Shown here: one piece after another, positions 1 to 48,780 of the stretch
Layout of the letters: each line of letters starts with the position of its first letter
Position numbering within the stretch: the stretch's first letter is position 1
DNA from: Mycobacteriales bacterium
GTDB lineage: Bacteria; Actinomycetota; Actinomycetes; JAFAQI01
Length of the DNA: 48,780 nucleotides
Direction: 5' to 3'
NCBI GenBank assembly: GCA_035504215.1
Contig: DATJSI010000081.1
Span: forward strand, 1 to 48,780
Notes under the pieces: model-generated
The model's input: the letters and a program-made list of their open reading frames with translations, nothing else
What the model was told of the DNA's origin: nothing
Database searches by the model: none
Position numbers and translations under genes: made by a program

Positions 1-183
1 GCCCTTGCGTTGCTGGTGATCGTCCGGTCGTTCATCGCGAACTCCACCCAGCACTCGCCGATCCTCAAGCCGTTCGGTGACTGGTCGACGCTGTGGGCGT
101 CGATGCCCCTCGTCGTGCTCGTGGGCGTGGTGCTGTCGGCACTCGCGTCGTTCCTCACGCTGCGCCGGCATCTGCGGGTGTAG
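1..183 (+). CDS. ftsX: Cell-division ABC transporter permease FtsX, C-terminal end (partial)
   Basis: The open frame enters from the left edge and stops at TAG 181-183, leaving 60 codons. A hydrophobic stretch (ALALLVIV) precedes a short polar loop, followed by a second membrane segment (MPLVVLVGVVLSALASFLTL) and a basic tail (RRHLRV). This is how FtsX permeases end. FtsX works with the ATPase FtsE at the divisome to control peptidoglycan hydrolases. The call rests mainly on context: ftsE-ftsX-smpB-ssrA is a common actinobacterial order, and smpB starts 6 bp downstream. The N-terminal part lies outside the window, so only the last transmembrane segments can be judged. Confidence 0.75.
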   Translation, partial: ALALLVIVRSFIANSTQHSPILKPFGDWSTLWASMPLVVLVGVVLSALASFLTLRRHLRV

Positions 184-189
184 CCGGCC

Positions 190-666
190 GTGGTCAAGGA
201 GACCGGCCGCAAGCTGATCGCGCAGAACCGCAAGGCGCGGCACAACTACTCCATCGAGGACGTCTTCGAGGCCGGCCTCGTGCTGCAGGGCACCGAGGTC
301 AAGTCGTTGCGCGCCGGCCGGGCATCGATCGTCGATGCGTACGGCCGGGTACGCGACGGCGAGATCTGGCTGGAGGGCCTGCACATCCCGGAGTACGCGC
401 AGGGGACCTGGACCAACCACGAGCCACGTCGTACCCGCAAGCTCCTGTTGCACCGCAAGGAGATCGACCGGCTGGTCGGCAAGACGAAGGAGGGCGGGCT
501 GACGCTCGTCCCGCTCTCGTTGTACTTCAAGGACGGCAAGGCCAAGGTCGAGATCGCGCTGGCCCGCGGCAAGCGCAGCTACGACAAGCGGCAGAGCCTG
601 GCTACGCGTGACGCCGAACGCGAGATCGCGCGAGCAGCCGGCCGGCGGGCAAAGGGCCGTGACTGA
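190..666 (+). CDS. smpB: SsrA-binding protein SmpB
   Basis: A 158-residue protein of normal family length. SmpB binds the tRNA-like domain of tmRNA and brings it to ribosomes stalled on broken messages (trans-translation). Family hallmarks are visible: N-terminal [13 protein letters not shown], the segment [17 protein letters not shown], the loop around [22 protein letters not shown], and the basic C-terminal tail with KGRD that reaches the decoding centre. Translation starts at GTG 190, 6 bp after ftsX, so the two are probably cotranscribed. Its RNA partner ssrA lies 2.2 kb downstream, separated by two unrelated genes. Confidence 0.97.
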
Positions 667-725
667 GCCTGCGACCGCCGACCCCGCCTGGGTGAGCGCG
701 AGCGCGCGCTGGGGAGACTGAGACG

Positions 726-1613
726 GTGGTCGATCCGCCGCGGTCCGATGCCGAAGTGCCCGCCTTCTGGCGTGCACTCGGGTTGCCCGGGCTGATCGAC
801 ACCCACGTGCACTTCATGCCCGACCGGGTGCTGCAGAAGGTGTGGGCGTATTTCGACTCGGCCGGCCCGCTCATCGGCCGGCGCTGGCCGATCGAGTACC
901 GCTGGCCGCAGGCCGAGCGGCTGGACCGGCTGCACGCGATGGGAGTGCGCGCGTTTCCCTCGCTCGTCTACGCGCACAAGCCCGGCATGGCGGCGTGGCT
1001 GAACGACTGGGCGCGGGAGTTCGGCCGCGCCCACGACGATGTCCTCGCCAGCGCGACCATCTATCCCGAGCCGGAGGTGGCCGGCTACCTGGACGAAGCG
1101 CTTCGCTCTGGTGCGCGCATCGTCAAGGTGCACGTCCAGGTCGGTGGCTTTGATCCGCGCGACCCGCTGCTCGACCGGGCCTGGGGCATGCTCGCCGACG
1201 CCGCGATCCCTGTCGTCGTACATGCCGGAAGTGGCCCGGCGCCCGGTGCCTTCACCGGCCCCGGCCCGATCGGCGAGGTGCTGTCCCGCCACCCGAGCCT
1301 GCCTTTGATCGCCGCCCACATGGGAATGCCGGAGTACGACGAATTCCTCGGCTTCGCCGAGCGTTATGAGAACGTGCGGGTCGACAGCACGATGTGTTTC
1401 ACCGACTTCGGCGGCGGCGCTGCCACCGGTGCCGTGCTCGCGCCGCGGCTTGTCGCGCTGCGGGAGAAGGTTCTGCTGGGCACCGACTTCCCAAACATCC
1501 CGTACCCGTACGCGCACCAGCTCGAGGCGCTGGTGCGGCTCGGGCTCGGTGACGACTGGCTGCGCGCCGTCTGCTGGGACAACGCGGCGGGGCTGTTCGG
1601 CATCGGTGGGTGA
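726..1613 (+). CDS. Amidohydrolase family protein (TIM-barrel metal-dependent hydrolase)
   Basis: A 295-residue protein of the amidohydrolase-2 type. The N-terminal DTHVHF supplies the HxH metal ligands (His27, His29). Further ligands appear as VVVHAG (His166), AAHMGMP (His198) and GTDFPNIPYPY (Asp254), the usual barrel order for this superfamily, so the catalytic set looks complete. Members act as hydrolases or decarboxylases on small cyclic or carboxylated substrates; the substrate cannot be read here. GTG 726 has a GGGGAG ribosome-binding site about 9 nt upstream. The 3' end overlaps the next permease gene by 4 nt (GTGA), suggesting a two-gene unit. Confidence 0.85.
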   Translation: MVDPPRSDAEVPAFWRALGLPGLIDTHVHFMPDRVLQKVWAYFDSAGPLIGRRWPIEYRWPQAERLDRLHAMGVRAFPSLVYAHKPGMAAWLNDWAREFGRAHDDVLASATIYPEPEVAGYLDEALRSGARIVKVHVQVGGFDPRDPLLDRAWGMLADAAIPVVVHAGSGPAPGAFTGPGPIGEVLSRHPSLPLIAAHMGMPEYDEFLGFAERYENVRVDSTMCFTDFGGGAATGAVLAPRLVALREKVLLGTDFPNIPYPYAHQLEALVRLGLGDDWLRAVCWDNAAGLFGIGG

Positions 1614-2866
1614 CCGTGGACACCATCGGTCGCAGCCTGTCCGAGGGCTTCTTCATGTTCTGGGACACGTTGTGGGCGCTGATCTTCGGGTTCACGTTGT
1701 CCGGCCTGGTCCAGGCGTTCGTCTCGCGCGCACAGCTTCAGCGCGTAATGGGCGACCACGGTCCGAGGACGATCGTGCGCACCTCTCTGCTTGGTGCCGC
1801 ATCGTCGTCGTGTTCGTACGCCGCGAGCGCTCTGGCGCGCACGCTGTTCTCCCGCGGCGCCGACTTCACCACCTCGATGGTGTTCATGGTCGCCTCGACG
1901 AATCTCGTGGTCGAGCTCGGCGTCGTGCTGTGGCTGCTGCTCGGATGGCAGTTCGCGGTCGCCGAGTTCGTCGGCGGCTCCATCATGATCGTGTTGCTCG
2001 CTCTGATCGGCCCGAGGGTGTTTCGCGGCAGCTACGTGGCAGCCGCCCGGCGTCGAGCGACGGCGGCTACCGCAGGTCATGCGCACGGAGGCGAGCCCAC
2101 CGGCGGGTCGTTGTCCGCGCGCTGGCGGTCGCGGCAGAACTGGAGTGACGCGGCCTCGTTCACCCTCGCCGATCTTCGGATGCTGCGCCGCGAGCTCGTG
2201 ATCGGGTTCGTGGTCGCCGGCTTTCTCGCCGTCGCCGTTCCGAACTCGGTCTATCGGCACGTCTTCGTCACCGGTCACGGAGGCTGGACCGCTCTCGAGA
2301 ACGCGGTGGTCGGTCCCCTTGTCGCGTTCGTCAGCTGCGTGTGCTCGATCGGCAACGTCCCCCTCGCCGCCGCGCTGTGGTCCGGCGGTGTCAGCGTTGC
2401 GGGGGTGGTCGCGTTCGTCTTCGCGGACCTGCTCTCGGCGCCGTTGGTGGTGATCTACCGCAAGCTGTACGGCGGCCGGCAGGCGCTCATCCTGGTCGGC
2501 GTGCTGTGGTCGGTGATGAGCCTCGCCGGGTTGGCGACCGAGGCGCTGTTCCATGTCTCGGGGCTGTTGCCGCATGCCCGGCACATGCAGCCGGTGCGCA
2601 CCGGGTTCCGCTGGAACGCGACGACGTACCTGGACATCGTGTTCCTGATCGCGTTCGGCGCCGTGTGGTGGCTGGCCCGTCACCGCGGATCGGCGGGCGA
2701 TGACCGCTACGCGACTGACCCGGTGTGCGCGATGCGGGTCGAGAAGGCGAACCCGGGCGCGGTCGCCGTCAGTGGTGGTGTCACGACGTACTTCTGCTCC
2801 GATGGGTGCCGCGCGACGTACCGCGCGCGTACCGAGCCGCGTGATCGGGCGGTCGGACGTGGGTAG
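1610..2866 (+). CDS. ArsP/DUF318-type permease with C-terminal YHS metal-binding domain
   Basis: A 418-residue membrane protein. The N-terminal two thirds has about eight hydrophobic segments with the permease-family motifs SSSCSYAASALARTLF (around residues 64-80) and SCVCSIGNVPLAAALW (around 243-258). These paired Cys/Ser/Gly motifs are typical of DUF318/ArsP-type permeases, some of which export organoarsenicals. Residues about 365-402 (TDPVCAMRVE ... YFCSDGCRATY) form a YHS domain, a small Cys-rich metal-binding module often fused to metal transporters and P-type ATPases. The GTG start overlaps the amidohydrolase stop. The fusion suggests transport or sensing of a soft metal or metalloid; the substrate is inference. 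Confidence 0.8.
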   Translation: MTVDTIGRSLSEGFFMFWDTLWALIFGFTLSGLVQAFVSRAQLQRVMGDHGPRTIVRTSLLGAASSSCSYAASALARTLFSRGADFTTSMVFMVASTNLVVELGVVLWLLLGWQFAVAEFVGGSIMIVLLALIGPRVFRGSYVAAARRRATAATAGHAHGGEPTGGSLSARWRSRQNWSDAASFTLADLRMLRRELVIGFVVAGFLAVAVPNSVYRHVFVTGHGGWTALENAVVGPLVAFVSCVCSIGNVPLAAALWSGGVSVAGVVAFVFADLLSAPLVVIYRKLYGGRQALILVGVLWSVMSLAGLATEALFHVSGLLPHARHMQPVRTGFRWNATTYLDIVFLIAFGAVWWLARHRGSAGDDRYATDPVCAMRVEKANPGAVAVSGGVTTYFCSDGCRATYRARTEPRDRAVGRG

Positions 2867-2896
2867 CCTGGAGGGGTAACAGACACCAACCCACCA

Positions 2897-3254
2897 GGGG
2901 GTGAACGGTTTCGACTTCGGACGTCGATTCGAGAGAAGCGGGCTGAGGATGTCGCGTGAACTCATTAACCACCGCGGCAAAACAACAAATGCCGATAACA
3001 ACCGGCTCGCTCTCGCTGCCTAACCGGTAGCGAAGCTGTCAGCCTAGGGGCGCCTCCGCCCTAGGACCTGGCATCGATAGGAGGCTCCACCGAGGGACCC
3101 GGTCACGGGGTCCTGAGGGAAACCAAACAGTGACTGGGCCTGCAGCAGGGTGCCTGCGCCGCTGCTGGGGCCGAGAAAACCGAAGCAGGCTGCGCCCGGA
3201 GAAGTCTTGATGACCCGCCGAAGGACCCGGGTTCGATTCCCGGCACCTCCACCA
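2897..3254 (+). ncRNA. ssrA: tmRNA (transfer-messenger RNA)
   Basis: A 358-nt one-piece tmRNA. The 5' end GGGGGTG pairs with CACCTCC at the 3' end, including the G3-U70 wobble that alanyl-tRNA synthetase needs; an A discriminator and an encoded CCA follow. GTGAACGGTTTCGACTTCG after the 5' strand is the usual tmRNA D-like region, and GGGTTCGATTCCCGG is the T arm. The tag frame runs from resume codon GGC 2976 to TAA 3021-3023 and encodes GKTTNADNNRLALAA, ending in the LALAA degron seen by ClpXP. The last 25 nt up to 3252 are the attachment core of the downstream element, so the encoded 3' CCA comes from the element side. Confidence 0.97.
3228..3252 (+). repeat. attL core of the integrated element (within ssrA 3' end)
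   Basis: This 25-bp stretch covers the tmRNA T arm and acceptor strand and recurs without mismatch at 12668-12692 in the same orientation. The bases just outside differ (ACC before it here, GAA at the other copy; CA after it here, TG there). A tyrosine integrase gene lies next to it, pointing toward it. Together this marks the left junction of a site-specifically integrated element that uses ssrA as its attB. Confidence 0.93.
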
Positions 3255-3321
3255 AATCGAAGCTCTCGTCGCCGGTAAAGGCCCAGGTCAGAGTCTTGTT
3301 TCTGCTGGCGGCGATTTCGCT

Positions 3322-3361
3322 TCAAGATCAAAGCCCGTCAAAGCCCGAAGATCATTTAGGC
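3322..3361 (+). repeat. Left inner direct repeat, candidate integrase/excisionase arm site
   Basis: A 40-bp sequence that recurs at 12492-12531 in the same orientation with two mismatches. Each copy contains an internal near-duplication of AAAGCCCG followed by AAGATCAT. The copies sit just inside the two ends of the element, about 70 bp from the attL core and 136 bp from the attR core. Once the element circularises they would flank attP, as arm-type sites do for lambda-like tyrosine recombinases. The assignment as protein-binding sites is inference. Confidence 0.6.
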
Positions 3362-3428
3362 ACTGGCGGACAGACGAGTGTCCTGAGGGTGTCCAGCGGG
3401 CACCAGCGGTCGGCCTTCGCAGGCTCGA

Positions 3429-4595
3429 TCAGCGGGTCGGTTTGGACTGCGCTTTGGCTGCTTCGCGTGCTGCCCGGAACTGTTCGCGCCACGGCGTGTA
3501 ATCGTCGTTCGGCCGCAGGTGAACGTAGACCTGGTCGGTGACCGCGACCGAGGCGTGACCGAGCCAACGGCTGATGACCGAGAGAGGGATGCCGTCCTCG
3601 TACCAAAGGGTCGCGGCGGTGTGCCGCAGGTCGTGCAGCCGGAGTGCGGGTACGCCGATCCGGGCTGCGGCTGGCTTGAGGTGCCATTGGTAGAAGACGT
3701 GCGCGTCCCACGGCTTCGACGGGTCGCGGTCGTGACCGCCGACGGCTCGGCCGTAGAACAGGGGAGCGCTTAGCTCGTCGGCGCGAGGATGCTCGGCGAC
3801 GTAGTCCGACAGCGCGTCGAGCAGGTCGTCGTCGAGGATCGGGACATCGCGGCGACCCCGCCTGGTCTTCGGGGTCCCGACCACCCATTCGTCGAGCTTG
3901 CGATTGCGGGTCAGCGTGCGAGTCACCGAGACGCTGCCGCGGTCCAGATCGAGGTTGGCGATCAGCAGCCCGCAGAACTCAGCCGCCCGCAGGCCGGTCG
4001 CGGAAAGGAACCGGCCGACCAGTCCGTACGGCGGCCACCGGTCGAGCTCGGTGGCGAGCTGGTCCACCTGGCTTCGGGTCAGCGGCGTTCCCTCGAACTT
4101 TGCAGAGTCTCTATCTGAGGGCAGGTCGACCCCGGAGCACGGGTTGACCCTGATGATGCCGTGACGCACGGCGTACTTGAAGGTCGCCGACAGCGGTGTG
4201 TAGTGGTTGTAGATCGACTTGGTGGCCATCTTGGTTTCGCCGAGCTCCGCCAGCCAGTGCTCGATGTCGCGGGAGGTGATCGCTCCGATCCGTCGGGCTC
4301 CGAACGTCGGCAGCACGTGGACACGCAGCGAGGTCTCGTAGCTCTCCGCCGTACGTCGCTTCACTCGCCGGGTCGTGACAGCTAGCCAGTCCTTCGCGAC
4401 CTTCTCGAACGGCTCCCGTGCCGCGCGTTCGTCGGGCAGCTCGTCGCGCAACTCCTGGGCGATCCGTTCCTTCAGCGCGCGGTTGGCGCTGGTCTTGTCG
4501 CGGTAGGTGCGCTGGCTTTCGCGTCCCGCCGAGTCCGTCCAGCAAACAACGTAAGAGGTACCGCCGTCTCGGACTCTGGTCTTGAGATAGGCCAT
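3429..4595 (-). CDS. Tyrosine recombinase (phage-type site-specific integrase)
   Basis: A 388-residue integrase that should catalyse insertion into and excision from ssrA. An N-terminal arm-binding-like region (to about 60) precedes the SAM-like core-binding domain (about 60-150) and the C-terminal catalytic domain. All catalytic residues are visible: Arg203 in TGLRAAEF, Lys243 in TPKTRRG, His321-x-x-Arg324 in HDLRHTAATLW, His347 in LGHASV and Tyr357 in TDQVYVHL. The ATG at 4595 has GGAG 5 nt upstream. It reads toward attL, stopping about 180 bp from the core. The excisionase gene lies upstream on the same strand, 84 bp away, so both are probably expressed from the divergent promoter region near 4875-5002. 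Confidence 0.95.
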   Translation of the reverse strand: MAYLKTRVRDGGTSYVVCWTDSAGRESQRTYRDKTSANRALKERIAQELRDELPDERAAREPFEKVAKDWLAVTTRRVKRRTAESYETSLRVHVLPTFGARRIGAITSRDIEHWLAELGETKMATKSIYNHYTPLSATFKYAVRHGIIRVNPCSGVDLPSDRDSAKFEGTPLTRSQVDQLATELDRWPPYGLVGRFLSATGLRAAEFCGLLIANLDLDRGSVSVTRTLTRNRKLDEWVVGTPKTRRGRRDVPILDDDLLDALSDYVAEHPRADELSAPLFYGRAVGGHDRDPSKPWDAHVFYQWHLKPAAARIGVPALRLHDLRHTAATLWYEDGIPLSVISRWLGHASVAVTDQVYVHLRPNDDYTPWREQFRAAREAAKAQSKPTR

Positions 4596-4679
4596 GAACG
4601 CTCCAGCGACTCGCTCTTTGCCTCCGCTCTACCGCGCCGCCGCGTCCCTCGGGCTCGCTTGGCGGCGCTGTGTGGATAA

Positions 4680-4874
4680 CTAACCGAGACGAAGCTGCTG
4701 TGGCTGGGCTTCGATCCGGCCGGCTGAAACGAAGGCGTCGAGGTCGGTGTCCTCGAGCCGGACCTTGCTGCCGAGCTTGACGTAGGGAATCCGTTTCTCG
4801 GCGATCAGCCGGCGAATGAACCGGGGCCCGGTGCCGAGGTATGCGGCGGCCTGGTCGACGGTCAGCAAGGTCAT
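4680..4874 (-). CDS. Excisionase-like MerR/helix-turn-helix protein
   Basis: A 64-residue DNA-binding protein. It begins LLTVDQAAAYLGTG and continues RFIRRLIAEKRIPYVKLGSKVRLEDTDLDAFV, the standard helix-turn-helix-17/Xis fold in which the wing residues KLGSKVRL precede the final helix. The ATG at 4874 is preferred over a longer frame opening at 4934, because GAGGAG lies 7 nt upstream and the domain starts immediately. Such proteins bend DNA at att arms to favour excision. It is located directly upstream of the integrase on the same strand and divergent from the XRE regulator. Confidence 0.85.
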   Translation of the reverse strand: MTLLTVDQAAAYLGTGPRFIRRLIAEKRIPYVKLGSKVRLEDTDLDAFVSAGRIEAQPQQLRLG

Positions 4875-4943
4875 GGTGGGCTCCTCACGGTCCTGCACCG
4901 GGCATCGCCGATGACGAATGTTAATACTGGCCAAGGACCATAC

Positions 4944-4962
4944 GCCTGATATCTGTCAAGGC
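4944..4962. promoter_or_regulatory. Imperfect palindrome between xis and the XRE gene, candidate operator
   Basis: The sequence GCCTGATATCTGTCAAGGC is an imperfect inverted repeat in the 128-bp divergent region. On the minus strand it includes a perfect TTGACA, 12 bp upstream of the -35-like hexamer of the XRE promoter on the other strand. The XRE protein encoded to the right could bind here to control both directions. This is inferred from position and symmetry only. Confidence 0.35.
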
Positions 4963-4967
4963 AAGTG

Positions 4968-4995
4968 GTGACATTGCTTCAGGCGGGTGTAGGTT
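4968..4995 (+). promoter_or_regulatory. Candidate leaderless promoter of the XRE regulator
   Basis: A -35-like GTGACA (4968-4973) is separated by 16 bp from TAGGTT (4990-4995), a TANNNT -10 box. GTG 5003 follows after 7 nt, so transcription would begin at the start codon. No Shine-Dalgarno sequence stands before GTG 5003, which agrees with a leaderless transcript. Confidence 0.5.
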
Positions 4996-5002
4996 GCCGA
5001 TC

Positions 5003-5698
5003 GTGGCGCGTAGCAGAAAGACCGAGACGGACCGTGACGTACCGGCACGACCGTTCCCGGACGGGGTGAACCTCAACGAGATCGTTGCCTACAACTTCCG
5101 GCGAGCGCGGGAGCTTCGCGGCCTGACCCAGGACGAGGCCGCGGACCGGCTCGCGCCCTTTCTCGGGGTGCGGCTCAAGCAGGCCGCGATCTCCGGGATC
5201 GAGGGCGCCTACGGCGGGCAGAAACGCCGGGAGTTCGACGCGCAGGAGCTGCTCGCATTCGCGTGCGGGTTCGACCTGCCGATCATCTGGTTTCTGATCC
5301 CGCCACCCGGGGATCGTCGCAACCTGCAAGGCACCGGCGATCGGGTCAACGAGCTGTACCTGCTGGCGATGGGTCGCAACGACCAGCTCGAGTACCTGCG
5401 GGAGCGGTTCGCCGAAGTCGGGCACGTCGAACCCGATGAATCCGACCTCGTTCTCGAACGGGTCTACGGCGGCCCGACGGAAAGGACGCTTCTGGACTAC
5501 CCAACCCGCCGCAAGGAACTGCTGCTAGCGATGCTCGACTCTCGTGCGGACCGGCTCGACCAGGCCGCGGAGGAGATGGGCCGCTTCTTCGACCACCTTC
5601 GCCAGGTCGGGATCCGCGGCTACGTCGCGGAAAAGGCCAACGACCGCGACTTCATGTTCCCGCCGAAGAAGCCACCGCGCGGCAAACGCAGCCAGTAG
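5003..5698 (+). CDS. XRE-family transcriptional regulator of the element
   Basis: A 231-residue protein. Residues about 24-85 form a lambda-repressor-like helix-turn-helix (NFRRARELRGLTQDEAADRL ... KQAAISGIEGA, with AISGIE as the recognition helix). The region LLAFACGFDLPIIWFLIPP completes the usual XRE domain. The remainder is charged and helical with no second domain I recognise. GTG 5003 is chosen because of the leaderless promoter; TTG 4994 in the same frame is possible. It is divergent from xis/int and is likely the element's maintenance regulator. Its target is not visible beyond the palindrome at 4944-4962. Confidence 0.8.
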   Translation: MARSRKTETDRDVPARPFPDGVNLNEIVAYNFRRARELRGLTQDEAADRLAPFLGVRLKQAAISGIEGAYGGQKRREFDAQELLAFACGFDLPIIWFLIPPPGDRRNLQGTGDRVNELYLLAMGRNDQLEYLRERFAEVGHVEPDESDLVLERVYGGPTERTLLDYPTRRKELLLAMLDSRADRLDQAAEEMGRFFDHLRQVGIRGYVAEKANDRDFMFPPKKPPRGKRSQ

Positions 5699-5749
5699 CA
5701 ATCCATGCGGCGCTAGTGATTCGCGGTGGCCTCCGACCCGCATCGTCTC

Positions 5750-5755
5750 TACTCT
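5750..5755 (+). promoter_or_regulatory. -10 box of the toxin-antitoxin operon (leaderless)
   Basis: TACTCT fits TANNNT and ends 6 nt before GTG 5762. The antitoxin gene has no ribosome-binding site at normal spacing, so a leaderless start is likely. No convincing -35 is seen. Confidence 0.4.
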
Positions 5756-5761
5756 TGAGGG

Positions 5762-5992
5762 GTGATCTTCGACCGCATCACGATCGAACCGGACAAGATG
5801 TCCGGCCAGCCGTGTATCCGTGGGCTGCGGATCCCCGTCGCCACCGTGGTCGCGATGGTCGCGGACGGGATGACTGTTCCGGAGATCCTCACCGACCTAC
5901 CCGACCTGGAAGCCGAGGACGTCGCCCAGGCCCTGCGCTACGCCGCCGCCGCCGTCCGGGAACGTGAGCTGCCGCTTCGCCACCCGGCGTGA
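5762..5992 (+). CDS. DUF433 antitoxin (VapB45-like)
   Basis: A 76-residue DUF433 protein. The fold is recognisable from ITIEPDKMSGQPCIRGLRIPVATVVAMVADGMTVPEIL and the following YPDL-like segment (LPDLEAEDVAQALRYAAA). DUF433 proteins are antitoxins in pairs resembling VapBC45 of mycobacteria, where they bind DNA and the partner nuclease. The stop overlaps the start of the toxin gene by 4 nt (GTGA), giving tight translational coupling. It lies between the regulator and the relaxase and may help stabilise the element. Confidence 0.85.
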   Translation: MIFDRITIEPDKMSGQPCIRGLRIPVATVVAMVADGMTVPEILTDLPDLEAEDVAQALRYAAAAVRERELPLRHPA

Positions 5993-6357
5993 GAATTCTC
6001 GTCGACGCGAACCTCTCCCCTCGCCTCGCCGCCCTGCTCGTCACCACCGGTCATGACGCTGTGCACGTCAGCGACCTTGACCTGAGCTCGGCCAGCGATC
6101 ACACCATCCTCGAGGCCGCCGACCACGAGAACAGGGTGGTGCTGTCGGCCGACACCGACTTCGGCACGCTGCTCGCGGTGACCGGCCGGACACGTCCTTC
6201 CGTCGTGCTGGTACGCCTGACCAGCCCCCGCCGTACGGAGGCAATCGCGGCGCTGCTCGACGCCAATCTCCCCGCGTTGGCCGACGCGCTCACCTCCGGC
6301 GCGGTGGTCGTCGTCGAGGACGACCGGGTCCGAGTCCGGGACCTGCCACTGCGGTAG
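5989..6357 (+). CDS. DUF5615 PIN-like toxin (VapC45-like)
   Basis: A 122-residue protein with the DUF5615 PIN-like nuclease signature. MRILVDANLSPRLAALL gives the first acidic residue, LDLSSASDHTILEAA follows, and VVLSADTDFGTLLA gives the DTDFG acidic pair. C-terminal strands end in VRDLPLR. The acidic set expected for Mg-dependent RNA cleavage (Asp6, Asp after LSA, Asp in TDFG) appears intact. Together with the upstream DUF433 gene this is a type II toxin-antitoxin pair, here likely acting in post-segregational maintenance of the mobile element. The RNA target is unknown. Confidence 0.85.
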   Translation: MRILVDANLSPRLAALLVTTGHDAVHVSDLDLSSASDHTILEAADHENRVVLSADTDFGTLLAVTGRTRPSVVLVRLTSPRRTEAIAALLDANLPALADALTSGAVVVVEDDRVRVRDLPLR

Positions 6358-6390
6358 CGGCCGCGACACGCCCGACCGCGTGAGGAATTC

Positions 6391-6520
6391 TCACCTTCTC
6401 CCGATCCACCTCGCCCACCTGCTTTCCCTTCACCCCTCTTCACCGCCACATTCCTTTGCCTACCACCACTTCCCGCCCCGCCTATCACCTCTCGCTGCCC
6501 TTCTCACCCCGCCCCACGAT
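6391..6520. other. Pyrimidine-rich non-coding tract upstream of the relaxase (candidate oriT region)
   Basis: In these 130 nt of plus strand I count about 11 G and 16 A, so close to 80 percent is C or T, in a genome where strands are normally balanced. The tract fills the gap between the toxin stop and the relaxase promoter and holds no convincing open frame. Such strand-biased, easily melted DNA immediately upstream of a relaxase gene is a typical place for a transfer origin. No nic site can be identified by eye. Confidence 0.4.
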
Positions 6521-6525
6521 CCCAG

Positions 6526-6554
6526 CAGACATGTGCATCGGTGATGCGTACGGT
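6526..6554 (+). promoter_or_regulatory. Candidate leaderless promoter of the relaxase
   Basis: CAGACA (6526-6531) and TACGGT (6549-6554) are 17 bp apart, and ATG 6562 follows the -10 box after 7 nt. No Shine-Dalgarno sequence precedes any nearby start, so the message may be leaderless. This is the third element gene with the same arrangement. Confidence 0.45.
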
Positions 6555-6561
6555 GCCGGGC

Positions 6562-9279
6562 ATGTTGTCTACGGCGAAGGTGCGGACGAGCTCGTGGCGG
6601 TACTACGCGAACCAGGTCGGGCGCGGTGGGTGTGAGTACTTTCTCGGGATCGGTGAGGCGCCGGGGCGCTGGTACGGCCGGGGTCTGGACCGGCTCGGGC
6701 TCGAGCCGGGGGGTGAGGTGCGGGAGTGGCAGCTGGAGGCGACGTTCGGCCGGGCGGTGCACCCGGCCGGCCGGTATCGGCTGGGACGGGCGTGGCGCGC
6801 GGACGGGGTTACCGGGTATGACCTGTGTTTCTCCGCCCCGAAGTCGGTCTCGGCGCTGTGGGCGCTCGGCGGTGGCGATATCGGAGCCGCGATCCAGGCG
6901 GCGCACCGGGCGGCGGTCCGGGCCGGGCTGGACTACCTGGACAGCCATGCCGGGTTGTCCCGGGCCGGGCGCAACGGACACACCCAGGTCGGCACGGACG
7001 GGCTGGCCGCGGCGGTGTTCGACCACCGGACGTCACGGGCGGGGGATCCGCAGCTGCACACCCACGCGCTGGTGCTGAACAAGCTGCACTGCCCGGACGG
7101 GCAGTGGCGGACCATTGACGGGTATGAGATCTACACGCACAAGAAGTCCGCCGGCGTCCTCTACCAGGCGGCGTTGCGCTGCGAGCTGACCCGCCGACTC
7201 GGTGTGACTTGGGCAGAGGTCAGCAAGGACGGGCAGGCGGAGATCGCGGGTGTCCCGCAGACGCTGTGCGACCGGTGGTCGACCCGCGCCGGGCAGGTCG
7301 CCGTCGAGTCCGCGCCGGTGCTCGCCGGCTACGAGGCGGCACTGGGCCGGCCGTTGACCTCAGCGGAACGGAGCGCGGTGTGCAAGGTCGCGGTGCTCAA
7401 GACCCGCCCCGGCAAGGCGAGGGTCGACATCGTCGGGCTGGTCGACCGCTGGCACGGCGAAGCCGGTGAGCTGGGCTGGACCCCGGACCGGCTGGTTACC
7501 GCGGTCGCGGATACCGCCGGTCGCGCGCCGCACGTTGCGCCGGACGTGGACCGGCTGGTGCTCGACGCGGTGGCCGCGGCGGGTGCCCGCAAGGCGGTCT
7601 TCACCCGCTCGGATCTCGCGGTCGAGGTCGCGGCGCGGATCCCCGCGGACGCAGCGGTGGACGCGGCGACGGTGACCGACTGGGTGGAGCGGCTCACCGA
7701 CCGTGCCCTCACCCTCGAGCAGACCGTCACCCTGCTCCCCGAACGCGACGGCTGCGGCCGCCGCTCCGACGCCCGCTACGCCAGCGCGGTCACCTTGGGC
7801 CAGGAGCTGGCGATCATCCGGTTCGCTGAGGCCGGCCGGCGGGCGGGCGTGGCGATCTGCCCGCACCCGACGGTCGAACGGGCCTGCGGGCAGCATCAGC
7901 TCGACCCGGCCCAGGCCCGGGCGGTGCACTGGATCACCCGCGCCGGTGAACAACTCTCGGTGCTGGTCGCGCCGGCCGGGACCGGGAAGACCACCACGCT
8001 CGCGGCCATCATCGACGCCTGGCAGAACACCGGCCGGCAGGTCATCGCCCTGGCACCCTCGGCCCGGGCCGCGAAAGAACTCACGGCCGCGACCGGGCTG
8101 CCCGCGGACACGGTCGCGAAATACCTGCACGCGAACAGCACCGGCCGGTGGCCGGTCGACCCGCGGTATCGGCTCCGGCGCGGGGCGGTGCTGATCGTGG
8201 ACGAAGCCTCGATGCTGGCCACCGCCGACCTGCACGCGTTGAAACGCGAGGTCGAGACGGTCGGCGGGAAACTGCTGCTGGTCGGTGACCCGGCGCAGAT
8301 CGGCGCGATCGACGCGGCCGGCGGGATGCTGCCCGCGCTCGCCGACCGCCTCGACGCCCCGACCCTGACCACCGTCCACCGACTCCGTGAACGATGGGAG
8401 CAGGTCGCGACGCTGCAGCTCCGCGCCGGTGACCCGACCTGCATCCCCGCCTACCTCGCCCACGACCGGGTCCACCCGGTTCACCCCGACACCGACCCCT
8501 ACGACGCGGTGCTCGATGAGTACGAGCGGTTGACCGGCGCCGGTGCCCGGGTCCTGCTCCTGGCTCGCAGCCACGACGACGTCGACCAGCTCAACGCGCG
8601 CGCCCGAGCCCGCGCGATCGAACACGGTGAGATCCGCGGTGATCCGCTGCTGGCCGCCGGGGGATACCAATGGCGGGTCGGCGACCGGATGCGGGTCACC
8701 CGCAACAACCGACGGATCCCGGTCGGGGCTGACCACCTGCGCAACGGTGACCTGTTCACCGTCACCGGCCACACCCCGCACGGGCTCACCGTCCGGCGCC
8801 TGCACGGCCCGGACACCACCCTGCTACCCCGCGACTACCTCGCCCGACACGCCACCTACGGGTGGGCGTCCACCATCGACGCCGCGCAAGGCGCCACCGT
8901 CGACCACTCACTCACCCTGGCCCGGCCCGGGCTGGACCGCACCCGGCTCTACGTCGCGCTCACCCGCGGCCGCGAATCCAACCGGCTCTACCTCGCGCTC
9001 GAACCCGACCCCGAGATCACCTCAGCGAACACGACCCGGGCCGCACCCGACGCAGCCGCCCAGTTCGCCCGGCTCCTCAACCACAACAGCGCGCACGACG
9101 CCGCCCACACCCGCCTCCCCGAACCGATCCAGCCGACCCGGTCGCTCGAGCCGGCCACGCGGGCAAGCAGCAGAATCAGCAGAAGACCCCTCGCATCCGA
9201 ACGATTCGGCTACAGAGAACCGGATCCCCACCGCCCGCTCACCGCCGAACGCGACCACGGCCGAGGGGTAAGCCGCTGA
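6562..9279 (+). CDS. MobF-family (TrwC/TraI-type) relaxase-helicase
   Basis: A 905-residue conjugative relaxase that would nick oriT, stay bound to the 5' end and unwind the strand. The N-terminal relaxase domain (1-300) has Tyr14-Tyr15 in SSWRYYANQV and the three-histidine metal site His155 (VFDHRTSRAGD), His166 and His168 (PQLHTHALVLN). The helicase part has Walker A APAGTGKTT near residue 470, Walker B VLIVDEASML near 543, LLVGDPAQIGAID, and motif VI YVALTRGRES near 797. ATG 6562 (MLSTAK) matches how TrwC proteins begin; in-frame GTG 6541 and ATG 6544 are alternatives. The C-terminal 60 residues are low-complexity. No coupling protein gene accompanies it. Confidence 0.95.
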   Translation: MLSTAKVRTSSWRYYANQVGRGGCEYFLGIGEAPGRWYGRGLDRLGLEPGGEVREWQLEATFGRAVHPAGRYRLGRAWRADGVTGYDLCFSAPKSVSALWALGGGDIGAAIQAAHRAAVRAGLDYLDSHAGLSRAGRNGHTQVGTDGLAAAVFDHRTSRAGDPQLHTHALVLNKLHCPDGQWRTIDGYEIYTHKKSAGVLYQAALRCELTRRLGVTWAEVSKDGQAEIAGVPQTLCDRWSTRAGQVAVESAPVLAGYEAALGRPLTSAERSAVCKVAVLKTRPGKARVDIVGLVDRWHGEAGELGWTPDRLVTAVADTAGRAPHVAPDVDRLVLDAVAAAGARKAVFTRSDLAVEVAARIPADAAVDAATVTDWVERLTDRALTLEQTVTLLPERDGCGRRSDARYASAVTLGQELAIIRFAEAGRRAGVAICPHPTVERACGQHQLDPAQARAVHWITRAGEQLSVLVAPAGTGKTTTLAAIIDAWQNTGRQVIALAPSARAAKELTAATGLPADTVAKYLHANSTGRWPVDPRYRLRRGAVLIVDEASMLATADLHALKREVETVGGKLLLVGDPAQIGAIDAAGGMLPALADRLDAPTLTTVHRLRERWEQVATLQLRAGDPTCIPAYLAHDRVHPVHPDTDPYDAVLDEYERLTGAGARVLLLARSHDDVDQLNARARARAIEHGEIRGDPLLAAGGYQWRVGDRMRVTRNNRRIPVGADHLRNGDLFTVTGHTPHGLTVRRLHGPDTTLLPRDYLARHATYGWASTIDAAQGATVDHSLTLARPGLDRTRLYVALTRGRESNRLYLALEPDPEITSANTTRAAPDAAAQFARLLNHNSAHDAAHTRLPEPIQPTRSLEPATRASSRISRRPLASERFGYREPDPHRPLTAERDHGRGVSR

Positions 9280-9374
9280 CTGAACGGCCCCGGGTTCACT
9301 AGAGGCCCTGCTGCGCCCCGAGTTCAACGGCGTAGGCGATGCTGGACTCTGGTGTCTGACATCAGGAGACATGA
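9280..9374. other. Intergenic segment between relaxase and IS remnant
   Basis: A short gap with no convincing gene. AGGAG at 9364-9368 looks like the original ribosome-binding site of the decayed IS3 orfA that follows. Confidence 0.5.
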
Positions 9375-9599
9375 GTGGGGCGACGGGGGTACACGCCAGG
9401 TTTCCGTTGGCAGGTGGTTGATCTCACCGTACCCGGCCGTGGCGTAGCCCACGTGGCGCATGCTCTAGGGGTCAGCGAGCAGTCGATCTAAACGTGGCGC
9501 CTACAGCACTGCATCGACCGAGGTTTGCACGTTTGGCTGACCAGCGGCGAGAACGCCGAGCTGACCACAGCGCAAAAGCGCGCAACTGACGTCGGGCCG
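9375..9599 (+). pseudogene. IS3-family transposase OrfA, decayed (in-frame stop)
   Basis: From GTG 9375 the frame reads MGRRGYTPGFRWQVVDL, then GVAHVAHALGVSEQSI, a stop (TAA 9489-9491), then TWRLQHCIDRGL and LTSGENAELTTAQKR. This is the helix-turn-helix and start of the leucine zipper of IS3-type OrfA, where I would expect IYTWR at the stop. The similarity fades after about 9592, and neither OrfB nor terminal inverted repeats can be found. It marks an old insertion between the relaxase and the A+T-rich cargo. Confidence 0.75.
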
Positions 9600-9800
9600 A
9601 GTTGGACGGCAGACCGCATCGGGGCAGAAGGCAACGCCGAGCAGAGTGCTCAAAGTTGTGCCAAGCGAGACTTAGCCAGCGACCCACGCAAGCGGTCCCT
9701 CGTCGTGGGAAGCAGCCCCATCGAAAAATTTCGGCCAAAGTAATATGGTCGACCGCCTGTCGTTTTCGTTTCAGTAGACTAAAATCGAGCCAGCGGGGGC
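9600..9800. other. Non-coding region before the beta-propeller gene
   Basis: No credible gene is visible. Base composition shifts toward A+T along this stretch. TAAAAT at 9780-9785 could be a -10 box for the next gene, but no good -35 is present. Confidence 0.35.
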
Positions 9801-10859
9801 ATGGAGGGCGTTGTGGGTGTTCCTGTCACCGTGGATGTGATAAACGTCGGTGATCCGTCCACCCGACTTGTGTCTGGCATGGTTGGTATCGACCACGCGG
9901 TTGAGATCCAGAGCTTTGCCTTCGATAATGTGAACAATCTCGTCTACGTTGCGCAGGTCGCGGGTGCATGCAGTATCTCGTATGATCAATCGACGAGTTG
10001 GAAAACCGCGTCCGGAAGTTACCCGGTCTCGGCGTCACTGTCGATGGCGATGGCAGATAACGAGGCGGCCGGGAACCTCGCGATAACGCAATTACCGATG
10101 TCGGGTGCACCTCCGAATCCGCCGCATTCGATGTTCCTTTTGGGTTTCGGTCACGGTGTCGCGATTGGTGTAGAGCCGCAGGCTTCGCAGACGTACATAT
10201 GGGTCGAATGCCAATCGCAGCCGCCCGCAAATGGGGATGGGTTTGGGAACAAAGTTGCGAGGGTGCCGTTCACGCCCGGTGCCGTATTCCAGGCTTCTTC
10301 TTCGGATCTAGAGCTCTACGACCCGATCACCATACAAAACGGCTATATTACCGGGTACTCCTGTGCTCTAGATACGCAGAATGGCCTCCTCGCGTTACGG
10401 TACACGGAAAATGTTTATAATCAAGACCCTCCACCCGATGTTATCTCCACCAAATATGTCAGCGCGTATTCTTGGTCAAGCACGGATGGCCCAGACTTTT
10501 CGGCCGCACTAGCAACCATCCAGCAGCCGCCGGTTATAGAGGCTACCGACCTGGACGTCTTCCAAGGCTGGACTCTATACGGCTCTTGGGTGTACATGTT
10601 AGATTGGGATAAGTCTACCTCGCCATATACGATCTACACGACGTCGATCGACATCAACGGCGACGACAACCCGAACGGTGGCGGCACATATCATTTGCGC
10701 ACCTCTTCGTCCGCTGATGTGGACGCAGATCCTCGTGAGCCAGAGGGCATGGCTATATATCTCATACCCACTTCACCAACGCTTTGTTTCGGCATTACTA
10801 ATGACACAATTGAATACGGTATAACGTTCCACACGTTAGATATGTACGGAAAGGTCTAG
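9801..10859 (+). CDS. TagC/P68-RBP-like beta-propeller protein
   Basis: A 352-residue protein resembling actinomycete proteins labelled 'teichoic acid biosynthesis protein C', which share the beta-propeller of phage P68 receptor-binding protein and TagC. Recognisable blocks in order are IQSFAFDNVNNLVYVAQV, NLAITQL, FLLGFGHGVAIGVEPQ, QTYIWVEC, GNKVARVPFTPG, GYSCALDTQNGLLALRY, DVFQGWTLYGSWVYMLD and REPEGMAIYLI. There is no obvious signal peptide or membrane segment. ATG 9801 is used; in-frame GTG 9813 with GGAGGG upstream is possible. G+C is roughly half, far below the window norm, implying recent acquisition. Known relatives suggest carbohydrate or cell-wall binding; its job here is unknown. 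Confidence 0.65.
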   Translation: MEGVVGVPVTVDVINVGDPSTRLVSGMVGIDHAVEIQSFAFDNVNNLVYVAQVAGACSISYDQSTSWKTASGSYPVSASLSMAMADNEAAGNLAITQLPMSGAPPNPPHSMFLLGFGHGVAIGVEPQASQTYIWVECQSQPPANGDGFGNKVARVPFTPGAVFQASSSDLELYDPITIQNGYITGYSCALDTQNGLLALRYTENVYNQDPPPDVISTKYVSAYSWSSTDGPDFSAALATIQQPPVIEATDLDVFQGWTLYGSWVYMLDWDKSTSPYTIYTTSIDINGDDNPNGGGTYHLRTSSSADVDADPREPEGMAIYLIPTSPTLCFGITNDTIEYGITFHTLDMYGKV

Positions 10860-10891
10860 TACAAGCGACTTGCGAAACCCTCAAAACGAAG

Positions 10892-10932
10892 CGCTCACAT
10901 CTCGTTCCCAGGCACCAACTTGGGTGTGAGCG
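10892..10932 (+). terminator. Stem-loop between the two cargo genes
   Basis: CGCTCACA (10892-10899) pairs perfectly with TGTGAGCG (10925-10932), and inside it CCCA (10907-10910) pairs with TGGG (10921-10924), with a 7-nt bulge on the 5' side. It lies 32 bp after the beta-propeller stop and 52 bp before the next start. No T tract follows. It may act as a terminator or as a structured leader. Confidence 0.4.
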
Positions 10933-10984
10933 TTAGTGGCGCTAAGCGAGTCGATCTTACGAAGGAGAAGGAGGGGTGTGAATA

Positions 10985-12202
10985 ATGGATAGGTTCACTC
11001 TCTTCACTGGATCGGCCGATCGACGCACTCAACGTCCGGCCTGGCTGACCGTATCGTGCTGCCTCGTGGCGCTGACCGTGCCCGTTGTGATCGGGCGGCA
11101 GCATGCGGTTGCTGCTATGCCGTCCTCGGTGTCCGACAGCCACCTCCGGCTGGTTGCGGTACAAGGCTCGTCGCAATATTTAGCCTTCGAGTCCACGAAC
11201 AGTTCCACGACCGTGCATGCTGGTTTCGTTAACGCGGGAGAGCTGTATGTGATGGGTCGTCACGGCCACCTGCGTCGCCTTGCGAAGGTGCGGCGTCGTG
11301 ACGAGTCGGTGTCGTTGGTAGGTAGCAGCCTTCTGCTATGGAGCTCGTTGGACCCGGTGACATTTGAGCGGCGCGTGAATTGGTGGGACCTGGCGGCCCA
11401 CACTGCGGGGTCAGCGACTCTGCCGTCGAACGATGTCCCGGTGTCTGCTGCGCCTTCAGGCTGGGTGAGTGCGGTCGAGACCTCGAATGGAAAGGACGGA
11501 ACCTGCCAGGCTGCGTCGAAGCCATGTCGAACCGATCTTCAACTACATCGGTTCGGTGGCTCCACGGTGGACCTTGGGTCACCGATGCCAGCGGGAACAA
11601 CGCCCCAGTTCATCGCCGGCCCGTTTGGTTTGGTGGGCTTCGCCTTTGGTGGGAACAGCTCAGAGGAGGGCAAGATCGTGGCAATGCCCTGGAAGGGCGA
11701 CCGACGCTGGCGTACGCTGCTGAAGCCGGGCGCAGACCGGGGCAATATCTGCAACATGCTGACGGCCCGGAGCGTTAGCTGCCAGCTTACCGGCAAGGCG
11801 AATGTCTCACTTGCCTTACTGTCTTTGTCTGGCGGGCCTACGGTGCGATTCTCGCCAAAGCAATTGGCGCAACTTAAGCGTGGTGGCTGTGTATCGCTCT
11901 CGGCGATCCCGCATCACGGCAGTGCTGTCTCGATTGCTACCGCGAGTCAAAGCTGTACGCCAGGTACATTGAGTTTCCTCTCACTTAGGTCACATCTCAT
12001 TGCGATCTCGTCGCATCGGTTCGCGGCAGTTCTGCCTGTCAACGCATTTGATCGTGTCGCTGTGTCCAGCTCTCAACAACGACATCTTGACCTCGTAGGT
12101 GGGGCGACATCCAAGCCTAAGATGGTCGTCTCAACTCGCGACGGGCATGTTCTGGCCGGACCAGCACGACCAACGACGTCGATCGGTACTCGAGCGGGTT
12201 AG
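10985..12202 (+). CDS. Exported protein of unknown function
   Basis: A 405-residue protein. The N-terminus has a basic stretch (SADRRTQRPAW), a hydrophobic core (LTVSCCLVALTVPVVIG) and a small-residue cleavage zone near AVAAMPSS, so it is probably secreted. The mature part is rich in Ser, Thr and Gly with regularly spaced beta-strand-like segments (LRLVAV, YLAFES, LYVMG, SLVGSSLLLWSS), which suggests a repeated beta structure, perhaps a propeller. Paired cysteines (CQAASKPC; ICNMLTARSVSC; C ... C near residue 330-345) could form disulfides. ATG 10985 follows an AAGGAGAAGGAGG site. I recognise no family. Its position and composition pair it with the upstream beta-propeller gene. Confidence 0.6.
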   Translation: MDRFTLFTGSADRRTQRPAWLTVSCCLVALTVPVVIGRQHAVAAMPSSVSDSHLRLVAVQGSSQYLAFESTNSSTTVHAGFVNAGELYVMGRHGHLRRLAKVRRRDESVSLVGSSLLLWSSLDPVTFERRVNWWDLAAHTAGSATLPSNDVPVSAAPSGWVSAVETSNGKDGTCQAASKPCRTDLQLHRFGGSTVDLGSPMPAGTTPQFIAGPFGLVGFAFGGNSSEEGKIVAMPWKGDRRWRTLLKPGADRGNICNMLTARSVSCQLTGKANVSLALLSLSGGPTVRFSPKQLAQLKRGGCVSLSAIPHHGSAVSIATASQSCTPGTLSFLSLRSHLIAISSHRFAAVLPVNAFDRVAVSSSQQRHLDLVGGATSKPKMVVSTRDGHVLAGPARPTTSIGTRAG

Positions 12203-12491
12203 CCGCGTTGTACTCTTCGGATTGCGAGCGAATGCGGGCCGGCGACTGAGGTGTGGGGCGGCCTGCTTATTAAGTCGGTGGGACTGCGGGCTCAAATCCC
12301 TACCGCCGTCGTTCTGGCGCGGACCAGCCGATAGCAATAGGTGGCGCTCAGCGGCCCTATTGCACCGATGGCTAAGCCGATCGACCCTAACCGGCCACCG
12401 AGCGCGACGTCGACCGTCACATCCCACGATGCCGTGGCGCGTGTTGGCCGGGTCGGTCGGTAGGAGACAGGGCCGGCGAACGGTCGCAGAC
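12203..12491. other. Non-coding region near the right end of the element
   Basis: No convincing gene. GCAATAGG (12334-12341) pairs perfectly with CCTATTGC (12356-12363) across a 14-nt loop, a possible terminator for the exported-protein gene. Around 12285-12298 a GGG-CTCAAAT-CCC stem-loop resembles a tRNA T arm, perhaps a relic. Confidence 0.4.
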
Positions 12492-12531
12492 TCAAGATCA
12501 AAGCCCGTAAAGGCCCGAAGATCATTTAGGC
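12492..12531 (+). repeat. Right inner direct repeat, candidate arm site
   Basis: This is the second copy of the 40-bp repeat at 3322-3361, in the same orientation with two mismatches, 136 bp inside the attR core. It is discussed with the left copy. Confidence 0.6.
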
Positions 12532-12667
12532 GAAAGGGGTCACTCCTGGTAACCCGCGGGTGGGGACGGGGAACCGTACAGAGGCGTTGTCGCAGATCGT
12601 GCCGCATGAACCGGCACCGGCGGGCAGCGAGGGGCGATCACGGGGACGAACCCAAAATGGCTTCGAA

Positions 12668-12692
12668 CGGGTTCGATTCCCGGCACCTCCAC
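12668..12692 (+). repeat. attR core of the integrated element
   Basis: Perfect 25-bp copy of the tmRNA T-arm and acceptor 3' strand, matching 3228-3252. Here the discriminator A is followed by CTG rather than CCA. This suggests that the original chromosomal ssrA did not encode CCA and that the copy now in use got it from the element. A small hairpin follows (GGCGC 12701-12705 with GCGCC 12713-12717), perhaps the old ssrA terminator. Confidence 0.93.
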
Positions 12693-12845
12693 TGCAGAAA
12701 GGCGCTTACTTCGCGCCGTGCAGCGTCATTCGTGAGGTTCTTCGCGTGAATCTCCGAGCCACCGAGGTTACGACCATCGTGGCGAGGCGAGGTGATCGAA
12801 GGTCCAGGGCCACGACGACGCCTACGTTTGTTCCGAGGAGTAATC

Positions 12846-13019
12846 GTGGCGGCCAACGAGAAGCAGATTGAAGCGTGGAACGATGGTGAGTGGGTGCACT
12901 ACGTCGATAACGCCGACCGCTACGACAGCCAACTGTCGCCGTCCACCGACATGCTGCTTGAACGGGTCAGGCTTGTTGAGCCTATGGCCACCGGGCGCAG
13001 TGACGACATTGGGCGGTGA
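12846..13019 (+). pseudogene. Truncated class I SAM-dependent methyltransferase (N-terminal fragment)
   Basis: GTG 12846, preceded by GAGGAG 5 nt upstream, begins MAANEKQIEAWN and continues WVHYVDNADRYDSQLSPSTDMLLERV. This is the N-terminal helix region of a common class I methyltransferase family, which should continue into a glycine-rich SAM-binding motif (VLDVGCGTG-like). Instead the frame runs into unrelated residues and stops after 57 codons. The break lies soon after LVEP. The fragment sits 150 bp outside attR, so it belongs to the chromosome and decayed independently or through an imprecise event. About 150 bp to the next gene hold no other gene I can support. Confidence 0.55.
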
Positions 13020-13173
13020 GGCCGGATCCTGGCCGACTTCTTCGGTCACGGGAGGCATCACGTCCGTGCCGGCGAGGCCAGCGCATTCGCAGACGGCGAG
13101 ATGCGTATCCAAGTCGAGTGAGCGCGGACCTTGCGGCGGATGGTTGAAGTTCTGACACCGGTACTTTTGGCTG

Positions 13174-14214
13174 GTGGCACACGACGAGGCGATCAGGTTC
13201 GTGAATTGCACCGGTCGTCGTGTTGCGCTCGCGTTGACCGGTGATGGACCGGCCTTGGTTGCGCCCGCATGGTGGGTCAGCCACCTGGAGTTGGATTGGT
13301 CCGATTCAGCGGTCCGCACCTTCTGGGAGGCGGCCAGCGCCGGCTATTCCCTTGTGCGCTATGACCGGCTGGGTGTCGGCATGTCTGATCGGGACCTGCG
13401 CGCCGACGACCTCACGCTCGATGCGGAGGTTGCGGTGCTGCGAGCGGTAGTCGACGAACTGGCGCTGGAGAGGGTTGTGTTGATCGGCGGCTCGACGGGC
13501 GGCTGTTCCGCGATCGCGTTCGCAGCGCGTTTCCCCGAGCGGGTGAGTCGTCTACTGCTCTATGGAGCGTACGCGGACGGCTCGTCCATAACCTCACCGG
13601 AGGTGCGCGAGGCCTTGCTTGCTACCGTCCGCTCGCACTGGGGGCTGGGGTCGCGTGTTCTGGCGGATCTCTTCCTTGGTGAAGCCAGCAGTGACGAGCT
13701 AGAGCGACTGGCGGGTTATCAGCGCGCGGCGGCGAGCCCACAGACGGCAGCGGAGTGGCTGGAGGTCACATACCGCAACGACGTACGGGCGGAGCTGGAG
13801 CAGTTGCAGGTGCCGACGTCGGTGATCCACCGCCGCGGTGACCGCGCGATCCCCTTCCAATTAGGTCGGAGGCTCGCGGCCGCAATCCCGGGCGCGACCC
13901 TTCTGCCGCTCGACGGAACGGCGCATTTCCCCTGGGCTGGGGACCGGTTCGCCGTCGCGCGTGCGATGCGTTCTGTTCTCGCGCCTGACATTCGTCCGCG
14001 GGTCGCTGGAGAGCCAGCCGCCGTGCTGCTCTCCAGCCGCGAACGTGAGGTACTCGCATTGGTCGCGAACGGGTTGAAGGACCAGGAAATCGCCGCGCAC
14101 CTGTCCCTGAGCGAGCACACCGTGCATCGACACGTCGCCAATATCCGACACAAGCTGGGCCGGGGTTCACGGACCGCCGCGGTGGCCGAGGCGGCACGCT
14201 TGGGCCTGCTCTGA
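13174..14214 (+). CDS. Alpha/beta hydrolase fused to a LuxR-type helix-turn-helix
   Basis: A 346-residue two-domain protein. Residues 15-265 form an alpha/beta hydrolase: oxyanion-region VAPAWWVSHLELDW, strand YDRLGVGMSD, nucleophile elbow VLIGGSTGG with Ser107, an acid near the RGDRAIPF segment, and the catalytic His in DGTAHFPWAGD. Residues 280-345 (LSSREREVLALVANGLKDQEIAAHLSLSEHTVHRHVANIRHKLG) are a LuxR/GerE DNA-binding domain. The hydrolase part may sense or turn over a small lipophilic ligand and control DNA binding; related fusions are known from actinomycete regulators. Translation starts at GTG 13174. The downstream methyltransferase/LLM genes follow on the same strand after 84 bp and could be its targets. 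Confidence 0.85.
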   Translation: MAHDEAIRFVNCTGRRVALALTGDGPALVAPAWWVSHLELDWSDSAVRTFWEAASAGYSLVRYDRLGVGMSDRDLRADDLTLDAEVAVLRAVVDELALERVVLIGGSTGGCSAIAFAARFPERVSRLLLYGAYADGSSITSPEVREALLATVRSHWGLGSRVLADLFLGEASSDELERLAGYQRAAASPQTAAEWLEVTYRNDVRAELEQLQVPTSVIHRRGDRAIPFQLGRRLAAAIPGATLLPLDGTAHFPWAGDRFAVARAMRSVLAPDIRPRVAGEPAAVLLSSREREVLALVANGLKDQEIAAHLSLSEHTVHRHVANIRHKLGRGSRTAAVAEAARLGLL

Positions 14215-14298
14215 CCCGATGACCGGAACGGGCCATCGCGTCGATTTGGCCTTTCCGGGCGATGCGGTGACGCGTGCCGGGTACCTATCGTCCGCTTC

Positions 14299-14964
14299 GT
14301 GGACAGCAGCATCCCCGGTGTTGAACCGACACGTCGTTCGCGTGTTTGGGGGCGCGTATTTGCCGGTGTGTATGAGCCGTCTCTCTGGGCCGGCGAGCGG
14401 GCAGGCCTGCGTACCCAACGAAAGAAGCTGCTCGCTACGGCACGCGGACGCACAGTCGAGATCGGATCCGGTACTGGCCTCAACCTCGCGCATTACCCCG
14501 GTGACCTGGGCGAGTTGATCCTGACCGAACCAGACAGCGCGATGCGTTCTCGCCTGGACAAGAGGCTGAGCGGTGTCGCGCGACCCGTTGACGCGGACGC
14601 CGAGCACCTTCCGTTCGCCGATGGGTCGGTCGACACGGTCGTCTCGACCCTGGTGTTGTGCACCATCGACGACCCCGAACAGGCGCTGCGAGAGGTCGCC
14701 AGGGTATTGGCTCCCGATGGCCAATTTCTGTTCATCGAGCATGTCCGTTCCGACTCGGCAACACTGGCGCGCTGGCAGGATCGCCTGGCCACCCCGTGGT
14801 GTCGCTTTGCCCATGGGTGCCGGTGCAACCGTGCGATTGCGGAGCTGATGGTGAGTTGCGGATTTCAGCTCGACGCACTCGCCGAGGCTCGATGGCGCGC
14901 TATGCCGCCAATCGTGAGACCCCTCATCATCGGCCGGGCTCGACCCGGAGGCAGCGATGACTGA
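14299..14964 (+). CDS. Class I SAM-dependent methyltransferase
   Basis: A 221-residue methyltransferase of the Methyltransf_11 type. Motif I is RTVEIGSGTGLNLAHYP (around residues 50-66), the acidic end of strand 2 is LILTEPDSAM, motif III is VDADAEHLPFADGSVDTVVS and motif IV is ALREVARVLAPDGQFLFIEHV. The C-terminal half (WCRFAHGCRCNRAIAELMVSCGFQLDAL) resembles METTL7-like and UbiE-like enzymes that act on hydrophobic substrates. It overlaps the next gene by 8 nt, so the LLM oxidoreductase is probably translationally coupled to it. The substrate is not deducible. Confidence 0.85.
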   Translation: MDSSIPGVEPTRRSRVWGRVFAGVYEPSLWAGERAGLRTQRKKLLATARGRTVEIGSGTGLNLAHYPGDLGELILTEPDSAMRSRLDKRLSGVARPVDADAEHLPFADGSVDTVVSTLVLCTIDDPEQALREVARVLAPDGQFLFIEHVRSDSATLARWQDRLATPWCRFAHGCRCNRAIAELMVSCGFQLDALAEARWRAMPPIVRPLIIGRARPGGSDD

Positions 14965-15889
14965 CGTCCGGGTCGGGATGTTCCCGCCCGCCGCTGAGTT
15001 CACCGGAACTCTCGGCGGTTCGGAGGCGCTGCGGGGGACGCTCGCCCGCATGGCCGACCAGGGCGTTGATCACGTCTGCGTCGGCGACCACGTGAGTTTT
15101 TTCGTGGGAGCAGGCTCGGACGGACTGACCACGGCGACCGCCGTGTGCGCCGCTCATCCTGAGCTACCGGTCTACGTCGCGCTCTATCTGTTGCCGTTGC
15201 GCCATCCGGTACTGGTCGCTCGACAGCTCGCGACGCTTTCTCAACTGGCACCCGGCCGGCTCACGTTCGGCGTCGGGCTCGGCGGCGAGGACCCGCACGA
15301 GGTCGAGATCTGCGACGTGGACCCCAGGACGCGCGGACGCCGCATGGACGAATGCCTCCACATCCTCAGTCGTCTCAGCGCGGGTACGCCGGTTAGCTTC
15401 GACGGAACATTTTTCTCGCTCCGCGATGCGCTGATCTTGCCCGCGCCGTCGCCGCGGATTCCCGTGATCGTCGGAGGGCGGTCAGCTGCGGCGGTCAACC
15501 GTGCCGCACGGCTCGGCGACGGATGGCTTGGGATCTGGGTTTCGCCACCAAGATTCGCGGCGGTGCGCGATCAGATTGCGCGGGAGGCCGCCGAAGCGGG
15601 AAGAAACGGCCACGAGTTCAGCCATGCACTCAACGTCTGGTGCGGCTTTGCGCCCAAGCGAGCAGCGGCGCGCGGGTTTGTGTCGGCGCAGATGCAAGCC
15701 TTCTACCAGATGCCGTTCGAGCCGTTCGAGCGCTACTCGCCGTATGGCTCACCAACAGAGGTCGCCGAGTTTCTGATTCCCTACGTTGATGCTGGTTGCT
15801 CAGCGTTCAACCTGATTCCCTGCGCCATCGACATCGACGGCGCCACCAGTGCGGTGGCTGAAGTTCGACGGCTGCTCTCAGTGCGGTGA
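14957..15889 (+). CDS. LLM-class flavin/F420-dependent oxidoreductase
   Basis: A 310-residue luciferase-like monooxygenase-family TIM barrel. Visible family segments are VDHVCVGDHVSFFV (strand with the conserved DH), the LYLLPLRHPVLVARQLATLSQLAPGRLTFGVGLGGEDPHEV region, the RGRRMDECLHILSRL helix and IPVIVGGRSAAAVNRAARLGDGWLGI. In actinomycetes many members use coenzyme F420; the sequence cannot separate F420 from FMN use. Its ATG lies inside the end of the methyltransferase gene. The pair may modify and then oxidise or reduce the same molecule, which is inference. Confidence 0.85.
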   Translation: MTDVRVGMFPPAAEFTGTLGGSEALRGTLARMADQGVDHVCVGDHVSFFVGAGSDGLTTATAVCAAHPELPVYVALYLLPLRHPVLVARQLATLSQLAPGRLTFGVGLGGEDPHEVEICDVDPRTRGRRMDECLHILSRLSAGTPVSFDGTFFSLRDALILPAPSPRIPVIVGGRSAAAVNRAARLGDGWLGIWVSPPRFAAVRDQIAREAAEAGRNGHEFSHALNVWCGFAPKRAAARGFVSAQMQAFYQMPFEPFERYSPYGSPTEVAEFLIPYVDAGCSAFNLIPCAIDIDGATSAVAEVRRLLSVR

Positions 15890-16177
15890 GCCGGGTGGGA
15901 CACGAAGGTGATCTCGGCCGCCGCAAAATGATTGTCGCGCCTGCCAAGACCGGGCCGCGGTTCGTGTCCGGAGGCATCACCTCCACCAAAGATGGCCCTG
16001 CTTGATCAAAGATGGCCCTGCTTGATCGCTGCCTGAGCTCCTCGCGCCGGCTTGTCGGCTAGAGGGTGAGTGCGGTGGCGGGATAGTCCTCGACCGGTCG
16101 CGTCTTGAAGGTGGCGTGACACAAGACCATGCCGGCAGGGTCGGCGGTCGCCGGCTCCACGGTTCTGCATCTGTAGG
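15890..16177. other. Intergenic region with possible coding relic
   Basis: No intact gene. It includes the 20-bp tandem repeat described separately. On the minus strand the frame between about 16190 and 16059 reads [36 protein letters not shown] and stops at 16059. This looks like a natural protein C-terminus but has no start of its own. Confidence 0.35.
15988..16027 (+). repeat. Perfect 20-bp tandem duplication
   Basis: AAAGATGGCCCTGCTTGATC occurs twice without a gap or mismatch. It lies in the gap between the LLM gene and the SnoaL-like gene. Its origin is not clear; it may be the scar of an insertion or replication slippage. Confidence 0.8.
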
Positions 16178-16603
16178 TCAGCCCGGGTTCGCGGTCGGCG
16201 CTGGCAGGATGCCGAGCTGCACCAGCATCTGGAACATGCCCTGGTCCGACCAGTGCTCCACCGCCTGGCCGTCCCTGAACCGCCCGATGTTCGCGCTGTA
16301 GGTGTCGAACCGCTTGTTCGTGGCCGGGAAGCCGAGCTGGTCGCCCGTGTGGGTGCCGGTTCCGTGCACGACCCATCCGGCCGTGTCGCCCTCGACGATC
16401 ACGTTGCTGATCTCGGTGTGGACGTCCGGCACGGCAGCCCGCCAGACGGCGATCGAAGCCTTGAATGCTTCGCGGCCGACCAGGTCTCCGAGCGGTCCAT
16501 GGTCCACGTAGTCGGTGGTGAACAGCTCGTCGACCACCTCGAGGTGGCCTTCGTTGATGATCTCCTTGAAGATGCGGTCGAGGATGGCGCGGGCGTCGAA
16601 CAT
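16178..16603 (-). CDS. SnoaL-like ester cyclase / NTF2-fold protein
   Basis: A 141-residue NTF2-fold protein of the SnoaL/ester-cyclase type. Helix ARAILDRIFKEIINEGHLEVVDELF is followed by TTDYVDHGPLGDLVGREAFKASIAVWRAAVPDVHTEISNVIVEGDTAGWVVHGTGTHTG and FDTYSANIGRFRDGQAVEHWSDQGMFQMLVQLG, the usual family pattern. The ATG at 16603 follows GGAAGGAGA 6-7 nt upstream and is preferred to a longer open frame. Such proteins bind or cyclise small hydrophobic molecules, but most stand-alone members have no known substrate. It is divergent from the ECF sigma gene, with 137 bp between them. Confidence 0.85.
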   Translation of the reverse strand: MFDARAILDRIFKEIINEGHLEVVDELFTTDYVDHGPLGDLVGREAFKASIAVWRAAVPDVHTEISNVIVEGDTAGWVVHGTGTHTGDQLGFPATNKRFDTYSANIGRFRDGQAVEHWSDQGMFQMLVQLGILPAPTANPG

Positions 16604-16740
16604 CGAGGTCTCCTTCCAGCGGTTGGTTGAGGTACGCCGCCGCCAGGTGCGCCGGATCACTGCGCGCAGCTCGAGGGTCCGGTCTCCACATCCGGAATGC
16701 GGTTCGGCGGCGTACCCCTCGTGGAGACCTCGGAGGTGTC

Positions 16741-17400
16741 ATGACGTCGACGCTCGCTGCCGCCCCGCCGGCCGCGGCGCCCACGCGGATCCCAGCGAGC
16801 GGTCGCGGTCCGGGCGCCGCGCGCGGTAGCGTCCGGGCCGTGGACTCAGCCGGGGGGCTGCTGGTCGCGAGGCTGGCGGCGGGCGACGACCATGCGCTCG
16901 GCCAGGCGCTCGATGAGTGCGGGCCGTCGGTCTACGCCGCGGCGGTCCGGGTGCTTGGCAGTGGCGCCGGGGCCCAGGACGTGGTGCAGGACGTCTTCGT
17001 CGAGTTCTGGCGGCAGCCCGGGCGCTATGACCCGGCCCGCAGCAACCTTCGCTCCTACCTGGTCATGTGTGCGCGCAACCGAGCGCTCGACCTGGTGCGC
17101 AGCGATCTTCGCCGGATCGGGCGGGAGGAGCGGCACGTGCGGCTGGTCCCACCCCCTCGCGATGAGTGCCCGGCAGACCGAGCGGCGGCGAACGAGGCGG
17201 CGAGCGCGGTGCGAGAAGCCGTGCTTCGGCTGCCCGCGGAGCAGCGAGAGGTCGTCGAGCTCGCCTACTTCGACGGCCTGAGCTACCGCGAGGTCGCTCG
17301 CGCCGCCGGCATCCCGGAAGGTACGGCGAAGTCACGGCTGCGGCTCGGCCTGGCAAAGCTCGAAGCCGCCCTGGACAAACAACTGTTGGAGTCAATGTGA
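16741..17400 (+). CDS. ECF-type RNA polymerase sigma factor
   Basis: A 219-residue group 4 sigma factor. After an Ala/Pro-rich N-terminus, region 2 reads YAAAVRVLGSGAGAQDVVQDVFVEFWRQPGRYDPARSNLRSYLVMCARNRALDLVRSD. Region 4 reads AVLRLPAEQREVVELAYFDGLSYREVARAAGIPEGTAKSRLRLGLAKLEAAL and contains the -35-recognising helix-turn-helix. ATG 16741 is chosen because GGAGGT lies 3 nt upstream and the core begins after it. The downstream MDMPI-domain gene overlaps by 4 nt (GTGA), a pairing often seen in actinomycetes, which suggests that the partner modulates the sigma factor. Confidence 0.93.
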   Translation: MTSTLAAAPPAAAPTRIPASGRGPGAARGSVRAVDSAGGLLVARLAAGDDHALGQALDECGPSVYAAAVRVLGSGAGAQDVVQDVFVEFWRQPGRYDPARSNLRSYLVMCARNRALDLVRSDLRRIGREERHVRLVPPPRDECPADRAAANEAASAVREAVLRLPAEQREVVELAYFDGLSYREVARAAGIPEGTAKSRLRLGLAKLEAALDKQLLESM

Positions 17401-18251
17401 TCGGCGACCTGGCGGCCCTGCCGGGTGATCTGCGGGACCAGGTGCTGGCCGCGGCCAGAGATGCGCGCACGCCGGGCCTCGCCGTACCCCGACCGCCTGT
17501 CATGACGGCCGTGGAGGCGTTCGGGCGGGCGGCCGACTCGCTCTATGCGGTGCTCTGTGCGCTCGAGGAAGAGCAGTGGCTCGCCCCCGCGCTGCGTGAT
17601 CTCGACGTCCAAGGGGCCGTCGGGCACCTGACGGCAGTCGAGACCGACATGCATCGGGCGCTCGCTGACGACGACGCAGTGGCGAAAGCCGACCACGTCG
17701 CTTCGACTCAGGCGGTTGCTGCCGCGCAGCGGGGACGCCCAGCGAGAGCCACGTGCCGCGACTGGCGGGACGCGGTCGACCGCACGATCGCGCTCGCGGA
17801 CAGCGAGCCGGCCGAGCGCAGGGTCGCGATCCACGGCCTCGCCATGCGGCTATGCGATCTGCTCGTGGTGCGGGCCTTCGAGCTCTGGACGCACGAGAAC
17901 GACATCCGTCTCGCCGTCGGCCTGCCGCCGTCGGTGCCTGACGATGCAACGCTGTGCCTGATGACTGCCCTCGCGATCCAGCTGCTGCCGATCGGTGTCG
18001 CGCGCGTCGGTCTCTCGACGTCGCCGGTCGACCTTCACCTCGTGCTCACTGGTCCCGGTGGCGGCGCATGGGACCTGACCGTGGGCGCAACGGCCGGACA
18101 GTCGGTCGCAACGACGATCGTCGCCGACTCGGTCGGGTTCTGCCGACTGGTGGCCAATCGCGTCCGGCCGGATGACCTCGAAGTCGTCGTCGAAGGTGCC
18201 GACCGTGCCTACGAGGTCCTGGCCGGTGCGGCTTCGCTCGCCCTGGATTGA
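17397..18251 (+). CDS. MDMPI-domain (mycothiol-dependent maleylpyruvate isomerase-like) protein
   Basis: A 284-residue protein. The helical bundle AVEAFGRAADSLYAVLCALEEEQWLAPALRDLDVQGAVGHLTAVETDMHRAL is the DinB/MDMPI-type N-terminal domain. The segments VVRAFELWTHENDIRLAVGLPP and a C-terminal SCP2-like region (VDLHLVLTGPGGGAWDLTVG) complete the family pattern. The His residues of the metal site (in GHLTAVETDMH and LWTHENDI) are present. The GTG start overlaps the sigma factor stop. It may be a thiol-dependent enzyme, or a redox-responsive regulator of the ECF sigma. Its 3' end overlaps the convergent USP gene by 43 bp. Confidence 0.8.
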   Translation: MIGDLAALPGDLRDQVLAAARDARTPGLAVPRPPVMTAVEAFGRAADSLYAVLCALEEEQWLAPALRDLDVQGAVGHLTAVETDMHRALADDDAVAKADHVASTQAVAAAQRGRPARATCRDWRDAVDRTIALADSEPAERRVAIHGLAMRLCDLLVVRAFELWTHENDIRLAVGLPPSVPDDATLCLMTALAIQLLPIGVARVGLSTSPVDLHLVLTGPGGGAWDLTVGATAGQSVATTIVADSVGFCRLVANRVRPDDLEVVVEGADRAYEVLAGAASLALD

Positions 18252-19105
18252 TCGCCCACGACGACGACCGGCACGCGCGTCTGCGACGTGACCACGTGGA
18301 CGAAAGCGCGCTCGGCGGCCTCGCCGTGGGGATGTGCGCCGACGACTAAGAGCGCCTGCTCGCTCGCCGCGATATCGATCAGCCGGTTCGCCGTATCGGT
18401 CGGAGCGTCCGCACACTCCACGGCCGGCTCGACCGGAACCTGGCGGCGGGCCCAGGCATGCCAGGAGATCCCGCCGGGAGCGCGCCCGCGGGAGTTGCCG
18501 GTGGGCGCGTGGACGGCGAGCAGGTTCACCCCGATCCGGCGGGCTGCGCATGATGCCCACTGAAGCGCGCCGACAGCGGCAGCCGAGCGTGCGACGCCGC
18601 AGACGATCGCCTTGGGCGGCTGGTCGGGGGTGCCTTCGGGGACGACCAGAACCGGGCAGCGCGCCTGGTCGATGACCCGGCGGCTGGTCAGATCGATGGT
18701 GGCAACCGTCGGCAGCGCGCTGGCCGCGATTCCTACGACGAGCAGGGCAGCGTTGTCCGATGCATCGAGGAGGGCGTCGGCGAGCGGCTCGTGGGCCACT
18801 CGTACGTCGATGATCTTCAACCCGGACTTTGCATGCCCGGCAAGGTCCAGCAGCTGGGCGATCGCCGCGTCTCGTTCCATGCCGACCAGGCCATTGGCAG
18901 GCGTGAGCCCTGGTGCGATGTCGGTCGCGGCGCGGACGATCGTCAGACGCGTGCCGCGCGACCGAGCTTCCCGCGCTGCCATCCGCAGTGCGGCATCGCC
19001 TGCCGCCGAGCGGGTGTAGCCGACGACGACAGGAGCGCTGTCGGCGGCGGCGAAGATCCTGCTGCGCAGCTCGGCGTACGTCGGCTGGTCACCTCGTTGG
19101 GGCAC
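18209..19105 (-). CDS. Universal stress protein, two UspA domains
   Basis: A 298-residue tandem USP. Domain 1 (about residues 25-155) starts PVVVGYTRSAAGDAALRMAA and ends LLVVGIAASALPTVATIDLTSRRVIDQARCPVLVVPE. Domain 2 (about 166-285) starts AIVCGVARSAAAVGALQWAS and ends LLVVGAHPHGEAAERAFVHVVTSQTRVPVVVVGD. The ATP-binding G-2x-G-9x-G(S/T) motif is degenerate in both. GTG 19105 is the start. Its two-domain form is like the USPs of the mycobacterial DosR regulon. Its upstream region has no clear DosR-like box. Confidence 0.9.
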   Translation of the reverse strand: MPQRGDQPTYAELRSRIFAAADSAPVVVGYTRSAAGDAALRMAAREARSRGTRLTIVRAATDIAPGLTPANGLVGMERDAAIAQLLDLAGHAKSGLKIIDVRVAHEPLADALLDASDNAALLVVGIAASALPTVATIDLTSRRVIDQARCPVLVVPEGTPDQPPKAIVCGVARSAAAVGALQWASCAARRIGVNLLAVHAPTGNSRGRAPGGISWHAWARRQVPVEPAVECADAPTDTANRLIDIAASEQALLVVGAHPHGEAAERAFVHVVTSQTRVPVVVVGDQSRASEAAPARTS

Positions 19106-19400
19106 GCATCACTGTCCGCCCGGACATGCCGGGTCGTGAAGTGCCGAAAGGAAGGTTGTCCAAAGGGCCTAGGTCGTCGGTCACACAGCGGACAATCGGG
19201 ACCGGCTCCCGGCGTGGCGTGCTGCACTGATGACTCAGCACCTTGACCGGCCTCGCCCAGCGCCCGCAGCGAGGCGGCAGTAACCGGGTGCGGCCTTGAC
19301 CACGCCGTCGGCTGATGCCGAGATTGAGGTGGTCCCGGGCGCGTGGCACATGGGCGGAATCCATGAGCGGTGCCTGCGAATCCCTCCCGGAGATCGCGAC

Positions 19401-21710
19401 ATGACCACGCCGGTCGAGCCTGCCTTCGCCGAGGAGATGGCGATCGCGGCAATCGTGCGGTCGTCTCACGATGCAGTGATTGCGAAAGCCGTCGACGGCA
19501 CCATCACGTTCTGGAACGAAGGCGCGACCACGCTCTACGGCTTCGACCGCGAGGACATCCTCGGCAAGAACATCGAGGTCATGATCCCGCCCGAATACCT
19601 CGCGATCGAGCGCGCCCGCCACGAGCACGTTGCGCGTGGCGAGGCCGAGAGCGGTTACCGCTGCGTCCGGCTGCATGCCGACGGCCGTCCAGTCGCTGTC
19701 GTCATGTCCATGTCACCGGTCCGCGACGAGAACGGAACCGTCGTCGGCCTCGCCACGATCTCCCGGCCGGTGAGCGACCAGGAGACCGCGGACGCCCGCT
19801 ACTCCTCACTGCTCGAAGCCGCGCCGGATGCCATGGTGTGCGTCGATCGGCGCGGCGAGATCCAGCTGGTCAACGCGGCGACCGCAGCGATGTTCGGCTA
19901 CACCCGCGAGGAGCTGGTCGGATCTCCGCTGGAGATACTGCTTCCCGAGAGCCTGCGGGACGTGCATCGCCGACACCGTGATGAGTTCTTCCGTAGTCCG
20001 GCGCCGCGAGCGATGGGCGTGGGGCTGGCGCTGCAGGGCCGGCATCGGAACGGTACGACGTTCCCGGTCGAGGTCAGCCTCGCGGTCGACAGCTCCGCCG
20101 AGGGCCTCGCGATCGCGGCCGTGCGGGACGTCTCGGGCCTGCGAGCGACCGAGGCGGCTCTGCGCCAGAGCGAGACGCAGCTGCGGCAGCTCGCCGACAA
20201 CGTCGACATCGTGTTCTGCCTGTATGAGATCGACCCGTTGCGCTACATCTACGTGAGTCCCAGCTTTCACGATCTCACCGGTTGGGGACCGGGCGAGATG
20301 CTCTCGGATGTTGACTTCTCTCAACGACTGGTGCACCCCGACGACTGGGAGCGCTGGTCCACCACGTTCTTCGCTCCGACCATGTCCGGCCTTCCGGCTC
20401 GCTCGGAGCACCGGATCGTCCGAGCCGATGGCGGGATTCGCTGGGTGCGGTCCTATGCGAACCCCGTGCCGGATCTCAATGGCCCGGTCACGCGCGTGGT
20501 CACGACCACCGAGGATGTGACCGATCGAGTAGAGGCGGCTCGGGCGTTGCAGGAGGCCGAGGCCGCCGCGCGCGCCGCCAACGACGCGAAGAACGACTTT
20601 CTCTCGCGAATGAGCCACGAGCTGCGTACACCGCTCAACGCCGTACTCGGCTTCGGGCAGCTGCTCGAGCACCACCTCGTCGCGACGGAGTACGCCGACT
20701 ACGCGCGTCACGTGGTCCGGGCCGGACGGCATCTGCTGGACCTGATCAACGAAGTGCTCGACATCGCCCGGATCGAGGCCGGCGAGATGACCCTGAGTCT
20801 CGAGCCGGTGGCGGTGGCCAGCATCGTGGATGAAACCGCGCTGCTGATGCAACCGCTCGCCGCTGATGCGGGGGTGACCCTTGCGGTCCGGGCTGGTGCG
20901 GCTGACGCGTATGCGCTGGCTGACCGCCAGCGGCTGCGGCAGATTCTGCTGAACCTGCTCTCCAATGCGATCAAGTACAACCGGGCGGGGGGCGGCGTCT
21001 GGGTGTCCTGGCTGCCGCAGTCCGGCGGACGAGTCAGCATCCGCGTGCAGGACGACGGCCCAGGCATCTCCCCGGACTGCTACGACCGGATCTTCATTCC
21101 GTTCGACCGGCTCGGTCAGGAGGGGAGCGGAATCGAGGGCACCGGCGTCGGTCTGACCGTCACCCGTGGTTTGACCGAGCTGATGAACGGGGCGTTGACC
21201 TTCGACTCCCAGCTGGGCGAGGGTACGACGTTCTCGGTCGACCTCCCGCTTGCAGCAGCGCCGCCCGTCGCGACGGTTGCGCCCGACACGACGGCGCCGC
21301 GCGATGAGTTCCCGGTCGGCACCCGCTCTGTCCTCTATATCGAGGACAACGAGCCCAACGTCCGGGTCATGGAGTCCGTCCTGGCCCTGCGCCCGGAGTG
21401 GCGAATGATCCATGCCGGGCTGGCGAGCCTCGGCCTCGAGCTGGCACGTGCGCAGCGACCCGACCTCATCCTGCTCGACGTGCACCTGCCGGACGGATCC
21501 GGCCTCGACGTGTTGGCCGCGTTGCAGGACGATCCCGCAACGGCGAATCTCCGGGTGGTCGTGCTGAGCGCCGATGCGAGCAGCCAGCAGATCCACCGGC
21601 TGCTCAATGCCGGCGCAGAGAAATACATCACGAAGCCGTTGGACCTCACCGAGGTCCTCACGCTGCTCGACGGGATCGCCGGCGCGAAGGAGAAGGCGGT
21701 CGCGCAGTGA
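19401..21710 (+). CDS. Hybrid sensor histidine kinase with three PAS domains and a receiver
   Basis: A 769-residue protein. PAS1 (AIAAIVRSSHDAVIAKAVDGTITFWNEGATTLYGF), PAS2 (SLLEAAPDAMVCVDRRGEIQLVNAATAAMFGY) and PAS3 with PAC (VFCLYEIDPLRYIYVSPSFHDLTGW ... RWVRSYANPVPD) lead into HisKA with His406 in SRMSHELRTPLNAVLGF. The HATPase_c domain follows (ILLNLLSNAIKYN, DDGPGI, GVGLTVTRGL). A C-terminal receiver (VLYIEDNEPN ... Asp693 in LILLDVHLPDGSGLD) completes it. No transmembrane segment is seen, so it is cytosolic and likely senses redox, oxygen or a ligand through PAS. ATG 19401 has GGAGA upstream; TTG 19296 is the alternative. It overlaps the REC-EAL gene by 4 nt. Confidence 0.92.
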   Translation: MTTPVEPAFAEEMAIAAIVRSSHDAVIAKAVDGTITFWNEGATTLYGFDREDILGKNIEVMIPPEYLAIERARHEHVARGEAESGYRCVRLHADGRPVAVVMSMSPVRDENGTVVGLATISRPVSDQETADARYSSLLEAAPDAMVCVDRRGEIQLVNAATAAMFGYTREELVGSPLEILLPESLRDVHRRHRDEFFRSPAPRAMGVGLALQGRHRNGTTFPVEVSLAVDSSAEGLAIAAVRDVSGLRATEAALRQSETQLRQLADNVDIVFCLYEIDPLRYIYVSPSFHDLTGWGPGEMLSDVDFSQRLVHPDDWERWSTTFFAPTMSGLPARSEHRIVRADGGIRWVRSYANPVPDLNGPVTRVVTTTEDVTDRVEAARALQEAEAAARAANDAKNDFLSRMSHELRTPLNAVLGFGQLLEHHLVATEYADYARHVVRAGRHLLDLINEVLDIARIEAGEMTLSLEPVAVASIVDETALLMQPLAADAGVTLAVRAGAADAYALADRQRLRQILLNLLSNAIKYNRAGGGVWVSWLPQSGGRVSIRVQDDGPGISPDCYDRIFIPFDRLGQEGSGIEGTGVGLTVTRGLTELMNGALTFDSQLGEGTTFSVDLPLAAAPPVATVAPDTTAPRDEFPVGTRSVLYIEDNEPNVRVMESVLALRPEWRMIHAGLASLGLELARAQRPDLILLDVHLPDGSGLDVLAALQDDPATANLRVVVLSADASSQQIHRLLNAGAEKYITKPLDLTEVLTLLDGIAGAKEKAVAQ

Positions 21711-22927
21711 ACCAGTCCTTGGCGCCGTTCGCCACGATGACCGTGCTGGTGATCGACGACAACCCGATCAACGTGGACCTGCTCAAGGCGATGCTCAAGT
21801 CCGAAGGGCTCCCGCGGATCATCTGTGAGACCGAGGCGCGGCGGGTGGCGGGGATGCTCCCGTTGGTCAATCCCGACCTCATCCTGCTCGACCTGCACAT
21901 GCCACACGTCAACGGCTACCAGGTGCTCGACCAGATTCGCGACTTCGCCGGCGGCACCTACCTCCCGGTGCTGGTGCTCACGGCGGACGTGACGCCGGAG
22001 GCACGCAATCGCGCGTTGGAGCACGGCGCGCGCGACTTCCTGACCAAACCGCTCGACGTCACCGAGGTCATGCTGCGGATCGCCAACCTGCTGCAGACCC
22101 GGCAGCTCTACGCCGACCTGCGGCGTACGGTTCATGCGAACGGCGTCAACGGCTCCAGTAGCTCGAACAGCTCGCACGGGCCGAACGGGTCGGTCGAGCT
22201 GGACGAACCGCGGGTCCGCGACGTGATCCAGAACGTGATCGACGACCGGCGGCTCGCTCCGTTCTTCCAGCCGGTGGTCGACATCCACGAGCAGGTGACG
22301 GTTGGATACGAGGCGCTCGCGCGGTTCGTCCAGCCGAGCCCGCGCGGACCGGCCGGCTGGTTTCAGGACGCGCACCAGGTCGGGCTCGGGTTCAACCTCG
22401 AGTGGCTCGCGGTGACCCAAGCGCTGAGCTTCCTCGAGACGATCCCGCCGGAGTGCTTCCTCGCGCTCAACATGTCGCCCTCGACGATCCTCCATCTGCG
22501 GCACCAGCCGCTGTGCTCCGCCGAGTTCTGCCCACAGATCGTCGTCGAGCTCACCGAGCACGTGCCCGTCGAGGACTACGCCGCATTGCAAGTGTCGTTG
22601 GCGGAGGTGCGGGAGAACGGTGCCCGGCTTGCCGCCGACGACCTCGGCGCCGGGTACGCCGGCTTCCGTCATTTGATCGCCCTCGAGCCGGATATCATCA
22701 AGCTCGACATCTCGCTGGTCAACGACATCCATCGCAACCGTCCTGCCCGTGCACTCGCCCGGGCATTGATGGCGTTCGCCACTGACGTCGGCGCAACCGT
22801 CATCGCGGAGGGCGTCGAAAACGCCGACGACCTCGCCGAACTGCGCGAGCTCGGCGTGCGGTGGGCGCAGGGGTACTTCCTGGGCCGGCCGGCTCCGCTT
22901 CCGAGCCACGGCGCTCTGCCGGCATGA
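21707..22927 (+). CDS. Response regulator with EAL cyclic-di-GMP phosphodiesterase output
   Basis: A 406-residue protein. The receiver (TVLVIDDNPINVDLLKAML ... LILLDLHMPHVNGYQVLDQI ... KPLDVTEVMLRI) is followed by a Ser/Asn linker and an EAL domain. The catalytic pattern looks complete: GYEALARF (the EAL), LNMSPSTIL, VVELTEH, AADDLGAGYAGF, IIKLDISLV and VIAEGVEN. It should hydrolyse c-di-GMP when phosphorylated. The GTG start overlaps the hybrid kinase stop (GTGA), so the two form a phosphorelay. This would link PAS sensing to c-di-GMP level. Confidence 0.92.
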   Translation: MNQSLAPFATMTVLVIDDNPINVDLLKAMLKSEGLPRIICETEARRVAGMLPLVNPDLILLDLHMPHVNGYQVLDQIRDFAGGTYLPVLVLTADVTPEARNRALEHGARDFLTKPLDVTEVMLRIANLLQTRQLYADLRRTVHANGVNGSSSSNSSHGPNGSVELDEPRVRDVIQNVIDDRRLAPFFQPVVDIHEQVTVGYEALARFVQPSPRGPAGWFQDAHQVGLGFNLEWLAVTQALSFLETIPPECFLALNMSPSTILHLRHQPLCSAEFCPQIVVELTEHVPVEDYAALQVSLAEVRENGARLAADDLGAGYAGFRHLIALEPDIIKLDISLVNDIHRNRPARALARALMAFATDVGATVIAEGVENADDLAELRELGVRWAQGYFLGRPAPLPSHGALPA

Positions 22928-23301
22928 GCGTCTCGACGGATCCGGGGAGCGCAGTGACGGAGCCGGTGATCGGTGTGGAACTGCGCTCGCGTCGGCATCG
23001 GAAGCCTGTGCCCGGCACCACCGGACCAACGGTCGCCCGATCCGGGTCGGCGCCCATCACGCCGGCCGGTCGACGAGACCGCGTCCTGCCGTTCGCGATC
23101 GTGGCTACGGCACAACCGCCAGTGTGCTGCTTCCGCCCGGCCCGCAGTCGACCGTGGATTCCTGGTCGGCATCGCGCTGCTCGTGGCGGTCGGTGCGGCA
23201 TTCTGGCTGCCGTGGGCCCGGCTCCCGTCCTGGGCGAGTGGAGGCCGCGACCCGGCCTCGAAGGCCCGATCACGACGGAAACGGCTGAGCGTTACTGGTA
23301 G
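22924..23301 (+). pseudogene. Remnant of a membrane protein, probably the N-terminus of a GGDEF-type protein
   Basis: ATG 22924 overlaps the REC-EAL stop, and the frame runs to TAG 23299-23301 (125 codons). Its second half does not look natural, with a CCFRPARSRPW-type composition. A different frame from about 23137 instead reads VDRGFLVGIALLVAVGAAFWLPWARLPSW, a typical transmembrane hairpin. One frameshift near 23100-23140 would join RDRVLPFAIVAT to that segment. The frame then ends where the devR gene begins on the other strand. I read it as a truncated and frameshifted third gene of the kinase/EAL operon. GGDEF identity is a guess from context. Confidence 0.4.
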
Positions 23302-23972
23302 GTGTCGCGGGCGACGTCGTGCGCGAGCACGGCCGCCTGGGTGCGGCGCTCGAGCCCGAGTTTGGCGAGGATGTTCGACACGTAGTTCTTGACCGTCTTT
23401 TCGGCGAGGAACATTCGTTCACCGATCTGCCGGTTGGTCAGACCTTCGCCGACCAGGTCGAGAACCTTGCGCTCCTGATCCGATAGGGACGACAGCCGGT
23501 GCTCGGTGCGACTCTGCGAGCGCAGCCGTTCCATCACCTGCTGGGTGGTGACCGGGTCCAGCAGTGACCCGCCGGCAGCGACGACGCGGACCGCGCCGAT
23601 CAGGTCGGAGCCACGAATCTGCTTGAGAACGAAGCCCTGGGCTCCCGCGATGATCGCGTTCAGCATCGCTTCGTCGTCCGCGAAAGAGGTGAGCATCAGG
23701 CAGGCGGTGCCGGGAATCAGCGTCCGCAACTCGCGGCATGCCGTCACTCCGCTGCCATCGGGAAGCCGTACATCGAGTACGGCGACGTCGGGGCGAATCA
23801 TGGGGGCTCGAGCGATCGCCTCGGCAACGGTCGAGGCCTCTCCGACGACGGTGATGTCGCCCTCTGCCTCGAGCATGTCCTTGACGCCACGTCGGACGAC
23901 CTCATGGTCGTCCAGCAGGAACACCCTGATGGTGTCCTGGCTGGTGGTGACCGGCGTGGTGTCGGGGCTCAT
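23292..23972 (-). CDS. devR: DevR/DosR-type NarL-family response regulator (copy 1)
   Basis: A 226-residue regulator. The receiver has the acidic pair in [13 protein letters not shown] (Asp21-22), phosphoacceptor Asp67 in [13 protein letters not shown], the switch Thr in [12 protein letters not shown] and Lys in [10 protein letters not shown]. The LuxR helix-turn-helix [38 protein letters not shown] is very close to mycobacterial DosR, including the EKTVKNYVS recognition helix that reads GGGAC half-sites. ATG 23972 is chosen because the domain begins directly after it and the BON gene ends 4 bp upstream; the frame stays open further. It is probably cotranscribed with BON from a DosR-like box at 24468-24481, implying autoregulation. 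No DevS-type kinase is adjacent. Confidence 0.92.
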   Translation of the reverse strand: MSPDTTPVTTSQDTIRVFLLDDHEVVRRGVKDMLEAEGDITVVGEASTVAEAIARAPMIRPDVAVLDVRLPDGSGVTACRELRTLIPGTACLMLTSFADDEAMLNAIIAGAQGFVLKQIRGSDLIGAVRVVAAGGSLLDPVTTQQVMERLRSQSRTEHRLSSLSDQERKVLDLVGEGLTNRQIGERMFLAEKTVKNYVSNILAKLGLERRTQAAVLAHDVARDTYQ

Positions 23973-23976
23973 CGGT

Positions 23977-24432
23977 TCAGGCGTCAACCGCGACGCGGTT
24001 GTCGATCTCAGCGATCCCGGGCAGGCAGGTGACCGCGCGCTCGGCGGCAATCCGCTCGGCAGCCGACTCGACCCGTCCGGTGAGCGTGACGACGCCACCA
24101 CGTACTTCCGCCACGACCGTGTCGGTGAGGACACCGGGAGCGTGCTGGAGCGCCTTCTGCGCGGCCTTGGCCAGCTCCGTGTCCGAGTGGTGCACACCGT
24201 TGCTGCCGTGCACCGAGATGTCATCGGCGACCGAATGGACGCCCCAGACTTCGAGGGTCACAGCATGTGCGGCCAGCCGGAGGGCGTCGGTCCCGACCTC
24301 ACCGGTCAGCGTGACGGTGCCATGGTCGGCAGCTACGCCGATGTGCGGTGCGTCGTGGCCCAGCGTGTCCCGAAGTGCGGTCTCGACCAGGTCCTGGAGA
24401 GCTTCGTCTGTGGGGTTCGCGATGTGTTCCAT
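23977..24432 (-). CDS. BON-domain protein (two or three BON repeats)
   Basis: A 151-residue protein with repeated BON modules: LVETALRDTLGHDAPHIGVAADHGTVTLTGEV, ALRLAAHAVTLEVWGVHSVADDISV, then AKAAQKALQHAPGVLTDTVVAEVRGGVVTLTGRV and AAERAVTCLPGIAEIDNRVAV. The V-TLTG-V core is the BON signature. BON proteins bind phospholipid or small ligands; no signal peptide is present, so it is probably cytosolic. BON genes occur in DosR regulons (for example Hrp1-type neighbours in mycobacteria). ATG 24432 is preferred; no Shine-Dalgarno is seen, and the DosR-like box centre lies 42.5 bp upstream, fitting a leaderless start. TTG 24474 in the same frame falls inside the box and is unlikely. Confidence 0.85.
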   Translation of the reverse strand: MEHIANPTDEALQDLVETALRDTLGHDAPHIGVAADHGTVTLTGEVGTDALRLAAHAVTLEVWGVHSVADDISVHGSNGVHHSDTELAKAAQKALQHAPGVLTDTVVAEVRGGVVTLTGRVESAAERIAAERAVTCLPGIAEIDNRVAVDA

Positions 24433-24467
24433 GCGACAACCGTCGCCGAACGCCTCAGGAGGGACTA

Positions 24468-24481
24468 GGGCCAATAGTCCT
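24468..24481 (-). promoter_or_regulatory. DosR-like box upstream of BON-devR
   Basis: Read on the minus strand it is AGGACTATTGGCCC, matching GGGAC-N4-GGCCC with one mismatch. It is centred 42.5 bp before the BON start and about 90 bp before the divergent AraC-type gene. Confidence 0.65.
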
Positions 24482-24563
24482 CAGTTGACCGGGCCGTTCG
24501 CGGTACGGTGACATCGCCCGGACCCCGCGCGACTCTGCTTCCCGAGTGCGGTGGGCGAGGTTC

Positions 24564-25535
24564 ATGGCCGAGGCATCCGTGATCCGGCGTATCGATAACG
24601 CCACGTCGTTGCGTGCGGATGATCTCCGGGATCCGGAGTACGCGGCCGCGGATCCGGTCGCGGTGTCCCCCCTCGACGAAGGCGCTCCACTGCGGGCCAG
24701 GCTTGCGTTCCTCAGGGTGGGGGAGATGTGGGCCGGCGTCGTCGAGGCCGGTATGGCCGCTGCAGTGGTGCTGACCGCATCGGAGACCGTACGGATCCTG
24801 CTGCCGCTCGACGGCCAGGCAACCGCGCGGCTGACGAACGGGTCGGCTCACGCGCTCGACCGAGCCGGCGGCCTGGTGACCGGGCCGGGAGAAGGCGTGA
24901 CCGTGACCACGCTAGGGCCCTTCACCCTCGTCACGTTGACCTTCCCGGTGCCGACCGTGCAAACGCAGATGGCGACGGTGATCGGAGAAGCGGTCGGCCC
25001 GGTGCGCTTCGCCGCCCGCCTCGATCTCGTGGCCGCGCCCGGACGGGAGTGGTGCGCTGGCGCGGCGCGGGTCCGCGCGATGGCTCACGATGCCGGCGCG
25101 GGCCGGTCGCTGCCGCCTCCGGCTCTCGACCTGCGGCTGGCGAGCCTCCTTGTGCGGACCCAACCCAGCCAGGTCTCACCGCGCCTGCTTCACCCGATGC
25201 CCGGTGTGGTGGAGCGGGCGATCGACGTCATCGAGGCAAACCCGGCGCACCGGTGGTCGATCGGCGAGCTTGCCGCCGCGGTGCCCTGCGGCGTACGAAC
25301 CCTGCAGGCGGCGTTCCAGCGGGCGTTGGGCACGACTCCGACGGAGTACGTGCGCCGGGTCCGACTGGAACGCGTGCGCGAGGAACTCGAGCGGGCGTTG
25401 CCCGGGGGTGCGACCGTCACCGATATTGCGATGGGCTGGGGCTTCGCGCACATGGGCCGGTTCAGCGCGGCGTACTTCGCGGCTTTCGACGAGTATCCCC
25501 GCCAGACGCTGCGGAGCTCGTGGCACGATCGCTGA
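24564..25535 (+). CDS. AraC-family transcriptional regulator
   Basis: A 323-residue protein. The N-terminal two thirds is an AraC-binding-domain-like beta barrel (ETVRILLPLDGQATARL ... GGLVTGPGEGVTVTTLGPFTLVTLTF). The C-terminal 100 residues hold the double helix-turn-helix: WSIGELAAAVPCGVRTLQAAFQRALGTTPTEYVRRVRLERVREEL and VTDIAMGWGFAHMGRFSAAYFAAFDEYPRQTL. The pattern GF-H-GRFS-Y--FGE/D-P is the AraC signature. ATG 24564 has GAGG 5 nt upstream and is chosen over GTG 24546. It is divergent from BON-devR and shares the region with the DosR-like box. Its ligand and targets are unknown. Confidence 0.88.
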   Translation: MAEASVIRRIDNATSLRADDLRDPEYAAADPVAVSPLDEGAPLRARLAFLRVGEMWAGVVEAGMAAAVVLTASETVRILLPLDGQATARLTNGSAHALDRAGGLVTGPGEGVTVTTLGPFTLVTLTFPVPTVQTQMATVIGEAVGPVRFAARLDLVAAPGREWCAGAARVRAMAHDAGAGRSLPPPALDLRLASLLVRTQPSQVSPRLLHPMPGVVERAIDVIEANPAHRWSIGELAAAVPCGVRTLQAAFQRALGTTPTEYVRRVRLERVREELERALPGGATVTDIAMGWGFAHMGRFSAAYFAAFDEYPRQTLRSSWHDR

Positions 25536-25553
25536 CCTTCGGCCGAGAGTCGA

Positions 25554-25567
25554 GGGACCTTTGTCCT
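25554..25567 (+). promoter_or_regulatory. Orphan DosR-like box
   Basis: GGGACCTTTGTCCT matches GGGAC-N4-GTCCC with one mismatch, inside a wider near-palindrome with CGAGG and CTCGG arms. It lies 19 bp after the AraC-type gene stop. No supported gene begins downstream; a 55-codon frame from ATG 25618 lacks a ribosome-binding site. Confidence 0.5.
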
Positions 25568-25720
25568 CGGTCGAGCAACCGTCGCTCTAGGTGTACCAAC
25601 GCTGTCGCTAAGCGTTGATGTCCGTCACTGATTCCATCGCCGCGCTCAGCCGGGCGGCCCTTGCTGCCGCCGATCGCACGCAAAGCACCAGGCATAAGGC
25701 CGTAGGGGAGCGCGCTGGCA

Positions 25721-26590
25721 TCACAGCCATTCGCGCTGCAGTGCTATGGCGACCGCCGAAGCTCGGTCACGCGACCTCAACTTGACGTGGATTCGCTCGA
25801 GATAGGTCTTGATCGTCGATACCGCCACCCCGAGGCGCCGGGCAATCTGCTCGTTGGTCGCCCCGGTCGCGACGTGGCTGAGCACCTCTCGTTCGCGAGC
25901 GGTCAGCGGATTGCCGGCGCTAATGCCGAGTGCGCCGAGCAACGCGCCCAGCTGCCCGACCACTGTGAGGTCGGGGATTATCTCCGCATACGCCGGATCG
26001 TTCGGCCGGCCAGGGTCGGTGAGCAGGATCATAGAGCTGCGCGTGATCATCGGCCCGCTCACGCTCTTCACCAGCCGCAGGACTCTCAGGATCGCCTCCT
26101 GCTGGGCTCGCGACCCGTCGATGATGACGAACTCGATCGACGGGAGCAGATGCGAAAGCGCTGCCGCGCCCGGCGTGGATCCGCGCTCGCCCGGTGCCGC
26201 TGGCACCACAGCCGTTGGGATCCCGGCGTCCGCCATGAGGTGAGCGATGCACGCCGGGACCCCTCGCCCGGCGATCGATACGACGGTCGCCTGCCAGGTC
26301 GGGCGCGCCGAGGCGGGAGAGCGGAGCCGCGCGGCAAGACGCACGAGGCTTTCGTCGAGCTCGGTCTCGATCAGCGGCTGGAGGTCGGGGCTGGTTGCTG
26401 CACGGCTCACTCCCATGCGGAGTTGTTCGTAGACGCCCGCGAGTGGCTGGTCGGTCTGAACCGCCAGCCGGACCATGAGCTCGGTCGTCTCGTCATCGCC
26501 GTCGAGGAAGCGGGCCAGCATCGACTGCGATGCCTCGCCGTTGGTGGAGATGCGTTCAACCGAGGGGGAGTACTCCCGAAGAACCGTCAT
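25721..26590 (-). CDS. LuxR-family DNA-binding regulator
   Basis: A 289-residue protein. The C-terminal domain LTAREREVLSHVATGATNEQIARRLGVAVSTIKTYLERIHVKLRSRDRASAVAIAL is a clear LuxR/GerE helix-turn-helix. The N-terminal 90 residues are helical. Residues about 100-210 (ATVVSIAGRGVPACIAHLMADAGIPTAVVPAA ... IEFVIIDGSRAQQEAILRVL) look like a Rossmann or receiver-like fold, but without the phospho-acceptor Asp pattern. It therefore may be a pseudo-receiver regulator or a ligand sensor. It is convergent to the AraC-type gene. Confidence 0.8.
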   Translation of the reverse strand: MTVLREYSPSVERISTNGEASQSMLARFLDGDDETTELMVRLAVQTDQPLAGVYEQLRMGVSRAATSPDLQPLIETELDESLVRLAARLRSPASARPTWQATVVSIAGRGVPACIAHLMADAGIPTAVVPAAPGERGSTPGAAALSHLLPSIEFVIIDGSRAQQEAILRVLRLVKSVSGPMITRSSMILLTDPGRPNDPAYAEIIPDLTVVGQLGALLGALGISAGNPLTAREREVLSHVATGATNEQIARRLGVAVSTIKTYLERIHVKLRSRDRASAVAIALQREWL

Positions 26591-26865
26591 CGTGCACGAC
26601 CTTGTCAGCCGGAGGGGAAGCGGCGGGGTCGTGGCCTACCCGGGAACACACATTTACGCGGTACCCAACCATACGCGGCGACCGGCCGATATGCGCATTG
26701 CGAGCCGAACTATCCGTTATCCGCCTCGCGGCAGACCAGTGCGGAATGTAGCGCTGATAGGTCTGGCGGGGCGGGACGCATTTTGACTCGCATGGCAGGA
26801 CTTCGTACGGCATTCGACGCTTGCGCGCCGCCAAGCGCTGAAGACCGGTTTGGTATCCCTTACGG
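26591..26865. other. Intergenic region between LuxR-type gene and kup
   Basis: A 275-bp divergent region with no gene visible. It is slightly richer in A+T around 26645-26760 and should hold the promoters of both flanking genes. I looked for a structured potassium or c-di-AMP leader for kup and found none I could support. Confidence 0.4.
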
Positions 26866-28830
26866 GTGACCGAACTGCTTCCGGACACCGGCCCCGACGA
26901 GGAGCCGGCCGGACCCGAGCCGTCCGGTCATCACTATGGCCGCTTGCTGAGTCTGGCGAGCGCAACCGCGGCAGTCGCTGCGCTCGGCGTCGTCTTCGGT
27001 GACATCGGCACCAGCCCGCTCTATGCCCTCCAGACCGTCTTCTCCGCCGACCACGGGCGCGTCCATGCCACCTCGAGCGACGTGTACGGGGTCATCTCGC
27101 TGGTCTTCTGGTCGATCACCGTCGTCGTCTCCGGCAAGTACGTCATCTTCGTACTGCGGGCCGACAACCACGGAGAGGGCGGGGTCATGGCACTCGCCGC
27201 CTTGGTGCGTCGCTCACTGGATCGCACCAGCGTCCGGGCCGGGGCGATCATCATGGCGATCGGGGTGCTCGGCGCGGCTCTGTTCTACGGGGACAGCGTG
27301 ATCACTCCCGCGATCTCCGTGCTGTCCGCGGTCGAAGGTCTGAAGGTTGCTGCGCCGAGCCTCGCGCACGTCGTGCTTCCCACCGCGGCAGTCATTCTCA
27401 CCGCACTGTTCGTGGTGCAGCGTTGGGGCACCGGGCGGATCGGTGCGAGCTTCGGGCCGATCATGCTGCTCTGGTTCGTCGCGCTCGCCGTCCTGGGGCT
27501 GCGCGAGGTCATTCCGCATCCCGGTGTCCTGCGCGGCCTCTCGCCGAGCTACGGCGCGCTGTTCCTCATCGACCATCCGCTGAAAGCCTTCATCGCGATG
27601 GGAGCGGTGGTTCTCGCGGTCACCGGCGCCGAGGCCCTGTACGCCGACCTCGGCCACTTCGGCCGGACACCGATCCGCCGGGCCTGGTTCGCCGTCGTGT
27701 TCCCTGCGCTCACGCTGAACTACCTGGCGCAGGGCGCTCTCATCCTTCAACGCCGCTCGGCCAAGTCGAACCCGTTCTTCCTGCTCGCACCCGGATGGGC
27801 GCGTGTCCCGCTCGTCGTCCTCGCAACCATGGCGACGGTGATCGCCTCGCAAGCCGTGATCTCCGGAGCTTTTTCGGTCTCCCGCCAGGCGGTACGGCTC
27901 GGATTCCTGCCGCACCTTCGCATCCACCACACGTCGTCGGAGGACGTCGGCAGGGTGTACCTGCCGGCGGTCAACTGGGCCCTGTTCGCGGCTGTTGTCG
28001 CGGTGATGCTGGGCTTCGGCTCATCGACCCGCCTTGCGACCGCGTACGGCGTGGCCGTCACCGGGACCTTCCTGATCACGACCGCGCTCTTCCTGGTCGT
28101 CGCCCGCCTGGTGTGGAGGTGGAACGTCGTACAGCTGCTTGCGGCGGGCGTCATCTTCGGCGGCGCGGAGCTCTCGTTCTTCGTCGCGAACATGACCAAG
28201 CTGGTCAAGGGGGCGTGGCTCCCGCTGGTGGTTGCCGCGGTGATCTTCACGGTGATGATGACCTGGCAGCGCGGGCGCGAGCTCGTCACCGTCCGGCGCT
28301 CCGCCATGGAGGGCGACCTGGACGACTTTCTCGCCGAGCTCGGCCGGGAAGGTCCCGCCAGGGTGCCCGGGACCGCGGTGTTCCCGCACGGGCCGCAGAA
28401 CACCGCGCCGTTGGCCTTGCGGCTGAACGTCGAGCGCAACCACGTCCTGCACGAACATGTCGTGATCGTCTCGGCACACACTGCGAACGTTCCGCACCTT
28501 CCGTGGCGGCGCCGGCTGCGGGTGGACTGGCCCGGGGACCCGGACCTTGGCGTCATTCGGATTGCCGTCGACTTCGGCTTCCAGGACCACTCCAGCCTGC
28601 CGGAGGCGCTCGCGCACGCGAACGCCGAGATCCTCGAAGGTGTCCTCGACCTGGACGACGCGACGTACTTCCTGTCCCGGGTGACTCTGAAACGGACGGA
28701 CGAGCCCGGCATGGGCAGGCCGGCCAAGGTGCTGTTCATCGCGCTTGCACACAACGCGACCAACGTGGCCGGCTACCTGTGGCTGCCGGAGGACCGCACG
28801 GTCAGCATGGCCGCCAACCTCGACTTCTGA
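26866..28830 (+). CDS. kup: Low-affinity potassium transporter Kup
   Basis: A 654-residue KUP/HAK/KT potassium:proton symporter, a full-length family member. The first segment LGVVFGDIGTSPLYALQTVF carries the GDIGTSPLY signature. ADNHGEGGVMALAALV, GDSVITPAISVLSAVEGLKV, GAVVLAVTGAEALYADLGHFGRTPIRRAWF and NYLAQGALIL are all typical. About twelve membrane segments end near residue 470, then a soluble C-terminal domain follows. Its start is GTG 26866. Kup imports K+ under acid or osmotic stress, which fits the nearby decarboxylases and USPs. It is convergent with the downstream USP, 22 bp apart. Confidence 0.96.
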   Translation: MTELLPDTGPDEEPAGPEPSGHHYGRLLSLASATAAVAALGVVFGDIGTSPLYALQTVFSADHGRVHATSSDVYGVISLVFWSITVVVSGKYVIFVLRADNHGEGGVMALAALVRRSLDRTSVRAGAIIMAIGVLGAALFYGDSVITPAISVLSAVEGLKVAAPSLAHVVLPTAAVILTALFVVQRWGTGRIGASFGPIMLLWFVALAVLGLREVIPHPGVLRGLSPSYGALFLIDHPLKAFIAMGAVVLAVTGAEALYADLGHFGRTPIRRAWFAVVFPALTLNYLAQGALILQRRSAKSNPFFLLAPGWARVPLVVLATMATVIASQAVISGAFSVSRQAVRLGFLPHLRIHHTSSEDVGRVYLPAVNWALFAAVVAVMLGFGSSTRLATAYGVAVTGTFLITTALFLVVARLVWRWNVVQLLAAGVIFGGAELSFFVANMTKLVKGAWLPLVVAAVIFTVMMTWQRGRELVTVRRSAMEGDLDDFLAELGREGPARVPGTAVFPHGPQNTAPLALRLNVERNHVLHEHVVIVSAHTANVPHLPWRRRLRVDWPGDPDLGVIRIAVDFGFQDHSSLPEALAHANAEILEGVLDLDDATYFLSRVTLKRTDEPGMGRPAKVLFIALAHNATNVAGYLWLPEDRTVSMAANLDF

Positions 28831-28852
28831 GTCCCGACCCCGAACAGATCGC

Positions 28853-29734
28853 TCAGCCGAACGGCTGCTCGGGGGTGCGGACCCTGCGCGGCACGATCAC
28901 CACAGGCACCTCGGTCTGGGCGCTGACGACGCGCACAACCGACCGGCCGATCCGGTGACCGGGACGTTGCGATCCGACCACGAGCAAGCCGTGCTGCTCC
29001 TTGGCGATCTGCAGCAGACGGCCTCCGGGCGCCCCGCGCTCGGTGGCACAGACGACCGTGGTGGGCACCGGCGGCAGATGCATGCGCACCCAGTCGCTCA
29101 GCGGGACCTCGGCCGGAGCGGCGCTCGGGCCGCGCCTCGACTCGGCTACCTCGACGGCGAGGACGGTGACGCCGCGCCGTTCGGCGTCCCGAGCCGCCCA
29201 GTGCAGGGCCTCGATCGAGGCGGTCGAGCGATCCACCCCACAGATGATGCGAGCCGGCTCGGTCCCCGACGTCGCGGCCGGCACCACCATGACCGGGCTG
29301 TACGAGTGATGCGCGAGCTCGCGAGGGACCGTGTCGAACAGCGCTGCAGTGCTCGCATGCTTCGAGGTGACGCCGAGCACGACCAGGGAAGCGGTCTTCG
29401 AATGGACGATCAGCTCCTCCGCGATCGGGGTCGTCACGACACGGACGTCGACCTGTGCGAGATCCGGCACCCGGTCGTGTGCGATGGCGGCCAGCCGCGC
29501 GATCGCAACCCGGCGGTGATCCACGTCCGACTCACCACGGCCGAACGCTTCCGGAGCCTCTCCGCCCACCAGCTTGTGCAGGATGACGAGCGGGACGTTC
29601 CGCAACCGCGCCTCGGCCGCTCCGGCGGCGAGCGCCGCGTCGCCGGCCGGCCCACGCAAGTAGCCCACGACGACCGGGCGCGGCTTGCTCAAGGCGCGCA
29701 GCTCGATCGGGCTGGGGGTGGGCACCGTGTTCAC
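28853..29734 (-). CDS. Universal stress protein, two UspA domains
   Basis: A 293-residue tandem USP. Domain 1 starts PVVVGYLRGPAGDAALAAGAAEARLR and ends LVVLGVTSKHASTAALFDTVPRELAHHSYSPVMVVP. Domain 2 starts IICGVDRSTASIEALHWAARDAERR and ends LLVVGSQRPGHRIGRSVVRVVSAQTEVPVVIVP. GTG 29734 overlaps the stop of the decarboxylase gene by 4 nt, so it is the second gene of that operon. A longer open frame inside the decarboxylase is rejected. The ATP motif is intact-like in domain 2 (GSQRPGHRIGRSV) and weaker in domain 1. Confidence 0.9.
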   Translation of the reverse strand: MNTVPTPSPIELRALSKPRPVVVGYLRGPAGDAALAAGAAEARLRNVPLVILHKLVGGEAPEAFGRGESDVDHRRVAIARLAAIAHDRVPDLAQVDVRVVTTPIAEELIVHSKTASLVVLGVTSKHASTAALFDTVPRELAHHSYSPVMVVPAATSGTEPARIICGVDRSTASIEALHWAARDAERRGVTVLAVEVAESRRGPSAAPAEVPLSDWVRMHLPPVPTTVVCATERGAPGGRLLQIAKEQHGLLVVGSQRPGHRIGRSVVRVVSAQTEVPVVIVPRRVRTPEQPFG

Positions 29735-31962
29735 TCCTGGACGCACGGTACCGAGTAGACCAGCCGGCCGTTGACGTCGTGGCTCTTGACCACGCCCTGC
29801 ATCTCGGTCTCGAAGCCTGGGAACTTCTCGTCCCACTGCTCGAAGGTCTGCAGGTACTCGACGATCGGCTGCACGGCGGCGGTGAACTGCTCACCCGGCA
29901 TGACCACTGGGATACCGGGTGGGTAGAGCAGGCACAGCACTGCGGAGACCCGGCCTTCCAGCTTGTCGATCTCGACGTTGTCGACCTCGTCCCGGATCAG
30001 CGCGTTGAAGGCCTGACCAGGTGTCATCGCGGACTGCGGAATGTGCCGGTAGATGGCTTCCTGCATCTCGCCGGTGTCGACCGCGCTGAGCTGGCGGTGC
30101 ATCTGGTCCGCAAGGTCGCGGAGCCCGAGGCCGGTGTAGCGCTCCGGATGCTCGGCGTAGAGCTCGGGAAGGGCCTCGCAGATGGGAGTGTTTGCGTCGA
30201 TCAGCCGCTTGGTATGCAGGAGCGTCTCCACCAGCGTTGCCGACTTGCCGCGGGTGACCCCGATCGAGAACAGCACGAGAATCGAGTAGAAGCCGGTCTT
30301 CTCCACGACCACCCCCTGCTGGCGAAGCAGCGCAGCGACGATAGCCGCCGGGATGCCGGTGGGCAGCGGCCGGCCGGAAGCGTCGATGCCCGGGCACAGG
30401 AGGGAGACCTTGGTGGGGTCCAACATCGTGTAGCTGGGCTCGAGCCCGCTGAAGCCGGTCCACTCATCGGTCATGATCCAGTCGACCTGGTCCGTGCCGA
30501 GCTTGCCGTCCGGCTGCCACGGCGTGAACCACCAGTCGTTGCTGAGCTCGTAGGTGCGGCCGATCCGCTGGATTTCGGTGCGGAAGTCCAGCGCCTCGCT
30601 GATCGTTGCGTCCATCATCGAGCGGCCGCCAGGGCCCCTCATCATTCTGGTCGCGACGTCGAGCGACGCCACGATGTTGTACTGCGGCGAGGTCGAGGTG
30701 TGCATCATGAACGCTTCGTTGAAGCGATGCTCGTTGACCGGCATGCTGCCCTGCTTGACGTGGATCATCGACGCCTGCGAGAAGGCGGCCAGCATCTTGT
30801 GCGTGGACATCGTCGTGAAGACCGTCGGCGCGTCCTCGCCGCCGGGGTACGACATGCCGAAACGGCCGGCGTAGACCGGGTGGAAGGCGGCGTACGGGAT
30901 CCACGCCTCGTCGAGCAGGATCCGCTCGACCTGGCCGGCCAGCCGCTCGATCACGCGGGCGACGTCGTACATCGTGCCGTCGTAGGTCGAGTTGGTGACG
31001 ATCGCCAGCCGGATCAGGCGGTCCGGGTCGCCGATCAAGGGGTGGTGGCGTAGCTTCTCGCGGATCGCGATCGCCTCGAGCTGAGCCGGGTCGACCGGAC
31101 CGATCATTCCATGGCCGTTGCGCAGCGGGCTCAGGTAGATCGGGATCGCGCCGGTCTGGATCACCGAGTTGACGATCGACTTGTGGCAGTTGCGGTCGAC
31201 GAGTACGACGTCACCGGGCGACACCGTGGCGCGGAAGATGATCTGGTTGCTCATCGTCGTGCCGTTGGTCACGAACAAGGTTTTGTCGGCGCCGAACGCA
31301 TCGGCCGCCTCCGCCTCGGCGTCGGCCACGACGCCCTCGTGCTCGAGGATGGAGCCGAGCTCCGGCACCGAGCTGGACAGGTCGGCGCGCAGGACGTTCT
31401 CGCCGAAGAAGTCGTGGAAGATCCGGCCGACCGGTGTCTTGAGGAATGCGACGCCGCCCATGTGGCCAGGGGTGTGCCACGAGTAGCGGGCGCGCTCGAC
31501 GTAGTCGATCAGCCGGCCGAAGAACGGCGGCAGCAGCTGCTCGCGGTAGTGCGCCATGGCAGCCGCGATGTGGCCGGCCTGGAAGTCCGGCTCGTCCTCG
31601 CCGGCCCAGAGGCAGCCGGTGAGCATGGCGTGAATGCTCGGCGGGATCTCGGTCACGGCGAAGCGCTGGGTGAGCAGGAAGAGCGGGATCAGCTCGTTGT
31701 CCTCGCGCAGGTGCTCGGCGAAGTCGTGCAGAGCGCCCGGACGGTCGAAGCCGGCTTCGTGGTTCCACACGACGAGCACACCGCCGATCTCCGGGTGCGC
31801 GTGCAGGAGCTCGGTCGCGTCGGCAAGGTCGCGGGCGGTGAGCTGCTCAACTCCCAGGGCGGTCAGTCGGTCGTGCACTCCTTGAAGCGCTTCGGCATCG
31901 ACGGTGGAGCGGTCGTGAAGGTCGTCGACCACCAGCAGCGGCAGCCGGTCGAGCATGGTCAT
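29731..31962 (-). CDS. Orn/Lys/Arg decarboxylase, PLP fold type I (copy 1)
   Basis: A 743-residue PLP-dependent decarboxylase with an N-terminal wing domain (LPLLVVDDL ... ELLHAHPEIGGVLVVW), the long-form layout of bacterial lysine, ornithine and arginine decarboxylases. SWHTPGHMGGVAFLKTPVGRIFHDFFG, VTNGTTMSNQIIF, DRNCHKS and LLDEAWIPYAAFHP (Asp351) line the cofactor pocket. Lys389 in MSTHKMLAAF is the Schiff-base lysine. The ATG has GGGAGG 5 nt upstream. Such enzymes consume a proton per turnover and make a polyamine. The exact substrate cannot be told by eye. It is divergent from an APC transporter, with a weak DosR-like palindrome about 66 bp upstream, and is coupled to a USP downstream. 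Confidence 0.92.
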   Translation of the reverse strand: MTMLDRLPLLVVDDLHDRSTVDAEALQGVHDRLTALGVEQLTARDLADATELLHAHPEIGGVLVVWNHEAGFDRPGALHDFAEHLREDNELIPLFLLTQRFAVTEIPPSIHAMLTGCLWAGEDEPDFQAGHIAAAMAHYREQLLPPFFGRLIDYVERARYSWHTPGHMGGVAFLKTPVGRIFHDFFGENVLRADLSSSVPELGSILEHEGVVADAEAEAADAFGADKTLFVTNGTTMSNQIIFRATVSPGDVVLVDRNCHKSIVNSVIQTGAIPIYLSPLRNGHGMIGPVDPAQLEAIAIREKLRHHPLIGDPDRLIRLAIVTNSTYDGTMYDVARVIERLAGQVERILLDEAWIPYAAFHPVYAGRFGMSYPGGEDAPTVFTTMSTHKMLAAFSQASMIHVKQGSMPVNEHRFNEAFMMHTSTSPQYNIVASLDVATRMMRGPGGRSMMDATISEALDFRTEIQRIGRTYELSNDWWFTPWQPDGKLGTDQVDWIMTDEWTGFSGLEPSYTMLDPTKVSLLCPGIDASGRPLPTGIPAAIVAALLRQQGVVVEKTGFYSILVLFSIGVTRGKSATLVETLLHTKRLIDANTPICEALPELYAEHPERYTGLGLRDLADQMHRQLSAVDTGEMQEAIYRHIPQSAMTPGQAFNALIRDEVDNVEIDKLEGRVSAVLCLLYPPGIPVVMPGEQFTAAVQPIVEYLQTFEQWDEKFPGFETEMQGVVKSHDVNGRLVYSVPCVQE

Positions 31963-32021
31963 CTGGTCCTCCCAGTTTGCTTCTTGCTGTCAGCGTCGTG
32001 CGTCCACTCATCGACCGGCTA

Positions 32022-32035
32022 GGACCACAGGTCCC
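32022..32035 (-). promoter_or_regulatory. Weak DosR-like palindrome between decarboxylase and permease
   Basis: On the minus strand GGGACCTGTGGTCC; the palindrome GGACC-ACA-GGTCC has one base less spacing than the standard box. Its centre is 66.5 bp before the decarboxylase start, similar to the spacing at the USP genes. A second half-site, AGGACCTTCGCCAC, lies at 32044-32057. Confidence 0.35.
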
Positions 32036-32135
32036 GAAGGGTCAGGACCTTCGCCACTGTGGCCCTCCGCCATCGCAGAGCACGGTGGGAGCAGACGCCT
32101 GCCGTCATCAGACGGCACGTGGAGGGAGCAGTCAG

Positions 32136-33674
32136 ATGACGATCCTCAGGCCCGAACGAACTGCAGCGAAGCCCGCTCCAGTCGCTCGGCCTACCGGGGG
32201 CGCGCCGGCTACCGGCGGGACGCCCAGCTCAACTGCGGGCGGAGGCATCCGGCCCACCCGCGTCCTGACGATGTCCAGCCTGGCGATGATCGACATCGCT
32301 GCTGTGATCAGCCTGCGAAACCTGCCGACGATCGCTGAGTACGGCTGGGGATCACTGTTCATCTTCGGCCTGGCGCTGCTGGGTTTCATGATCCCGATCT
32401 CCTTCGCGGCGGCCGAGCTGGCCAGCGCGATCCCGAAGACGGGCGGCGTGTACGTCTGGGTGCGCGAGGCGTTCGGTGAGAACTCCGGCGCGGTCGCCAT
32501 CTGGGCCGACTGGGCGGAGAACCTGGTGTGGTTCCCGACCGTGCTGTCCTTCATCTCGGCGGCCCTGGCCTACCTGATCGTGCCGGGCTGGGCCAACAAC
32601 CGGGCCTGGCTGTTCACGACGATGATGATCGTGTTCTGGGGGACGACGCTGGTGAACTTCCTCGGCGTCAAAGCCTCCGCTCGCGTGTCGTCGTGGGGCA
32701 CCCTGGTCGGCTCGATCGTGCCCGGTGCCGTCCTGATCGGCATGGGCATCTTCTGGCTGGCCGACGGCAAGCACCTGGCGGCGCCGTACTCGAGCCACGC
32801 GCTTGTTCCGACACTGTCGCTGACCAACCTGGTGTTCTTCTCCGGCGTGCTCCTCGCCTTTGCCGGCATGGAGATGGCGGGCTTCCACGCCCGCGAGGCG
32901 AAGAACCCCAAGAAGGACTTCCCGCGGGCAACGTTGCTCGCCTGCCTGGTCCTGGTCGGCCTCTACATCCTCGGCACGCTGGCGATCGCGGTCGTCATCC
33001 CGGCGAACAAGATCGAGCTGAACTCCGGCCTGCTGCAGGCGTTCGACGTCTTCTTCAACAAGCTGGGAGTGGGCTGGCTCACCCGGCCGATGGCGCTGCT
33101 GATCTTCGCCGGCGGAATTGCACTGCTGAGCACCTGGATGTACGGCCCGGCGAAGGGCTTCATGCGGGCATCGATGGACGGTGACTACCCGCCGATCATG
33201 CAGGGTCACAACGCGAAGTTCGCGCCCACCAACATGCTGTGGATCCAAGCGGTCATCGGCACCATCTTCTCGCTGCTGTTCCTCTTCGAGCCAAGCGTGT
33301 CGGCGTCGTACTGGATTCTGTCCGCGCTGACTACCCAGCTGCTCGTCGTGATGTACGTGTTGGTGTACGGCGCGCTGATCAAGCTGCGTTACTCCCAGCC
33401 GAACCTTCCGCGGCCCTACCGGGTCCCGGGCGGGACGATCGGTCTGTGGGTCACCGGCCTGCTCGGGCTCGCCGGCTGCGGCTTCGCCTTCATCGTCGGG
33501 TTCGTCCCGCCGTCGCAGGTGGCGACCGGCAACCACACGATCTACGTCATCGGGATGATCCTCGCCACGTTGGCGCTGACCATCGCCCCGATGATCTTCG
33601 CCTACTTCCGCAGGCCGTCATGGCAGGCGAGGCCCGAGGACATCGCGGCCGTCGACGGCGCTGGTGAGGAGTAG
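32136..33674 (+). CDS. APC-superfamily amino acid transporter
   Basis: A 512-residue membrane protein with about twelve hydrophobic segments. The first has RVLTMSSLAMIDIAAVISLRNLPTIAEYG. Helix 2-3 region AAAELASAIPKTGGVYVWVREAFGENSGAVAIWADW is the APC signature. ATG 32136 with GGAGGGAG upstream is used. It lies between two decarboxylase genes: divergent from the first and 5 bp before the second on the same strand. That places it as the substrate/product antiporter (AdiC/CadB/GadC-like) that imports the amino acid and exports the amine. The long Pro/Ala-rich N-terminal tail (about 40 residues) is unusual. Confidence 0.9.
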   Translation: MTILRPERTAAKPAPVARPTGGAPATGGTPSSTAGGGIRPTRVLTMSSLAMIDIAAVISLRNLPTIAEYGWGSLFIFGLALLGFMIPISFAAAELASAIPKTGGVYVWVREAFGENSGAVAIWADWAENLVWFPTVLSFISAALAYLIVPGWANNRAWLFTTMMIVFWGTTLVNFLGVKASARVSSWGTLVGSIVPGAVLIGMGIFWLADGKHLAAPYSSHALVPTLSLTNLVFFSGVLLAFAGMEMAGFHAREAKNPKKDFPRATLLACLVLVGLYILGTLAIAVVIPANKIELNSGLLQAFDVFFNKLGVGWLTRPMALLIFAGGIALLSTWMYGPAKGFMRASMDGDYPPIMQGHNAKFAPTNMLWIQAVIGTIFSLLFLFEPSVSASYWILSALTTQLLVVMYVLVYGALIKLRYSQPNLPRPYRVPGGTIGLWVTGLLGLAGCGFAFIVGFVPPSQVATGNHTIYVIGMILATLALTIAPMIFAYFRRPSWQARPEDIAAVDGAGEE

Positions 33675-33679
33675 TCACC

Positions 33680-36100
33680 ATGCACCACAACGGTGAGCAC
33701 CCGGTTCTGTTGGCTCATCGCGAACTCGGCTCAGGTTCGGCTCTGGACCGCACCCTCGGTGCGGTCCAGGCCGAGCTCGAGTCGGCGGGCCTGACCGTCA
33801 TCGTGGCCCGTACGCAGGCCGACATCGACTTTGCCATCGCCTCGAACTCCGGCATCGGGGCCGCGCTCATCGGGCGCGACCTCGAGCCGGGGGATGACCG
33901 GGAGCTGCTGCGGGCAGTGGATCGCCTCCACCGGCTGCACGAGCAGCTCCCGGTCATCCTGCTCGCCGAGCAGGGCGGGGTGGCGGACATCCCCCTCGAG
34001 GTTGCGTCCGCGGTCCAGGGGTTCTTCTGGCTGCACGAGGACACCCCGGCGTTCATCGCCGGTCGCGTGCAGCGCCTGGTCGAGGACTACGACTCGGCGC
34101 TGTACTCGCCGTTCTTCGGCGAGCTGAAGCGCTACGTGGACTCGGACAACTGGCTGTGGTCCTGCCCCGGTCACAACGGCGGCATGTTCTACCGCAAGAC
34201 CCCGCTCGGTCGGATGTTCTTCGACTACGTGGGCGAGGACTTCCTGCGTGGCGACCTCTGTAACGCCTCGCCCGAGCTGGGCTCGATCCTCCAGCACCAG
34301 GGCCCGGTCCTCGACGCGGAGAAGCGTGCCGCGGAGGTGTTCGGCGCCGAGCGGACGTACTTCGTCCTGAACGGTACGTCGACCTCGAACAAGATCGTCA
34401 CGATGGGCCTGCTGGCTCCCGGCGACCTCGTCCTGTTCGACCGCAACTGCCACAAGTCGATGCACCACGGTGCGCTGATGATGGCGGGCGCGATCCCGGT
34501 CTATCTGAACCCGAGCCGCGACGCCAACGGCATCATCGGCCCGGTCGACCACAAGTATCTCGACGAGGACTACATCCGGGACCAGATCCGCAACAACCCG
34601 CTCGTCACCGACCAGGACGCGTGGAAGCGGGAACGACCGTTCCGCATGGCGATCCTGACCAACACCACGTACGACGGCGTCTGCTACAACGCCCGTGAGG
34701 TGCTGGACCGGATCGGTCACCTCGTCGACTACATGGTCTACGACGAGGCATGGATGGCCTACGCGAAGTTCCACCCGCTGTATGCCCAGCGCTTCGGCAT
34801 GGACCTGCACGACCTGCGGGCCTCCGACCCGGGCATCATCACGACCCAGTCGACGCACAAGTGCCTGGCCGGCATGTCGCAGGCCTCGCAGATCCACATC
34901 CGCGACTCGCACATCGCGGGTCAGGAGCGGTGCACCGATCACGACCGGTTCAACGAGATCTTCATGATGCACACGTCGACGTCGCCGCAGTACAACATGA
35001 TCGCGTCGCTCGATGTGGGTGCCGAGATCATGCGCGGGCGTCGTGGCTTCGTCCTGATGGACGACGCCGTCCGTGAGTCGATCGCGTTGCGGAAGCAGAT
35101 CGAGCGCTATCACGACGAGCTCGCGGCCCGGGTCGACGGCAGTTCGCCCTCGTGGTTCTTCGACATCTTCGGACCGCACCGGGTGACGGTGACGACCGAC
35201 CAACTCGAAACCGCGATCGCGCTTCCCTACCTCGACACCGACACGCGCGAGGTGCTCGGCAAGGCCATCGCCGAGGGCGGGTTCCACGACACGCCATGGC
35301 GTGACGTCCCCGACGAGGTGCTGGCGACCGTGCCGGAGTGCTGGATGTTCCACGAGCACGACGACTGGCACGATCTGTCCGGCCTGGCGCCGAACTACGT
35401 CATGCTCGACCCGACCAAGCTCTCCATCACCACTCCTGGCATCGAGGGAGGCCGCGAGTTCGACAGCTGGGGCATCCCGGCCGCGATCCCGGCGGCGATC
35501 CTGCGGCAGAAGGGGATCGTGAGCGAGAAGACCAGTTTCTACACGATCCTGTTGCTGGTCACGGCCGCGATCGAGCGGGGCAAGTCGGCGACGTTGCTGT
35601 CGGAGCTGTTCGACCTGAAGCGCATGTACGACGAGGACCTGCCGTTGAGCGAGGTGCTCCCTGGCCTGGTCGCTGCGTATCCGGATCGCTACTCGGGCGT
35701 CACGTTGCCCGAGCTCTGCTCCGAGATGCACGAGTTCCTGAGATCACACGGTGCGGACGAGCTGCAGCGTGCGGCCTACCACGCCGCCCACGAGCCGGAG
35801 ATCGCCGTCAGTCCCTCGGTGGGACACACCGCGCTGATCCGCAACCGGGTCGACCTGGTGGCTCTCGACGACCTGACCGACCGCGTCGCGGCGAGCCTGG
35901 TCGTCGTCTACCCGCCAGGTATCGCACTGCAGGTTCCGGGCGAGCGGTTCGCGGCGGACTCGGCCGCGGTTGCCTACCTCCGGCTGTTCGAGGAGAGCGA
36001 CAACCGCTTCCCGGGCTTCGAGAACGAGATGCAAGGCATCTTCCCGGAGCGCCAGAACGGCCGGTTGGTCTACCGCACCTACGTCACCCGCAACGGCTGA
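33680..36100 (+). CDS. Orn/Lys/Arg decarboxylase, PLP fold type I (copy 2)
   Basis: An 806-residue paralogue of the first decarboxylase with the same order: wing domain, SCPGHNGGMFYRKTPLGRMFFDYVG, VLNGTSTSNKIV, DRNCHKSMHHG, VYDEAWMAYAKFHPLYAQRFG and Schiff-base Lys394 in QSTHKCLAGMSQ. It is longer by 63 residues, mostly an insertion near residues 480-570 (PSWFFDIFGPHRVTVTTDQL and following). The ATG is 5 bp after the permease stop and uses the GAGGAG inside that stop region. The differing active-site neighbours (THKCLAG versus THKMLAA, CPGHNGG versus TPGHMGG) suggest a different substrate from copy 1. Confidence 0.92.
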   Translation: MHHNGEHPVLLAHRELGSGSALDRTLGAVQAELESAGLTVIVARTQADIDFAIASNSGIGAALIGRDLEPGDDRELLRAVDRLHRLHEQLPVILLAEQGGVADIPLEVASAVQGFFWLHEDTPAFIAGRVQRLVEDYDSALYSPFFGELKRYVDSDNWLWSCPGHNGGMFYRKTPLGRMFFDYVGEDFLRGDLCNASPELGSILQHQGPVLDAEKRAAEVFGAERTYFVLNGTSTSNKIVTMGLLAPGDLVLFDRNCHKSMHHGALMMAGAIPVYLNPSRDANGIIGPVDHKYLDEDYIRDQIRNNPLVTDQDAWKRERPFRMAILTNTTYDGVCYNAREVLDRIGHLVDYMVYDEAWMAYAKFHPLYAQRFGMDLHDLRASDPGIITTQSTHKCLAGMSQASQIHIRDSHIAGQERCTDHDRFNEIFMMHTSTSPQYNMIASLDVGAEIMRGRRGFVLMDDAVRESIALRKQIERYHDELAARVDGSSPSWFFDIFGPHRVTVTTDQLETAIALPYLDTDTREVLGKAIAEGGFHDTPWRDVPDEVLATVPECWMFHEHDDWHDLSGLAPNYVMLDPTKLSITTPGIEGGREFDSWGIPAAIPAAILRQKGIVSEKTSFYTILLLVTAAIERGKSATLLSELFDLKRMYDEDLPLSEVLPGLVAAYPDRYSGVTLPELCSEMHEFLRSHGADELQRAAYHAAHEPEIAVSPSVGHTALIRNRVDLVALDDLTDRVAASLVVVYPPGIALQVPGERFAADSAAVAYLRLFEESDNRFPGFENEMQGIFPERQNGRLVYRTYVTRNG

Positions 36101-36109
36101 GCTCGCTCG

Positions 36110-37111
36110 TCAGGGTGCCAGCAGTACGGCGGCCCCGTTCACGCGGTCGTGCGCCAGATCCGAGAGGGCCCGGTTCGCGTCGGCCATCGGGTACGGGGTC
36201 GTCGTGACCTCGACGCCGAGCCGCGCCGCGAGAGCGAGGAACTCCTCGCCGTCGCGGCGCGTGTTCGCCGTGACGCTCCGCACGTGACGCTCCTCGAAGA
36301 GATGGTCGGCATAGCGCAGCGACGGGATGTCCGAGAGGTGGATGCCCGCGATCGCGAGCGTGCCGCCGCGGTCGAGCGCCTCGAGGGCGGGCGGCACGAT
36401 CGTCCCCGCGGGCGCGAACAGGATGGCCGAGTCGAGTGGCTCCGGCGGCGGGTCGGTCGCGCCGCCGGCCGAGTCCACGCCGAGCTCCACGGCGAGCCGC
36501 TGCGCGTCTGCCGACCTCGTCATGACGTGCACCCTGACACCTTGGTGCAGTGCGATCTGCGCCGCCAGGTGCGCGGACGCGCCGAAGCCGTAGATGCCGA
36601 GTCGCCCCGCGGGCGGCAGGTCGGCGAGCCGCAACGCGCGGTAGCCGATGATCCCCGCGCAGAGCAACGGTGCCGCGTGCTCGTCGTCGTACCGTTCGGG
36701 GAGCGGGTACGCGTATGCCTCGTCCACCACGGCGTACGGCGCATAGCCGCCGTCGTCGTCCCACCCGGTGAACCGCGGCTCGAGGCAAAGGTTCTCCTGC
36801 CCACGCCGGCACCATCGGCAGCGACCGCACGTGTGCCTCAGCCAGGCGATCCCTACCCGGTCGCCTACGGCGAATCTGGTCGCGCCCTCACCGGTTCGGT
36901 CCACTCGCCCGACGATCTCGTGGCCCGGAGTCACCTGCGGGCGCTTCGGCGCGAGGTCTCCTTCGGCGAGATGCAGGTCGGTACGGCAGACGCCGCACGC
37001 GGTGACGGCGACCCTGAGCTCGCGGGGCCCGGGCAACGGCTCCGGCCGCTCGACGGCGACCAACGGTGCATCGTCGATCGGTCCCGGCCGGTCCACCACC
37101 CACGAGCGCAT
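36110..37111 (-). CDS. Zinc-dependent alcohol dehydrogenase (MDR superfamily)
   Basis: A 333-residue medium-chain dehydrogenase/reductase. [15 protein letters not shown] and GHEIVGRV hold the catalytic zinc ligands. [15 protein letters not shown] gives the four cysteines of the structural zinc site. The Rossmann motif is [18 protein letters not shown], near residue 172. It should oxidise alcohols or reduce aldehydes with NAD(P). The ATG has GAGGG 7 nt upstream. It is convergent with decarboxylase 2 and divergent from cydA. Two DosR-like boxes lie in the shared 122-bp region. Reduction of aldehydes to reoxidise NADH under low oxygen would fit the setting. Confidence 0.92.
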
Positions 37112-37168
37112 GACACGACCCTCGCCTATCCACGTGCGATTGTGAAGAACCGTCGCTTACGGGCGGTT

Positions 37169-37180
37169 GGACCCGAGTCC
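37169..37180. promoter_or_regulatory. Secondary GGAC-N4-GTCC palindrome upstream of cydA/adh
   Basis: GGACCCGAGTCC is a perfect-arm palindrome with the half-sites of the DosR box, lying 2 bp before the strong box and 15 bp from it centre to centre. Tandem boxes of this kind are common in front of DosR-controlled genes. Confidence 0.5.
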
Positions 37181-37182
37181 AC

Positions 37183-37196
37183 GGGACCTTCGTCCC
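37183..37196 (+). promoter_or_regulatory. Consensus DosR-like box upstream of cydA
   Basis: GGGACCTTCGTCCC matches both half-sites of GGGAC-N4-GTCCC. Its centre is 44.5 bp before GTG 37234. CAGTCT, 7 nt before the GTG, could be the -10 box, so a leaderless cydA message with the box overlapping -35 is plausible. Confidence 0.7.
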
Positions 37197-37233
37197 TACC
37201 CCGGCTGAGTCGACCGCCGTCAGTCTGGGGGAC

Positions 37234-38628
37234 GTGAGCGCTCTCGACGTCGCCCGGTGGCAGTTCGCCGTCACAACCGTCTACCACTTCCTGTTCGTTC
37301 CCCTCACGATCGGCCTGTCGCTGCTCACTGCGGGCATGCAGACGGCCTGGGTGCGGACGGACGACACGAAGTACCTGCGCATGACGCGGTTCTGGGGCAA
37401 GTTGTTCTTGATCAACTTCGCGATCGGCGTCGCCACGGGGATCGTGCAGGAGTTCCAGTTCGGGATGAACTGGTCGGCGTACTCGCGATTCGTCGGAGAC
37501 ATCTTCGGAGCGCCGCTTGCGATGGAGGGCCTGCTCGCCTTCTTCCTCGAGTCGACGTTCCTCGGGTTGTGGATCTTCGGGTGGGACAAGCTGCCGAAGA
37601 AGGTGCACCTCGCGACCATCTGGCTGGCTTCGATCGGTACGGCGATCAGCGCCTACTTCATCCTGGCCGCCAACTCCTGGATGCAGCACCCGGTGGGTTA
37701 CAAGATCGACCATGCGAGGAACCGGGCCGAGCTCACAAGCATCTGGAAGCTGCTGACCAACTCGACGGCCCTGGTCACGTTCCCGCACGTGATCTTCGGC
37801 GCATTCATCACGGCCGGAGCGTTCATGCTCGGCGTCGCCGCCTGGCATCTGCGCAAGCAACGTGATGTCGAGCTGCACCGGACATCGATGCGCCTCGCGC
37901 TCGTCACCGTGTTCGTAGCCTCCATCGGTGTCATCGTGTCCGGTCACATCCAGGGCCAGGTCATGACCCGGCAGCAACCGATGAAGATGGCGGCCGCGGA
38001 AGCGCTGTACCACACCGAGAAGCCGGCATCGTTCTCACTGTTCACGATCGGCAGCCTCAACGGGAAGAAGGAGATCTACAGCCTTCGGGTGCCGCGGGTG
38101 CTGTCGTTCCTCGCGACCGGCAGCTTCTCCGGCAAGGTCGAGGGGATCAACGAGATCCAGTCCGAGTACCAGCAGCTCTACGGGCCGGGCAGCTACACGC
38201 CCGACATCCCGGTCACCTACTGGACGTTCCGCCTGATGATGGGCTTCGGCTTCCTCGCCGGCCTGCTGTCGGTCGCCGGCTTGTGGCTCAGCCGCCGGCG
38301 CCGCGCACCCGCGGGCAAGTGGTTCGTGCGGGCCGCGTTGTGGGGGATGGCACTGCCTTACCTCGCGAACACCGCCGGTTGGCTGTTCACCGAGATGGGC
38401 CGGCAGCCGTGGACGGTCTTCGGTCTCATGCAGACCAAGAACGCCGTCTCTCCGACCGTCGGTCTCGGCTCGGTCATCACGAGCTTCGCGATCTTCACCC
38501 TGCTCTACGGGGTCCTCGCGTTCGTCAACGTACGGCTGATGATCCAGACGATCCGCGGCGGCGCGCCGACCGAGGAGTCACTGACGACCACCGACGGCGC
38601 CGCGCCGGCGTTGGCGTTCTCCTACTAG
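37234..38628 (+). CDS. cydA: Cytochrome bd ubiquinol/menaquinol oxidase subunit I
   Basis: A 464-residue membrane protein. ARWQFAVTTVYHFLFVPLTIGLS carries the high-spin haem ligand His18. His185 in VTFPHVIFGAFITAGAFML is a low-spin haem b ligand, with the Met ligand expected further on. FQFGMNWSAYSRFVGDIFGAPLAMEGLLAFFLESTFLGLW is the most conserved CydA block. The quinol (Q) loop is short, as in many Gram-positive and actinobacterial enzymes. It reduces oxygen at very low concentration without proton pumping. It is the first gene of a cydABDC operon (16 bp to cydB) with a consensus DosR-like box upstream. Confidence 0.96.
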   Translation: MSALDVARWQFAVTTVYHFLFVPLTIGLSLLTAGMQTAWVRTDDTKYLRMTRFWGKLFLINFAIGVATGIVQEFQFGMNWSAYSRFVGDIFGAPLAMEGLLAFFLESTFLGLWIFGWDKLPKKVHLATIWLASIGTAISAYFILAANSWMQHPVGYKIDHARNRAELTSIWKLLTNSTALVTFPHVIFGAFITAGAFMLGVAAWHLRKQRDVELHRTSMRLALVTVFVASIGVIVSGHIQGQVMTRQQPMKMAAAEALYHTEKPASFSLFTIGSLNGKKEIYSLRVPRVLSFLATGSFSGKVEGINEIQSEYQQLYGPGSYTPDIPVTYWTFRLMMGFGFLAGLLSVAGLWLSRRRRAPAGKWFVRAALWGMALPYLANTAGWLFTEMGRQPWTVFGLMQTKNAVSPTVGLGSVITSFAIFTLLYGVLAFVNVRLMIQTIRGGAPTEESLTTTDGAAPALAFSY

Positions 38629-38644
38629 GCCGGGAGCGGTCGAC

Positions 38645-39712
38645 ATGCACCTCACCACGCTCTGGTTCGTTCTCATCGCCGTGCTCTGGACCGGCTACTT
38701 CGTCCTCGACGGGTTCGATCTCGGGGTCGGCATGCTGCTGATGGTGCTCGGCCGCGACAACGTCGACCGCCGGCTCTGTCTCAACGCGATCGGTCCGGTC
38801 TGGGACGGCAACGAGGTGTGGCTCCTGGTAGCGGGCGGGGCGACGTTCGCCGCCTTTCCCGAGTGGTACGCCGCGATGTTCTCGGGCTTCTACCTGGCGC
38901 TCCTGCTCATCCTCGTGGGCCTGATCGTCCGCGCTGTCGCCTTCGAGTACCGCGGCAAGGTCGACACCGACCAGTGGCGGCAGCGGTGGGACATCGCGAT
39001 CGGCGTGAGCAGCTTCCTTCCGGCGTTCCTCTGGGGTGTCGCGTTCACCAACGTGGTGCGCGGCGTGCCGCTGAACGCTGCCCACCACTTCACCGGCACG
39101 CTGCTCACGCTGCTGAACCCGATCTCGCTGCTCGGGGGCGTCGTGACCACGGTCGCGTTTGCGCTCCATGGTGCCGTGTTCCTCTCGTTGAAGACCGACG
39201 GCGACCTTCGGCACCGTGCTCGTGCCCTGGCGAACCGGCTCGCTGCGGTTGCGATCGCGGGCGGCGGCCTGTACCTCGCGATCGTGCAGGCCCAGCACGG
39301 CCGAGCGGCCGCAGATGTGCTCGCCGCCGCGGCTGCAGTGGCGCTGATCGGGGCGTTCCTCTCGACCCTGCGCGGACGCGAAGGGTGGGCGTTCATCGCC
39401 ACGGCTGCGGCGCTGGCGTTCGTGGTGTGCACGCTGTTCGCCGATCTATGGCCGAACGTGATGCCGTCGAGCACCAGCGCTGCGGACAGCCTGACGGTGC
39501 ACAACGCCTCGAGCTCGCCGTACACCCTCGGCGTCATGACCTGGGTGGCGGGCTTCGCGACCCCTGTGGTTCTCGTCTACCAGGCGTGGACGTACTGGGT
39601 GTTCCGCAAGCGGCTGCGCCGGGCGGACATCCCGGGCGGCGGCGTCGTACCACCCGTGCCCGGACCGCGGTCCGGTGAGGCGTCGGGCGTGGTTGCCCCG
39701 AGCGGGTCGTGA
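38645..39712 (+). CDS. cydB: Cytochrome bd oxidase subunit II
   Basis: A 355-residue multi-spanning protein. It opens TLWFVLIAVLWTGYFVLDGFDLGVGML, the standard CydB first helix with the conserved GFDLG. GPVWDGNEVWLLVAGGATFAAFPEWYA follows, another highly conserved segment. It forms a heterodimer with CydA. It starts 16 bp after cydA and overlaps cydD by 4 nt. The C-terminus (after residue 325) is a polar tail rich in Pro and Gly. Confidence 0.96.
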   Translation: MHLTTLWFVLIAVLWTGYFVLDGFDLGVGMLLMVLGRDNVDRRLCLNAIGPVWDGNEVWLLVAGGATFAAFPEWYAAMFSGFYLALLLILVGLIVRAVAFEYRGKVDTDQWRQRWDIAIGVSSFLPAFLWGVAFTNVVRGVPLNAAHHFTGTLLTLLNPISLLGGVVTTVAFALHGAVFLSLKTDGDLRHRARALANRLAAVAIAGGGLYLAIVQAQHGRAAADVLAAAAAVALIGAFLSTLRGREGWAFIATAAALAFVVCTLFADLWPNVMPSSTSAADSLTVHNASSSPYTLGVMTWVAGFATPVVLVYQAWTYWVFRKRLRRADIPGGGVVPPVPGPRSGEASGVVAPSGS

Positions 39713-41388
39713 AACCGCTCGATCCGAGGCTCCTCCGGCGGGCAGCGCCGGCTCGGCGCTACCTCGGAGTAGTCGTCGCATCGGGCTGCCTCACTGCCGG
39801 CCTGGTGGTCGCACAGGCGACCTTGCTCGCCGGGCTGATCGTGCACGCCGACCGGGGGGTCAGCCGGCTGCGCGACGAGCTGATCGCTCTGCTCGCCGTC
39901 CTGGTGGCGCGCGGGGTGTTGGCCTATGCCGGCGAGGTCGGCGCGCTGCGCGCGGCCGCTGCCGTCCGGTCGACACTTCGACGCGATCTTGCCGCGAAGG
40001 TGCTCGCCCTCGGCCCGGCCTGGACCGGGCGCGAGCGGTCCGGTGAGGTCACGACGCTGATGACGAAGGGCCTCGACGCGCTCGACGGCTACTTCGCGCG
40101 CTACCTTCCGCAACTCGTGCTCGCGACGTTCGTGCCGGCAGTCGTGCTGGCCCGGGTCGCGGGCGCGGACTTCATCTCGGCCGTGACGATCGGCTCGACG
40201 ATTCCGTTGATCCCGGTTTTCATGATCTTGGTCGGCCTGCACACCCGGGCGCGTACCGAGCGGCAGTGGCGCTCCTTGTCCCGGCTCGGCGGGCACTTCC
40301 TCGACGTCGTCGAAGGCCTGCCGACGCTCAAGGTGTTCGGGCGGGCAAAGGCGCAAGTGGAGCTGATCCGCAAGGTCAGCGACTCCTACCGGCGTACGAC
40401 GATGGCCACCCTGCGCGTGGCGTTCATCTCCGCGCTCGTTCTCGAGCTGCTTGCGACGCTGGCTACGGCGGTCGTCGCCGTCGAGGTCGGCCTGCGCCTG
40501 CTCAACGGTGACCTGGCGTACCAGACCGCGCTGCTCGTGCTGCTGCTGACACCCGAGGCATACCTACCGCTTCGCGCGGTCGGGGCGAGCTTCCATGCGA
40601 GCGCCGACGGAGTCGCGGCGGTCAATGATGCGCTCGACATCCTCGAGCACCCGAGCAACGACCTCCCCAGTTCCGCTCGCTGTGACCTGCGCCATGACTC
40701 GATCCGGCTCGACGGGGTGACCGTCCGCTACGACGACCGCTCCGACAACGCCCTCGACAGCATCCGCCTGGCAGTCGACCCGGGGGAGCGGGTGGCCCTT
40801 TCGGGTCCTTCCGGCGCCGGCAAGTCGACCGTGCTGGCTGTGCTCCTCGGCTTCGTCCAGCCGACCGGCGGCGACGTGTCCATCGGCTCCCGTCCCTACC
40901 GCGACCTCGACGTCGAGCGGCTGCGGGCGCAGGTCGCATGGGTGCCGCAGGCGCCGCGGATCTTTGCCGGCACGGTCGCGGACAACATTCGGCTCGGACA
41001 GCCGGACGCGGAGGATGCCGCCGTTCGCGCGGCCGCGGCGGCGGCCGGCTTTGCCGAGGTCGTCGCTGGGCTTCCGGCCGGGTACGAGACCGTGCTCGGC
41101 GACCGTGGCCTGACCCTCTCGACCGGGCAACGGCAGCGGCTGGCGCTGGCCCGCGCGTTTCTCCGCGATGCCCCACTCGTCCTGCTCGACGAGCCCGGCG
41201 CGCACCTCGACCCGGAGACCGCCACCGCGCTTCGGGCCGCCGTCGAGCGCCTCGCGAGCGGCCGCTCCCTGATTGTCGTCACCCACGACAACCGCTGGCA
41301 CGACCTCGTCGACCGCGTCGTGATCTTGGATCACGGCCGGGTGGCCGGCGACTATGCGACTGGCGCACGAGTTCCGGCGGTGGCCTGA
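39709..41388 (+). CDS. cydD: Thiol reductant ABC exporter subunit CydD
   Basis: A 559-residue ABC exporter half. The membrane domain (about 1-310) is followed by an ATPase with Walker A ALSGPSGAGKSTVLAVLLG, Q-loop VAWVPQAPRIF, signature LSTGQRQRLALARAFL and Walker B LVLLDEPGAHLDP. CydDC exports cysteine and glutathione or mycothiol-type thiols, which is needed for bd oxidase assembly. The GTG start overlaps cydB by 4 nt, and the gene shares one base with cydC (TGATG). Confidence 0.94.
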   Translation: MKPLDPRLLRRAAPARRYLGVVVASGCLTAGLVVAQATLLAGLIVHADRGVSRLRDELIALLAVLVARGVLAYAGEVGALRAAAAVRSTLRRDLAAKVLALGPAWTGRERSGEVTTLMTKGLDALDGYFARYLPQLVLATFVPAVVLARVAGADFISAVTIGSTIPLIPVFMILVGLHTRARTERQWRSLSRLGGHFLDVVEGLPTLKVFGRAKAQVELIRKVSDSYRRTTMATLRVAFISALVLELLATLATAVVAVEVGLRLLNGDLAYQTALLVLLLTPEAYLPLRAVGASFHASADGVAAVNDALDILEHPSNDLPSSARCDLRHDSIRLDGVTVRYDDRSDNALDSIRLAVDPGERVALSGPSGAGKSTVLAVLLGFVQPTGGDVSIGSRPYRDLDVERLRAQVAWVPQAPRIFAGTVADNIRLGQPDAEDAAVRAAAAAAGFAEVVAGLPAGYETVLGDRGLTLSTGQRQRLALARAFLRDAPLVLLDEPGAHLDPETATALRAAVERLASGRSLIVVTHDNRWHDLVDRVVILDHGRVAGDYATGARVPAVA

Positions 41389-43085
41389 TGACGGCGCAAG
41401 CGCTTCCGGTCGCGCGTCGGCCCCAGCTGAGGCTGTTGACACTCGGCCGCCCGGTTCGGCTCACCCTGGCTCTCGCCGTTGCCGCGGGCGCGCTGACCGT
41501 CGGCGCCGCGATCGGGCTGATGGCCGCGTCGGGGTTCCTGCTCTCGCGAGCGTCGCAGCACCCCAACCTGGTTGCGCTGTCGATCGCGATCGTCGCCGTG
41601 CGTGCGCTCGGCATCACGCGGGGGATCAGCCGCTACGTCGAGCGCCTCGCCGGACACGACGCGGCGCTGCGCGTGCTGTCCGACCTTCGGGCATCCGTGT
41701 ACGCCCGGCTCGAGCGACTGGCGCCGGCCGGGCTCCGCGGGCTCACCGGTGGGGAGCTGGTCGGTCGGTTCGTGGCAGACGTGGACGCGGTCCAGGACCT
41801 GTTCATCCGAGGGATCACGCCGCCGCTCGTGGCTGCCCTTATCGGCGCCGTGACGGTGGTCTTCTCGGTCGCGGTCTTTGCGCCCGGCGGCGCCGTACTG
41901 CTGGCCGGCCTCCTGGTTGCCGGCATCGGCTTGCCGGCCATCGCCTACCTGCTCGGCCGCCGTCCGGCCCGGTCGACTGCGGCCCTTCGCGGCGAGCTTG
42001 CCTCCGCGACCGTCGACCTCGTGGACGGATCTGCCGAGCTGATCGCGTACGGCGCTACGGCGCAGGCGCTCGATCGCATCGCCGAACGCGACCGCGAGCT
42101 GTTGCGGATGTCGAGGCGGGCGGCGATCGCGAATGCGATCGGCGCCGGTGGCGCGACCATGGTCAGCGGCCTGACGGTCTTCGGTGTCCTGTTCTTCGGG
42201 GTGGCGGCTTCGCATCGCGGCACCCTCGGCACGGTACCGCTCGCGGTGATCGTCCTCACCGCTCTCGCCGCCTTCGAGCTCACCTCGGCGCTGCCCGCTG
42301 CGGCGATCGCGCTGGCATCCGTTCGGGCGTCGGCGCGGCGTGTGTTCGCGGTGCTCGACGCACCGGCTCCGGTCGCCGAGCCGGCCGAGCCGTTGCCGTT
42401 CCCGCCGGGCCCGGTGCGGATCAACGTGCAACGGGTCACCGCCCGCTATCCCGGCGCTCGTAGTGACGTGCTGCACGATCTGGATCTCGATCTCGCCCCC
42501 GGCCGGCGGGTTGGGGTGGTCGGCCGGTCAGGATCGGGGAAGAGCACGCTGGCCGCGCTCCTGTTGCGGTTGCTCGATCCGGACTCGGGCGTCGTGCTGA
42601 TCAACGGTGTCGATGCGTCAGCCCTCGCCGGGGACGACGTCCGGCAACATGTCAGCGGGTGTATCGCCGATCCGCACGTCTTCGATTCGACCGTGAGGGA
42701 GAACCTCCGGCTGGCGCGTCCCGCCGCGGATGACGAGCAGCTAATGAGCGCGCTGCGCACCGTGCGGCTGTCGAGCTGGGTGGCCGAGCTCCCGCACGGG
42801 CTCGATACGGAGGTCGGCCCGCACGGCGTCGCGATGTCCGGCGGGCAGCGGCAGCGGCTCGCACTGGCGCGGGCGGTCCTCGCCGATCCGGCGGTGCTGA
42901 TCCTGGACGAACCGACCGCGCATCTCGATCCCGCGACCGCCGCCGAGGTCATGCGCGACGTGCTCGCGATCACTGCCGGCCGCACCACCCTGCTCATCAC
43001 CCACGACACGCACGGGCTCGATGCAATGGATGAGGTCATCGAGATCGTGGACGGGCACGCGCGACCCGCCGGCGTGCGGGCCTAG
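41388..43085 (+). CDS. cydC: Thiol reductant ABC exporter subunit CydC
   Basis: A 565-residue partner of CydD. The membrane region starts LTLALAVAAGALTVGAAIGLMAASGFLLSRAS and includes GITRGISRYVERLAGHDAALRVLSDLR, characteristic of CydC. The ATPase has Walker A VVGRSGSGKSTLAALLL, signature MSGGQRQRLALARAVL and Walker B AVLILDEPTAHLDP. The ATG overlaps the cydD stop by one base; the open frame extends far upstream inside cydD but that is not used. It is the last gene of the cydABDC operon. Confidence 0.94.
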   Translation: MTAQALPVARRPQLRLLTLGRPVRLTLALAVAAGALTVGAAIGLMAASGFLLSRASQHPNLVALSIAIVAVRALGITRGISRYVERLAGHDAALRVLSDLRASVYARLERLAPAGLRGLTGGELVGRFVADVDAVQDLFIRGITPPLVAALIGAVTVVFSVAVFAPGGAVLLAGLLVAGIGLPAIAYLLGRRPARSTAALRGELASATVDLVDGSAELIAYGATAQALDRIAERDRELLRMSRRAAIANAIGAGGATMVSGLTVFGVLFFGVAASHRGTLGTVPLAVIVLTALAAFELTSALPAAAIALASVRASARRVFAVLDAPAPVAEPAEPLPFPPGPVRINVQRVTARYPGARSDVLHDLDLDLAPGRRVGVVGRSGSGKSTLAALLLRLLDPDSGVVLINGVDASALAGDDVRQHVSGCIADPHVFDSTVRENLRLARPAADDEQLMSALRTVRLSSWVAELPHGLDTEVGPHGVAMSGGQRQRLALARAVLADPAVLILDEPTAHLDPATAAEVMRDVLAITAGRTTLLITHDTHGLDAMDEVIEIVDGHARPAGVRA

Positions 43086-43136
43086 GGGCGGGGCCGATCG
43101 GCTCGCTCGGCCGGCGGCAAGCGTGCCGATCGCATC

Positions 43137-43171
43137 GGGACCTTCGAGCGCACGGTCAGGACCTTTGGCCC
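43137..43171 (+). promoter_or_regulatory. DosR-like boxes upstream of USP gene at 43225
   Basis: The better box, AGGACCTTTGGCCC at 43158-43171, matches GGGAC-N4-GGCCC with one mismatch and is centred 60 bp before ATG 43225. A half-box GGGACCTTCGAGCG lies at 43137-43150, 21 bp upstream (two helical turns). The gene has an AGGAGG site, so the transcript has a short leader. Confidence 0.65.
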
Positions 43172-43224
43172 TGCCCAAGCCATGGCGAACCGGGGCAGGG
43201 TGGACCTGAACGGAGGAGGACACC

Positions 43225-43647
43225 ATGACCGCATTGGGTAAGCGCCAGCGGATCGTGGTCGGGTACGACGGGTCGGCCGACGCCCGCGCCGCGCTCGACT
43301 GGGCCGCGCGCTTCGCATCCGCTACCGACGCGACCGTTCGGGTAGTCGCGGCCTGGACGTGGCCGATCTCGTACGGCTATCCGATCGGCTGTGCCGACTA
43401 TGCGCCGGAGGTCGACGCCAAGGATCTGGCCGAGCGAGCGGTAGCCGAGCTCCAGCTGCCGGCGGATCGAGTCGAAGTAGCAGTGCTCGAGGGGAGCGCC
43501 GGCCCGGTGTTGGTCGACGCCTCATCCGATGCGGATCTCATCGTGGTCGGCTCCCGTGGGCACAACGCCGCGGTCAGTGCGCTGCTCGGCTCCGTGAGTG
43601 CGTACTGCGTGCACCACTCGAAGGTGCCCGTCGTCGTCGTCCGCTGA
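43225..43647 (+). CDS. Universal stress protein, single UspA domain
   Basis: A 140-residue USP: IVVGYDGSADARAALDWAARFASATDATVRVVAAW at the start, and LIVVGSRGHNAAVSALLGSVSAYCVHHSKVPVVVV at the end. The ATP-binding motif G-2x-G-9x-G(S) is intact (GSRGH ... GSVSAYC), so it probably binds ATP. ATG 43225 follows AGGAGG. The C-terminal block GSVSAYCVHH is shared with the two USPs at 45206 and 45696, indicating local duplication. Confidence 0.94.
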   Translation: MTALGKRQRIVVGYDGSADARAALDWAARFASATDATVRVVAAWTWPISYGYPIGCADYAPEVDAKDLAERAVAELQLPADRVEVAVLEGSAGPVLVDASSDADLIVVGSRGHNAAVSALLGSVSAYCVHHSKVPVVVVR

Positions 43648-43655
43648 GCGCCAAA

Positions 43656-44393
43656 CTACGGCGTGCGACGGCGTAAGGTCGCCGCGCCGAGTCCGACCGC
43701 CGCGAGAAAGCTGCCGAGGACCACGGCCAGGTCGGTGGTCATCCCGCTGCTCCATCCGGTGCTGGTCGTGACCCGGTTCATCGCGTCGATCGCGTAGCTC
43801 AGCGGCAGCACGTCCGACAGGCCGTGCAGCACCGGCGACATGCGGTCGCGGGGCGTGAGCAGGCCGCCGAGCAGGATCTGCGGGAGCACCGTCGCGGGCA
43901 GGAACTGCACCGCTTGGAACTCGGTGCGAGCGAATGCCGAGAGGAACAACCCGAGCCCGGTCCCCAGCAGCGCGTTGCACACCGCGAAGAGCACGACGAC
44001 GGGAACCCCGCCCTCGACGGACATTCCGAGCAAGCCGAGCGCGACCGTGCTGGCCAGGCCGACCTGGACCAGCCCCGCCAACCCGAAGGCGAGTGCGTAG
44101 CCACAGATCACGTCGAGCTTGGCAATCGGCAGCGTCAGGAGCCGTTCGAGCGTGCCGGTAGTGCGCTCCCGAAGCGTCGACACCGACGTGACGACGAACA
44201 TCGTCGTGAACGGGAAGATGCCGAGCAGCTCGGGGCCGATCCGGTCGAAGATCACCGACGATCCGGTGAAGACGTAGCGAAGCAGGATCATCAGTACGCA
44301 CGGCACGACCAGCATCAAGGCAACCGTGCGGGGGTCGCGACGGAGCTGGGTCAGCACGCGCCGGGTGGTTGCCGCAGTGAGGCGCGGATTCAT
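43656..44393 (-). CDS. ABC-2 type exporter permease
   Basis: A 245-residue membrane protein with six hydrophobic segments. RRDPRTVALMLVVPCVLMILLRYVFTG is the first. FPFTTMFVVTSVSTLRERTTGTLERLLTLPIAKLDVICGYALAFG is the ABC-2 family core, and LPATVLPQILLGGLLTPRDRMSPVLHGLSDVLPLSYAIDAM is also characteristic. ATG 44393 overlaps the ATPase stop by 4 nt; the longer open frame inside the ATPase gene is rejected. It forms an exporter with the upstream ATPase. Substrate unknown (drug or lipid are typical). Confidence 0.9.
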   Translation of the reverse strand: MNPRLTAATTRRVLTQLRRDPRTVALMLVVPCVLMILLRYVFTGSSVIFDRIGPELLGIFPFTTMFVVTSVSTLRERTTGTLERLLTLPIAKLDVICGYALAFGLAGLVQVGLASTVALGLLGMSVEGGVPVVVLFAVCNALLGTGLGLFLSAFARTEFQAVQFLPATVLPQILLGGLLTPRDRMSPVLHGLSDVLPLSYAIDAMNRVTTSTGWSSGMTTDLAVVLGSFLAAVGLGAATLRRRTP

Positions 44394-45106
44394 GCCGCAT
44401 CCAGGCTGTCGGCGATGTGCAGGAACGCCGCCTCGACCGTCTCGCATCCGGTCGACTCCAGCAGGCCACTGGGGGTCGAGTCGGCGACGATCCGGCCGGA
44501 CCGCATCAGCAGCAGGCGTTGGCATCGCTCCGCCTCGTCCATGACATGACTGGACACGATCAGCGCGACGCCGCTGTCGGCGAGCTCCCGGAACGTGCTC
44601 CACAGGCTGCGCCGAAGGACGGGATCGAGTCCGACGGTCGGCTCGTCGAGGACAAGAACCCGCGGCGCACCGAGCAGCGCGGAGGCGAGCGATGCTCGGG
44701 CACGTTCGCCTCCCGACATGCTGGCGACGACCTGGTCGATCTGCGCGGACAGGTCGACCTGCTCGACCACTCGGCCGATCTGATCACGGCTCGCGCCCAG
44801 CACGCGGGCAAAGTAGCGCAAGTTCTCGCGCAGGGTCAGGTCGCTGTAGATCGCGGGGCTCTGGGTGACGTAGCCGACCGCGGATCGAAGCGGTGGCGAG
44901 CCGGCGGGCTGACCGAGCACCTGGACCGAGCCGCCGGCGATCAGCTGCACACCGACCAGGCAACGCATCAGCGTGGTCTTCCCGCAGCCACTCGGCCCGA
45001 GCAGTCCCGTGACCGTGCCGGCTTCGACCTCGAACGACACCTCGTGCAGCACTGTTCGGCCGCCGCGCGCGACAGTGAGGTCCGTCACGCTGATCACGGC
45101 GCTCAT
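44390..45106 (-). CDS. ABC transporter ATP-binding protein
   Basis: A 238-residue ABC ATPase. Walker A is LLGPSGCGKTTLMRCLVG near residue 36, Q-loop GYVTQSPAIYSDLTLRENL, signature MSGGERARASLASALL, Walker B VLVLDEPTVGLDP, and the switch His is in LIVSSHVMDEAERC. This is the drug/lipid-exporter (DrrA-like) subclass. ATG 45106 opens the two-gene exporter operon. The DosR-like box at 45135-45148 is centred only 35 bp upstream of the ATG, too close for the spacing seen at other genes, so control by it in this direction is doubtful. Confidence 0.92.
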   Translation of the reverse strand: MSAVISVTDLTVARGGRTVLHEVSFEVEAGTVTGLLGPSGCGKTTLMRCLVGVQLIAGGSVQVLGQPAGSPPLRSAVGYVTQSPAIYSDLTLRENLRYFARVLGASRDQIGRVVEQVDLSAQIDQVVASMSGGERARASLASALLGAPRVLVLDEPTVGLDPVLRRSLWSTFRELADSGVALIVSSHVMDEAERCQRLLLMRSGRIVADSTPSGLLESTGCETVEAAFLHIADSLDAA

Positions 45107-45134
45107 CGATACCCACCCTTAGCCCACCGCCGCC

Positions 45135-45148
45135 GGGACCTTCGGCCC
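45135..45148 (+). promoter_or_regulatory. Consensus DosR-like box upstream of USP gene at 45206
   Basis: GGGACCTTCGGCCC matches GGGAC-N4-GGCCC at both half-sites, the form known from the mycobacterial hspX (acr) promoter. The centre is 64.5 bp before ATG 45206, with GAGACT at 45172-45177 as a possible -10. Confidence 0.7.
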
Positions 45149-45205
45149 TATTGAGTGACGGTGACGGCGAGTGAGACTAGCGCCTGCCTAGAGGAGGTCT
45201 TTGAG

Positions 45206-45643
45206 ATGACATCGGCGGATCGGTCCCCCATCGTCGTCGTTGGTATCGACGGCTCGACCAACTCCGAGCTCGCCCTGCGCTGGGCCGAGGCCTATGCCGT
45301 GGCTGCAGGTTACGGGCTGCGGCTGGTGTGCGCCTGGCAGGTACCCACCTCGTTCGGGCATCCCGTGCCGCACGAGGGCTATGAGCCCGTAGTCGCCGCC
45401 CGTGAGGTCGCCGAGAAGGCGGCCACCGGTGTGGCTGTGCCGCCCGAGCGGGTCGAAACCCTGGTCCCGATGGGGCCGGCGGGCGAGGTGCTGGTGGAGG
45501 TCAGCCGCGGCGCCGCCCTGCTTGTCGTCGGCCACCGTGGACACACCGCGATCGGCGAGCGGCTGCCCGGCTCGGTGAGCGCGTACTGCGTCCACCATGC
45601 ACACGTCCCGGTCGTGGTCGTACCGTCCGCGCGCCCGCGTTAG
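45206..45643 (+). CDS. Universal stress protein, single UspA domain
   Basis: A 145-residue USP starting PIVVVGIDGSTNSELALRWAEAYAVAAGYGLRLVCAW and ending LLVVGHRGHTAIGERLPGSVSAYCVHHAHVPVVVVP, with an ATP-binding motif (GHRGH ... GSVSAYC). ATG 45206 is preferred to GTG 45155 because GAGGAGGT lies 7 nt upstream. It is followed after 52 bp by a paralogue, then by a third USP-like gene, so 45206-46950 probably forms one transcription unit under the box at 45135-45148. Confidence 0.94.
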   Translation: MTSADRSPIVVVGIDGSTNSELALRWAEAYAVAAGYGLRLVCAWQVPTSFGHPVPHEGYEPVVAAREVAEKAATGVAVPPERVETLVPMGPAGEVLVEVSRGAALLVVGHRGHTAIGERLPGSVSAYCVHHAHVPVVVVPSARPR

Positions 45644-45695
45644 GCGGTCGACCGCGATCACAACGATGCAATCGAGAACGTTCTGAGGAGGAGAA

Positions 45696-46115
45696 ATGGC
45701 GAACGACCAAGCCCCGATCGTCGTCGTCGGCGTCGATGGGTCACCGGAGAGTCAGCAGGCCGTCGACTGGGCCGAGCGCTACGCCACCGCGTCGGGTGCC
45801 ACGTTGCGGCTCGTCATCGCGTGGGAGCACGCGCAGGCCTATGGCCAGCCGATGATGTTCGAGGGCTACCACCCGCACGAGGAAGCCGACGCACTGGTCA
45901 ACAAGGTGAAGGGTGCGATGGCAGTGCCCGCCGACCGGGTCGAGACCCGGGTCGTCGAGGGTGCGCCCGGACCTGCGCTCGTTGCTTCGGCCGAGGGCGC
46001 GGACGCGCTCGTGGTCGGCAGTCAGGGTCATGGCGCGGTTAGCAGCCTGCTGCTGGGGTCGGTGAGCTCGTACTGCGTGCATCACGCGAGCTGTCCGATC
46101 GTGGTAGTGCGCTAG
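45696..46115 (+). CDS. Universal stress protein, single UspA domain
   Basis: A 139-residue paralogue of the preceding gene: PIVVVGVDGSPESQQAVDWAERYATASGATLRLVIAW and LVVGSQGHGAVSSLLLGSVSSYCVHHASCPIVVV. The ATP-binding glycines are present. ATG 45696 follows GAGGAGGAGAA. It is likely a tandem duplicate within the USP operon. Confidence 0.94.
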   Translation: MANDQAPIVVVGVDGSPESQQAVDWAERYATASGATLRLVIAWEHAQAYGQPMMFEGYHPHEEADALVNKVKGAMAVPADRVETRVVEGAPGPALVASAEGADALVVGSQGHGAVSSLLLGSVSSYCVHHASCPIVVVR

Positions 46116-46119
46116 TCCG

Positions 46120-46950
46120 ATGAGCGTCACGCCGGCCAGCCGCATCGCCGAGGTGCTGATGCCGGTGGACCTGTCGCATGAAGCCTGGCGAGCGCTTCCC
46201 GTCGCCCGCTCGCTGGGCGACCGGCTGGCGGCCGCGATCGTTCCGGTGTATGTCGACCCCACCGCGCCGGCAGAGCAGATCGCCAGCGAAGTGCCTCTGC
46301 TCATCCGTACCTCGGTGGCGGGGCTGCCGGTCGCGGTCGAGGTCCTCGGCGGCGAGGACGTCGCCGGAGCGCTTCAGGCGCGGATCGAGGCCAGCCCGGG
46401 GGCCTTGACGGTGATGGCGAGCCATGGGCGCAGCCAACATCCCGAACGCGCGTGGGGGGTGCTGTGCGACCGGCTTCTCATGACCGCTTCGCGATCCGTT
46501 CTCGTCGTACCCCAGCACTTCGACGCGCAGCGCAACGGCACCATTCGGCGGGTGGCGGCGTGCATCGACGCGGCCGCTCCGGACCACACGATGCTCCGCG
46601 AAGGGTTGGCGCTCGCCGATCTGGTCGGCGTCCCACTCGTGGTTGTCTCCGTCAAGGGTCACGGCAAGCTGCGCCCGGGTGAGGACGACACGTACCACGT
46701 CATGGCTGCGATCTTCGACGACCTTCCGCCCGCCAGCGTGCCGGTGACCGCGGAGGCGCTCGACGACGAGGATCCGGCCGACGCGCTGGTGAGGTACGCC
46801 GACCGGCGCGCCGGCACCGTGCTCGCACTGGCGCCCGGCGCCGAACCCCGGTCGGTCTACGCCATGACGCACAGCGTGTCGATGGCGGTCGCCCGCGAGG
46901 CGCGCACTCCGCTGCTCGTGCGGTGGCACCGCGCGGAGGTGACCGTCTAG
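46120..46950 (+). CDS. Divergent tandem universal stress protein
   Basis: A 276-residue protein with two USP-like halves. Half 1 begins VLMPVDLSHEAWRALPVARSLGDRL and ends LTVMASHGRSQHPERAWGVLCDRLLMTASRSVLVVP. Half 2 begins RVAACIDAAAPDHTMLREGLALADLVGVPLVVVSV and ends VLALAPGAEPRSVYAMTHSVSMAVAREARTPLLV. The core fold is clear, but the ATP-binding glycines are mostly replaced. It starts 4 bp after the previous USP and is probably cotranscribed. It is convergent with the second devR gene, 12 bp apart. Confidence 0.85.
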   Translation: MSVTPASRIAEVLMPVDLSHEAWRALPVARSLGDRLAAAIVPVYVDPTAPAEQIASEVPLLIRTSVAGLPVAVEVLGGEDVAGALQARIEASPGALTVMASHGRSQHPERAWGVLCDRLLMTASRSVLVVPQHFDAQRNGTIRRVAACIDAAAPDHTMLREGLALADLVGVPLVVVSVKGHGKLRPGEDDTYHVMAAIFDDLPPASVPVTAEALDDEDPADALVRYADRRAGTVLALAPGAEPRSVYAMTHSVSMAVAREARTPLLVRWHRAEVTV

Positions 46951-46962
46951 CGCGGCGGCCGG

Positions 46963-47616
46963 CTACTCCTCGATGGTCTGCCGATGCACCTCGTGGGCGA
47001 GGATCGCCGCCTGGGTACGGCGTTCCAGGCCGAGCTTGGCCAGCACGTTCGAGACGTAGTTCTTGACCGTCTTCTCGGCAAGGAACATCCGCTCGCCGAT
47101 CTGCCGGTTGGTCAGACCCTCGCCGATCAGGTCGAGGACCTTGCGTTCCTGCTCGGACAGCCCGGCCAACCGGTCCTGGGTCTCACCGTGGGCGCGCAAC
47201 CGTTCCATCACGCGGCGGGTGGCGGTGGCGTCGAGCAGGGAACCGCCGGCCGCCACCGTGCGGACGGCGTTGACCAGGTCGGACCCCCGAATCTGCTTGA
47301 GCACGAATCCCTGCGCCCCGGCCATGATCGCGTCGAGCATCGCCTCGTCGTCGGCGAACGAGGTCAGCATCAGGCAGGACAGATCGGGCATCGCGCTGCG
47401 CAGGTCACGGCAGACCGCCACGCCGCTGCCGTCGGGCAGCCGGACGTCGAGCACCGCGACCTGCGGCCGCAACGCGGGTATGCGGGCAAGGGCTTCGGAT
47501 GCCGACGATGCCTCACCTACGACGGTGATGTCGCCGTCCGCCTCGAGCATGTCCTTCACCCCGCGCCGGACCACCTCGTGGTCGTCGCAGAGGAACACCC
47601 GGATCGGTTCCGTCAC
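46963..47616 (-). CDS. devR: DevR/DosR-type NarL-family response regulator (copy 2)
   Basis: A 217-residue regulator, the same length as mycobacterial DosR. Receiver: [23 protein letters not shown] (Asp11-12), Asp57 in [36 protein letters not shown]. The helix-turn-helix [38 protein letters not shown] is practically identical to copy 1 at 23292-23972, so both should read the same boxes. The receivers differ more in the alpha 2-alpha 4 faces, which suggests different input. No sensor kinase lies nearby. It is downstream of the PPOX and CBS genes on the same strand, 53 bp after PPOX, so it may sit at the end of a CBS-PPOX-devR operon under the boxes near 48625-48660. Confidence 0.92.
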
Positions 47617-47669
47617 GTGCCTACCGTACGGCGTTTCAGGCCGGTCCGCGCAGAATGGCGCGGTGGGGT

Positions 47670-48116
47670 CTAGATCTCGTAGACGACCGGCATGCTGCCG
47701 ACCACGCGGCCGGTGATCATGCCCGGCGTGATCCGGATAAACACCTCACCGTCGGCTGCAGCCGCGCTGGGCAGGCCGAGCTCGACCGCACGCAGCCAGT
47801 CGCCACCGCTCAGCGCATCAGCAGCGCCGACAACGACGACGCTCCAGCCGGTGCCCGTCGCCGGCTCGTAGCGGTCGATCTCGAAAGCCACGATCGTCTT
47901 GTTGCAGGCCCGCGCCAGAGCGCTACCCGCGCTGGTCCGGAAGACGATGTTGGCGACGTCCATCGCGTAGTTCACCGGCAGGATCGACGGCAACGCATTC
48001 TGGCTGATCGCGATGCGCCCCAGGCGCTGCGAGCGGAGCGCCTCCAGACACTCGGCTCGGGACATCTCGCGCACGACCGCCTCCCCCGTCATGCGCTCAG
48101 TGCTGTTCATCGTCAT
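47670..48116 (-). CDS. Pyridoxamine 5'-phosphate oxidase-fold (PPOX) flavin/F420-binding protein
   Basis: A 148-residue split-barrel protein. [81 protein letters not shown] is the usual core, including the LGRIA and P-VNY elements seen in PPOX proteins of mycobacterial DosR regulons (Rv3129-like). It probably binds FMN or F420; the substrate is unknown. The start at 48116 overlaps the CBS gene stop by 20 bp; ATG 48110 is equally possible. It is probably cotranscribed with the CBS gene and devR copy 2. Confidence 0.85.
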
Positions 48117-48564
48117 CGCTCGATCCCAGGCTCACCAGATGCAGCTCGTCGTGAAGTCCGTAGCGCGCCACCGCGTGCACAATGTCTCCGGCGGTGAGCA
48201 GCCCGATCAACCGGCCAGTGCCGTCGACGACCGGCACCGCGTCCAGCCGTTCGAGGTTCATCAGCGCGGCGACCTCGCCGATCTCGGTCTCCGGCAGCAC
48301 GCACGAGGTCCGCTCGGCAAGCAACCCCTTGATCGCGCGCGTGCGCAGCGCCGAGGGTCCCTGCTGCCAGGCCTGCACCAGCAAGCGGTCGTCGACGACG
48401 CCCACGCAGCGAGCGCCGGACACCACAACGGCGTGGCGAACCCCGCAGCTGACGAGCACGGACCAGGCATCCCAGATCGTGCCCGTTGCCGGGACGGTGA
48501 TGACGGGCGAGCTCATCACGTCGGCGGCGGTCACCACTCGGGAGCTCACCTCGGGGGGCGTCAT
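48097..48564 (-). CDS. CBS-domain pair protein (Hrp1-like)
   Basis: A 155-residue protein with two CBS motifs. CBS1 is TAADVMSSPVITVPATGTIWDAWSVLVSCGVRHAVVVSGARCVGVVDDRLL, and CBS2 is SCVLPETEIGEVAALMNLERLDAVPVVDGTGRLIGLLTAGDIVHAV. Such stand-alone Bateman modules bind adenine nucleotides; Hrp1 is a known DosR-regulated example. ATG 48564 has GGAGG 7 nt upstream. The weak DosR-like site at 48625-48638 is centred 67.5 bp before it, matching the spacing at the USP genes. Confidence 0.9.
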   Translation of the reverse strand: MTPPEVSSRVVTAADVMSSPVITVPATGTIWDAWSVLVSCGVRHAVVVSGARCVGVVDDRLLVQAWQQGPSALRTRAIKGLLAERTSCVLPETEIGEVAALMNLERLDAVPVVDGTGRLIGLLTAGDIVHAVARYGLHDELHLVSLGSSDDDEQH

Positions 48565-48624
48565 CTGGGCCTCCGATCGGGCTTGCGTTGCTTTCAGGGT
48601 GCCTGCGCGGCCTCACCCGCGGAA

Positions 48625-48660
48625 GGTCCGCAGGTCCTCAACACAGGGGACCAAGGTCGG
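48625..48660. promoter_or_regulatory. Two weak DosR-like sites between divergent CBS genes
   Basis: Site 1 at 48625-48638 reads AGGACCTGCGGACC on the minus strand, facing the CBS gene at 48564. Site 2 at 48647-48660 reads GGGACCAAGGTCGG on the plus strand, centred 43.5 bp before ATG 48697. Each has one good half-site and one degenerate one. Confidence 0.4.
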
Positions 48661-48696
48661 TAGGCAACGGCCACCCTGAGCCGGACGATAGGGACA

Positions 48697-48780
48697 TGAC
48701 GGTTCACGAGATCCCCATAGCGGACAGAGCGCCCACGGTCGGTGCCGGCGCGCCGGTATCCGCTGTGATGAGCCCGATCG
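48697..48780 (+). CDS. CBS-domain protein, N-terminal start (partial)
   Basis: ATG 48697 opens a frame that runs off the right edge after 28 codons. It ends PVSAVMSPI, which is how the first CBS motif of a Bateman-module protein begins (compare DVMSSPVITV in the neighbouring gene). No Shine-Dalgarno sequence is seen; GATAGGGAC before the ATG may contain a -10 element, which fits a leaderless message. It is divergent from the other CBS gene. Confidence 0.55.

Follow-up and report, generated by a model that had tools for sequence, protein, structure and literature searches.

A MOBF-type integrative mobilizable element in ssrA of a Mycobacteriales bacterium carries a leaderless propeller-family gene and a gene of a predicted exported family

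The Integrative Element in ssrA

The window analyzed here is the whole 48,780-nucleotide stretch of a contig (DATJSI010000081.1) from a Mycobacteriales bacterium. It contains a 9.4-kb integrative mobilizable element of the MOBF type (3255-12692), inserted in the 3′ end of ssrA (Table 1). The attR copy is the only further ssrA fragment matched in the same genome; in 11 other genomes of the host's family a single ssrA match was found in each, with the duplicate absent. The inner 40-bp repeats are situated 70-180 bp inward of each element end. An Rfam scan of positions 1-16000 returned the tmRNA as its sole match. Special RNA structure in the intergenic sequence was considered as well and set aside, its score being unremarkable (z = -0.46).

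Table 1. Features of the ssrA-integrated element and its cargo (positions are those of the window).
Feature	Position	Strand	Evidence
ssrA (tmRNA gene), integration target, 3′ end = attL	2897..3254	+	ARAGORN; Rfam RF00023, 151 bits
attL core, 25-bp ssrA 3′ end	3228..3252	+	perfect direct repeat with 12668-12692
Inner 40-bp repeat, left end	3322..3361	+	95% identical to 12492-12531; putative integrase arm site
Tyrosine integrase, 388 aa	3429..4595	-	PF00589 E = 8.9e-20; SAM-like N-domain
Excisionase-like HTH_17 protein	4680..4877	-	PF12728 E = 6e-13
HTH regulator	4994..5698	+	HTH_31 E = 0.002, weak
DUF433 protein, antitoxin-like partner of the DUF5615 gene	5762..5992	+	PF04255 E = 5e-24; putative toxin-antitoxin role
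DUF5615 PIN-like protein, toxin-like	5989..6357	+	PF18480 E = 2.7e-27; PIN_10 E = 5e-10
TrwC/MOBF relaxase-helicase, 912 aa	6541..9279	+	PF08751 E = 9e-76; AAA_30
Decayed IS3-type OrfA remnant	9420..9740 (approximate)	+	stop-interrupted frame; HTH_Tnp_1 E = 0.0075, sub-cut-off
orf352, leaderless member of the PF21311/P68-RBP-platform family of five-bladed propellers	9801..10859	+	PF21311 28.9 bits; PDB profile 2e-19
orf405, predicted exported protein, lineage-restricted Cys-containing family, probably propeller-type surface protein	10985..12202	+	predicted signal peptide; ten own-genome members; blade-like match
Inner 40-bp repeat, right end	12492..12531	+	95% identical to 3322-3361
attR, 25-bp copy of ssrA 3′ end	12668..12692	+	perfect direct repeat

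The TrwC relaxase can be aligned to plasmid mobF proteins across about 90% of its length. No gene for a coupling protein, VirB4, an FtsK-type protein or a secretion component was detected among the ORFs of 3255-12692, which leave no room for one; therefore, classification as a MOBF-type integrative mobilizable element suits it best. It has been reported that MOBF/TrwC-type relaxases are frequent in Actinobacteria, and that tyrosine-recombinase elements in these bacteria prefer tRNA-type sites (PMC3218068). The element shares a tyrosine integrase, a tRNA/tmRNA-type site, and a TrwC relaxase with the Actinobacterial integrating elements described there; however, it has no coupling, VirB4 or FtsK-type transfer gene of its own, making it mobilizable rather than self-transmissible. 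No close relatives were found: a TrwC scan of genome contigs gave a single match of 36% identity, and an integrase search gave nothing above 39%. The DUF433 and DUF5615 genes look like a toxin-antitoxin stability pair. Their reading frames (5762-6357) overlap by 4 bp. Just beyond attR, the product of a gene at 13174-14214 joins an alpha/beta-hydrolase to a LuxR-type HTH domain at the C-terminus; a copy with 67% identity is present in another genome (G007).

Composition of the Cargo Genes

The coordinates and strand of both cargo ORFs agree with the initial annotation, which had also described the two genes as a low-G+C pair of foreign origin. Both descriptions are borne out. The enclosing ssrA element, the absent leader of orf352, and the paralogs of orf405 had escaped that annotation. 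The G+C content is 53.5% for orf352, 60.3% for orf405, and 57.0% for the two together, compared to 69.2% in the remainder of the element (3255-9279), 68.3% in the window outside the element, and a sliding mean of 68% for the window. The block is the G+C minimum of the whole window, approximately 3.5-4 SD under the length-matched sliding mean; the second-lowest 1.2-kb stretch has 64% G+C. The decayed IS3 gene that had been placed upstream is plausible, since an OrfA-like frame can be recognized, but weak, as its HTH_Tnp_1 match falls under the cut-off.

The chance that a given 352-codon frame would stay open at this composition is P ~4e-7. Because of this value, and of the match of orf352 to PF21311 above the gathering cut-off, the two ORFs are not considered chance frames. 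Codon structure is kept in both genes, with the third position the most G+C-rich. The values for orf352 (GC3 0.60 > GC1 0.54 > GC2 0.46) are still codon-like. The GC3 of orf405 is 0.64, versus 0.69-0.89 in its relatives, which would fit a transfer out of a relative of lower G+C.

orf352 and Phage Receptor-Binding Proteins

A kinship of the first cargo protein to phage receptor-binding proteins had been proposed from the sequence, and profile searches confirmed it. orf352 matched Pfam PF21311 (Phage_RBD_prop) over residues 37-325 (28.9 bits, gathering cut-off 23.7); in a six-frame genome scan with the PF21311 model alone it stayed under detection, not reaching an E of 0.001. A profile built from ten relatives matched P68 gp17 in the PDB (6iab/6iac, E = 2e-19), a phage Gp17 (9m7x, E = 2e-13), and the receptor-binding proteins 80alpha gp61 and a phiETA-like/phi11-type protein (6v8i and 5efv, E = 1e-6 each). 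The ten-sequence alignment has 12 invariant columns, including G117-H118-G119, W134, E136, E313, and E315, all of which orf352 fits. It retains 28 of the 34 columns strongly conserved in the remaining rows; the six altered positions include G to W at 269, G to Y at 276, and N to T at 277.

For 80alpha and phi11, it has been proposed that the GlcNAc of wall teichoic acid binds to the propeller domain, whose cavity could accommodate a single GlcNAc (PMC7048315, PMC4901313). orf352 shares sequence homology over the propeller with this platform, as found in P68 gp17, 80alpha gp61, and phi11 Gp45 (PMC7048315, PMC4901313), and has GHG and EPEG motifs in common with P68 gp17. By analogy with the family, orf352 probably binds a carbohydrate or glycopolymer through its central cavity. 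Unlike the receptor-binding proteins of P68, 80alpha, and phi11, the 352-residue protein is a propeller alone, without a coiled-coil stem, tower domains or phage structural genes nearby; its neighbors are the integrase, the relaxase, and orf405.

Both by sequence and in the tree, the nearest proteins to orf352 are Actinobacterial Tat-exported propellers, with up to 36% identity (e.g., the "Tat pathway signal sequence domain protein" of Streptomyces plasmid NZ_CP109164). Relatives were detected in 24 of the 297 class genomes sampled (about 8%), in five Streptomyces and one Nonomuraea record of the plasmid collection, and in just three Bacillus phage tail fibers of the phage collection, one of them annotated as teichoic acid-interacting. 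Among viral contigs (IMG/VR) there was one relative of orf352 and none of orf405; this sole viral relative (L052 2764-6825) is found at the end of its contig, 1.7 kb beyond a tyrosine integrase and beside a secreted repeat protein. A phage-derived orf352 was rejected. The best E-values were 5e-24 for Streptomyces versus 3e-8 for phage, and in the tree orf352 falls within the Actinobacterial radiation together with bacterial Tat proteins, apart from the phage protein. Its terminal branch is about four times the median (2.0 vs. 0.49); instead of relaxed constraint, this length could reflect a lineage absent from the sampling.

The AF2 model of orf352, made from an alignment of two sequences, was too poor for use (pLDDT 37). 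GH43 enzymes, which are five-bladed propellers, topped a weak Foldseek list for this model (best E = 5e-3); the ranking is only consistent with a five-bladed fold.

Absence of a Tat Leader in orf352

A twin-arginine motif followed by a hydrophobic stretch was present in 22 of the 25 bacterial family members examined (orf352 counted in), and one more carries an R-K variant. No Tat leader was found in orf352, in contrast to the Actinobacterial Tat-exported propellers, nor in one other copy (L030/L068). The frame of orf352 is closed six codons before its ATG, the other frames show no leader either, and the IS3-like remnant lies 60 bp upstream. Without a Tat leader, orf352 is unlikely to reach the surface and is predicted to be cytoplasmic. 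We suggest that it is probably a cytoplasmic copy, truncated or repurposed, and that a 5′ truncation close to the IS remnant probably removed the leader.

The same observations would suit a decaying pseudogene, 5′-truncated where the IS3 element landed or decayed, with orf405 as the only functional cargo. Along with the missing leader and the nearby remnant, this explanation can call on the six changed conserved positions and the long branch. We regard it as unlikely, however, for the 352 codons are still open against the chance value of P ~4e-7, the order GC3 > GC1 > GC2 is codon-like, and the protein fits the family-invariant columns. With the majority of conserved residues intact, orf352 does not appear to be an obvious pseudogene.

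It is less probable still that orf352 represents a truly cytosolic, leaderless propeller with a conserved intracellular role of its own. A second leaderless relative does exist in a different family of the class (L030/L068), but the two copies stand apart in the tree and have no context in common. The gene for this relative (L068 3855-5920) is immediately upstream of nitrile hydratase subunit-like genes.

The orf405 Family

The initial annotation had the second cargo protein exported and without a known family. Export is in line with our analysis: the N-terminus of orf405 has a hydrophobic segment (residues 21-36, mean hydropathy 2.49) followed by an AVAA-type site, the features of a predicted signal sequence, and paralogs with N-termini included have signal-type hydrophobic N-termini too. 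As to the family, no match was obtained in Pfam, NCBIfam, PHROGs or PADLOC; with regard to these databases the description holds, but orf405 belongs to a family with ten members in its own genome. These members, some arranged as tandem (C33) or divergent (C87) pairs, rule out a foreign orphan. Among the 12 genomes of the host's family, two others, of other genera, have three members each (G004 and G010), and the remaining nine have none. Beyond the host's family, searches covering 396 genomes from the phylum and 394 from the class gave weak partial matches only, with no convincing full-length member, and no match was found in the plasmid collection.

One relative of orf405 is fused to NlpC/P60 (E = 1e-23) and another to FlgD_ig (E = 7e-8); based on these fusions and the signal-type N-termini, the family is placed at the cell surface. 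The divergent pair, the NlpC/P60 fusion, and the FlgD_ig fusion are found at L035 7161-10650, L038 1144-3000, and L095 3227-5485, respectively. Cys256 and Cys266 are invariant in the family and Cys302 nearly so, and its members are probably disulfide-containing.

Columns ~126-206 of the orf405 profile gave low-score matches to consecutive repeats of about 40 residues in L104, a protein called Vgb-like by its repeat pattern and not by a database match, and also to exported SGL/PQQ-type propellers (L103 and L106). Moderate evidence, a weak match of one segment, thus suggests a Vgb/SGL-like propeller. This segment resembles the blade repeat of Vgb (virginiamycin B lyase)-like and SMP-30/SGL propellers; the orf405 family differs from them in its conserved cysteines and in having no full-length match. 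The Vgb_lyase model scored far under its cut-off on an orf405 paralog, and a search of the PDB returned nothing below E = 0.3. No internal repeats were detected in orf405 by hhalign, which gave none for the known propeller family either. The single-sequence AF2 model was unusable (pLDDT 33).

Relationship between orf352 and orf405

The two genes are encoded on the same strand with a gap of 125 bp, and a good Shine-Dalgarno sequence precedes orf405. Given the shared strand, the gap, and the low G+C, co-transcription and joint acquisition are possible. No homology between the two proteins was detected (hhalign probability 0.1%). Among all genomes and loci examined, the two families are side by side in the window only; with only 12 genomes representing the host's family, the sampling says little about how rare the pair is. 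G004 is the sole other genome with both families, and there they are on separate contigs. Neighborhoods fetched around orf352 relatives had no orf405 relative. Neither protein matched a PADLOC defense family, and a known antiphage defense system was set aside on this ground.

It had been speculated that the two proteins could act together in surface recognition or against phages. This idea is unsupported: the pair was not found elsewhere within the sampling, orf352 has no leader, and PADLOC gave no match. Of the two observations that the initial annotation had named as counting against it, a lack of co-occurrence holds as far as the sampling reaches, and a lack of export of orf405 does not. 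A related proposal is that they are a functional unit, a cytosolic or envelope propeller with an exported partner, that masks or recognizes envelope glycopolymers, with phage-adsorption exclusion or interbacterial recognition as a selfish benefit for the element. The genes are adjacent on one strand, both low in G+C, and the sole cargo of a mobile element, and a phage-receptor-type fold in orf352 stands next to an exported surface family for orf405. We nevertheless assign this proposal little probability, considering that the pair co-occurs in no other genome seen and that orf352 has neither an export signal nor, like orf405, a match in PADLOC. We give hardly any credence to a two-propeller module, with orf352 intracellular and orf405 exported, that alters or masks an envelope glycopolymer bound by phages or competitors and so provides superinfection or entry exclusion.

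The explanation that we consider likely, though well short of certain, is that orf352 and orf405 are independently acquired accessory cargo of the ssrA element, neighbors rather than an evolved pair. The element integrates into the 3′ end of ssrA through its tyrosine integrase, and its TrwC relaxase, judged by family, would allow mobilization by a coupling protein and a secretion channel supplied by a helper. From its G+C and position, the cargo appears to have joined the element apart from the core, next to the IS3-like remnant. orf352 would have come from the Actinobacterial Tat-exported five-bladed propellers, homologous to the wall-glycopolymer-binding platform of P68, 80alpha, and phi11; this copy most likely shed its leader in a 5′ truncation beside the IS remnant, would stay cytoplasmic, and may be losing function. 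orf405 would be a mobile member of a surface family that is exported, probably contains disulfides, and is multi-copy in the host; it is probably a Vgb/SGL-like propeller serving as an envelope-binding protein.

orf352 and orf405 are ordinary mobile-element cargo from two interesting protein families. The first ties the wall-polymer-binding platform of phages of Gram-positive bacteria to exported Actinobacterial propellers, one copy of which is carried on an integrative element. The second defines an exported surface family present in three of 12 genomes of one bacterial family, with up to ten copies per genome, and missing from Pfam and NCBIfam; as an unnamed surface family it is worth a Pfam entry. 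Both are useful annotation leads; on the current evidence, neither amounts to a new system.

In eight neighborhoods of 8-9 kb around orf352 relatives, no shared partner was found. On one Streptomyces plasmid (L061 7899-16208), the gene for a Tat propeller is followed by a gene for a HINT-domain polymorphic toxin; on another (L062), it comes after an SH3-domain gene.
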